Notes under the pieces: model-generated | The model's input: the letters and a program-made list of their open reading frames with translations, nothing else | Told to the model about the DNA's origin: nothing | Database searches by the model: none | IMG/VR virus record: IMGVR_UViG_3300042691_004233 | Span: 1-37,571 of that record | Source: a virus | Length of the DNA stretch: 37,571 bases | Direction: 5' to 3' (one strand) | Position numbers and translations under genes: made by a program | Shown: piece by piece, positions 1-37,571 of the stretch | Numbering within the stretch: the first letter of the stretch is position 1 | How the letters are laid out: every line of letters begins with the position of its first letter

Positions 1-147
1 GACAAGTTCAGTCGCACCACCACCACTCATCAGCGCCTAGCGCAACCCAGAGCCGAGATCGACTGGATGAACACGGAAACAATCAAATCATTACTCGAAG
101 CACGTTCTATCAAGCAGTTCGTTATCAACCAACTTAACAGAGGCTAA
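1..147 (+). CDS. C-terminal end of an unidentified protein (partial)
   Basis: An open frame enters from the left edge and ends at TAA 145-147, leaving 48 codons. The fragment has a run of four threonines followed by His-Gln-Arg, and finishes with a lysine/asparagine-rich helix-like tail. It stops three bases before the MoxR-type ATPase start at 151, with AGAGG just before its stop that could serve as that gene's ribosome binding site, so the two are probably co-transcribed. Too little is present to name a family. The frame is open throughout and abuts the next gene, so I think it is real. Confidence 0.6.
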   Translation, partial: DKFSRTTTTHQRLAQPRAEIDWMNTETIKSLLEARSIKQFVINQLNRG

Positions 148-150
148 GCC

Positions 151-1134
151 ATGAAATACTCAGACATCAAGTTGTCGATCAAGTCGCAGTTCGCTACAAC
201 CAACGCAGTCGTACCCTACATCGAAGGCGCACCTGGTGGCGGTAAGTCAGCCCTGGCCAAAGAGATCGGCCGGGAACTCGGGTTCGAGCATGTGGAGATG
301 TTCTTTGCATCGCTTCGTGACCCGGTGGACTTGCTCGGCACACCCAACAACGACGGCGAAGTGACCACATGGAAGCCGCCCCAAGAGTTGCACAAGTTAT
401 CCACAGGGCGCAACCTACTCATCCTCGACGAACTGTCCGATGCAATTACGCCAATGCAGAACGCACTGTGCGGACTTATTCTTGAGCGCCGAAGCAACAA
501 CCTACGCTTATCCAACCAGACATACATCATCGCAACGGGCAACCGTACCAAGGACAAGTCAGGCGCTAACCGCATCGTCTCCAAACTACGTGGCAGGGTT
601 CGCACTTACGAGTACACCGAGAACATCGACGACTGGTCAGAGTGGGCGCTTGAGGCTGGTATCAACCCCGTACTGATTCAGTTCCTCCGCTTCCGACCCA
701 ATCTGCTATCTGACTTCGACCCCGATAAGATCTGCCCGACACCACGCAATTGGGAGCGAGTTAATCTCATCGACGACAACCTGCCCACCGATGTCTACTT
801 TGCAAACGTAGCAGGTGACGTAGGCGAAGGCGCAGCTGCCGAGTTCGTTGGGTTCAAGAAGATCTACCAGGGACTGCCCAACATCGACGCACTACTTCTC
901 AACCCTGCCAACGCAGAAGTACCCACAGACCCCGCAGTTCGCTACGCCTTGACTGGTGCATTGGCACATCGTGCAACCAAGGACAACTTCCACCGCATCG
1001 CAGAGTACATCGACCAGTTACCGCCAGAGTTCAACGTCATGTGCGTCCAAGATGCGATGAAACTTGCACCCGAGATCAAACCAACCAAGGCGTTCACCGC
1101 ATGGGCAATCAAGAACGCAAACGTCTTAATCTAG
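151..1134 (+). CDS. MoxR-type AAA+ ATPase
   Basis: This 327-residue protein has a Walker A motif (GAPGGGKSALA, Lys32), a Walker B motif (LLILDELSD, Asp93/Glu94) and a sensor 1 region with Asn131 (ATGNRTKDKSG). This is the layout of MoxR/AAA_5 ATPases (CbbQ, NorQ, RavA relatives), which remodel or insert cofactors into target proteins with a VWA-domain partner. A VWA protein lies four genes downstream at 2856-4013, which supports a MoxR-VWA pair. The length is typical. The start at 151 follows AGAGG with good spacing, and the stop overlaps the AGGAG that serves the next gene. The family assignment is secure; the substrate in phage infection is unknown and cannot be read from the sequence. Confidence 0.9.
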   Translation: MKYSDIKLSIKSQFATTNAVVPYIEGAPGGGKSALAKEIGRELGFEHVEMFFASLRDPVDLLGTPNNDGEVTTWKPPQELHKLSTGRNLLILDELSDAITPMQNALCGLILERRSNNLRLSNQTYIIATGNRTKDKSGANRIVSKLRGRVRTYEYTENIDDWSEWALEAGINPVLIQFLRFRPNLLSDFDPDKICPTPRNWERVNLIDDNLPTDVYFANVAGDVGEGAAAEFVGFKKIYQGLPNIDALLLNPANAEVPTDPAVRYALTGALAHRATKDNFHRIAEYIDQLPPEFNVMCVQDAMKLAPEIKPTKAFTAWAIKNANVLI

Positions 1135-1144
1135 GAGTTAGTAG

Positions 1145-1732
1145 ATGAAACCAACCAACGTACGAAGTAAATGGGAGGTGGCAGAGTATGCCGGCTTGCC
1201 CGGTGCCACAACGACAGTAGAGATCGACCTATCCTCACTCACACCACGGATGAGAACGAACGTAATAAATAAGATGGAAGCGTTCCTGTCTGGACAGGAA
1301 AAGAGTAGGGGCTGGTACTCCAAGAGCAACAAGTTGTTCCGGATAGCCAAGAAGTACTGCGGCATCCATGAGTTTCATGTATCCCCCTGGGGCATAGACA
1401 TACCAGACATTACTCCAGAGATATGGGACTTCGCTTATGGCATCTACTCTGCAGACACTTCAGTATTACTCATGTCTGACTCAGCATCACAACATCGTAA
1501 AGAAAGGAGGCGACTACAGTCGGTAGAAGTACGGTCGCAGTGCGGCGACCCTAACCGAAATACGTTTAAGGTAGGCCTCGACAGAGGCGAAGACTTTGAA
1601 GAGCCACTAGCGGAACTACGAAGTATGGTTGTAACGCATTACAAAAAGCAGGAAACAGAGAAGTTCGAGAAGTTGCAACAACTGATTTATTACGGCGGTA
1701 CGATCCAACTCCAACTAACCAGAGGGAACTGA
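1145..1732 (+). CDS. Hypothetical protein between ATPase and VWA partner
   Basis: A 195-residue protein I do not recognise. It starts at ATG 1145 behind AGGAG (overlapping the ATPase stop) with 7-base spacing, and ends four bases before the next start. It is hydrophilic and mixed alpha/beta by eye, with an Arg/Lys-rich stretch around residues 120-128 (HRKERRRLQ) and a helical C-terminal part. No signal peptide, membrane segment or known motif is visible. Its position inside the MoxR-VWA cluster suggests it works with that module, possibly as substrate or adaptor, but this is inference only. Confidence 0.8.
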   Translation: MKPTNVRSKWEVAEYAGLPGATTTVEIDLSSLTPRMRTNVINKMEAFLSGQEKSRGWYSKSNKLFRIAKKYCGIHEFHVSPWGIDIPDITPEIWDFAYGIYSADTSVLLMSDSASQHRKERRRLQSVEVRSQCGDPNRNTFKVGLDRGEDFEEPLAELRSMVVTHYKKQETEKFEKLQQLIYYGGTIQLQLTRGN

Positions 1733-1736
1733 AATC

Positions 1737-2621
1737 ATGCAAGTGACCACACTATCTGAGAAGGCCATGCTCGTGAAACTTACCACGAGGCGTGCCAACC
1801 TGAGCCGACGCGATGCAGATGCAGAGGCAATCATCCAACAACAACTCGACGACGCTAGCCTGGTCGTGCTATCCAGACTGTTCCGTGATAACAACAACCC
1901 CGTCAAGAAGGTTCTGTCTGCCCTCGACGAGGCCTATGCCTACCACAGGAACCACACGCTACCGTACACCGACAAGGGGCCACGCATCCTGCCCAACGCT
2001 CTGTACATGGACTACACCACAGACATGCGAGACAAGAGGACAAACCTCGATCAGCTCCGGGCTCAAGTTCTACCCAACTACGACAAGTATGTTCAGCTTG
2101 ATATCCAGTCCCGCAGTGCCATAGCAATCGCTCAAGGTAAGACACCCCGAGCCAAGATCGAGGACTACCCCACGGCAGAAGAGTTCGATGCTCGTGTCGG
2201 GTTCGAGTTACGGTTCATGCCCCTACCAGATCGCAAGCACTTCTTGTTCGACCTGTCAGATGAAGATGTGCAGAACTTTACCCAGGCCATGCACGATGCA
2301 GAAGTAGCGGCCAAGAACGACGCAGTGACTCGCATGATCAGACCACTGAAGCACCTAGTGGAGAAGCTCGACAAACCCATCGGCACGGATGGTTCGATAT
2401 TCCGTGACTCAGCCATAGAGAACGTTATCGAAGGCGTAGAGTTGGCTAAGAAACTCTTAATTGATCCACCCAAAGAAATGCTCGACACTATCGATGATCT
2501 GACCCAGACAGTGAGTAAGTACCACAGCGCATGGTTGCGTGAGTCACCCATCGTTCGAGAGCAAGCAGCTAAGAAGTTAGACGATATCGCCCGGCAGATG
2601 GGCGCCTTCATGGGAGTGTAA
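1737..2621 (+). CDS. Hypothetical helical protein in MoxR-VWA cluster
   Basis: This 294-residue protein is largely alpha-helical by composition, rich in Asp, Glu, Lys, Arg and Ala, with heptad-like stretches around residues 20-70 and 175-290. No catalytic motif, membrane segment or zinc site is evident. It begins four bases after the preceding stop and ends just before the small membrane protein at 2624, so it is part of one operon with the ATPase (151) and the VWA protein (2856). I do not recognise a family. A structural or adaptor role for the ATPase-VWA pair is possible but unsupported by any motif. Confidence 0.8.
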   Translation: MQVTTLSEKAMLVKLTTRRANLSRRDADAEAIIQQQLDDASLVVLSRLFRDNNNPVKKVLSALDEAYAYHRNHTLPYTDKGPRILPNALYMDYTTDMRDKRTNLDQLRAQVLPNYDKYVQLDIQSRSAIAIAQGKTPRAKIEDYPTAEEFDARVGFELRFMPLPDRKHFLFDLSDEDVQNFTQAMHDAEVAAKNDAVTRMIRPLKHLVEKLDKPIGTDGSIFRDSAIENVIEGVELAKKLLIDPPKEMLDTIDDLTQTVSKYHSAWLRESPIVREQAAKKLDDIARQMGAFMGV

Positions 2622-2623
2622 AT

Positions 2624-2854
2624 ATGTTTTCAATGGCAGAGATGTTCCTGTTGGCGTGGTGCCTTGTGTCTACAACCTACGCAGTTCTAGTCAGTAGTAG
2701 ATACAAGCGACAGTTGCACCACATGTTGTTATCAGATGAGATGCTCATCGGGCTATTCGAAGGGCATGTAGTTATGCAGAAGCTGCCCAGGGGCGGTGCC
2801 AAGTTCATCAACAAAGAAACCCAAGCAACAGTATCTTTCGAACCACGGAGGTAG
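2624..2854 (+). CDS. Small single-pass membrane protein
   Basis: A 76-residue protein with one hydrophobic segment at about residues 5-24, followed by Ser-Arg-Tyr-Lys-Arg and a hydrophilic C-terminal part. By the positive-inside rule the N-terminus probably faces out. ATG 2624 sits behind GGGAG from the end of the preceding gene; a second ATG at 2633 is also possible. The stop is one base before the VWA-protein start at 2856. Function unknown; it might anchor the neighbouring ATPase/VWA module at the membrane, which is a guess from position. Confidence 0.7.
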   Translation: MFSMAEMFLLAWCLVSTTYAVLVSSRYKRQLHHMLLSDEMLIGLFEGHVVMQKLPRGGAKFINKETQATVSFEPRR

Positions 2855-2855
2855 T

Positions 2856-4013
2856 ATGCGTAAGCAAGTAACCAAACTAGACAAAGCCAAAGCTCAGATC
2901 GTCCTTGATCAACCATTCTTCAGTTCTATTTTGCTCAAGCGTGAGTTGACAGAAGATAAGAGCATACCGACACTTTGTGTCAACGCTCGGGGTGATATTA
3001 GGTATAACCCTGACTTCATCGAATCGCTGACTGTTCCTCAGATAGTATGGGCTCTGTGCCATGAGGTCGGTCACGTTATCGGTCAACATGCACTACGTCG
3101 TGGTAGTCGTAACCCTCGCAAGTGGAACTATGCAGGTGATGCTTGGATCAACGACATGCTCAACGATGCTGGAATCGGAGAGTCGATACCACATACAGTC
3201 GATATGCCTGGTAGCAAAGATAAAACAACGGAGACAATCTATGATGAACTTCCTGATAGCGACGACGGTGGCGGTGGGGGTAGTGGTGGGGGTAGTGGTA
3301 GGCCTGGTCAAGACGATGCTTTTGATAACGGTCTAGGCGATGACATCAGCTACGAGGATCTGACTGAGAGCCAGAAGCAGGAGATCGAGGCCGAGATCAA
3401 AGTAGACATCGCTCAAGCAGCACAGGCTGCCAAGATGCGCGGTAAGCTGCCCGGTAAGTTGGCACAGATTGTGTCGGATATTATCAACGTCAAGACGCCG
3501 TGGTATGAGATCCTCGAACGATACATGGTCGGCCTGACCAAGCAGGACTACTCGTGGAAGCGGCCTAACCGTAGGTTCATCGGCATGGGTCACTATCTGC
3601 CATCAGTCGGTACGACGCCAAGCATGGGCGAGGTTGTTGTACAAGTCGACATCTCCGGCTCGATCACACCAGCTGAGACGGCGCATTACAACGGCCATAT
3701 CAGACGCATCATGCAGCAGTGTAGGCCAGAGAAAGTCCACGTCCTCTACACCGACAGCCAAGTACAGAAGCACGAAGTATTTGAGCAAGGCGAGGAAGTT
3801 GAGATCAAACATCAGTCTGGTGGTGGCACACAGATGGAAGCAGGCTTCAAGTATCTGGCAGAGCAGGGCATCGACCCCGACGTAGTAGTTACTCTGACCG
3901 ACGGTTACGACAGTTACAGTCAAGCGCCTGACTTCCCGACGGTATGGTGTGTAAGCAGTGACCGAGTGCCGCCGTACGGTGAGACAGTTCACTTCGAGTT
4001 GGAGGCAGCATGA
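2856..4013 (+). CDS. VWA-domain protein with HExxH metallopeptidase-like N-terminus (DUF2201 type)
   Basis: This 385-residue protein has two modules. The N-terminal one has a HEVGHVIGQH zinc motif (His69, Glu70, His73, with His77 following) and a downstream Ala-Gly-Asp-Ala-Trp-Ile-Asn segment, as in putative metallopeptidase domains of the DUF2201_N family. A Gly/Ser/Asp linker at about residues 137-155 leads to a von Willebrand A-like domain with the MIDAS pattern DxSxS (Asp265, Ser267, Ser269), a GGGT loop and TDG (Asp349). ATG 2856 follows GGAGGTAG at ideal spacing and the preceding gene stops at 2854; an in-frame upstream start at 2796 would overlap that gene by 59 bases, so I reject it. 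VWA proteins of this sort partner with MoxR ATPases such as the one at 151. Whether the metal site is catalytic is unknown. Confidence 0.88.
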   Translation: MRKQVTKLDKAKAQIVLDQPFFSSILLKRELTEDKSIPTLCVNARGDIRYNPDFIESLTVPQIVWALCHEVGHVIGQHALRRGSRNPRKWNYAGDAWINDMLNDAGIGESIPHTVDMPGSKDKTTETIYDELPDSDDGGGGGSGGGSGRPGQDDAFDNGLGDDISYEDLTESQKQEIEAEIKVDIAQAAQAAKMRGKLPGKLAQIVSDIINVKTPWYEILERYMVGLTKQDYSWKRPNRRFIGMGHYLPSVGTTPSMGEVVVQVDISGSITPAETAHYNGHIRRIMQQCRPEKVHVLYTDSQVQKHEVFEQGEEVEIKHQSGGGTQMEAGFKYLAEQGIDPDVVVTLTDGYDSYSQAPDFPTVWCVSSDRVPPYGETVHFELEAA

Positions 4014-4252
4014 GTCGATTGGCAGATCAGGTAGCAGAACTTGAAGAGCAGCTAGAGGACGCAGTAACGCAGAACAGAGATCTTATCCAGGAGAACTCTG
4101 TGCAAGCTGACACAATCAACACCCTCACTGCAAGCATCAACGGAGCGACTCGGGAGATCGATGAGTTGTACGAGCGGCTGCAGTACTACGAGCAGTTGCA
4201 CCCTGAGTTGCGCACCACTTGGAAGGTTAAGCAGAGAATGGAGGACACTTGA
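4010..4252 (+). CDS. Small coiled-coil protein
   Basis: An 80-residue protein starting in an ATGA overlap with the VWA gene. Residues 1-60 form an obvious heptad pattern rich in Leu, Glu, Gln and Asn, so a coiled coil is likely. There is no other motif. Tight coupling to the VWA gene suggests coordinated translation. It resembles the short structural helical proteins common in phage early operons, and I cannot assign a function. Confidence 0.75.
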   Translation: MSRLADQVAELEEQLEDAVTQNRDLIQENSVQADTINTLTASINGATREIDELYERLQYYEQLHPELRTTWKVKQRMEDT

Positions 4253-4512
4253 GCATAACCATGCACTATGTAGGTGACGCACATTATTGGGCGTTAGATG
4301 AGCAGTTCAAGGTTGCCTCACTACGAGAAGTTGTCGATCGTCACGAAGAAAACAGAACAGTAGGTGGTGTGAGGTTTATATGTAACAAGTATTTTTGCTA
4401 CATCAACAAACCAAAGAAGCACAGTGTGCAGTTCATGTATGAAATAGATTCATTAGAAGCAGGTATGGAGTGGGTAGTATCTCAACTTGTAGTTCAAAAA
4501 TTAACCAACTGA
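4249..4512 (+). CDS. Hypothetical small protein, probable TTG start
   Basis: An 87-residue frame whose TTG start at 4249 overlaps the previous stop and lies five bases after ATGGAGG, a good Shine-Dalgarno. An ATG at 4261 would give an 83-residue product. The protein is mixed alpha/beta, with aromatic-rich beta-like stretches around residues 40-55 (FICNKYFCYINK), and no recognisable motif. Its content of Val, Tyr and Phe differs from the helical neighbours. It ends 11 bases before the next start. Function unknown. Confidence 0.65.
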   Translation: MSITMHYVGDAHYWALDEQFKVASLREVVDRHEENRTVGGVRFICNKYFCYINKPKKHSVQFMYEIDSLEAGMEWVVSQLVVQKLTN

Positions 4513-4523
4513 AAGGAAATACC

Positions 4524-5207
4524 ATGGCATACGTAGCTATTAGTCGCGGCCTTATGACTGACGTCAACAACAAAATCCGCGAGATGAAGCATGCAGAAGA
4601 AAGGTCTTTGTCCGAGAATCCAGTCGAGGTGTATGGCAGAACAGCAACAGCCAAACCACTTGAGTCCTGGCTCGAAGCAGCAATCTGGGAAAACTCGTTA
4701 CACCTCAAGCCTCTGTTGCCCCCCACTTGGATCGCTAAGCTGGAAAAGTTTGATCTGGTGATACGTGTACAGAAAGAAGACGGTAGCACTACAGGAGTTG
4801 GTAGTTATCGGTTCGTAGCTAAAGGCACTGTGTATGAGATGCCTCCTCAGTATCGCAACAGCTACACTCCAGACATCGCCGTGCTAGTGACACCTGAGAT
4901 GGCTGCTACGAATCCGTTCTTCAAAGACTGCTTTGACTATGCAGTCAAGCGTAAGGAAATCGAGAAACGGTGGGATGGCGTTAAAACTGGAGTCGTTGAT
5001 TTCCTTAACAAGTGCAAGTCGCTGAATCAGGCGATCAAGTTGTGGCCGGGCATTGCACACTACATCCCGAAAGAGTATGTCGAGCGGGTAGAGGAGAAGG
5101 TAGAGCGCAAGGCTCGTGAAGCGGAAGCGCAAGATAGTCTAAAATCTATCGACACTGATGCGATCGAAGCAGCAGCTGTCATTGCTAGACTTTCCACCCA
5201 ATCATAG
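4524..5207 (+). CDS. Hypothetical phage protein, 227 residues
   Basis: ATG 4524 follows GAAAGGAA at good spacing. A further-upstream in-frame start at 4470 would read through the previous gene and gives an unlikely N-terminus, so I use 4524. The protein begins MAYVAISRGLM, has a central beta-like segment and a highly charged Glu/Lys/Arg helix at about residues 150-215 (coiled-coil-like) with a C-terminal Ala-rich helix. No enzymatic motif is visible. It ends nine bases before the next gene. I do not recognise the family. Confidence 0.78.
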   Translation: MAYVAISRGLMTDVNNKIREMKHAEERSLSENPVEVYGRTATAKPLESWLEAAIWENSLHLKPLLPPTWIAKLEKFDLVIRVQKEDGSTTGVGSYRFVAKGTVYEMPPQYRNSYTPDIAVLVTPEMAATNPFFKDCFDYAVKRKEIEKRWDGVKTGVVDFLNKCKSLNQAIKLWPGIAHYIPKEYVERVEEKVERKAREAEAQDSLKSIDTDAIEAAAVIARLSTQS

Positions 5208-5215
5208 GAGGTAGT

Positions 5216-5410
5216 ATGAAAGACCCAGGTCATTCCGTAGTCGAGATCAACAACATGTCACGCAAGCTGACAGCACTCACTGCGGTGTCTATCAATCCAG
5301 ATCTAGAGCAGATCACGCTTCTTGCCACTGAGATACGAGAGCATGCGCAGTTCGTTCGAATGTGGGCTTTCGAGAAGCTGAAAGAAGTTAAACCCCATGA
5401 GCGTACGTGA
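5216..5410 (+). CDS. Small hypothetical helical protein
   Basis: A 64-residue protein with an excellent ribosome binding site (AGGAGGTAGT before ATG 5216). It is helical by composition with no Cys cluster or membrane segment. Its last 14 bases overlap the start of the winged-helix gene at 5397, so the two are translationally coupled. Function unknown. Confidence 0.65.
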   Translation: MKDPGHSVVEINNMSRKLTALTAVSINPDLEQITLLATEIREHAQFVRMWAFEKLKEVKPHERT

Positions 5411-5741
5411 CGGGATACTGTCCTGGATTAAAACAAGGAAATCGCCGGTGACAGCGGCGATGATCGCTAAACGACTAGGTTGTTCTGAGAGCACAGCTTC
5501 AGAAGCTATACGCCAGTTGTTAAAGACTGGTCAGGCAAAAGAAACGTACGTAGCCTCAGGCAACCATTACATTAGGGGCATATTAGAAAATGGTAAATAT
5601 CAAAGAGCTAGCCAAGATGCGGGGGGTGAGCGAGAAAGTAGCGCGCAGGTGGATCGACGAGCAGATAGTCAAGGGCTTGTGGGTGAGGGAGAAAGAAAGA
5701 GACGGAAAATTCTTGTACTACCAGAGGGACAAACTTCCTAA
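5397..5741 (+). CDS. Winged helix-turn-helix DNA-binding protein with a tail overlapping the next gene
   Basis: This 114-residue frame has a clear winged-helix core in its first ~62 residues: a helix-turn-helix around residues 18-45 (AAMIAKRLGCSESTASEAIR) followed by a short wing (ETYVASGNHYIRG). After codon ~64 it runs for 150 bases over the separate HTH gene that starts at 5590 in the +1 frame, and its composition there becomes Arg/Glu/Gly/Ser-rich and looks like the out-of-frame reading of that gene. The real functional part is probably residues 1-64, with either a random tail to TGA 5741 or a frameshift into 5590. Likely a transcriptional regulator. Confidence 0.6.
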   Translation: MSVRDGILSWIKTRKSPVTAAMIAKRLGCSESTASEAIRQLLKTGQAKETYVASGNHYIRGILENGKYQRASQDAGGERESSAQVDRRADSQGLVGEGERKRRKILVLPEGQTS

Positions 5742-5910
5742 CTTCAAGTGGCACGACCCATTCAATAAAGCAAAGCCAGGACGTGTCTACATTGCGTGGC
5801 ACGAGTTGTTCGAAGATGCTGAAGTCGAGGTGAATTGGAATGACCCGTTCAACAAAGCAAATAAGATGGCACGATCCATTCCGGAGATGCAAACGGAGGA
5901 TGCCACCTAA
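5590..5910 (+). CDS. HTH protein with W(H/N)DPFNKA repeats
   Basis: A 106-residue protein beginning with a MerR/excisionase-like helix-turn-helix (KELAKMRGVSEKVARRWIDE) and a short beta wing. It is followed by two copies of a short motif, WHDPFNKAKP at residues 54-63 and WNDPFNKANK at residues 83-92. A third copy (WHDPFRRCKR) continues in the +1 frame from nucleotide 5867 inside the next gene. It overlaps the winged-helix frame at 5397 by 152 bases and the LuxR-like frame at 5840 by 71 bases. The start has no strong ribosome binding site, so coupling or frameshifting from 5397 is possible. Likely a DNA-binding regulator; target unknown. Confidence 0.62.
   Translation: MVNIKELAKMRGVSEKVARRWIDEQIVKGLWVREKERDGKFLYYQRDKLPNFKWHDPFNKAKPGRVYIAWHELFEDAEVEVNWNDPFNKANKMARSIPEMQTEDAT
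5749..5881 (+). repeat. Three W-x-D-P-F coding repeats, third in a shifted frame
   Basis: Three similar units start at 5749, 5836 and 5867, each TGG-(CAC/AAT)-GA(C/T)-CC(A/G)-TTC. The first two are in the frame of the gene at 5590. The third, 31 bases after the second, is in the +1 frame of the gene at 5840. Conservation at protein level across the frame change suggests the segments were once, or still are, expressed as one polypeptide. Confidence 0.6.
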
Positions 5911-6109
5911 CCCGAGGGCTGGTAAGAAGTGGCCCATGATGCCGAGGCAGAAGACGATCCTGGAGTTATACAAAGACGGATTCACTTCTGCACGCATCGC
6001 TGAGAAGTTGGGCATCAAACGCAGTACGCTGTACACGCACCTCAAGCGCATTTACTACAAGCTGGAGGTTCACAACATAAAAGATGCAATCGAAAGGGGA
6101 TTGAGATGA
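5840..6109 (+). CDS. LuxR/GerE-type helix-turn-helix protein
   Basis: An 89-residue frame whose second half is a LuxR-like HTH (residues ~35-85: ILELYKDGFTSARIAEKLG, then RSTLYTHLKRIYYKL). The N-terminal 20 residues contain the third WHDPF repeat, shared with the gene at 5590 in another frame. ATG 5840 lies eight bases after GAGGTG. ATG 5900 (directly behind GGAGG) and ATG 5936 are alternatives that would leave just the HTH. It ends in an ATGA overlap with the next gene. Probably a small transcriptional regulator, or the C-terminal half of a frameshift product. Confidence 0.65.
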   Translation: MTRSTKQIRWHDPFRRCKRRMPPNPRAGKKWPMMPRQKTILELYKDGFTSARIAEKLGIKRSTLYTHLKRIYYKLEVHNIKDAIERGLR

Positions 6110-6372
6110 AATTCAGAAAGAAACCTGTGGTCATCGAGGCTACGCAGTGGTTTATGGATGGAGACCATCCAGCAGTTGAAGTGCAAGACAGGTACACCCA
6201 TCCCCCCAACGCACCCGGGATCTTTTTTGTACATAAGGTTCCTATCATTAAAACACTTGAAGGGGAAATGGAAGTCACCCCGGGCGACTGGATCATCACT
6301 GGCATAAAAGGCGAGCACTACCCATGCAAGCCAGCCATATTTGAAGCCACATACGAAAGGGTTGAACAATGA
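6106..6372 (+). CDS. Conserved small phage protein with PGDWI motif
   Basis: An 88-residue protein in an ATGA overlap with the HTH gene. It has the pattern KPVVIEATQW at the N-terminus and TPGDWIITGIKGEHYPC then FEATYE at the C-terminus. I recognise this as a family widespread in phages and prophages (PGDYG-like proteins in my memory), predicted to be a small beta-rich fold. No biochemical role is established that I know of. It overlaps the next gene by four bases. Identity as a conserved phage family is fairly sure; function is not. Confidence 0.8.
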   Translation: MKFRKKPVVIEATQWFMDGDHPAVEVQDRYTHPPNAPGIFFVHKVPIIKTLEGEMEVTPGDWIITGIKGEHYPCKPAIFEATYERVEQ

Positions 6373-6755
6373 AAAAAATTAACTGGTTGCCGAGGTACAT
6401 AAGTCCACCTGCGCCCTACTTATGTCTGTGTCTGTCAGAGGACGAGTACCTCATAGCGTTCAAGCATATGGATGTTAAGCCCAGGGACGAGTGGATACGA
6501 ACACCGCAAGCTGATGCAACGACCCACTTCTTGCGCAACAGGAAAGGCGAGCTTTGTGTAGTTGTTTGCTTGGCTGGGTACGAGCGTCGTACACCGATAG
6601 AAGTTACTGGTCTACTGATTCACGAAGCTGTCCACATCTGGCAGGAATGGTGCGCGTTTTACGGAGAGACACACCCAGGCTCCGAGCAAGAGGCATATGC
6701 AGTACAACAATTAACGCAGACATTGATGGAAGAATTTGTTAGGAGGCAGTCATGA
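6369..6755 (+). CDS. Small HExxH metallopeptidase-like protein
   Basis: A 128-residue protein with LIHEAVHIWQ (His85, Glu86, His89), followed about 20 residues later by SEQEAYAVQ, whose Glu residues could be the third zinc ligand, as in gluzincin-type minimal proteases. The N-terminal half is beta-like with several Cys/Leu-rich residues, but there is no signal peptide. The start is in an ATGA overlap and the stop overlaps the next start. It may be a genuine protease or a degenerate zinc-binding protein. It is distinct from the HExxH/VWA protein at 2856. Confidence 0.75.
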   Translation: MKKINWLPRYISPPAPYLCLCLSEDEYLIAFKHMDVKPRDEWIRTPQADATTHFLRNRKGELCVVVCLAGYERRTPIEVTGLLIHEAVHIWQEWCAFYGETHPGSEQEAYAVQQLTQTLMEEFVRRQS

Positions 6756-6955
6756 ACGTGTTCAAACTAATCGAAGACAACAAGTTGCAGTTGCATGGTG
6801 ACATTGAGTACTTTGCTCATTTGGTGGCTGAAGCAGAGCGTGAGGCGTGTGCGAAGGTGTGTGAGGGCATGATTGTATCAATGGATATTGGAAGCGAATT
6901 TTCATGGGCGTCTCAATCATGCGCCACCGCAATACGAGCAAGGGGTGAGAAATGA
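6752..6955 (+). CDS. Small conserved phage protein (EREACAKVCE type)
   Basis: A 67-residue helical protein preceded by AGGAGG with good spacing. It contains EAEREACAKVCE and ends with CATAIRARGEK, a pattern seen in many small early phage proteins of unknown function. Three cysteines are spaced through the protein, which might indicate metal binding, but no standard zinc ribbon is present. It overlaps both neighbours by four bases. Confidence 0.72.
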   Translation: MNVFKLIEDNKLQLHGDIEYFAHLVAEAEREACAKVCEGMIVSMDIGSEFSWASQSCATAIRARGEK

Positions 6956-7164
6956 CTGACCAGGAGCTTGAAGCCCTAGCGAAGCAGGCAGGCTTTTCCG
7001 TCGTGCGTGTGGTCTGGAAGTCGCACAAGATCCACGTGAACACACTGCAGCCAGCAAACTACAAAGAGCTAAAAGCATTCTATGACCTCGCCTATGAGCA
7101 AGGAAAGTTGCAAGGAAGGAGAGAAATGGAGTTAGAATACATACAGACGTCCAGCGGGAGGTGA
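6952..7164 (+). CDS. Small hypothetical phage protein
   Basis: A 70-residue protein coupled to the previous gene by an ATGA overlap. It is hydrophilic with a central beta-like stretch (VVRVVWKSHKIHV) and a charged C-terminal helix. No motif is recognised. After its TGA at 7162-7164 there is a gap of about 100 bases with no convincing gene before 7267. Confidence 0.65.
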   Translation: MTDQELEALAKQAGFSVVRVVWKSHKIHVNTLQPANYKELKAFYDLAYEQGKLQGRREMELEYIQTSSGR

Positions 7165-7266
7165 CGTGCTCGACATGACAAACAACACCCGCAGTGGGGG
7201 CGGTTCTACACCAGTCGTACGTGGCTCCTCGCCGTGACCCCACACCATAACTAAAAGGAGATGACA

Positions 7267-7515
7267 ATGATCTACGAGTTGAGGGATGTAAAGTCAGAGC
7301 AATTCTGGATGGGGGTAGTACTAGGGATAACCTTTACAGTCTTGGTCATTCTGGCCTTAGACAAGCTATTTCAATCCCCTGAACCCAGCGCAGTAAATAT
7401 GCCTAAAGATGTAATACAGGCATACAACCTTGGCATCAAAGACGCACTTAAGACTAACCCACCATCAATGGAGCTCGAAACAAAATGTCTGGAACTATGG
7501 GCGAACAAACAGTAA
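7267..7515 (+). CDS. Small single-pass membrane protein
   Basis: An 82-residue protein with one strong transmembrane helix at about residues 14-35 (MGVVLGITFTVLVILALDKL) and a hydrophilic C-terminal tail. Two in-frame ATGs exist. ATG 7267 lies six bases after AAGGAG, whereas ATG 7261 would touch it, so I choose 7267. The N-terminus (~13 residues) is short and acidic/basic mixed, without a cleavage site. Its last 31 bases overlap the small gene at 7485. Function unknown. Confidence 0.68.
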   Translation: MIYELRDVKSEQFWMGVVLGITFTVLVILALDKLFQSPEPSAVNMPKDVIQAYNLGIKDALKTNPPSMELETKCLELWANKQ

Positions 7516-7649
7516 ACCATCCGTCTGGTCTCTCATGGGAGAGATGGAACTGGCCTTTCAAAACACCACAAGAGCGAGAAGTAGTAGCCAAGTGGTTCAG
7601 CAAACAAACCAATAAGGAGATCGAAGATCTTGGAGCACCCCCCGTATGA
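7485..7649 (+). CDS. Small Trp-rich hypothetical protein (54 residues)
   Basis: A 54-residue frame that short-ORF cut-offs miss. It starts at ATG 7485 inside the end of the membrane protein gene and ends at TGA 7647-7649, in an ATGA overlap with the next gene at 7646. The protein includes SWERWNWPFKTPQEREVV, and its four tryptophans in 54 residues are unusual. It fills what would otherwise be a 130-base gap in a gapless operon, and its composition is protein-like. The start lacks a strong ribosome binding site, consistent with coupling. Function unknown. Confidence 0.6.
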   Translation: MSGTMGEQTVNHPSGLSWERWNWPFKTPQEREVVAKWFSKQTNKEIEDLGAPPV

Positions 7650-7843
7650 TGCGTGACGAACCCATTGAGCGCCGGCTTGCTCGTATCGAGTCCCGGCTTG
7701 TTACCCTAATGATCCACATGGGCATTGACCCATATGAAAGAATGTATGAGCCATTCAATAACCCCCGTAGCCACGACCAAAATGCTGGAACTGATTCATC
7801 AAGGAACCGACCGACTGAAGCAAAAGGATTCGATCGCTCTTAA
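7646..7843 (+). CDS. Small hypothetical phage protein
   Basis: A 65-residue protein starting with two adjacent ATGs (7646 and 7649) in overlap with the previous stop. The N-terminal half is a charged amphipathic helix (EPIERRLARIESRLVTLMIHM); the C-terminal half is polar and probably disordered. It overlaps the following gene in another frame. No family recognised. Confidence 0.55.
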   Translation: MMRDEPIERRLARIESRLVTLMIHMGIDPYERMYEPFNNPRSHDQNAGTDSSRNRPTEAKGFDRS

Positions 7844-7970
7844 AAATATGGTGGACTCAGTTGTATCAATGCTTATCATCAGTATCCGAAAGCGGCAAGC
7901 CTTACTGAAGTCAGAACAAGCAGAGCTTGTCCGCAGATTAGAACTAACTCTACAGATGGAGGAAGTATGA
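7782..7970 (+). CDS. Small helical hypothetical protein
   Basis: A 62-residue helical protein (from ATG 7782) rich in Leu, Lys, Arg and Glu with a likely coiled-coil C-terminus (LLKSEQAELVRRLELTLQME). The frame is open further upstream, with possible starts at 7725 (TTG) and 7734 (ATG), but those extend deeper into the preceding gene. None has a clear ribosome binding site, so the start is uncertain. The stop overlaps the next gene's start in an ATGA. Confidence 0.55.
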   Translation: MLELIHQGTDRLKQKDSIALKNMVDSVVSMLIISIRKRQALLKSEQAELVRRLELTLQMEEV

Positions 7971-8248
7971 AGAAAAAAGTAACGGACGTAACAGCAGTCC
8001 TTGATGAACGCGGCACTAGGTATGGGCCTTTTATCGGCCACGCTCGGGTAACTCAACATCTCAAGCAAGTCATGTTCACCTACCGACACAAGTCAGACTT
8101 GGATGATGACATGATCGAAGCCCTGGAGATGATCGCTCACAAGATCGGCAGGATACTCAACGGTGATCCACACTACGCAGACTCATGGGTGGACATAGCA
8201 GGCTACGCCAAACTGGTAGCAGATCGGCTTGAAGGGGTGGAGAGATGA
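7967..8248 (+). CDS. DUF6378-like phage protein
   Basis: A 93-residue protein with DERGTRYGPFIGHARVTQHL near the N-terminus, then DDDMIEALEMIAHKIGRILN and GDPHYADSWVDIAGYAKLV. This pattern is typical of a small, all-helical family common in phages and prophages, which I recall as DUF6378. The conserved Glu/Asp and His residues recall MazG-like folds, but I do not see the complete MazG ExxE...ExxD set, so nucleotide pyrophosphatase activity is speculative. ATG 7967 lies behind GGAGGAAGT and overlaps the previous stop. Confidence 0.75.
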   Translation: MKKKVTDVTAVLDERGTRYGPFIGHARVTQHLKQVMFTYRHKSDLDDDMIEALEMIAHKIGRILNGDPHYADSWVDIAGYAKLVADRLEGVER

Positions 8249-8502
8249 GCGTGACGATAGGGGGCAACATCCTTAGTCAGGCTTCGATAACTGGACTCGG
8301 CACGCAGCGTGCTTCGATAGACGACGAGTTTGTTGGTTCGTTTAAGGTGTACAAAATCCAGAACGGCTATCTCGTGCGGTATGTATTTGTAGAAGGTGAT
8401 ACATGGCAGACGACCTACGTGGGAACAGCAGATAAGATCGGTGAAGCCGTGACTTCTATTCTTGTTCAAAGGAAACTAGACGATGCAAATAACATTAAAT
8501 AA
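8245..8502 (+). CDS. Small hypothetical protein
   Basis: An 85-residue, beta-rich protein coupled by an ATGA overlap to the gene at 7967. It has alternating hydrophobic/polar stretches (SFKVYKIQNGYLVRYVFVEG) and no Cys, membrane helix or catalytic motif. It resembles the beta-rich product at 4249 in length and in the VEGDTW/VASQL-like layout, but the similarity is too weak to claim duplication. Its end overlaps the next gene by 20 bases. Confidence 0.65.
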   Translation: MSVTIGGNILSQASITGLGTQRASIDDEFVGSFKVYKIQNGYLVRYVFVEGDTWQTTYVGTADKIGEAVTSILVQRKLDDANNIK

Positions 8503-8773
8503 AGAATTGTCGGAACGTTTGTTGGCAGTGTGTGAGAAGAACTTCCGCACACCAGAACTACAGATCCAATTCTGGCTCAGGCAGGAGGGCGAGACTTCAA
8601 CGCCCACCCGTGTGTTAGTTAATCGTGGTAGACCCGCAAGCGCATGGTCAGAGGAGCAGAAGGCTAGGCAGCGGCAGCGCATGAAGGAAATGTGGAAGAG
8701 CGGCAAGATGGGGACACGCAAGTCTGCAGACAACGTACTCGATGCGGTGTCCAGAGGGGCATTTGATGACTGA
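8483..8773 (+). CDS. Small basic protein, possible DNA-binding
   Basis: A 96-residue protein beginning MQITLNKELSERLLAVCEK, resembling a short strand plus helix, and ending with a basic helix (SEEQKARQRQRMKEMWKSGK) of the sort seen in NUMOD3-like and other phage DNA-binding segments. The product is Arg/Lys-rich. It overlaps the preceding gene by 20 bases and the polymerase start by eight. It may be a DNA-binding accessory protein for the polymerase gene that follows; there is no direct evidence for this. Confidence 0.62.
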   Translation: MQITLNKELSERLLAVCEKNFRTPELQIQFWLRQEGETSTPTRVLVNRGRPASAWSEEQKARQRQRMKEMWKSGKMGTRKSADNVLDAVSRGAFDD

Positions 8774-10655
8774 CATAGTGACCCTAGACTTCGAGACCTA
8801 CTACGACAAAGACTACAGCTTAAGCAAAATAACCACGGAGCAGTACATCCGGCACAGAGACTTCGAGGTTATCGGGGTAGCAGCCAAGATCAACGATGGC
8901 CCGACTGAATGGTTCAGCGGCCCTGCCATGCAGACTAAGAAGTTCTTGGAGCAGTTCGACATACCCAACAGCTACTTGCTGGCGCACAACATGGCGTTTG
9001 ACGGTGCCATACTTGCCTGGAAGTTCTGCCTCAAGCCGAGGTACTACCTGGACACTCTGAGCATGGCTCGTCCGATAACTGGTCTGACTGTAGGCGGTTC
9101 GCTTGCAGCACTGGCCAAGAAGTTCTGCCTGGGTGAGAAAGGCACTGAGGTAGTCAACGCCTTGGGGAAGCGTAGAGCAGACTTCACTGCAGAAGATCTA
9201 GCCCGGTACGGAGAGTACTGTAAGAACGACGTCGAGATAACTTACACTCTGTACCAGATCCTGCGGCAGTTTAGTACGCCCAAAGAGCAGTACATCATCG
9301 ACCTGATGATCCGCATGTACACCGACCCGGTACTGAAGCTCGACAGAGACTTATTACTAGAGCATCTCCAGAACGTGCAGGTTAAGAAGGAGAAGCTGAT
9401 GGCGATGATCGACGCCGCCATCGGACGGGATGAGTTGATGTCGAACGATAAGTTCGCTGAAGTTCTGCGCAAGCTCGGAGTCGAGCCACCAGTTAAAGTG
9501 AGCCTCCGCACTAACAAGTTGGCTTACGCGTTCAGTAAGACTGACCAAGAGTTCAAGGACTTGCTGGAGCATGACGATCCACGGGTGCAAGCAGTTGTCT
9601 CAGCCAGGCTCGGGGTGAAATCCACGCTTGAAGAAACTCGCACAGAGTCGTTCATCGGGATCGCAGATCGTGGCCCACTTCCCATCATGCTGAATTACTA
9701 CGGCGCACATACTGGCAGGGCGAGCGGCGGTGACAAGATGAACCTGCAGAACCTACCCAGAGGCGGGACGCTGCGCAAAGCCATACGTGCTCCCAAAGGA
9801 CATGCAGTCGTAGCAGTAGACTCGTCTCAGATTGAGGCTCGGGTTGTCGGCTGGCTGGCGGGGCAGAACGATCTGGTTGAGGACTTCCGCAACGGGGTGG
9901 ATATCTACTCGAAGTTCGCTACCAACGTCTATGGCCGCCCGGTCAATCGCAAGAGAAAAGAGATCGATCCGCAGACTGGCAAAGAGTATTTCCCAGACTT
10001 CGTTGCGGGCTTTGTTGGAAAGACCTGCATTCTCGGTCTAGGCTACGGCATGGGGAAAGACAAGTTCAAGGCAACGCTCAAGATCGGGCAGCCAGGGTTA
10101 TCCCTAGACATTGAGATCGAAGAAGCAGAGCGGATCGTCAACCTGTACCGAGACACCTACCCCAACATTGTAGAGTTGTGGTCAGCAGCAGGTAAGTCGC
10201 TAGACAAGATGGTTCGTGGATACGACTATGAGTTCGGTACTGGCGTTACTCTGAAGTGCAGTCAGGACGGCATCATACTTCCCAACGGCATGCTGGTTCG
10301 TTATCCCAACTTAACCAAAGCAGAGAACGGTTACACCTACGATACTCGCAAAGGCAAGATCAAGATCTACGGGGGAAAGATCGTGGAGAACGTCGTGCAA
10401 GCACTTGCTCGTATCGTAGTGTTTGACCAGATGGCCAAGATCGATCAGGAACTTCGCAGACGCGATACGCTCGAACAAAGATCGAAGGTTGTCCTCACGG
10501 TACATGACGAGGTGGTAGCAGTCGTGCCAGAGAAGGATGCAGAGCAGACGCTGGCGTTCATGTCTGAAGTTATGTCTACGCCTCCGAAGTGGGCAGCGGG
10601 ACTTCCTGTAGCGTGTGAAGGCGACTTTGCGCTAACATACGGTGATTGTAAGTAG
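8766..10655 (+). CDS. polA: Family A DNA polymerase with 3'-5' exonuclease domain
   Basis: A 629-residue replicative polymerase. The N-terminal exonuclease has Exo I (LDFETYYD, Asp8/Glu10), Exo II (LLAHNMAFDGA) and Exo III (YCKNDVEITY). The polymerase domain has motif A (VAVDSSQIEARVVGWL), motif B (GKTCILGLGYGMG) and motif C (VLTVHDEVVAVVP). There is no 5'-3' exonuclease domain, as is usual for phage enzymes. The residue matching E. coli Phe762 is Leu423. The position four before the motif B lysine (Lys419), normally the dNTP-binding arginine, is Gly415. ATG 8766 follows AGAGGGG at good spacing; a start at 8742 is possible but lies deep in the preceding gene. It sits at the head of the replication cluster and probably works with the PrimPol-helicase at 15170. 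Confidence 0.95.
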   Translation: MTDIVTLDFETYYDKDYSLSKITTEQYIRHRDFEVIGVAAKINDGPTEWFSGPAMQTKKFLEQFDIPNSYLLAHNMAFDGAILAWKFCLKPRYYLDTLSMARPITGLTVGGSLAALAKKFCLGEKGTEVVNALGKRRADFTAEDLARYGEYCKNDVEITYTLYQILRQFSTPKEQYIIDLMIRMYTDPVLKLDRDLLLEHLQNVQVKKEKLMAMIDAAIGRDELMSNDKFAEVLRKLGVEPPVKVSLRTNKLAYAFSKTDQEFKDLLEHDDPRVQAVVSARLGVKSTLEETRTESFIGIADRGPLPIMLNYYGAHTGRASGGDKMNLQNLPRGGTLRKAIRAPKGHAVVAVDSSQIEARVVGWLAGQNDLVEDFRNGVDIYSKFATNVYGRPVNRKRKEIDPQTGKEYFPDFVAGFVGKTCILGLGYGMGKDKFKATLKIGQPGLSLDIEIEEAERIVNLYRDTYPNIVELWSAAGKSLDKMVRGYDYEFGTGVTLKCSQDGIILPNGMLVRYPNLTKAENGYTYDTRKGKIKIYGGKIVENVVQALARIVVFDQMAKIDQELRRRDTLEQRSKVVLTVHDEVVAVVPEKDAEQTLAFMSEVMSTPPKWAAGLPVACEGDFALTYGDCK

Positions 10656-10664
10656 GAGAACAAT

Positions 10665-11309
10665 TTGAAGGCATGGACGTACTCGCACTTGGAGAAGTTT
10701 GCCACGTGTCCGAAACAGTTTTATCACGCCAACGTAGCCAGGGATTTCGTAAGCCCACCTACTGAGGCAACCATCTGGGGCGAGCGTGTCCACACTGCCT
10801 TTGAGAACCGAGTCAAGCTAGGCACACCACTACCTGAGGGCATGGAGCAGTGGGAGCCCATAGCCAAGAAGCTGGAGTCGATCGAGGGCAACAAGCTGCC
10901 TGAAGTCAAACTAGCCATAAGCAAATCGTTTCAACCTGCAGACTGGGGTGATGCGTGGAGTCGAGGCATAGCAGACTTGGTGATCGATAAGGGCGACAAG
11001 GCCCTGGTGTTTGACTACAAGACAGGCAAGCGCAAACCGTCAGAGCAGTTGCATTTATATGCCGCGTTTGTGTTCGCTCACTACCCTGAAGTCAACCACA
11101 TCAAGACTAACTTCATTTGGCTTAAAGAAAAGAAGACAGACGGCAAAGAGTTTCACCGAGATGAGCTGCCTGTTATATGGCGAGACTTCCTGCCCAAGGT
11201 AGCCAAGCTGGAGTCGGCGTACGAGAGAGATTCATGGCCAGCCAAACCGTCTGGATTATGCCGTGGCTGGTGTCCTGTAAAGACTTGTCAGTTCTATAAG
11301 GATCGGTAA
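10665..11309 (+). CDS. PD-(D/E)XK exonuclease, Cas4/RecB-like, with Cys cluster
   Basis: A 214-residue nuclease of the PDDEXK_1 (RecB/Cas4-like) superfamily. Visible elements are an N-terminal SYSxLexFxxCPxxFY-type motif (here YSHLEKFATCPKQFY, Cys15), WGERVHTAFE (His43), ADLVID (Asp104) and FDYKTGK (Asp117, Lys119). At the C-terminus Cys199, Cys203 and Cys208, with Cys15, have the arrangement that holds a 4Fe-4S cluster in AddB and Cas4, although the spacing (Cx3Cx4C) differs from the usual. It starts at TTG 10665, seven bases after AGGAG, and its stop abuts the VRR-NUC gene. Likely role: DNA end processing during replication or recombination, or host DNA degradation. Confidence 0.87.
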   Translation: MKAWTYSHLEKFATCPKQFYHANVARDFVSPPTEATIWGERVHTAFENRVKLGTPLPEGMEQWEPIAKKLESIEGNKLPEVKLAISKSFQPADWGDAWSRGIADLVIDKGDKALVFDYKTGKRKPSEQLHLYAAFVFAHYPEVNHIKTNFIWLKEKKTDGKEFHRDELPVIWRDFLPKVAKLESAYERDSWPAKPSGLCRGWCPVKTCQFYKDR

Positions 11310-11632
11310 TGACTACACCAGAGGGGCGTATCAAGGCACGCGTCAAGGCTATTCTCAAAAGCCACGACATATGGTATTTTATGCCATCGGCCAATGGTTA
11401 CGGAAAGGTCGGCGTACCTGACATTATTTGCTGTTGGGATGGCCGGTTTTTCGCTATCGAAACCAAAGCCCCTGGTAAGCGGGACAACGTGACTGCCAAC
11501 CAGAAGATTCAGATAGAACAGATTCAACAAGCCCGAGGCTGGGCGATAGTCGTAGATGATGAGCAGCAGTTGATTGACTTCATTAACGAAGTAAAGGAGA
11601 TGAGATGCCTAAGTCAACCCCCCAGAAGCTGA
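11309..11632 (+). CDS. VRR-NUC domain nuclease
   Basis: A 107-residue protein matching stand-alone phage VRR-NUC nucleases. It has a GVPDIICC strand with Asp38 and, 13 residues later, the AIETKAPG motif (Glu51, Lys53) that completes the PD-(D/E)XK active site. The fold is usually a Holliday junction or flap-type endonuclease. The start overlaps the previous stop by one base, and the last 28 bases overlap the next gene. Family assignment is firm; substrate in this phage is inferred. Confidence 0.9.
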   Translation: MTTPEGRIKARVKAILKSHDIWYFMPSANGYGKVGVPDIICCWDGRFFAIETKAPGKRDNVTANQKIQIEQIQQARGWAIVVDDEQQLIDFINEVKEMRCLSQPPRS

Positions 11633-11865
11633 AGTATCAGAAGGAATACAACGCCCGGCCAGAGGAAGTAAAGAAGCGGGTGATGAACAACGCAGCCCGT
11701 AGAGAAGCTATGGCAGATGGGCGCGTCAAGAAAGGTGATGGCAAGGACGTAGCGCACAAGAAGGCCCTGGATAACGGTGGCACAAACGGCAAGGGCAACA
11801 CCACAGTTCAAGACCGAGCGACCAACCGAGGCTGGCGTAAGGGCAAGAGCAACTACAACCCATAA
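11605..11865 (+). CDS. Small basic HNH-like phage protein, probably without catalytic His
   Basis: An 86-residue Lys/Arg-rich protein beginning MPKSTPQKLKYQKEYNARPE, followed by a GDGKDVAHKKALDNGGTNGK segment and DRATNRGWRKGK. The central part resembles the beta-beta-alpha HNH pattern of small phage proteins (D-x-H-K ... GG-x-N ... N). The usual second half of the metal site is replaced by Asn-Arg residues, so it looks like a non-catalytic or minimal HNH relative. It sits between VRR-NUC and the SNF2 helicase and may bind DNA. Confidence 0.72.
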   Translation: MPKSTPQKLKYQKEYNARPEEVKKRVMNNAARREAMADGRVKKGDGKDVAHKKALDNGGTNGKGNTTVQDRATNRGWRKGKSNYNP

Positions 11866-11906
11866 CTAGATCGACATAAAAACAATGACAACTCTACGGA
11901 AAACCA

Positions 11907-13487
11907 ATGGCAACCATACTCAAAGACAAGCGAGCAGTACTTCTTAAATTAAAAGAACCATCCAGAGTAACGACAGTAGTACCAACAGCTAGGGTAATCA
12001 AACACAAAGATGCCCTACTGACTGCCGTTCCTCATAGGCCAGATGAGACACGAGTACTTCGACAGCTAGGGTTCAAGGGCATACCTGACCCACTGAAGAC
12101 GCACTACGATTTCCCACTGGCAGGGGGCAAGTTCAACCCGTTCGAGGCACAAGTAGAAACGGCGAACTTCTTCTCGATGAACAACCGGTGCTTCTGCACG
12201 AACTCGATGGGTCTGGGCAAGACTGTCTCCGCTCTCTATGCCTACGACTACATGAGAAATGCCCAGCTGGTTACGCGGGCTCTCATTGTCTGTCCGTTAT
12301 CAACCATGGAGCGCACCTGGGCTGACGAGATATTCAAGACCTTCCCTTACCTAGACGCAACGGTGGTCTACGGTACGAGGGCCAAACGACTCAAGCTTCT
12401 TGAGCAAAAGACAGACCTCTACATCATCAACACCGATGGCATCAAGATCATCGAAGAGGCTCTGCTAAAGCGGCCTGACATAAACCTAATCATCGTCGAT
12501 GAAGTAGCCATGTTCCGCACTGGTGGCACGCAGCGATGGAAGACCATGAACAACATCCTGAATAAGCAGCCGATACAGCGCAGGGTGTGGGCCTTGACTG
12601 GTGCGCCTTGTCCAAACGACCCGACAGATGCGTGGGCGCAGTGCAGACTGATAACTCCTGGCAACACAGACGTGCCGAAATACTTTGGTGCGTTCAGAGA
12701 CATGGTGATGAAGCAGGTATCGCAGTTCAAGTGGGTGCCAAAGCACAACGCCATGGAGACTGTACGCAGACTCATGCAACCTGCCATAAGGTTTTCCCTA
12801 GATGACTGTGTAGACTTGCCGCCACAAATCATTCTCAACCGTGACTCAGAAATGACGCCAGAGCAGACAAAAGCGTACAAAGATATGCTCTCAAAGCTCT
12901 CCATGGAGTATGACGGAGGGCAGGTGCTAGCCGTTAACGAGGCAGTCAAGGCTCAGAAGCTAGTGCAGATTGCATGCGGTGTGGCGTACGGTAAAGATGG
13001 GCAGGAGATAGTTTTACCCAATAAGCCACGGATGGACGTTCTAAAAGAACTAATTGAAGAGTCTGAGGGAAAAGTGTTAGTGTTCGTTCCCCTGACAGCA
13101 GTACTGCTACACGTAGCCGAAGAACTATCGAAGCAATGGTCAGTCGGAGTCATCCACGGAGGAACATCAAAACATGAACGCGACACAATCTTTTCTGGGT
13201 TTCAAACCGCTAGTGATCCACACATCATCGTTGCAAACCCTGGAACCATGTCACACGGACTTACCCTTACTGCAGGAACAACGATCGTCTGGTTCGCCCC
13301 AATCTACTCAAACGACATCTACGAACAAGCATGCGCACGTGTTCGGCGTCCTGGGCAGACTAAGACAACAGTGATCGCTCACATTGCAGCGTCAGAGATC
13401 GAGCGACAGATTTACAAGCGGCTTGCCACCAAGCAGAAGATGCAAGGGATACTACTTAATTTGATGAAGGAGGCAGAAATCGACTAG
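11907..13487 (+). CDS. SNF2-family helicase/ATPase (SF2)
   Basis: A 526-residue DEAD-like translocase with motif I MGLGKTVSALY (Lys105), motif Ia-like LIVCPLSTMERTW, motif II LIIVDEVAMF (Asp198/Glu199), motif III LTGAP, motifs IV/V in the C-terminal lobe (HGGTSKHERD, ANPGTMSHGLTL) and motif VI RVRRPGQ (Arg480/Arg481). It is typical of phage SNF2-type helicases in length and spacing. The Q-motif region (FNPFEAQVETA) precedes motif I. It likely remodels DNA or removes proteins during replication. A 41-base intergenic gap precedes it, with CTACGGA serving as a weak ribosome binding site. Confidence 0.93.
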   Translation: MATILKDKRAVLLKLKEPSRVTTVVPTARVIKHKDALLTAVPHRPDETRVLRQLGFKGIPDPLKTHYDFPLAGGKFNPFEAQVETANFFSMNNRCFCTNSMGLGKTVSALYAYDYMRNAQLVTRALIVCPLSTMERTWADEIFKTFPYLDATVVYGTRAKRLKLLEQKTDLYIINTDGIKIIEEALLKRPDINLIIVDEVAMFRTGGTQRWKTMNNILNKQPIQRRVWALTGAPCPNDPTDAWAQCRLITPGNTDVPKYFGAFRDMVMKQVSQFKWVPKHNAMETVRRLMQPAIRFSLDDCVDLPPQIILNRDSEMTPEQTKAYKDMLSKLSMEYDGGQVLAVNEAVKAQKLVQIACGVAYGKDGQEIVLPNKPRMDVLKELIEESEGKVLVFVPLTAVLLHVAEELSKQWSVGVIHGGTSKHERDTIFSGFQTASDPHIIVANPGTMSHGLTLTAGTTIVWFAPIYSNDIYEQACARVRRPGQTKTTVIAHIAASEIERQIYKRLATKQKMQGILLNLMKEAEID

Positions 13488-13537
13488 ACAACATACATAC
13501 GTTTCGCTACACTGACTACCCTACGGAGAACAAACCA

Positions 13538-13918
13538 ATGAAATTATTAGACGCGGTTGAGAAATACATCGAGTACCGAGACAAGAAAGCGGAATTAAAA
13601 ATTAAGTACGAAGCAGACGTCGAAGAACTCGAAAAGAAGATGGCCAAGATCGAATCTGCATTGCTTGCGGCTTTCGATAAGACAGGCATAGACTCCGCCA
13701 GAACGAAGTCTGGTACTGCCTACATTGGAGTAAGAACATCGGCATCCGTTGCCGACAAAGAGGCCTTCATGGAGTTTGTGAAGGCTAAGGAAGAGTGGCC
13801 CCTCATAGAAGTTCGGGCTAGTAAAACAGGAGTAGAGCAGTTCAAGTCAATCCACGAAGATATCCCACCTGGCGTCAACTGGCGCGAAGAGCGTGTGATC
13901 AACATTCGTCGGTCGTAG
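13538..13918 (+). CDS. Coiled-coil phage protein, possible replication accessory
   Basis: A 126-residue protein with a long N-terminal Lys/Glu-rich coiled coil (residues ~5-45), followed by KTGIDSARTKSGTAYIGVRT and a C-terminal IPPGVNWREERVINIRR segment. I recognise this architecture from small phage proteins in replication clusters; no enzymatic activity is known to me. Coiled coil plus beta tail recalls Gam-like nuclease inhibitors, but there is no direct evidence. CTACGGAGAAC lies upstream of ATG 13538. Neighbours: SNF2 helicase upstream, SSB-like protein downstream. Confidence 0.75.
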   Translation: MKLLDAVEKYIEYRDKKAELKIKYEADVEELEKKMAKIESALLAAFDKTGIDSARTKSGTAYIGVRTSASVADKEAFMEFVKAKEEWPLIEVRASKTGVEQFKSIHEDIPPGVNWREERVINIRRS

Positions 13919-13949
13919 TACAAATCTAACCCCTACAGGAGTTTTAACA

Positions 13950-14849
13950 GTGTCAAACATTATTCCGTTTGAGTCGGGCAATTTGCCTTCTTTCATCACC
14001 AAGCTGAACATCGCTGAGGTCAACGCAGACTTAACATCCCATGCCGGTGCTGGTGGGTTCCCTGTCATCTCGATCAAGGGCAAGGTGTTCGCCATCGTCC
14101 GTGACGGTGAGCGCAAGGTTCTACCCAACCCCAAAGATCCTGACAGTCCTGCCACATCGATCGACGTGGTATTGCTCAAGGCTAACAAGGGTACGAGCAA
14201 GGTGTTCTACGCCAAGGGCTACTCAGAGGGTGCCGAGGGTGTTAAGCCTGATTGCTTCTCCAACGATGGCAGCAAGCCTGATCCTTCAGCCAAAGAACCT
14301 CAGGCCAAGAGCTGTGCGGTCTGCCCTCACAACCAGTGGGGCTCGAAGATTGGTGAGAATGGTTCCAAGGGCAAAGCGTGCCAGGACAGCGTTCGTGTTG
14401 CCGTAGCCACACCCAACCAAGTCAACGAGCCGTATCTCCTCCGTGTGCCGCCTGCATCAATCAAGGCACTGGCTGAGTATGGTCAGATGCTGGCCAAGCG
14501 TGGCGTTGCTTACAACTTAGTAGTTACCAAAGTTGGCTTTGATATGGAAGCTCCTACTCCCAAGCTGACATTCAAGGCTCTAGGGCTGATCGATGAGGCC
14601 ACTTACAAAGAGTGCCAGGAAGTCATCGCCAGCGATGTCGTTGCTCAGATCACGGGTTCCGCTCCGTCGCAAGGAGTAGTAGAATCAGACTCTGCCCCTG
14701 AAGTTGAGCCGGAAGTCCAGGCCCAGGCAGAAGAACCCACTGCCGAGACCAAGAAGAAAGCGGCACCCAAGAAGGCTGAACCCAAGCAGCCCGTTGCAGA
14801 AGTCTCGGTTGACAATATAGATCTAGACAATTTAGATTTCGACGATTAA
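13950..14849 (+). CDS. Putative zinc-containing single-stranded DNA-binding protein
   Basis: A 299-residue protein with a GTG start behind CAGGAG. It has a beta-rich core (residues ~1-220) with four cysteines placed like a zinc site (Cys102, Cys122, Cys125, Cys144; around SCAVCPHNQWGSKIGENGSK). A Pro/Ala/Glu/Lys-rich disordered linker follows (~235-285) and the protein ends in an acidic aromatic tail, NIDLDNLDFDD. An acidic tail after a flexible linker is the hallmark of bacterial and phage SSBs (gp32, gp2.5), which use it to recruit replication proteins. The zinc site resembles gp32 in concept but not in sequence. Position just upstream of the PrimPol-helicase supports SSB, though this is inferred. 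Confidence 0.75.
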   Translation: MSNIIPFESGNLPSFITKLNIAEVNADLTSHAGAGGFPVISIKGKVFAIVRDGERKVLPNPKDPDSPATSIDVVLLKANKGTSKVFYAKGYSEGAEGVKPDCFSNDGSKPDPSAKEPQAKSCAVCPHNQWGSKIGENGSKGKACQDSVRVAVATPNQVNEPYLLRVPPASIKALAEYGQMLAKRGVAYNLVVTKVGFDMEAPTPKLTFKALGLIDEATYKECQEVIASDVVAQITGSAPSQGVVESDSAPEVEPEVQAQAEEPTAETKKKAAPKKAEPKQPVAEVSVDNIDLDNLDFDD

Positions 14850-14879
14850 CTAGGGGTAGTACCGGGCATAAACCCTGAC

Positions 14880-14905
14880 AGCCGGGAAAGACCGGCTTCT
14901 TTATT
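14880..14905 (+). terminator. Probable rho-independent terminator or attenuator
   Basis: The inverted repeat AGCCGG (14880-14885) and CCGGCT (14892-14897) with loop GAAAGA is followed by TCTTTATT. The stem is only six base pairs but GC-rich, and it lies in one of the few intergenic gaps of the early arm, after the abundant-type SSB gene. It may reduce expression of the downstream PrimPol gene relative to SSB. A moderate structure, so partial termination is more likely than complete. Confidence 0.62.
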
Positions 14906-14916
14906 GGGAGCAATAA

Positions 14917-15168
14917 ATGGCATACAAGATCGAGCCACGCAAAGTGGCAGGAGTAGTCGTCGAAGCCAACCAAGCAATCTCAGGTAAGGGCTTCAATCAC
15001 GGAGAAGTAGTAATCGGATTATCAGAGCTTATTGGACGCATCATCGTTGACGCCTCAGCTACCCCTATTCAGGCTCAGGAGTTAGTCAAGATTGTGGAGT
15101 CACACTTAGCCCTTACGCTGAAGCGGGGCGCTGAAGCATCGGAGAAATCCATAATCCATACGGTGTGA
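14917..15168 (+). CDS. Small hypothetical protein upstream of PrimPol
   Basis: An 83-residue protein behind GGGAG (spacing ~6). It is mixed alpha/beta (RKVAGVVVEANQAIS, then LSELIGRIIVDASATPIQAQ) and lacks recognisable motifs. It stops one base before ATG 15170 of the PrimPol-helicase, so the two are translationally coupled and it may be a replication accessory protein. Function unknown. Confidence 0.7.
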   Translation: MAYKIEPRKVAGVVVEANQAISGKGFNHGEVVIGLSELIGRIIVDASATPIQAQELVKIVESHLALTLKRGAEASEKSIIHTV

Positions 15169-15169
15169 C

Positions 15170-18103
15170 ATGGACACCTTAAAGTTTCTCCAGACCGTCT
15201 TGCCAGAGGACGGGATCAAATATCTGGTGTTGATAGACACCCTGGGGCGCACAAAGCACCTGCCGTTCGAGTCATTCGAGGCTATGGCGGCTGCCGTGGA
15301 GAAAGCAGATAAGACTGATGTTCAGGTCTACCACGCATGCTCATCCTTCCTGCAGAAGACAGTCTCGATCGATGGCAAGGTCAAATGGCGCGTGCCAGAG
15401 AACCACAACAAATCCAAGGCATTTTGGCTCGACATAGACTGCGGAGAGGACAAAGCAGCTAAAGGGTCTGGCTACTTAACGAAAAGCATAGCCGCCAAGG
15501 AAGTCATCAAGTTCTGTAACACTACGGGTTTACCCGTACCTATGTTTGTAGATTCTGGTAACGGGATTCACTGCTACTGGATACTGACCAAGCCAATAAA
15601 GAGCGAGACGTGGTACAAGATAGCCAGCCGGTTCAAGGCAGTAGTGGCGCATCTCGGACTTCTATCAGACTCTACGGTAACGTCAGACTTCGGCAGGATT
15701 CTCAGACCGATCGGAAGCAGCAACAAAAAGGCTACCCCTAAGTTAGTTACGCTCAAGTCCAAACCCAACCCGATCGAGCCAGAGACGTTCGCAGCACTCA
15801 TCAAAGCAGTGCCACTGCCAGAAAAACAAATACCGGTAGTCCAGTCAAACCTCAACGACGACTTGACGGCCCACGTCCAGCGCAGCGATATCCCCAGTTT
15901 TGCCGAGATCATCGCCACCAAGTGTTCTCAAGTAGCAGAGATGCGGGACACCAAGGGTGATGTCAACTACGATCAGTGGCGCGGCGTCATCGGGCTTATC
16001 AAGTATTGCCAAGAGGGTGTAGAACTAGCTCGGGACTGGAGTTCTGAACGCGCTAATACAGGCCATGCTCAGGTTGATGTTGACTCCAAGTACCAGACAT
16101 GGGACACGCCTCCGACAACTTGCGAGCATTTCTCACGGTGCAACCCCAGCGGCTGCCAAGACTGTCCGTTCAAGGGCAAAATAAAAACGCCTTTGGTTTT
16201 GGGCAGAGCAGCACCCGAGAGCAAGGCAGTCAACGTAGAAGCCAAAGTCGATGGCACAGTCATCCAAGTAGAAGTACCACCCCTGCCAGAGCATTACGCA
16301 CACAAGAACAATCTGCTTTTCCGCCTGATGGAGGACAAAGACGGGATCATGCACGAGTTCCTGTTCTGCAATAACCTGTTCTACCCCATACACAGGATTC
16401 GTCGGGAGGATGGCACGTTCAGTTTGGGTATGCGCATGCACCTGCCAGACCAGAGAACCAGAGACTTTGAGATCGATACGCACCTTCTCGCGTCTCCACA
16501 GAAGTTGATGGAGGGCTTGGCAAGGCATGAGTTAGTGGCTACTAACGCAAAGGATTCATCGATGCACATGACGGCGTACCTCAGAGATTCGTTAGAAAAA
16601 CTTAAGCGAGAGGCTGAGGAACTAAACACTTACACAAGTTTCGGATGGACACCAGACTTCCAAGGGTTTCTACTAGGTGATCGACTGTACCGACGGGATG
16701 GCAGTGTTCGTAAAGTCCTGATCGGTGGGTACGCTAGGGATATGGCTGCGGCGTTCTCTAGCATGTCTGGCTCGTCTGAGGGCTACAGCAAGGCCATGAA
16801 CTACCTCTACGGTAGGGAAGGCATGGAGCCCATGCAGTACGTCATAGCGGCTGGGTTTGGGTCTGTTCTGACCCCACTGGGCGATTCGATGTACAAGGGC
16901 CTGACGTTCGCTGTTGTCGGGGAAGAGACTGCCAAGGGCAAGACAACCGTCTGCTGGTCTGCGCTTTACGCCTTTGGTGACGCCGACAAGATGAGCCTGA
17001 AGACAGAGGACAATGCCACCACCAATGCTCGCTATGCCCGGTTAGGCGCCTATAAGAATGTGCCTATGCTCCTGGATGAGATAACCAATATCGACCCAGA
17101 GGAGTTCTCCAAGCTGAGTTACGCTGTATCGCTTGGCCAGGAGAGGGAGCGTCTGACCGTAGGCAAGGGTAGTTCCGGTGTGCGGTTCGCAGAGACCCAG
17201 ACTTGGGCGCTCAATATGTATGTGACCGCTAACAAAGATCTCCATTCAGTCCTGGCAGCTAGGCAGAGCAATACCCAGGCCGAAGCGGTTCGGATGATCC
17301 AGATAAAGATCGATCGGTACACCCTGCCACAGTTGAAGATGAGCGAGGTCGAGGCCGCCAAGAAACAGATGTTTATCAATCGCGGTGCAGCAGGCGATGT
17401 TTTTCTTAAGTATGTAACCACTAACTTAGACAACGTTCTTGAGCGTATGGCTCGGTGGGGCGTCAAGTTAGAGACAGACATGCCTGATGTGAAGTACAGG
17501 TTCTACCGCAACCATGCCATCTGTTCGCTGTCTGCTATGGAAATTACCAACGAGCTCGGCATAACGAACTTCAATCTGGAGAAACTCTATTCGTTTGTGC
17601 TGGAACTGTTCGTAGAACTGGCAGCTTCGGTCAAGGAGCAGAACACCGTCACGCCAGAAGAAGCGCTCAACCGGATGCTCAACGAGCTGTCTCCACGGAT
17701 TCTGGTTACTACGGAGTATCGGGATGGGCGAGATAGTCGAGGCCCAGAAGATACCAACCGGGTCAATGGCGGCCCACCAGCAGGGCGCTACATCATTGGT
17801 AATCAGAACACTAAGTCTCACCCGCTGACAGGTAAGCTTTTCTTAATTAAGAAGGAAGTTCAGGACTGGTGCCTCAAGCACCGAGTCGATCACAAGCACA
17901 TGCTGGATGTTGCCACGGCCTCAGGTGTGGCGTCTGAGATCAAGGACAAATTCAACGTGGGTAGAGGAACCAGAGTATCAGCAGGGCAGCACCGCTGTAT
18001 CTCGATCGACATGCTGAAACTGGAAGCACAAGGGGCAAACACCCCTGCGTTAAGCGTAGTCAGTAACCTACGGATGGAAGGTAGCCAAGCTGCAAATACT
18101 TAG
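15170..18103 (+). CDS. PrimPol-helicase fusion (archaeo-eukaryotic primase + DUF927-like ATPase)
   Basis: A 977-residue fusion. The N-terminal archaeo-eukaryotic primase (AEP) domain shows FWLDIDCG (Asp88, Asp90), DSGNGIHCYW (His134) and DFGRILRPIGSSNKK, the three AEP motifs. Residues ~240-350 contain a PriCT-like helical part and a Cys/His cluster (CEHFSRCNPSGCQDC), probably a zinc finger. The C-terminal ATPase has Walker A GEETAKGKTT (Lys591) and Walker B PMLLDEIT (Asp636/Glu637), as in DUF927-type helicase domains. It probably primes and unwinds DNA for the family A polymerase; no separate DnaG or DnaB is in the window. The region just after it carries the early terminator at 18145. Confidence 0.92.
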   Translation: MDTLKFLQTVLPEDGIKYLVLIDTLGRTKHLPFESFEAMAAAVEKADKTDVQVYHACSSFLQKTVSIDGKVKWRVPENHNKSKAFWLDIDCGEDKAAKGSGYLTKSIAAKEVIKFCNTTGLPVPMFVDSGNGIHCYWILTKPIKSETWYKIASRFKAVVAHLGLLSDSTVTSDFGRILRPIGSSNKKATPKLVTLKSKPNPIEPETFAALIKAVPLPEKQIPVVQSNLNDDLTAHVQRSDIPSFAEIIATKCSQVAEMRDTKGDVNYDQWRGVIGLIKYCQEGVELARDWSSERANTGHAQVDVDSKYQTWDTPPTTCEHFSRCNPSGCQDCPFKGKIKTPLVLGRAAPESKAVNVEAKVDGTVIQVEVPPLPEHYAHKNNLLFRLMEDKDGIMHEFLFCNNLFYPIHRIRREDGTFSLGMRMHLPDQRTRDFEIDTHLLASPQKLMEGLARHELVATNAKDSSMHMTAYLRDSLEKLKREAEELNTYTSFGWTPDFQGFLLGDRLYRRDGSVRKVLIGGYARDMAAAFSSMSGSSEGYSKAMNYLYGREGMEPMQYVIAAGFGSVLTPLGDSMYKGLTFAVVGEETAKGKTTVCWSALYAFGDADKMSLKTEDNATTNARYARLGAYKNVPMLLDEITNIDPEEFSKLSYAVSLGQERERLTVGKGSSGVRFAETQTWALNMYVTANKDLHSVLAARQSNTQAEAVRMIQIKIDRYTLPQLKMSEVEAAKKQMFINRGAAGDVFLKYVTTNLDNVLERMARWGVKLETDMPDVKYRFYRNHAICSLSAMEITNELGITNFNLEKLYSFVLELFVELAASVKEQNTVTPEEALNRMLNELSPRILVTTEYRDGRDSRGPEDTNRVNGGPPAGRYIIGNQNTKSHPLTGKLFLIKKEVQDWCLKHRVDHKHMLDVATASGVASEIKDKFNVGRGTRVSAGQHRCISIDMLKLEAQGANTPALSVVSNLRMEGSQAANT

Positions 18104-18144
18104 GTAGAATGCGGTCTGTCATTGGTTTTCCCTCCGTAGAGTTG

Positions 18145-18181
18145 CCCCCGATGCCTGCCCCCAGGATCGGGGGATTTTTTT
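18145..18181 (+). terminator. Strong rho-independent terminator closing the early arm
   Basis: CCCCCGAT (18145-18152) pairs with ATCGGGGG (18166-18173) over a 13-base loop, followed by seven T residues (18175-18181). It ends the plus-strand early transcription unit. The T-tract overlaps the TAA stop (minus strand, 18180-18182) of the last late gene, so the two arms meet with no spacer. On the minus strand the flank lacks a T-run, so it should act mainly on early transcripts. Confidence 0.92.
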
Positions 18182-18314
18182 ACTTCTTGCCCTTCATCAT
18201 GCACTTACCCATGGCCTTGCACTTGGCAGGGTTAGGACAAGCGGAACAAGCTTTAAATGCTGCGGGTTTCTTTGCTGCTGCATCTTTGGCAGCGGGTTTC
18301 TTGCCGTACATCAT
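18180..18314 (-). CDS. 44-residue lysine-rich four-cysteine protein
   Basis: A very small gene reading from ATG 18314 (or the adjacent ATG 18311) to TAA 18180-18182. AGGAG lies seven bases upstream, an excellent ribosome binding site. The N-terminal half carries two Lys-Lys-Pro-Ala-Ala units, and the C-terminal half is KACSACPNPAKCKAMGKCM, giving four cysteines in a CxxCx5Cx5C layout that could bind zinc. Net charge is strongly positive. It is the last gene of the late arm and is too short for most gene callers. Likely binds nucleic acid or is packaged; inferred from composition only. Confidence 0.72.
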   Translation of the reverse strand: MMYGKKPAAKDAAAKKPAAFKACSACPNPAKCKAMGKCMMKGKK

Positions 18315-18333
18315 CACCAATCTCCTAGAAGGT

Positions 18334-18564
18334 TTAACGATACTTCGCCGTTTTTTGCGCTACAGATTTTGGCTGCGGCACAAACTGTTTGCCCTTGCGG
18401 TTGCCTTCCGCCTTGGCTCGATTCGTAGCTGCTTTTTCTGAAGGTGAGAGATTCTTCCAGGCGGCGTCTGGAAGATAACGCTTTTTGCCTTTCGATGGGG
18501 TTCCATCTGACGTACGCCATTTCTGATCGCTCCAGTCTTTGAGAGATTTCTGAGATGGTTTCAT
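18334..18564 (-). CDS. Small basic conserved phage protein
   Basis: A 76-residue protein starting at ATG 18564 in an ATGA overlap with the gene upstream; an extended start at 18627 would overlap that gene and adds a Gly/Ser/Gln-rich stretch, so I reject it. It contains KSLKDWSDQKWRTSDGTPSK, then KRYLPDAAWKNLSPSEKAAT, a pattern I know from several phages. It is Lys-rich and likely nucleic-acid-binding or virion-associated; no function is established. Confidence 0.75.
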   Translation of the reverse strand: MKPSQKSLKDWSDQKWRTSDGTPSKGKKRYLPDAAWKNLSPSEKAATNRAKAEGNRKGKQFVPQPKSVAQKTAKYR

Positions 18565-18743
18565 TTGTAACCACCGCCCTTGGCTTTGTATTCCCGAGCC
18601 AACATCTGAGCCTTGCGCGCCGACCATTCTCCAGGATCACCACCTTTACCACCGGCTTTGATCTTCTCAAAGAGTGATTTACGCATGCCTGGCTTAGTGT
18701 AGTTGCCAGCCTCGTTGACCTTGGATTTAGGTTTGGTAGGCAT
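18561..18743 (-). CDS. Small KAGGKGG-type basic phage protein
   Basis: A 60-residue protein beginning MPTKPKSKVNEAGNYTKP, followed by KAGGKGGDPGEWSARKAQML and a GGGYK tail. Similar short proteins are widespread near phage structural genes. I choose ATG 18743 because it overlaps the preceding stop as TGATG and gives the typical N-terminus; ATG 18755 is an alternative. Highly basic. Function not established. Confidence 0.78.
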   Translation of the reverse strand: MPTKPKSKVNEAGNYTKPGMRKSLFEKIKAGGKGGDPGEWSARKAQMLAREYKAKGGGYK

Positions 18744-19012
18744 CAGCAGTTCCATGCCTTCAAAGACTTGTTAATCCGGGAGTTTGGGTCGCGCTTGGTC
18801 TTCTCGCTGGTGAGTTTCTGCTTCATGCCTTCCATCCGAGCGCAAAAGCTCTTCCTGCGTCCAGTGTCTTCCTTCGTCTTTGGATTTGGCGCGGGAGGTT
18901 TGAGTCCTGGCTTGCCTGGATTCGCGGCGTTGTAGCTCGCCCGACCTTTTGCATTCAATCCCCCCTGGGGGTCTTTGCCTTCTTTTCTCTGCCATGCAGG
19001 TGACTTAGCCAT
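18743..19012 (-). CDS. DUF6321-like small basic phage protein
   Basis: An 89-residue protein beginning MAKSPAWQRKEGKDPQGGLN, continuing KGRASYNAANPGKPGLKPPA, then RRKSFCARMEGMKQKLTS and a C-terminal RINKSLKAWNC. I recognise this as a conserved phage family that I recall as DUF6321, of unknown function and usually near virion genes. It is basic and proline/glycine-rich, with two cysteines near the C-terminal half. It starts two bases after the stop of the gene at 19015. Confidence 0.8.
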   Translation of the reverse strand: MAKSPAWQRKEGKDPQGGLNAKGRASYNAANPGKPGLKPPAPNPKTKEDTGRRKSFCARMEGMKQKLTSEKTKRDPNSRINKSLKAWNC

Positions 19013-19014
19013 GA

Positions 19015-19314
19015 TTACGCATTCACAAAGAAGAAGTCGATTTCCGTGTTTGCTGGCACTACAGCATAAATGCCTTTATCAAACAAAACACCGGGTTCAG
19101 GTATATTAAAAGTGTATGTACCTTTATCCATAGAAGGTATGGCGTATTTAGGCGTAGCCCCCTCAGCAGGTGTAGTAGCAGAATCAAAAAACTGTACATA
19201 CCCAGTAGCATTAGCGGTATGGATTATATGAGTTGCTTTCATAAATCCAGCTTGTGCTGAAATTTGTCCGCTAGTACTACGCCCTACTACTTGAACGTTA
19301 ACTCGGTCAGTCAT
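19015..19314 (-). CDS. Small beta-rich protein next to giant virion protein
   Basis: A 99-residue protein with alternating beta-type hydrophobicity (IIHTANATGYVQFFDSATTP, FFFVNA) and few charged residues, quite unlike the basic proteins after it. The start at 19314 has AGGAG seven bases upstream. The composition suggests a jelly-roll-like structural or head-decoration protein, but no family is recognised. It lies immediately downstream of the giant gene in the late operon. Confidence 0.68.
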   Translation of the reverse strand: MTDRVNVQVVGRSTSGQISAQAGFMKATHIIHTANATGYVQFFDSATTPAEGATPKYAIPSMDKGTYTFNIPEPGVLFDKGIYAVVPANTEIDFFFVNA

Positions 19315-19326
19315 CTTAAACTCCTA

Positions 19327-22300
19327 TCAGGGTAGTGATTCAACAAAGCGACGGTTTGCTTGGGTGTACTGTACTCCACCTGCTGTCTGGCGCTCACGCT
19401 TACGCTGTTCCTGAGGTGCCTTGAGTAAATTAGACAACGGCTGGCGGGTAAACCCACTAGCAACTCGGGCATCCTGCACGCGCTTCCAAGCATCCCTAGC
19501 CTCAGCATTGGCCTCTACATCATTCTCACGATAAGCCTTGGTGTAGTTCCGCTTGATCTCTGCCGTGCGCTTGTCGAAGAATTCCTCTGTACGGATAACA
19601 ACCCCAGTACGGAACTGGCGCTCGGTCAACTTGGTAGTGGGCAGCCCTAATGCCTGGAACATGGCATCAACAAACAAAATCTCATCAGCAGACAGAGACA
19701 CGTCGTTGTTGCGCTGCGTCACACCTTCAGTAGCGAACCTGGCGGCTTTGAGCGTATCGGTAACACCCTTGGGCATGAGATTCTCCACGCCCTTGTAGTA
19801 GTTGCCCTCACCCATGTAGCTGATACCGTCGATGCCACGAGGGGCCAGACCACCGATAAACGGACCCATGGCAGCGGTGACAGTCTCTTGCCAGCCAGCT
19901 TTGCTTAAGTCGAAATCTGCATACGGCAAGATGGAGAGCATCTGACCCGCACCGATCTTACCGGACACGTCGACTCCCATTTGAGCTGGCAAACCTTTTG
20001 TCATTAAAGTGCCAATCTCATCTCCAAAATATCTGCGTAATTCAAGTTCGGGCTCAAATGGTTCATCCTCGTCACCGAAGAGCATCCCGTACAGGGCAGC
20101 GGCAGCTGCAAATCCAGGCAAGCCCATGATGCCACCAGCCACGCCAGCATGAGTAAAGACCCACAACAGGGTGTAACGAGCAGCCCGTTTGTCCTCTGCA
20201 GTAGCACCTCTCGTGGCGTCGTTGAGCAGACGGATCATCATGGAGAGCTGGATCAACTGGAACTTACGGAACTGAGTTACCAACCGGCCGATACCCTTAC
20301 GCATGAACCGAGGAGCGTTGGCACCTGAGTAGTCACCATGGGTTACTCGAATCACCTTGTCGGCGTAGTCCCGTGCAGCAGATTCAGATTCTCTATTGCC
20401 AATGGCTAGGCGATAGGCAGCAACAGCCGTGCTGACGCGGTTGATAAGTTCCGTTTTTTCTGCGATAGCTTGCAGATAGCCAGACGCCTTACCCAGCTTC
20501 CTAAACGCACTATCCTCGCCAGAAGTAAACTCTCCCAAATCCCTGTCCAGAGTGATCTGGATACGGCCTCGCTTGACCAAATCCTCCACCATACCCCGTA
20601 CGTCCTCAGGCAGGTTAGAGAAGTCAACTTGCTCGCCTGGGCGCCTGACCGAGATATTCTGCAGTAACTTGCCCACTTCTTTGTACGCAGAGAACATGGC
20701 TTTGAGCGACCGACCCTCACCGTGCTTACCAGCCATAAACGGCACTGACATCATCAACGGCTGAGTCATGTTCTGCAGATAGTAGGCCGGGCTAGTCAGA
20801 AGCATCCAGAGCGACGTTGTTGCCATCGCCTTGTTCAGCACCGGAGACGGGTCGTAGTCAAACCCCATCGCATGCCGACGGACAAACTCATTGAAGTACC
20901 GGCGAGCCTCAGGGTCGTTCTTCGACTCATTGCTCATGTTGCGGAGTTGCTCGTAGATCTTGCCAGTGTTGCTAAGCGACCCAATGAAATGAGCAGAAGC
21001 CCTGCCTTGTGTGGCAAAAGCGCGCATCATGTCGTCGTCGGCACCAGCAATACCAAGTCTACGGTTCGTAGCGTGCATGATCGACTGGTTGCTAAGCATC
21101 TGGGTCTGCAGATCGAGGATCATCTTGCGGACACCGCGAACTACCACGTCCTTATCAGATGACTTCAGGTTTTCATCGACGAGGTTGCGCAACCGAGCGA
21201 ACACTTGGTTCAGATCGTTGCCACCGTACAGACTTTCCTGGGCGCTCTTCTCGAACGGATCTGTAACCTGCATGTCGGGAAACTGACGACGCAACTGATT
21301 AGCAATAACCTGACCTTCACCAGCGGTTTCAGCAAATCCAACATAGTAGTGCTGAGGATCCGTTTGCAGGTCGGTAAGCGTCTTATTAGCCAGAGCCCGT
21401 GCAGAACCTTGGGAGTTGCGGTAGATTTCTTCAGCATCCAGCAGGCGTTGTGACTTGCCAACAACCACATAGTTACCAAAACGCTTGAGCGGTGCGTAGG
21501 GCTTCTTACCTTGCAGGGCGAACAACTTCTGGTAGTTCTTGAGCGTTTGGTCTTTGGCTGCCTGCAGTTCTGCCAGTTCTTTCTCGTTGCCCTTGGCACG
21601 AGCTTCTTCAATCAGCGCATCAAACTCAGAGTTAGTGTTATCCCTAAGGGTACGCTTCATGTCCTGTAGCACATCGTAGCCATGCTTGAAGACATCCTTG
21701 ATGACTTTCTGCGCCTCTTTGGGGAAAGCCCTGAACCGTGCCTCTAGTGCAGGGTCAGGCGTAACGTCGGACTCTTCCTTAATCTTGTATCCCCACTTGC
21801 CAGACATCGTTGAATCTTTGATGAAGGCATTGACGCTATTGGGGCCAGTACCACGGACTTCGGCAGGCAGTGCATCGTAGTCATCCAGGATAGCCTTGAC
21901 CCGCAGTTCGTACTCGGTCTGGATAACCTGTTGCTCGTTGTAGAGCTGCACGAACCGAGTGACAGACTTGAGCTTACCCTTGGCCATGTCCACCAGATCT
22001 TGCGTGAAGGCGAACGTAGGCGCTGCTTTAGATGCCCAGTCCTTCAGCGTGTAGTAAATCTGTGTGGCTTGCGGCTGCAGTGACTCAGGCAGCTTACCGA
22101 TAGTGGCATCGGCACGTCTATTTCTTAAGACTTTTGGGGCTTGTCCTTTTGCTGCTTCTCCAGGAACTGCCCCCCGCCCCGCAGCGACCCCCTCGGCTCT
22201 ACTATCGAACGAAACTTCTTGGCCGAGGTCTGTGGCTTGGAAGTCTGTGGTTTCTTGTACACGAGCAAGTACCTCCTTCATAAATTTGGCTGTGGCGGGA

Positions 22301-25300
22301 GCTTTTTGCTCAAGAATCCGCTGACCAACAGGACCAGAAGTATAGAACGCCCAGATCTGCGCAAACAACTCTTGCCGCATCTCGTTAAGCGATAACCCCT
22401 TTACTTCCTTCGGATCAAATGGGTATCCGAAGATTGCTTTAGCTGCTTCATCGGTGTTGTACAACTTGGACATCTCAATGGCTACTTCACCCATGGGTAC
22501 GAGCTTGCCATTAACCAACCGCAGATTAAGTCGAGGGTCCGAGGAATATGTGTCTTGTCCCTGCACTGCTTGGTCTACAGCGTGTCCGATCTCGTGTGCC
22601 ATGGTCCACATGGCGTTTCCACGGCTAGCTGCTATGTCTTGACGAAGAACAATAGCGACCTTCTGATCGATGTTGGTAATGATGCCGTCCCAGTCTACGT
22701 TGGGGTTGTAGCTGACGAAGAACTGCCCCACCGCATTGAACGCATTACCGATGCCTAAGGCATTGAACCGATCACGCAGCGCAGAAACACCCTCGTAAGC
22801 CTCTGCCATTTCATCGAGCGAGGCATCTTCAATCATCAGATTGTCTTTGGAGCCAGTGACTTCTTGCACTTTTTCCTCAGCACGGCGACGCATCGCGTTC
22901 TGTTTGGGGGTCTTAGCCGGCTGGGGGGCAGTGGGAGCAGCTGGCATACTGAACGTCTCAGGACTATCTGGCAGCACAAACACCATGCCACCATTTAGCT
23001 TGTTGATGTTCGGGATGATCTTGTCCAGGAAAGTCTTGTGGCTCGTGTTGATGCAGCCATAGCTCACCCGGTTGTCCTTTACATCAGGAGAAGCCAGACG
23101 CTCAAGCCGCTTCTCGTTGACATTGCCAAGGTAGGCAGCGTGGATTGCAATCGTGCCAGTGCCGTCGTTTGTGCCAACAAGGTCAAGGGTGTATCCACCA
23201 GCGTATGTACCGCCATCACGAAGCTTTACGGCCTCAAGCGCGTACTTACCTGCGGGGGTGACTTTTTTGCCACCTTCAAGCGACGAAGCAGAACCCAGTA
23301 CATCACCAACATCTCGACCGTAGAGCGCGGTATCTTGGGCAATAACATTGCCATCCTTATCGAAGACGTGAATCATGCCGTTGGGCTTGTCTGCAATGAT
23401 GAACCCCTTGCCGCTAATCTGTGCGGTGGCTGCCATCTCTGTAAAGACGGACTGAGCCAGGGGAGACATCTTCGAGCGAGCTGACGTTGGCAGTTCTATG
23501 GTTATCTGCTTAGCCTTGGCGTAGGCTTCTGGCAGGTTGAAGTCGAATCCATTTTGCTGCACCGTCGGGTTAAATACGATGGCAACTGCCACAACCGCTT
23601 TGGCCAACTGAGCAATGATCGCCCGTATACGTGCGGCTACAAACTCTGCACCTTTGTTGGTGTAGTTAGCGATGTCTTGGCTGAGCTTGCTTAAGAACGC
23701 ATCGGTGCCAGCCTTGGCCTTGTAATGTACCTGCAGGACTTGAACCTGCTCATCAGTCAGCGTATTGGACTTCTCAAGCATCAACCGGCGCTCGGCAGGG
23801 GCAATCTCCCTAGCCTCTACATCAATGACCTTGGATTCATCGAGAATCTGCTCAAGGTTGCGTACGTTGATGTCTGCCGGGTTATCGATGGCAAGTAAGC
23901 TGTCGCGCTGAGCAACAGTCAATGCACCCCACACGGGGATCAAGTCAGGAGCAAACGCCCTGAGCTCGTTGTACTTAGCCTCTACCTGTTCGGCTTTGGT
24001 AAGAGCAACTGCAGCGGGTGTCTCCTTAGCGGTAGGGGTAGGCGTTAACTTAGGAGCCTGTGTCGGCGTTGGAGCTGCTTTAGTTGTAACTACTACTTGC
24101 CCTTCGGTTTTGGCTTCACCCGTTGCGGCAGGTTTTTCGGCACCCCGTACTTCTTGGCCCACTTTTTCGCCACCTCGGGCTCTTGGCTGAACAGGTACTT
24201 TTGCTGTTGTTTGCTTTTGAACGGCACGGGGCTCTCCTTTTGCAGTGATGGGTTTCTTAGCGGCCTGTTTCTCCGCTATATCTTCAGTAACTTCTAGCCT
24301 GTCGTTGAGTTCCTTAACGATCCTGTCGCCAAAGAATTCATCGTCGTTGAGGTAAGCGTCGATCGCTAGAGTCTCAAGCTGCTTCTCGGTAAGCTCTGCT
24401 ATGTCATTTTTTTCTCTTTGCAGGGCCTCGTTCGCCTGGTCTATCTGTTTACGGGTAGGCTTCTGCCTTGCCTCAATTGCATCGAGGGCTTGGGATATAC
24501 GCAAAAACTTCTGATTGTTCGTCTCAGCAGCCTTATTTACTTCCTGCAGACTAGCAGTAGCCCGACCCCTAGCAGTGATGGCAGCATCTTCAGCGCCAAG
24601 CTCAGCCTCATCAATCGTCAACTCTTCTACTTCTGCTTCAGTAATCCGGCCTTCCGTCTGCTCTGCCTTAATCGAATCCATTAGGGAAGTCAGATACTGC
24701 GTTGCTTCGGCATCAGACAGGCGTAACTCAACCATGGCTGCTTTGATCGCATCGGTCAGCTTCTGCTTATCTGGGCCAAGCAAGTCACGAATGGCTCGGT
24801 TCCAGTCCTTCTTAATGGTATCGATGCTGCGGTTATACCGCTTAGCCAGCTCAGCAACAGACTCTTCCCGTTTGGCCTGAGGCGTGCCGTACATCTCCAA
24901 AATGAAGCTACGCTTTGCAGCCTGTTTGTCTGCCGGATAAAGCCGGGTTAAAGCGAAGTCTAGAATCTGCTGGGCAGATACGTCGTTACGGATCAGCTCC
25001 TGCTCTTGCGCCAGGGCCTCAACAATGGCACGGTCAGTACGATCGTTCTCAACGGCCACAAGCCAGACTTCTTGCAGGGCTGGATCAAGATCATCGAACC
25101 GGATAGCAATCTCGAACCGTTTGGCTATGCCATCGAACAGCTGCTTGCCAAGAGTTACGTCTTCTTCGGCTCTAGCACGGACTTGGCGAGGTTTGCCAGC
25201 TTGTTGAGCCCCGACAGCTGCCGCTGCAGGGCCTGCTCCCGTTCCTTCGGTTCCAGTTGTTCCAGTCCCAGCCGCTCGACCCACATCTGCTTGCGTGCCT

Positions 25301-27351
25301 TCGCCAGTTCTTCCTGCAGATCGAAGGCCACTTACTTCTCCCCCTTGATCCGTTCTTTGACCTGATACCGTACCGACATTTGCAGTAGGTTCTCCTGTGG
25401 GGGTGACAGTGGCACCATCCCGTGTTCGACCATCTCCTGTTGGGACATTTTGGAGGCCAGCCGGTCCGCCAGGGATACCTCCTGTGAGGAGGGATTGAAC
25501 CGATCCAAGATCAGTCCGTCCTGCTGTACCAACTGTTGCATCTGTGCCTGCTTGCTCTGATACTGCTCCCACCCGGGTAGCGGCTTGCTGTTGCGGTTCA
25601 TTTGGGGTTCCTTCCAAAAGTTGTGTGTACAACGGGGACGATTGGCCAGTCAACGCCGTATAGATGGCATCAAGCTGCTCAACCATGGGGTTAGTTGCGG
25701 GTTTACCCTGACGTGCTAATGCTGCAATCTGGTCATCGATCCGAGCCAAAGCTTCTTGCGTCGAGCCAACATCCACAAGACCATACTTCTGAGTAGCCTT
25801 GTTCAGCGCAGTAACAACTGGCTTGGCGTTGGCGATATTGCCACTGAGCTTAATTACGTTGGCTGCTAGGAAGGCGCCATTGAGCGTACGCTGGACAGGA
25901 CTTAACTGCCGGTCTGCTTGAGCCAACCCTTCGACGACAGCCTTAACCGTCGGCTGCCCATAAATGCGAGCACCGCCCAGATCCCAGGCATTGCTCATGT
26001 TTGCAGCTGGAGCCAGACCGTATGTTCGAGCTGCGGTCAGATATTCTTCTTGTGAAACGGGCTGCGACTGAGCCGACTGTACCCGCGCAGTAGGTTGCGC
26101 AGATGGTTGTGCTGTACCGGCAGGTGCCGATGGCGGCGTCGTTGCAGGACGACCTGGTACCGCAGTATCAACCCGACCGCCCATTTGACCAAACTGTTGA
26201 TACGCTTGCTGTTGCTCCGGGGTAACAAAGGCCTCTCCTCTGGAAGTAACTGAAATAACATCAGGCAGCATAGGCCCAGTGTTGATCGCTTGACGAATTG
26301 CATCACCGCTAGGAGTACGGGAGCCCTGCAGATTATCGTTAGCCCCACTGAGCATGCTTCCAGGCTGCTTGTCGATCGGAGTGATCGTGCCAATGGCTGC
26401 GCCAGTCATACCGCCAAGTGCTGCACCTAGTGCTGCAGAACCAAGAACCCCACGCATGGGGTCGATACCATCGATGTACTGGCCTGCGGCTACGTTGGCA
26501 GATAGCTTGGTTGTACCTTCTTCAGCAAACTCTTGGGCTGCTTCACTACCGGCCATGCGCAGAATACTTCCCTGACGACTACGAGCGGCGACGGCCTTCT
26601 CAGCACCGAACCTACCAGCGATAGCACCCACAATGGCAGGGGCTGGCATAGCCAGACGAGCTGCTTCCGTAGCTTGACGATCAGCCTCTACAGGGTCAAC
26701 ACCTTGCTCGATCAGTCCTTCATAGACTTGACCGTAGGCATCACCACCAGCCTCACCAGCGCCAAGAGCGGCACCAATGCCCATACCAGCACCAGTACCC
26801 ACACGCTCAATAGCTTTGCGCTCAGCAGCAACGGCTGCCTGACGAGTAATCGGGCCAACATCGCTAGCACGGGCAACGGCACGCTCACCAACACCCAGAC
26901 CACGAGCGGCGATCTGCGAGCCACGAATTGCTCCCATGGGGATAGCAAACGAACCGACAGCCTGAGACAGAGCCAGTGCAGGGTTCTCTACGATGTAACT
27001 GCCAACACCTTTGAGGGCTTGCATGCCCCCAGCTTCGATATCTTCACCGAGGCGTTGTTTGGCTTGACGGGCTACGTCACTCTGGCTTTCTTCACCCTGC
27101 TTGATTAGATCTTCGATCTGGTTAGCTAGCTCAGTACCAGGAACAGCAAAATCGATAAGGGCCTTACCACCACCCAGGATCGCATTGGCCGCCTCAATTA
27201 CATAGTCGTTGGCTGCGCCTAAGAAACCACGAGATGGAGGTTTAGCAGGTGTAAAACGTCCGGTTTCTAATTGGTCCCAGACACTTGTAGGCGTAGCAGT
27301 GCCTTGCCTTGCAGAAGTAGCCTGTTGTTCAAGTTGATCCCAGACCGACAT
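19327..27351 (-). CDS. Giant polyvalent-type internal virion protein with L,D-transpeptidase and zincin domains
   Basis: A 2,674-residue protein, the largest in the window. By residue: 2-8 and 23-29 carry a duplicated SVWDQLE; ~90-345 has Gly/Ala-rich hydrophobic segments; ~811-857 an HTH-like stretch (VAELAKRYNRSIDTIKKDW); ~860-1080 coiled coil; ~1080-1130 a Pro/Thr linker; ~1241-1262 a hydrophobic segment. Residues ~1310-1465 match a YkuD L,D-transpeptidase, with His1404 and VSYGCIN (Cys1433). Residues ~1500-1700 carry AHEIGHAVDQ (His1586, Glu1587, His1590), a zincin. Residues ~2296-2376 resemble large polyvalent protein-associated domains (LPD38-like), followed by a hydrophobic segment at ~2389-2424. 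Such proteins are thought to be packaged and delivered with phage DNA. The transpeptidase may act on host peptidoglycan during entry; that is inference. Confidence 0.88.
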   Translation of the reverse strand: MSVWDQLEQQATSARQGTATPTSVWDQLETGRFTPAKPPSRGFLGAANDYVIEAANAILGGGKALIDFAVPGTELANQIEDLIKQGEESQSDVARQAKQRLGEDIEAGGMQALKGVGSYIVENPALALSQAVGSFAIPMGAIRGSQIAARGLGVGERAVARASDVGPITRQAAVAAERKAIERVGTGAGMGIGAALGAGEAGGDAYGQVYEGLIEQGVDPVEADRQATEAARLAMPAPAIVGAIAGRFGAEKAVAARSRQGSILRMAGSEAAQEFAEEGTTKLSANVAAGQYIDGIDPMRGVLGSAALGAALGGMTGAAIGTITPIDKQPGSMLSGANDNLQGSRTPSGDAIRQAINTGPMLPDVISVTSRGEAFVTPEQQQAYQQFGQMGGRVDTAVPGRPATTPPSAPAGTAQPSAQPTARVQSAQSQPVSQEEYLTAARTYGLAPAANMSNAWDLGGARIYGQPTVKAVVEGLAQADRQLSPVQRTLNGAFLAANVIKLSGNIANAKPVVTALNKATQKYGLVDVGSTQEALARIDDQIAALARQGKPATNPMVEQLDAIYTALTGQSSPLYTQLLEGTPNEPQQQAATRVGAVSEQAGTDATVGTAGRTDLGSVQSLLTGGIPGGPAGLQNVPTGDGRTRDGATVTPTGEPTANVGTVSGQRTDQGGEVSGLRSAGRTGEGTQADVGRAAGTGTTGTEGTGAGPAAAAVGAQQAGKPRQVRARAEEDVTLGKQLFDGIAKRFEIAIRFDDLDPALQEVWLVAVENDRTDRAIVEALAQEQELIRNDVSAQQILDFALTRLYPADKQAAKRSFILEMYGTPQAKREESVAELAKRYNRSIDTIKKDWNRAIRDLLGPDKQKLTDAIKAAMVELRLSDAEATQYLTSLMDSIKAEQTEGRITEAEVEELTIDEAELGAEDAAITARGRATASLQEVNKAAETNNQKFLRISQALDAIEARQKPTRKQIDQANEALQREKNDIAELTEKQLETLAIDAYLNDDEFFGDRIVKELNDRLEVTEDIAEKQAAKKPITAKGEPRAVQKQTTAKVPVQPRARGGEKVGQEVRGAEKPAATGEAKTEGQVVVTTKAAPTPTQAPKLTPTPTAKETPAAVALTKAEQVEAKYNELRAFAPDLIPVWGALTVAQRDSLLAIDNPADINVRNLEQILDESKVIDVEAREIAPAERRLMLEKSNTLTDEQVQVLQVHYKAKAGTDAFLSKLSQDIANYTNKGAEFVAARIRAIIAQLAKAVVAVAIVFNPTVQQNGFDFNLPEAYAKAKQITIELPTSARSKMSPLAQSVFTEMAATAQISGKGFIIADKPNGMIHVFDKDGNVIAQDTALYGRDVGDVLGSASSLEGGKKVTPAGKYALEAVKLRDGGTYAGGYTLDLVGTNDGTGTIAIHAAYLGNVNEKRLERLASPDVKDNRVSYGCINTSHKTFLDKIIPNINKLNGGMVFVLPDSPETFSMPAAPTAPQPAKTPKQNAMRRRAEEKVQEVTGSKDNLMIEDASLDEMAEAYEGVSALRDRFNALGIGNAFNAVGQFFVSYNPNVDWDGIITNIDQKVAIVLRQDIAASRGNAMWTMAHEIGHAVDQAVQGQDTYSSDPRLNLRLVNGKLVPMGEVAIEMSKLYNTDEAAKAIFGYPFDPKEVKGLSLNEMRQELFAQIWAFYTSGPVGQRILEQKAPATAKFMKEVLARVQETTDFQATDLGQEVSFDSRAEGVAAGRGAVPGEAAKGQAPKVLRNRRADATIGKLPESLQPQATQIYYTLKDWASKAAPTFAFTQDLVDMAKGKLKSVTRFVQLYNEQQVIQTEYELRVKAILDDYDALPAEVRGTGPNSVNAFIKDSTMSGKWGYKIKEESDVTPDPALEARFRAFPKEAQKVIKDVFKHGYDVLQDMKRTLRDNTNSEFDALIEEARAKGNEKELAELQAAKDQTLKNYQKLFALQGKKPYAPLKRFGNYVVVGKSQRLLDAEEIYRNSQGSARALANKTLTDLQTDPQHYYVGFAETAGEGQVIANQLRRQFPDMQVTDPFEKSAQESLYGGNDLNQVFARLRNLVDENLKSSDKDVVVRGVRKMILDLQTQMLSNQSIMHATNRRLGIAGADDDMMRAFATQGRASAHFIGSLSNTGKIYEQLRNMSNESKNDPEARRYFNEFVRRHAMGFDYDPSPVLNKAMATTSLWMLLTSPAYYLQNMTQPLMMSVPFMAGKHGEGRSLKAMFSAYKEVGKLLQNISVRRPGEQVDFSNLPEDVRGMVEDLVKRGRIQITLDRDLGEFTSGEDSAFRKLGKASGYLQAIAEKTELINRVSTAVAAYRLAIGNRESESAARDYADKVIRVTHGDYSGANAPRFMRKGIGRLVTQFRKFQLIQLSMMIRLLNDATRGATAEDKRAARYTLLWVFTHAGVAGGIMGLPGFAAAAALYGMLFGDEDEPFEPELELRRYFGDEIGTLMTKGLPAQMGVDVSGKIGAGQMLSILPYADFDLSKAGWQETVTAAMGPFIGGLAPRGIDGISYMGEGNYYKGVENLMPKGVTDTLKAARFATEGVTQRNNDVSLSADEILFVDAMFQALGLPTTKLTERQFRTGVVIRTEEFFDKRTAEIKRNYTKAYRENDVEANAEARDAWKRVQDARVASGFTRQPLSNLLKAPQEQRKRERQTAGGVQYTQANRRFVESLP

Positions 27352-27365
27352 AAGCTATCACCCTT

Positions 27366-28871
27366 TTAGCGCTGTTGTGCTTGGTATTGCCCGTATCTAC
27401 GTTCCCACGCCGCATAATTTGGATTTGGTATGCCGGTATCGACAATACCACCTCTAGTTTGCTGTTGTATAGTCCGAGGAGGCGCTGGTGGAATATTAAG
27501 AGCTGCGCTAGGAGGTGCTCCTCTACCACCCGTAGCAGGGATTGCAGATCTACCCCCTTTAGCGGGTGTAGTAGTTTTTTGTGGGCCGGGCCATGGTGTA
27601 TTTGGATATTTATTTTCAAAAGCAGTAATTTCTGCTGATGTATATGGCTTACCAGTAATCGGATTAGTGCCCGAACGAGCTGCAGCTACAATTTCAGGAG
27701 GAGCTACACCCGCCCCTCTAAGTATTTTGTCTGTTGTCGGGTTCAATATACCAACCGTGCCAAGAACTTCTTCCCCATCTTTAGTGATTTTTCCAGTTTT
27801 GACGTAGACCTCCGGGAACAAGGCCTCCATTTGAGCCGCCATAGATCGAATAGCATCTGCGTTCTTAACAGGATCTTTAAGAAGATTTTGAAGCTCGGCA
27901 TTCATATCGTCCATCCGCTTAAGCTTGCCTGTTTCGTATCCTGCTTTTGCCGCTCTTGCGTTTGACTCCCTAATATTTGCTCTGATTTCATCAACCCTAA
28001 ACGGTTGCAAAGCTGCTTCTCGCGCCTCTCGACTTTCATCTCGCGCATCTCGTTTTTCACTCAGGGCAAGATTACGACGTGCGATATCCATCGTCTGCGA
28101 AGTTTGCAGCAGAGTTCCAAAATCTTGTATCGAAGTAGCAAACTGCGCTGCTCCTTGCCTGAACATATTGTTGGTGTACTGAGCGATGCCATCTTCTGCA
28201 GCGGTCTGGAGATTGTCGTACTGCCCCATCTTCCTGCCACCCATGTAGGCTTCATAAACTTGTTTGCCACCACCAACACTGACAGGGCGAATATCAATAC
28301 CTAGTTTTTTAGCGCTAGCCATAAACCCTGCGGGGTCTGTATTAGCCTGTTCTGCCATCCCTTGAAGTTTGCCAAGTTCAGCGGTAAACGAAGTCTGCCA
28401 TTGTTGGAACTCTTTTTTCTTCTTGCTCGTGTTGAGTACATCCTCAAGCTGCAAACCTTTTAGCGTGATATCAAACGCTTTCTCAGGATCAACAGCCATA
28501 CCCCGCTCAAGAATACGTAGCATCGCATCTTGTCTACTAACTGGAGTAGTAGAAGCAGGGGCTGTAGTGGCTTGAGGACGTGTTATTCCTTCTTGAATAC
28601 CGGCAGTCTGTCGTAGCGAAGGAGTTTCTTCTGTAGCAGGAATAGCCGACATTTGTGGCGGTGCGCTAACAGCTCCTTGGATTGCCCCTGTAGATGTTTG
28701 CGGTAGCTGTCCTACACGACCAAGTTCTTCTGCAGTGATATCTCGAAACTGTTGTGCTCTTGCTCGGCGCTCACGAAAATCTTCAGCTTCTAACTGCGCA
28801 CGCTCTAAGGCGGTCAGCCCTTGGATAGTTCCTAGGAACCCTCTGGTAAAACCTTCAGCCGCGTATGCCAT
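27366..28871 (-). CDS. Coiled-coil/proline-rich virion protein
   Basis: A 501-residue protein. Residues ~1-45 form an Arg/Glu-rich helix, ~55-110 is Pro/Thr/Ala-rich and disordered, ~250-330 a long charged coiled coil (EKRDARDESREAREAALQPF), and ~420-490 a Pro/Gly-rich tail. No enzymatic motif is visible. Placed between the giant protein and the S74-domain protein, it is likely an internal virion or ejection protein. It starts two bases after the S74 gene's stop, and its own stop is 15 bases before the giant gene's start. Confidence 0.75.
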   Translation of the reverse strand: MAYAAEGFTRGFLGTIQGLTALERAQLEAEDFRERRARAQQFRDITAEELGRVGQLPQTSTGAIQGAVSAPPQMSAIPATEETPSLRQTAGIQEGITRPQATTAPASTTPVSRQDAMLRILERGMAVDPEKAFDITLKGLQLEDVLNTSKKKKEFQQWQTSFTAELGKLQGMAEQANTDPAGFMASAKKLGIDIRPVSVGGGKQVYEAYMGGRKMGQYDNLQTAAEDGIAQYTNNMFRQGAAQFATSIQDFGTLLQTSQTMDIARRNLALSEKRDARDESREAREAALQPFRVDEIRANIRESNARAAKAGYETGKLKRMDDMNAELQNLLKDPVKNADAIRSMAAQMEALFPEVYVKTGKITKDGEEVLGTVGILNPTTDKILRGAGVAPPEIVAAARSGTNPITGKPYTSAEITAFENKYPNTPWPGPQKTTTPAKGGRSAIPATGGRGAPPSAALNIPPAPPRTIQQQTRGGIVDTGIPNPNYAAWERRYGQYQAQQR

Positions 28872-28872
28872 C

Positions 28873-30003
28873 TTAGATCACCATGCTGTAGTTAACGGCC
28901 TTAAAGCCATCTGCGGTTGTGATAACTGCTTCAGGATTGAACAACTCAACTTCCTGCGCCAAGACCCCTCGGTATCTGCCATATCCAGACTCTGCCTTGA
29001 ACGCTGGCTTGTACTCAAACTCATAAACGGTCAGCCCGTTAGGTAGAGTTCCGACAGGAACGATGTTTTCTTTGGCACGAATATCAGAACGAGCGTAGTA
29101 AGCACCCGCACCAGCCAAGGCTCCGAGCGTACTTCCTTTTGCTGCTGCTCTTTGTGCAGCTGCGCTTTCCTGTGCGTTGTAGAGATTGATGTCTGCGTTG
29201 TACTTAGAAACACCCATTTGACCAACACTCTGCCACCCCTGCATCGGAAGTCCGTACCCCTGCTGCATACTAGATCCTTGTGCTTGTACCGTACTAATAG
29301 GCACAGCAGCGGCATTCATAGCAGCACCACCAGCAGACAACGCCAGACCCGTCGAAGTGGCCTGGTTACTAAACTGACCTTGAGCCACAGCAGCGGCGTC
29401 CATCTTTTTCGCCCAACCTAAAGACTCAGCAGCCGTCCGTGCGCGATTAGCAGCGGCAGCCTCCATAGCGGCAGTATCAATTCCAGTAGCCCGACGCATA
29501 CCCTGGTAGCGGCCAGAAGTAGGATCAATACCATAGCTTCGCTGCATGAGTTCCATGTCACGCTCTTCACGAGCCGTAGCCGAACGAATATCACCCAGGG
29601 CCAAAGCAGACTGACGCTCGATGTCCTCTGCAGAACCAGCCTTCTCAGCCTCAGCAAACAACTGTTCTTGTAGGGGAAACCCGTACTTCTGGTAGCGCTC
29701 CATGCCTTCTTTGGCAGCGGCGATCTGAATGTTCTGCAGTTCACGGTCAAGAGCAAACTGTTCATCAGCACGCGCAGTAAGACGCTCAGACTCTAATTTG
29801 AGCTGAGGCCAGACTTCTGTCTTCCACTGGTTGAGGTACTCTTTGGAGATATCGGCAAGCTCGCGCTGGGCGATGCCAATATTGGGATCAGGAGCTGGGG
29901 CAGAACCACCACCACCGCCTTTACCGCCCTCAAGCGTCATACCACCGAAAGGTCGGTGTTGAAATGCCCGTTCGGGCAACATGGAGAAGTGGTCGTATCT
30001 CAT
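28873..30003 (-). CDS. Virion protein with C-terminal S74 (intramolecular chaperone) domain
   Basis: A 376-residue protein. Residues ~40-235 are helical, Ala/Glu/Gln-rich (internal virion-like), with a Gly-rich segment near residues 27-33. The C-terminal ~75 residues match the peptidase S74 domain: ARSDIRAKENIVPVG (Ser306 and Lys311, equal to the Ser-Lys pair of endosialidase chaperones), YRGVLAQEV and FKAVNYSMV at the end. S74 domains drive trimer assembly and then cut themselves off, usually in tail spikes. Here the partner sequence is helical and not fibre-like, which is unusual. It overlaps the GNAT gene by four bases. Confidence 0.85.
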   Translation of the reverse strand: MRYDHFSMLPERAFQHRPFGGMTLEGGKGGGGGSAPAPDPNIGIAQRELADISKEYLNQWKTEVWPQLKLESERLTARADEQFALDRELQNIQIAAAKEGMERYQKYGFPLQEQLFAEAEKAGSAEDIERQSALALGDIRSATAREERDMELMQRSYGIDPTSGRYQGMRRATGIDTAAMEAAAANRARTAAESLGWAKKMDAAAVAQGQFSNQATSTGLALSAGGAAMNAAAVPISTVQAQGSSMQQGYGLPMQGWQSVGQMGVSKYNADINLYNAQESAAAQRAAAKGSTLGALAGAGAYYARSDIRAKENIVPVGTLPNGLTVYEFEYKPAFKAESGYGRYRGVLAQEVELFNPEAVITTADGFKAVNYSMVI

Positions 30004-30422
30004 TTCTTAATCCCTAAGAACCTGCATTCCTCACGAAGCATCCCGTACACAATCATGTCAGTCCCATCATCGTTGGCTCTTCGCATGACGCCTTCTCGCT
30101 TAAACCCCAAGTGTTCGTCAAACCGCTGAGCTTCATAGTTGTCTGCCCTGACAAGTCCTGTGATTCTGTTACATTTAAGTTGTAAGAATGGATATGCGAA
30201 ACAGCGCCACAAATACTCTTTAGTCATCCACCGCTTACCTGGTACTGCTGCTACGTGCATCGAGATCGACGGGCCGGTGTAGAGATTAAAAACTACCCCT
30301 GCTATCAGCTCGCCATCTTCTTCAAGCCCGATCCCGCTGGCACTACCGAAATCAAACTCGTTTACCTGTCTACCAACCCAATCAATTACGCGTTCGTTCT
30401 GCCCGTAAATGACTGTTTTCAT
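30000..30422 (-). CDS. GNAT-like acetyltransferase of virion cluster
   Basis: A 140-residue protein with the GNAT layout: a strand-rich first half (GELIAGVVFNLYTG), an acceptor-loop region and the C-terminal DNYEAQRFDEHLGFKREGVM segment, the acetyl-CoA-binding helix and conserved Gly-Phe-x-x-Glu-Gly found in many GNATs. Phage relatives often sit among structural genes. The classic Q/RxxGxG/A acetyl-CoA loop is not obvious, so enzymatic activity is uncertain. It is coupled to the S74 gene by an ATGA overlap. Confidence 0.8.
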   Translation of the reverse strand: MKTVIYGQNERVIDWVGRQVNEFDFGSASGIGLEEDGELIAGVVFNLYTGPSISMHVAAVPGKRWMTKEYLWRCFAYPFLQLKCNRITGLVRADNYEAQRFDEHLGFKREGVMRRANDDGTDMIVYGMLREECRFLGIKK

Positions 30423-30457
30423 TAACCCTATATACCAGAAAACCGATACGCTGGCAA

Positions 30458-30664
30458 TTACTGTCCGTCAAAATTGATCCTGGCTGCTATCTCATTGATT
30501 TTGGCTATGATCTGAGCAGTCGTTGCATCTGAGGCCAACGGCCGGATAGTGCCAATACCAGGACGAGCACCAGTAATCAGCTCAATGTTTTCCTTCATGG
30601 CAGTCAGAGTCTGCTGTGTTGCCCGGTCAAGGATCGGTATGGCTGGGATACCGGGCTTTCTCAT
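30458..30664 (-). CDS. Small phage structural-cluster protein
   Basis: A 68-residue protein beginning MRKPGIPAIPILDRATQQTL, with ELITGARPG in the middle and an IAKINEIAARINFDG helix at the C-terminus. Small proteins of this pattern occur next to phage stabilisation/tail genes. It starts in an overlap with the large structural gene (ATGA at 30661-30664). Function unknown. Confidence 0.72.
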   Translation of the reverse strand: MRKPGIPAIPILDRATQQTLTAMKENIELITGARPGIGTIRPLASDATTAQIIAKINEIAARINFDGQ

Positions 30665-32682
30665 TCCGGCACCTCTTTGAGCTCAGTAACCGTGCTAGCC
30701 ATGGCCAGAGACTGCACCCGAATGTTTCCAGTAATTAAGAGCTCCCACTCGTCATGGCGCTTCTCAGCCGGCAACCGTACTACGCTTGTAGAAGTTACAC
30801 CGACCTCATGCACCAGAACGCCATCACCGTAGAGGAAGATGTTGACCGAACGAGTCTCGCCCAGTGCCGGGATATCGTTAAGAATAGAGCCGTTAAGCGT
30901 GAAAGTGTTCACTAACGAAGAGTTCAGTACACCCTGCAGATTGTTGCCCTGAGTCGTCCAAAGAGCTTGGTTCTGCGCTATAAGTGCTTGAACGATCTGG
31001 TTGTAGTTTGCCGTGTCTTGGATTTCACCGAAGTCCGCCCGTACTTTGATAGCGCCGAAATGCGACGGCATGCCGAAGATAAACTTCTTGGACTTCCACT
31101 CGAACAACGTAGTATTAACCGGGTCAGCGTCGATCTGGTAGATCTTGTTATCCAGCTGAGACACGCAGAAGAACTCAGTCGTGCTGCGGTCAATGAAGAT
31201 GGCCGTGGCGTCAAAGTCAAACTCAATAAGCGGCGGAATATCACCACGAGTTATGACGATGGCGTAAGTACCGGTGTTCGTCGTGTAGAAGCCGAAGTAC
31301 TGGTTGTTATATATCGCCCCGAGCATCGTGCCAGGGTTCAGTAGCGTCCAGTCATCCCGTGTATAGAGCGGAGTGCTAATAACATCCGTACCCGCAGGGC
31401 CTACCGATACAAGTCCGTTCTGGCTTGCGTACATGATGCCGTATTGATCTGAAGCAATCGACCGCTTGGAGACGCACGGCTGGAAGATGGGCAGTTTGGC
31501 CTGAGATACCGACAGCGGAGAAGAACCAGTCAACAGATATGGCTGCGTCTGGGTCATTACCACCAGAGTAGTATCGTAAACCCCTAGACCAACCACGTTC
31601 GAGTCGATAACCAGGGTGTAAAGATCCGGCCAAGCATGGGGGTAGTATGGCTCACTGAACCACACCTCGTTGTCCCGAAACGCAGCCAGCATACCGTTAG
31701 GCATAGCCACAAGCCCTTTAAGATCATCGGGCGGGGGGTTCCAGTTCTGAGTCTGCAAAAGACTGCCAAGATCCAACACCGGCTTAGTGTCAGAGTAGGA
31801 AGTCTGGGTCAGAGGAATCTCATCGACAAGCTGATACGAGACAGTCGTCGCTCCGACAACCGTGCGGTAGATCCGCCGATGAGTTATGTTGTATGTGCCA
31901 CTGGGTAGTTTTGCAGCGACAACGACGTTGCCAGAAGTAGTGGCCGAAGGCGCCTGCACCGTGTAAGTATTGGCCCCAGTGTTTGTGATTGTGTACCAGC
32001 CATCGGGAGCAGTACCAGATGTGAAGTCCAAATACACCACCTGCCCGGTATCCATACCGTGGACAGACTCAGTAATCGTGATCGTCGTGCCAGTCTGAGA
32101 GTACGTGCCACTTGTGGTAAACCCTGATACCGTGACTGTCGCTCCCGTGGCGTTGGTAGTGATAGTGGCTGCTGGACTGGGGGCAGACTCCTCAGAAATC
32201 GAGCCGAACTGAGAAACAAAAGTGTAGAGATATGCCCGGTCTTCGGGAGTAGTACCGCCTGCGGTAGTAAGCGTGGGGGCAGTTGTGGGGGAAGGAACCC
32301 CCATGCTTAGGTATTTGTTTGGGAACGGCAGCGTGCCTGTTCCGTTAGTGGTTGCCAGGTTCCAGTTAGTCTTCTTTGGCTGGCCTGACCCCATGTAATA
32401 CACACGAGAATCTGCATCGTCGAGAACCGGGCCTTTGACTACATCTACATCTGTATTCCACTCAAGCCAGCGAAACAAATTGCCGGTGGGGTCATACAGC
32501 TTGTAGATCGACCGGACATCAGGGGTAGCCGGCGTGTATTCCTCGGTAGCTTGCTGCCAGGGGCGCAATTCCAAAGAGTTGAGTTTTACGTTCCTTGCGA
32601 TCTGGGCTTGCGTAGGCGCAAGTTGGGTGGGGCTAGTCCGTGGAGACAACCCAGAGAATCGTTCTAAGAATATGACTGCCAC
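30661..32682 (-). CDS. Large beta-rich virion structural protein (tail/stabilisation-like)
   Basis: A 673-residue protein from a GTG start at 32682 behind AAAGGG. It begins MAVIFLERFSGLSPRTSPTQ and has IARNVKLNSLELRPW near the N-terminus and FRWLEWNTDVDVVKGPV further on, features I know from podophage virion proteins. Residues ~175-275 are Thr/Ser-rich and Ig-like, apparently an inserted beta-sandwich. The rest has repeated beta blades (DNEVWFSEPYYPHAWPDLY), perhaps a propeller. Its place upstream of internal virion genes suggests a tail nozzle or DNA stabilisation role, but I cannot assign it to a specific gp family. Confidence 0.8.
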   Translation of the reverse strand: MAVIFLERFSGLSPRTSPTQLAPTQAQIARNVKLNSLELRPWQQATEEYTPATPDVRSIYKLYDPTGNLFRWLEWNTDVDVVKGPVLDDADSRVYYMGSGQPKKTNWNLATTNGTGTLPFPNKYLSMGVPSPTTAPTLTTAGGTTPEDRAYLYTFVSQFGSISEESAPSPAATITTNATGATVTVSGFTTSGTYSQTGTTITITESVHGMDTGQVVYLDFTSGTAPDGWYTITNTGANTYTVQAPSATTSGNVVVAAKLPSGTYNITHRRIYRTVVGATTVSYQLVDEIPLTQTSYSDTKPVLDLGSLLQTQNWNPPPDDLKGLVAMPNGMLAAFRDNEVWFSEPYYPHAWPDLYTLVIDSNVVGLGVYDTTLVVMTQTQPYLLTGSSPLSVSQAKLPIFQPCVSKRSIASDQYGIMYASQNGLVSVGPAGTDVISTPLYTRDDWTLLNPGTMLGAIYNNQYFGFYTTNTGTYAIVITRGDIPPLIEFDFDATAIFIDRSTTEFFCVSQLDNKIYQIDADPVNTTLFEWKSKKFIFGMPSHFGAIKVRADFGEIQDTANYNQIVQALIAQNQALWTTQGNNLQGVLNSSLVNTFTLNGSILNDIPALGETRSVNIFLYGDGVLVHEVGVTSTSVVRLPAEKRHDEWELLITGNIRVQSLAMASTVTELKEVPE

Positions 32683-32700
32683 GGATTAGCCCTTTCCCAC

Positions 32701-32955
32701 TTAGTCCAGCTTGAAGTTATCGTCCAGCACCACTTCTTCATCGGGGACCGGAGTGATCTCCACTTCTTTCTTCTTGCGGGTTGCTTTGGGCTTATCCAGA
32801 GCGGCAAGGTACTCCCTGCCTTCTTCGGTAATCGTGAACGCCCCGTTCTCCATAAAGCCGATCATCTTGCGGTTTTCCAGAATGCCAATAATTAGCTGCC
32901 CTCCGACAACATCGGCTCCAGTTTTCTCTATGACTTCTTCAAACGACCATGCCAT
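32701..32955 (-). CDS. Small winged-helix-like protein with acidic tail
   Basis: An 84-residue protein from ATG 32955, which follows AAGGAG; the longer start at 33009 is in the lysozyme gene and rejected. Residues ~5-50 resemble a winged helix (IIGILENRKMIGFMENGAFT, then ITEEGREYLAAL), followed by a Lys-rich stretch and an acidic tail ending DDNFKLD. It lies between the lysozyme and the large structural protein. A regulatory or DNA-binding role is possible but not shown. Confidence 0.7.
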   Translation of the reverse strand: MAWSFEEVIEKTGADVVGGQLIIGILENRKMIGFMENGAFTITEEGREYLAALDKPKATRKKKEVEITPVPDEEVVLDDNFKLD

Positions 32956-32965
32956 GCTTGACTCC

Positions 32966-33466
32966 TTAAGATAGGTACAACGCTCTTTCGTCTTTACGAC
33001 GCTTAACAAGGCCAGGTAGCTCTCTACCGCCAGCCTTAGTCCACATCATAAACGCTTCTGCAGCACCTTGGTAGTCTCCGCGATTATGGCGCATGCGAAT
33101 AGAACTACGTTGAAGATTGCCAAGGCCGACATTAAAGGCGAAGGAAACCAGAGCAGATTTTTGGCCATCAGTAGAAACAGGGCAAAGTCGATCCACACCG
33201 CGTACAAAAGTAGCAAGGTCTTGTTGAAGTAGGTCATTAACTTCCTTCATCGTCCAGACTCGATTGTCCTCGGGGCGCAGCGGGTACTCCTTGCGAATCA
33301 ACCCCGAGACTCCTTCTTTCCTGACCATCGGTAAGCGGATCTGATCCTGGTACAGAACGTGCCCCACACCAACAGTCCATATATGGGCAGGGCAGAGATA
33401 AGAGCGTTGCCGCACACCCTCGTGGTGTTTCATCATCTCTACCGCCGCTGGCAACAGGACGCTCAT
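32966..33466 (-). CDS. Endolysin, T4-type lysozyme (GH24)
   Basis: A 166-residue muramidase. The catalytic triad spacing E-x8-C-x5-T is present: Glu16 in HHEGVRQRSYL, Cys25 and Thr31 in WTVGVGH, then a helical C-terminal lobe with SALVSFAFNVGLGNLQRSSI and RRKDERALYL. Cys instead of Asp at the second position occurs in several phage lysozymes. No signal peptide or SAR segment is visible, so release depends on the holin. It follows the holin gene with an ATGA overlap. Degrades host peptidoglycan at the end of infection. Confidence 0.93.
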   Translation of the reverse strand: MSVLLPAAVEMMKHHEGVRQRSYLCPAHIWTVGVGHVLYQDQIRLPMVRKEGVSGLIRKEYPLRPEDNRVWTMKEVNDLLQQDLATFVRGVDRLCPVSTDGQKSALVSFAFNVGLGNLQRSSIRMRHNRGDYQGAAEAFMMWTKAGGRELPGLVKRRKDERALYLS

Positions 33467-33951
33467 CTCGACTTAGCAAAAGCCTGTGTCCCGAACCAAA
33501 ACGCCACGATAGACGAAACGATCTGCATCTCTTCGTCAGTAAACACTAACTCTAGAGCCTCTTTGAAGTCGACGCCAGTCTTCATAGCCCACCACATAGC
33601 CAGGAAGTTAATGAGCACTAACTCAAGCACAAAAATGTAGGTCACGATCGGACGGACAGAAGATCGTAGGTTTATCACCCAAGTGCTAGCGCCCTCTCCA
33701 ATCTTGGCATCGTGCGCAAGAGCAGCTTGAATTGTGTCTGACTGAGCTTGTAAGGCTACCTGGTCCGTACGGATCTCTTCGACCCGCTGTTGAGCCAAAA
33801 AGCCTTCGCGCATTGTTTGCATCTGGAGCTCGCCTTGCATACGAGCAAGTTCTAGTTCGTGCTTCTTGTCTTGCTTGTCCTGGAAGAAGTCAAGAATCTT
33901 AGGCAAACCGCCGGCTAGGAAAGAAACCAGTGTAGTAAATAGTGTGATCAT
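33463..33951 (-). CDS. Holin, 3-TM/GTA-holin type
   Basis: A 162-residue protein with an N-terminal hydrophobic helix (residues ~3-20), a charged cytoplasmic coiled coil (~24-85), then RSSVRPIVTYIFVLELVLIN (~96-115) and a third hydrophobic helix near the C-terminus (~141-158). The basic Arg-x-x-x-Arg-Pro entry to the second TM is typical of GTA_holin_3TM-like holins. It overlaps the lysozyme gene by four bases, supporting a lysis role: it forms the inner membrane hole that releases the endolysin. Confidence 0.85.
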   Translation of the reverse strand: MITLFTTLVSFLAGGLPKILDFFQDKQDKKHELELARMQGELQMQTMREGFLAQQRVEEIRTDQVALQAQSDTIQAALAHDAKIGEGASTWVINLRSSVRPIVTYIFVLELVLINFLAMWWAMKTGVDFKEALELVFTDEEMQIVSSIVAFWFGTQAFAKSR

Positions 33952-34445
33952 GCGTACTCCATAGCAACGTCAATCATTATCCAAATACCCAGCGCTCCGA
34001 CGAGCAAGACACCAAGGATCAAGATCCCAGTGAAGATGTCCTCTATAAACTCTTGCCTGCGTACCTTCTGATCCTGGAGCATCTTGATCCGACGCTCTCT
34101 AATCTTGCGACGCATCTCGTAAAACTCTCTGAGTCCATCCATACCAAGATGTTGCAAGGCGCCATAAAGAAATTCATGCCGGATAGTGTCTTCCATTTCT
34201 CTGATCTTTTGCTTTGCAACAAGCTCATTAAAGGCCTCTTTAGTTTCCGACTGCGCAAATGAAATATTCTTAAATATCGAAGGCTTAGCGTCTTGTTTGC
34301 CAAAGTACTCTTCAAGTTGACCAACAACACCTGCCCACTCAGACAGCTGCCCAAGGATATCCTGCGCTTCGCGCCCTACTTCTACTGCTTTTTTGACGCC
34401 ATTGAATAAGGCGGTTGCGGTAGCCAGCAGGGTCACTGGATCCAT
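33948..34445 (-). CDS. Membrane-anchored helical protein of lysis region
   Basis: A 165-residue protein with a helical, charged body (RRKIRERRIKMLQDQKVRRQ) and a C-terminal transmembrane segment at about residues 140-160 (IFTGILILGVLLVGALGIWI). ATG 34445 follows AAGGGG. It lies upstream of the holin, coupled by an ATGA overlap. It could be an antiholin, spanin-like protein or another lysis factor, but lacks a lipobox or typical i-spanin N-terminal anchor, so none of these is supported. Confidence 0.68.
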   Translation of the reverse strand: MDPVTLLATATALFNGVKKAVEVGREAQDILGQLSEWAGVVGQLEEYFGKQDAKPSIFKNISFAQSETKEAFNELVAKQKIREMEDTIRHEFLYGALQHLGMDGLREFYEMRRKIRERRIKMLQDQKVRRQEFIEDIFTGILILGVLLVGALGIWIMIDVAMEYA

Positions 34446-34447
34446 GA

Positions 34448-34648
34448 TTACCCCTTCGGGATCTGACCGTGCGACCCAAGCCAGATAAGCAGAAACACTG
34501 CAGCCGCCCCGATGACCATGAAGATCTTCTTAACTGTGGCCTTACCAACTTCCAGATAGAACTTCTGGACAGCTTTCTCGGCAGCGCGTTCGGCGATTTG
34601 CTCTATCTCTTGATCAGATAGACCTCCGAATGGCGGACGTGCAGACAT
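34448..34648 (-). CDS. Small single-pass membrane protein
   Basis: A 66-residue protein with a helical acidic/basic N-terminal half (SDQEIEQIAERAAEKAVQKF) and a transmembrane segment at about residues 41-58 (IFMVIGAAAVFLLIWLG). ATG 34648 has GGGAGG seven bases upstream. Its stop is two bases before the next gene. A lysis accessory role is suggested by location only. Confidence 0.7.
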   Translation of the reverse strand: MSARPPFGGLSDQEIEQIAERAAEKAVQKFYLEVGKATVKKIFMVIGAAAVFLLIWLGSHGQIPKG

Positions 34649-34659
34649 ACTAGACCTCC

Positions 34660-35025
34660 CTATGGATTACAGATTAAAGGTTTTGCAATGGTCCGGGCGT
34701 CAACTCCAACAGGAATCATCTCCGGCGCGATTATGTCGTCTACACCATCTCCATTACGCAGTGCGTGGATACAGTAAGCAACAGTGTTGTCCTCAAGAGC
34801 TACGAGCTCATGCCTATGCTCGGCCCGGATGTAGATCATGTGCGGAGCCTTAAACTCCGTTGTCTTGCCGTTGACCGTAACTCGTAGTGAACCGGAAGCC
34901 AGAAGCGTCAAATGATCGAACGGATGCGTGTGCCCAAGCTCCGTATCTCCGGCCTTTTGAAAGTGCATCTGGCGAGAGAACAGGTTGGCTACGCAGCCGA
35001 GTTTGACTGAAGGTGTATTGCTCAT
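34660..35025 (-). CDS. Cupin-domain protein
   Basis: A 121-residue protein with a cupin-like metal site: GHTHPFDHLTLLASGSLRVT (His32, His34, His38) and RAEHRHEL (His72), spaced by beta strands. Start at ATG 35025 overlaps the 2OG oxygenase stop (ATGA); the longer frame to 35085 is out of line with that gene. Small cupins bind metals or small ligands and can be isomerases or dioxygenases. Coupled to an oxygenase, it may act on the same substrate. Confidence 0.82.
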   Translation of the reverse strand: MSNTPSVKLGCVANLFSRQMHFQKAGDTELGHTHPFDHLTLLASGSLRVTVNGKTTEFKAPHMIYIRAEHRHELVALEDNTVAYCIHALRNGDGVDDIIAPEMIPVGVDARTIAKPLICNP

Positions 35026-35483
35026 AACAAGAATCCATAAGACAAGACAATACGGGGTTTGCTTCCTACAACTGGGGTGCACCAATGCTTAGTCTGGCTA
35101 GCGACACATTTCCATACCGAACCTTCTTCTACGAATAGTTCGATGTCATCTTGCACTGGCACTCCACCCGATTGAGGCTTTGACACTAGCACGTTGAATC
35201 GCACATGCTGTTTGCCATTATGCTCAGAGTCTGTATGTGGATGAACCGCACCACCTTCAGTGATGTATCCACAGAAATCTTTGAACATCGGTTCTTGCTC
35301 CGCACCAGCTAGCCCATTGGTCTCAACAATTTGTCGTTTAATTTCCCACACTTCATCTGGTGCGCCAAGATTGATACGACTTAAGTCGCCATACTGACGA
35401 CCAAAACCATTAGGGCGAAAAGCCTTGTATTTGGCTTCTGCCCAAGCTCGCACCGGTTCTAGAAGTGTCATCGAGATCTGCAT
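35022..35483 (-). CDS. 2-oxoglutarate-Fe(II) oxygenase
   Basis: A 153-residue enzyme-like protein with the HxD...H facial triad (HPHTD: His83, Asp85; TKHW: His133) and Arg144 (KPRIVLSYGF) to bind 2-oxoglutarate. This is a compact 2OG-Fe(II) oxygenase of the kind frequent in aquatic phages. Its stop overlaps the cupin start (ATGA), and its start overlaps the upstream stop as TAATG. Possible substrates are protein side chains, lipids or nucleic acid bases; none can be inferred here. Confidence 0.88.
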   Translation of the reverse strand: MQISMTLLEPVRAWAEAKYKAFRPNGFGRQYGDLSRINLGAPDEVWEIKRQIVETNGLAGAEQEPMFKDFCGYITEGGAVHPHTDSEHNGKQHVRFNVLVSKPQSGGVPVQDDIELFVEEGSVWKCVASQTKHWCTPVVGSKPRIVLSYGFLL

Positions 35484-35704
35484 TAGGTTTGCGTAACAGG
35501 GATTTCTTGAGGAGGTGGTGGGGGTTCTGGAAACTTAACGAACTGCTGATCCACTGGGTTGTACCAATATTTATCAGCAGCCACATAGTCAGGGCAGTCA
35601 GTCCAGAAGAGCGGCATATCTGCGTGGAAAGTCTCTTGCGGCTCGACCTGGGCAACACGGTAGCCAGTTTCTCTAGGTTCATTTGTCGCTATAAGTGCTT
35701 TCAT
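35483..35704 (-). CDS. Small phage protein downstream of tail fibre
   Basis: A 73-residue protein beginning MKALIATNEPRETGYRVAQV, with ADMPLFWTDCPDYVAADKYW in the middle and a Pro-rich tail. It resembles a family often found beside phage tail fibres. ATG 35704 lies five bases past the fibre stop (35709-35711); the longer frame would begin at TTG 35719 within the fibre gene. Function unknown. Confidence 0.72.
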   Translation of the reverse strand: MKALIATNEPRETGYRVAQVEPQETFHADMPLFWTDCPDYVAADKYWYNPVDQQFVKFPEPPPPPQEIPVTQT

Positions 35705-35708
35705 GTCA

Positions 35709-37052
35709 TCACCATTCAATAATTACAACACCGGCTGCGCCTAATCCATCAGCAGTAGGCCAAGCCCCACCGCCTGACCCACCACCACCATACTGTCTTC
35801 CCAGAGACCCTGGACCTTGAGTTGAAGCACCCCCACCCCCAAGTATAGAAGAACCTCCCATACCCATAAGATTTGAAAAACCAAAACCTCCAGGAGACCC
35901 AGCAATATTTAAATCTCCATTTGACCCCAAACCACCACTACCTCCGACTGGTGTACCAACACCACTACCTCCAGCAGCACCGCCAGTTGCAGAAATAGTT
36001 GTTATAGACTGTGTTCCAGAAGCAACTGACGATGTGTTTCCACTGGAATTAGCCGCCGATGCACCACCTACTGTTACTGAAAGGGTGTTCCCTGGTGTAA
36101 GGCCTGATAGCCATTTGATTGCAGCACCCCCACCGCCCCCACCACCACCACCAGCAGTAGTATATGTTGCGTTGTAAAAAGCCCCACCACAACCACCCCC
36201 GCCAACGACAGTAACTTTTAACCTAGTTATTCCAGAAGGAATGGTGAATGTTTGTGGTTGTGATGCTTGATGAAAAAATCTTTGAGAGTTAGGGCTAGCA
36301 GAATCGATCGTAATTGATCCAGCACCGTTCGTAATGCTGATTGCATTGCCTGCAGTTAGCTTAGCTCTAGCAAGCGTATTACCGGTTGTGTTACCGATAA
36401 GCAGATCACCGTTGGTGTAGGAGTTGCTCTGACCTGTACCACCTCTAACTACAGGAAGGGTGTTAACCACGTCCGTTTGATCCAAACGAACCGTGAGGGT
36501 GTTGTTCGCTCCGGTGATCGTCTTGTTGGTAAGCGCCACAGTCGCTGATCGCTCGTTTGTTACCGCCGTTGATACTGCTGATGTAGTAAACGCCGTTGTA
36601 GCGAGTTGGGTTGTGTTCGTTCCAGCAGTAGCTGTCGGTGCTGCGGGTGTACCAGTGAAGGTCGGGCTGTTTATAGGTGCCTTCTCACTATCGAGCTCAA
36701 CGATGGCTCCTGAGAGGGTGTTAGCAGCGATCGTACCCGAGGGGGTGAACTCTTGAAGCGCATTGAACGATGCTGCTACCGGACGCAGTTCTAGTCTGTC
36801 GTTGGCTAGGAAGCTACGGCCTGTGGTTCCATCTTGTGCACGAACAACCGTCATCGTGTCTGTGACACGGTTGGTGACTTTGATGATCTCCAAGTTGTTG
36901 GAGGAGTCAACCAACGTAGCGAAGAAGTAGTCTCCCGCCGCGAGCGTGGGGAACCTAGCCCCCTGTCCGGTCGTAACAGAGATCGAAGTGACCGTACTGT
37001 TGATCGAAGCGGCTAGCGTTGCGCTAGCGTTGTTCGTGAACTTAATGCCCAT
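35709..37052 (-). CDS. Tail fibre with glycine-rich tip
   Basis: A 447-residue fibre. Residues 1-110 resemble a virion attachment domain (MGIKFTNNASATLAASINST), residues 130-260 are Thr/Ser/Asn-rich beta repeats (NSPTFTGTPAAPT, and a VVRGGTGQSN segment common in fibres), and the C-terminal ~150 residues include long poly-glycine runs separated by short hydrophobic stretches and end GAAGVVIIEW. This resembles glycine-rich receptor-binding tips of phage fibres (as in T-even gp38-type proteins). The gene has GGAG seven bases before ATG 37052. It probably recognises the host surface. Confidence 0.87.
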   Translation of the reverse strand: MGIKFTNNASATLAASINSTVTSISVTTGQGARFPTLAAGDYFFATLVDSSNNLEIIKVTNRVTDTMTVVRAQDGTTGRSFLANDRLELRPVAASFNALQEFTPSGTIAANTLSGAIVELDSEKAPINSPTFTGTPAAPTATAGTNTTQLATTAFTTSAVSTAVTNERSATVALTNKTITGANNTLTVRLDQTDVVNTLPVVRGGTGQSNSYTNGDLLIGNTTGNTLARAKLTAGNAISITNGAGSITIDSASPNSQRFFHQASQPQTFTIPSGITRLKVTVVGGGGCGGAFYNATYTTAGGGGGGGGGAAIKWLSGLTPGNTLSVTVGGASAANSSGNTSSVASGTQSITTISATGGAAGGSGVGTPVGGSGGLGSNGDLNIAGSPGGFGFSNLMGMGGSSILGGGGASTQGPGSLGRQYGGGGSGGGAWPTADGLGAAGVVIIEW

Positions 37053-37055
37053 AAA

Positions 37056-37496
37056 TTACTCCGGTTTGGTAGGCCAAACAACATTATGCGGGAAGCCCTC
37101 TTGCTCAGGCAAGCGCCGTAAAGCCTCACGGTAGTTGGCCCAAACGGTTCGGTCTACAGGGGCATCCAGGATCTGAGTCCAGTCGGATTCGACCAGTTGG
37201 CGGTTGCGATCTGCCCGAACCTGTGCTGCCTTGGATTCCGTCCGTTCTGCAAGCTCTTCCGCGGTCAGATCACGTACTTCGACCGTGTATACCCACCCGT
37301 CCTGGATGTAGGGCGTCACGGCCTGGAGAGTCTGCGTGTTCTGGTCGTGGGCCAGGAAGGTGTTGACCTTCATGCAGGAGTTCTCAGCCAGCCACTCGTC
37401 CGTAGGACCGCTGTCAGGAAATACGGTGACCGGAAACATCGTCCGGTAAGGCGCGATCCTGGTCGGTGCGCCGTTCTCGATTTGTGCAATCAGCAT
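37056..37496 (-). CDS. Tail fibre assembly chaperone-like protein
   Basis: A 146-residue protein with a C-terminal pattern RNRQLVESDWTQILDAPVDR, then WANYREALRRLPEQEGFP and a VVWPTKPE end, which I know from phage tail assembly chaperone-like proteins (TAC/DUF4376 type) adjacent to tail fibres. ATG 37496 has AAGGAG seven bases upstream. The N-terminal half is less conserved. Role likely folding or assembly of the adjacent fibre. Confidence 0.8.
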   Translation of the reverse strand: MLIAQIENGAPTRIAPYRTMFPVTVFPDSGPTDEWLAENSCMKVNTFLAHDQNTQTLQAVTPYIQDGWVYTVEVRDLTAEELAERTESKAAQVRADRNRQLVESDWTQILDAPVDRTVWANYREALRRLPEQEGFPHNVVWPTKPE

Positions 37497-37506
37497 CTAT
37501 TGCTCC

Positions 37507-37571
37507 TTATTTATCCGGGAATGCCTGTGCAGGCGGTGTGAAGTTAAGGGTGTATCTCGCCACGCCCTTGG
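37507..37571 (-). CDS. C-terminal end of an upstream late gene (partial)
   Basis: An open frame reads in from the right edge and stops at TAA (37507-37509), giving 20 whole codons ending with TPPAQAFPDK. It is 11 bases upstream of the tail chaperone start and belongs to the late operon. Too short to assign, but the open frame and spacing support a real gene. Confidence 0.55.
   Translation of the reverse strand, partial: KGVARYTLNFTPPAQAFPDK

Follow-up and report, generated by a model that had tools for sequence, protein, structure and literature searches.

A domain with the predicted fold of L,D-transpeptidases (YkuD superfamily) is embedded in a giant polyvalent protein encoded in the window, i.e., the entire 37,571-base virus record analyzed here, which may be partial. 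The fold of this domain, its catalytic pair, the purifying selection acting on it and the membership of the giant in a virion protein family were established by computation. The embedded module is predicted, with somewhat better than even confidence, to be a competent enzyme that is ejected as part of the giant, lodges at the site of entry and transpeptidates or hydrolyzes peptidoglycan stems. As a more specific reading, we tentatively suggest that a widespread podovirus-like lineage uses a membrane-tethered L,D-transpeptidase in its ejected giant to re-seal or reinforce the host wall around the entry channel.

To our knowledge, the wall enzymes described in virions to date all cleave glycan or peptide bonds. 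Wall repair as a strategy of entry, if true, would be opposite in sense to these lytic enzymes, and the occurrence of a conserved transpeptidase-type domain, its active site strongly selected, in about 30 or more distinct giants suggests that entry may need editing, sealing or anchoring of the wall besides cutting. The question becomes testable by asking whether the chemistry of the wall where the phage enters changes in the first minutes after adsorption. The finding further brings to light a poorly annotated family of exported, L,D-transpeptidase-like proteobacterial proteins, which standard profile libraries hardly detect.

Wall-enzyme domains as such are known in polyvalent proteins, where lysozyme, SpoIID-like and D,D-peptidase domains have been described as wall-directed parts (PMC5512222). 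Neither "YkuD" nor "transpeptidase" appears in the main text of that paper, and both are absent from a survey of jumbo phages (PMC7824862). Article texts of the open-licence literature yielded no publication that deals with YkuD domains of ejected phage proteins and, as far as we found, an L,D-transpeptidase-type domain in polyvalent proteins had not been described. In BFVD, whose names are derived from UniProt, one podovirus protein from a metagenome carries an automatically annotated L,D-TPase domain, and a polyvalent-type protein has a related domain with 41% identity. Such sequences are therefore already in databases, and it is their description that was not found.

Sequence and predicted fold of the YkuD-type domain

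The initial annotation of this DNA had proposed a YkuD layout within a giant protein, a motif built on His1404 and Cys1433, and a hydrophobic segment about 50 residues ahead of the domain. The motif positions proved exact, as His1404 could be read directly in AIHAAYLGN (starting at residue 1402) and Cys1433 in NRVSYGCIN (starting at residue 1427), 29 residues apart. The layout was confirmed by profile searches, by AlphaFold/Foldseek analyses and by conservation, and the hydrophobic segment was located at residues 1242-1260. The motif itself stood with regard to order, a His followed by S-x-G-C, but it is not of the textbook type. The canonical L,D-transpeptidase motif, HXX14-17(S/T)HGCh (PMC9638812), is not matched by the window domain, in which the spacing is 29 and the nucleophile lies in SYGC. 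YkuD/L,D-transpeptidases such as LdtB, LdtMt1-3 and B. subtilis YkuD share with this domain the AF2/Foldseek fold, the order of the motif, a TPxG segment and a hairpin where the domain begins; they differ from it in having a His-Cys distance of ~17-20 and SHGCxR (GCIR), whereas the window domain has SYGCIN and is located in a giant phage protein.

When the isolated domain was searched with Pfam, the YkuD profile (PF03734) aligned with its residues 28-150, scoring 22.0 bits (E=2.6e-4) against a curated cut-off of 23.4; with the full-length giant, a YkuD match was absent. The same profile matched 5 of 14 phage domains at E<=1, the best of them at 9.6e-5. An independent HMM was built from 24 bacterial secreted relatives and zero phage sequences, and the 477 stop-to-stop ORFs of at least 40 aa in the window served as the search space. 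This bacterial-only HMM matched residues 1307-1463 at E=4.7e-27; the runner-up ORF scored E=2.2 and the best reversed-ORF control E=1.2. Because the relatives had come via the phage alignment, the test is independent in sequence and not in the choice of relatives.

A PDB sequence search with the window fragment gave zero matches. When PDB was searched with the phage or the phage plus bacterial alignment, NHL-repeat proteins appeared through summed weak hairpin matches, and this reading was dropped because almost no single domain passes alone. L,D-transpeptidases of solved structure were also hit by the alignment search, in short tail matches (E~0.9) that were too weak for use. Compared by hhalign with a small, mixed collection of canonical LDTs, the domain aligned over its initial ~50 columns only (prob 79-89), short of the Cys, and the fold assignment thus rests on AlphaFold2/Foldseek and Pfam.

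AlphaFold2 models were obtained from 14 phage rows (pLDDT 80.6, pTM 0.81) and from 58 phage and bacterial rows (pLDDT 91.8, pTM 0.88). Comparison with YkuD structures had been suggested along with the initial annotation, and the significant PDB matches of both models were exclusively to L,D-transpeptidases and L,D-carboxypeptidases. For the second model, YkuD-fold enzymes accounted for all nine Foldseek matches at E<=0.001 and for the top 18 overall. The enzymes matched included LdtMt1/2/3, B. subtilis YkuD, V. cholerae LdtA and E. faecium Ldt; Pgp2 and Csd6 were matched by the first model and DpaA by the second, and the lower-probability matches included DpaA and Tlde1a (the latter with the first model, E 0.26-0.33). 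The best E value was ~1e-4 and the TM-scores were modest (0.37-0.49, normalized by query length), which indicates that the fold is right and that the domain has diverged. On the strength of these models, the domain is assigned to the YkuD superfamily with an L,D-transpeptidase fold. This fold is also that of the L,D-carboxypeptidases Csd6 and Pgp2 and of DpaA, which detaches Braun lipoprotein from peptidoglycan.

Conservation and relatives of the domain

Besides the window, the domain was found at 36 loci, on viral contigs and one Geobacteraceae MAG contig. Scans of IMG/VR gave 14 and later 35 loci, and the genome collection added the MAG contig (L054); some of the 36 are near-copies of one another. 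At every locus the domain is inside a giant ORF, and the complete giants are 2,373-4,424 aa long. The Cys is kept at all 36 loci and the His lies 29 residues ahead of it, except in L051 (28); the His of L049 was missed by the automatic pattern and was read from a 36-row alignment (the window and 35 loci, with one truncated locus omitted). In this alignment, identity reaches at least 97% at H1404, S1430, G1432, C1433 and N1435 and likewise at T1365-P-A-G1368 and G1349-D1350, and the H, S, G and C of the motif are invariant across 58 phage and bacterial sequences. His1404 and Cys1433, on whose presence in homologues the initial annotation had made its proposal depend, were both kept in every homologue inspected. 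A further scan yielded more distant YkuD giants (L147, L148, L156, L160 and L161).

Values of dN/dS were 0.03-0.13 in six close pairs, which indicates strong purifying selection. These data bear on the possibility that the domain is dead or has no peptidoglycan substrate, its YkuD fold being kept as a binding or structural module. The non-canonical spacing and residues could be read in this way; however, five motif residues (His, Cys, Ser, Gly and Asn) are kept at the above level across otherwise dissimilar giants and are conserved in bacterial relatives, and together with the selection observed they make this reading very improbable. We predict with high confidence an enzymatically active domain of the cysteine transpeptidase type.

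Many of the giants at the 36 loci resemble the window protein in blastp mainly or solely in the conserved module that ends with the YkuD domain (Table 1). This module is found with two kinds of C-terminus, PLxRFG (L016, L147, L148 and L160) and phrog_14770/616 (L006 and L045). A YkuD-bearing giant was not found among named phages by tblastn, in which a 300-aa domain fragment gave only a weak match to Stenotrophomonas phage Summit, and megablast of the window against phages gave zero matches. The MAG contig L054 (JACABD010000021.1) encodes a YkuD giant of 2,821 aa and also carries homologues of the virion and replication genes of the window; it is therefore probably a phage contig that was binned into, or is integrated in, the MAG.

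The hydrophobic segment of the window giant has a Kyte-Doolittle value of 2.12, the highest peak of the protein. Most aligned giants have a hydrophobic segment at the equivalent site ahead of YkuD, in a layout consisting of an R/K-rich stretch, ~12-19 moderately hydrophobic residues, often F-N-P, a ~35-residue linker and the YkuD helix. In many homologues the segment is only moderately hydrophobic, and in several it is under the cut-off. By eye, the segments of L142, L147 and L156 resemble signal peptides, with small residues where cleavage might occur. The YkuD-less giants JC1 gp69 and Pavtok gp27 have no mid-protein segment at the cut-off used, their only one being near the C-terminus. In the free-standing relatives from bacteria, an export-type segment at the N-terminus precedes the domain, and the export segment and the enzyme may have been captured together by the giants.

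A genome scan detected at least 552 loci related to the YkuD domain. Among the matches listed, the best relatives, L054 apart, show ~30-37% identity to the window domain and belong mainly to Burkholderiales and Sphingomonadales, and also to Gammaproteobacteria and Thermodesulfobacteriota. Most bacterial relatives inspected are free-standing, exported proteins of ~200-280 aa with a His-Cys spacing of 29, and the family motif is RLASPT..DNRISYGCINVP (e.g., L055, L072 and L106). L055, L058, L072, L106 and L129 had zero above-cut-off matches in Pfam or NCBIfam, plasmid-borne members are annotated as either L,D-transpeptidase or hypothetical, and no characterized member of the family was found. This family and the window domain have in common the long His-Cys loop, an invariant Arg, the motif and the upstream hydrophobic export segment; the bacterial proteins differ in being free-standing, in bacterial genomes, and not part of a giant. 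The phage domain was probably derived from this divergent exported proteobacterial L,D-transpeptidase-like family. The 1,3-cross-linking LDTGo family was also considered for its overlapping bacterial hosts; its reported H245 and C264 are 19 residues apart, not 29, and the domain was therefore left out of LDTGo.

The same family is represented by stand-alone phage genes of ~115 aa in Xanthomonas phage XacN1 (ORF390, annotated as L,D-transpeptidase) and Stenotrophomonas phages DLP_5, DLP_3 and Summit. Unlike the domain of the window giant, these are separate proteins without the N-terminal half of the domain. Stand-alone genes are located at 1504-1854 (L168), 1447-1794 (L167) and 4001-4270 (L002).

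The giant protein and its virion operon

The window giant matched the PLxRFG family NF032893 at E=1.4e-98 and 331 bits over residues 1998-2654 (NCBIfam cut-off, 100) and the DarB-like family phrog_10089 at E=8.8e-59; its PLKRFG motif is encoded at 21475-21492. By these profile matches, it is a member of the polyvalent/PLxRFG (DarB) family. It is similar to the polyvalent PLxRFG/DarB giants of Bcep22-like podoviruses in size, operon-closing position, PLxRFG C-terminus, a putative zincin-like HExxH domain and modular enzyme domains, and differs from them in a transpeptidase-type module with a hydrophobic segment, which replaces or joins lytic domains.

The putative zincin-like domain is ~150 residues past the YkuD Cys; HEIGH occupies residues 1586-1590, and a weak Pfam zinc-protease match (E=1.4e-4) was below the cut-off. 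A downstream HExxH motif is also present in many, not all, YkuD giants. At residues 1584-1693, Pfam gave a match whose name refers to anthrax lethal factor; it was read as the generic zincin fold that Iyer et al. described in polyvalent proteins (PMC5512222) and does not point to a toxin. The giant also has a helix-turn-helix-like stretch, which is kept in the ortholog L004 and had no family matches of weight.

Table 1. Features of the window discussed in the text
Feature	Position	Strand	Residues of the giant	Remarks
Giant polyvalent (DarB/PLxRFG-type) protein gene	19327..27351	minus		2,674 aa, frame open throughout; closes the minus-strand virion operon
C-terminal DarB-like/PLxRFG region	19357..21750	minus	1868-2665	
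Putative zincin-like metallopeptidase domain with HEIGH	22273..22602	minus	~1584-1693	Hub domain of polyvalent proteins
Conserved module: helical/hydrophobic segment, linker and YkuD	22954..23766	minus	~1196-1466	
YkuD-type (L,D-transpeptidase fold) domain	22963..23433	minus	1307-1463	
Codon TGC of Cys1433	23053..23055	minus	1433	Predicted nucleophile in SYGCIN
Codon CAC of His1404	23140..23142	minus	1404	Predicted catalytic base
Hydrophobic, signal-anchor-like segment IRAIIAQLAKAVVAVAIVF	23572..23628	minus	1242-1260	N side positive
Helix-turn-helix-like stretch ELAKRYNRSIDTIKKDWNRAIRDLLG	~24742-24850	minus	~835-870	
501-aa gene directly upstream of the giant	27366..28871	minus		Positional counterpart of JC1 gp68 (510 aa, virion-associated)
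376-aa virion protein, JC1 gp64 homologue	28873..30003	minus		phrog_8003, 1.7e-48; 34% to gp64
140-aa acyltransferase, JC1 gp63 homologue	30000..30422	minus		phrog_4470; 45% to gp63
673-aa internal virion/head-closure protein, JC1 gp61 homologue	30661..32682	minus		phrog_511, 5.6e-142

Homologues of gp61, gp63 and gp64 of Burkholderia phage JC1 are present in the order of JC1 and are followed by the 501-aa gene, for which a sequence match was not found, and then by the giant. By gene content and order, this is a virion operon of the Bcep22-like podovirus type. The gp64-like protein ends in an endosialidase-chaperone (Peptidase_S74) domain, whose usual place is in tail fibres.

JC1 gp69 (4,515 aa) matches phrog_10089 at 1e-291; a direct blastp link between it and the window giant (P0001) is absent, and the two are connected via the phrog_10089 profile. 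Mass spectrometry of CsCl-purified JC1 virions identified gp69 from 51 unique peptides and also detected gp61, gp64 and gp68 (PMC9144972). DarB/PLxRFG membership, synteny with JC1 and the gp69 proteomics make virion carriage likely, and by homology and synteny we consider it very probable that the YkuD-bearing giant is carried in the virion. The initial annotation had spoken of a giant virion protein, which agrees with the virion-type family and the JC1 synteny; the protein is better termed a polyvalent ejected protein.

Possible roles at the site of entry

In the mechanism that we propose, the podovirus would package the giant polyvalent protein and eject it with the DNA. At ejection, the hydrophobic segment would insert into the inner membrane so that its positive N side faced the cytoplasm and the YkuD module came to lie in the periplasm where the phage enters. 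Once activated by His1404, Cys1433 would attack the meso-DAP3-D-Ala4 bond of a peptidoglycan stem there to form an acyl-enzyme. Resolution of the acyl-enzyme by the amine of a neighbouring stem would produce a 3-3 cross-link, and hence local re-sealing or reinforcement around the channel; alternatively, water would resolve it. Ejection, topology, the peptidoglycan substrate and transpeptidation over hydrolysis are steps that we infer, the last being the weakest. Action of the domain on peptidoglycan in the periplasm at entry is probable; should it act there, we lean slightly towards transpeptidation rather than hydrolysis or anchoring. The initial annotation had suggested that the host wall could be edited or patched during entry, which is a reasonable proposal.

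Ldt enzymes are known to attach Lpp to peptidoglycan. An acyl-enzyme, or transpeptidation onto lysines of the giant itself, could similarly fix the ejected protein to peptidoglycan and hold a trans-envelope channel. Tethering of the domain inside a large ejected protein would suit this function, and some L,D-transpeptidases attach proteins to peptidoglycan, e.g., OutB in Dickeya (PMC12274547); the idea is, however, a purely inferential one, and we consider it unlikely.

Re-sealing has also to be compared with an effector function. Tlde1a, a D-amino-acid-exchanging T6SS effector (PMC9638812), resembles the window domain in that a YkuD-type enzyme is delivered to a different cell and works in its periplasm (for the window domain, by prediction); it differs in subfamily, is not retrieved by sequence and is a weak structural match. 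In a Tlde1a-like manner, D-amino-acid exchange or stem editing by the phage domain might, once the phage has entered, interfere with wall synthesis in the host or with rival phages. The related fold of Tlde1a, found low in the first Foldseek list, its described exchange activity and the standing of polyvalent proteins as conflict proteins are consistent with this function. Yet the match is weak, Tlde1a is absent from the listed second-model matches, and the phage domain is nearer in sequence to exported bacterial proteins; an effector function is thus highly unlikely.

If water resolved the acyl-enzyme, the domain would act as an L,D-carboxypeptidase or as an L,D-endopeptidase, trimming or cutting stems and so loosening the wall or the outer-membrane tether for the ejected proteins. 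We regard such hydrolysis as possible, if rather doubtful. The matches to Csd6 and Pgp2 with the first model and to DpaA with the second point in this direction, as do breaching as the usual job of virion wall enzymes (PMC5512222) and the annotation of the related Pavtok giant with a lytic transglycosylase. On the other hand, Csd6- or DpaA-specific features were not found in the domain, and a mild point against hydrolysis comes from a YkuD giant of E. coli, next to which a muramidase gene is located, so that breaching may be covered there.

The latter giant is encoded by plasmid pSTEC648_2 (CP061838.1; L142, region 12579-20226), which is circular, 60.5 kb long and looks like a phage-like element, with holin, lysozyme and giant genes. 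Megablast of its giant gene against complete E. coli genomes, and of the region against phages, gave zero matches. A tree sets this giant apart from the other 37; as one clade survives the AU test (p=0.457), separate captures of the domain by giants are not claimed. The protein has 2,318 aa; its YkuD domain is nearer the bacterial family and follows a stretch that resembles a signal peptide. Immediately upstream of the giant gene is a separate gene for a GH104 muramidase, an endolysin is also present, and the YkuD domain is therefore not the sole wall enzyme in pSTEC648_2.
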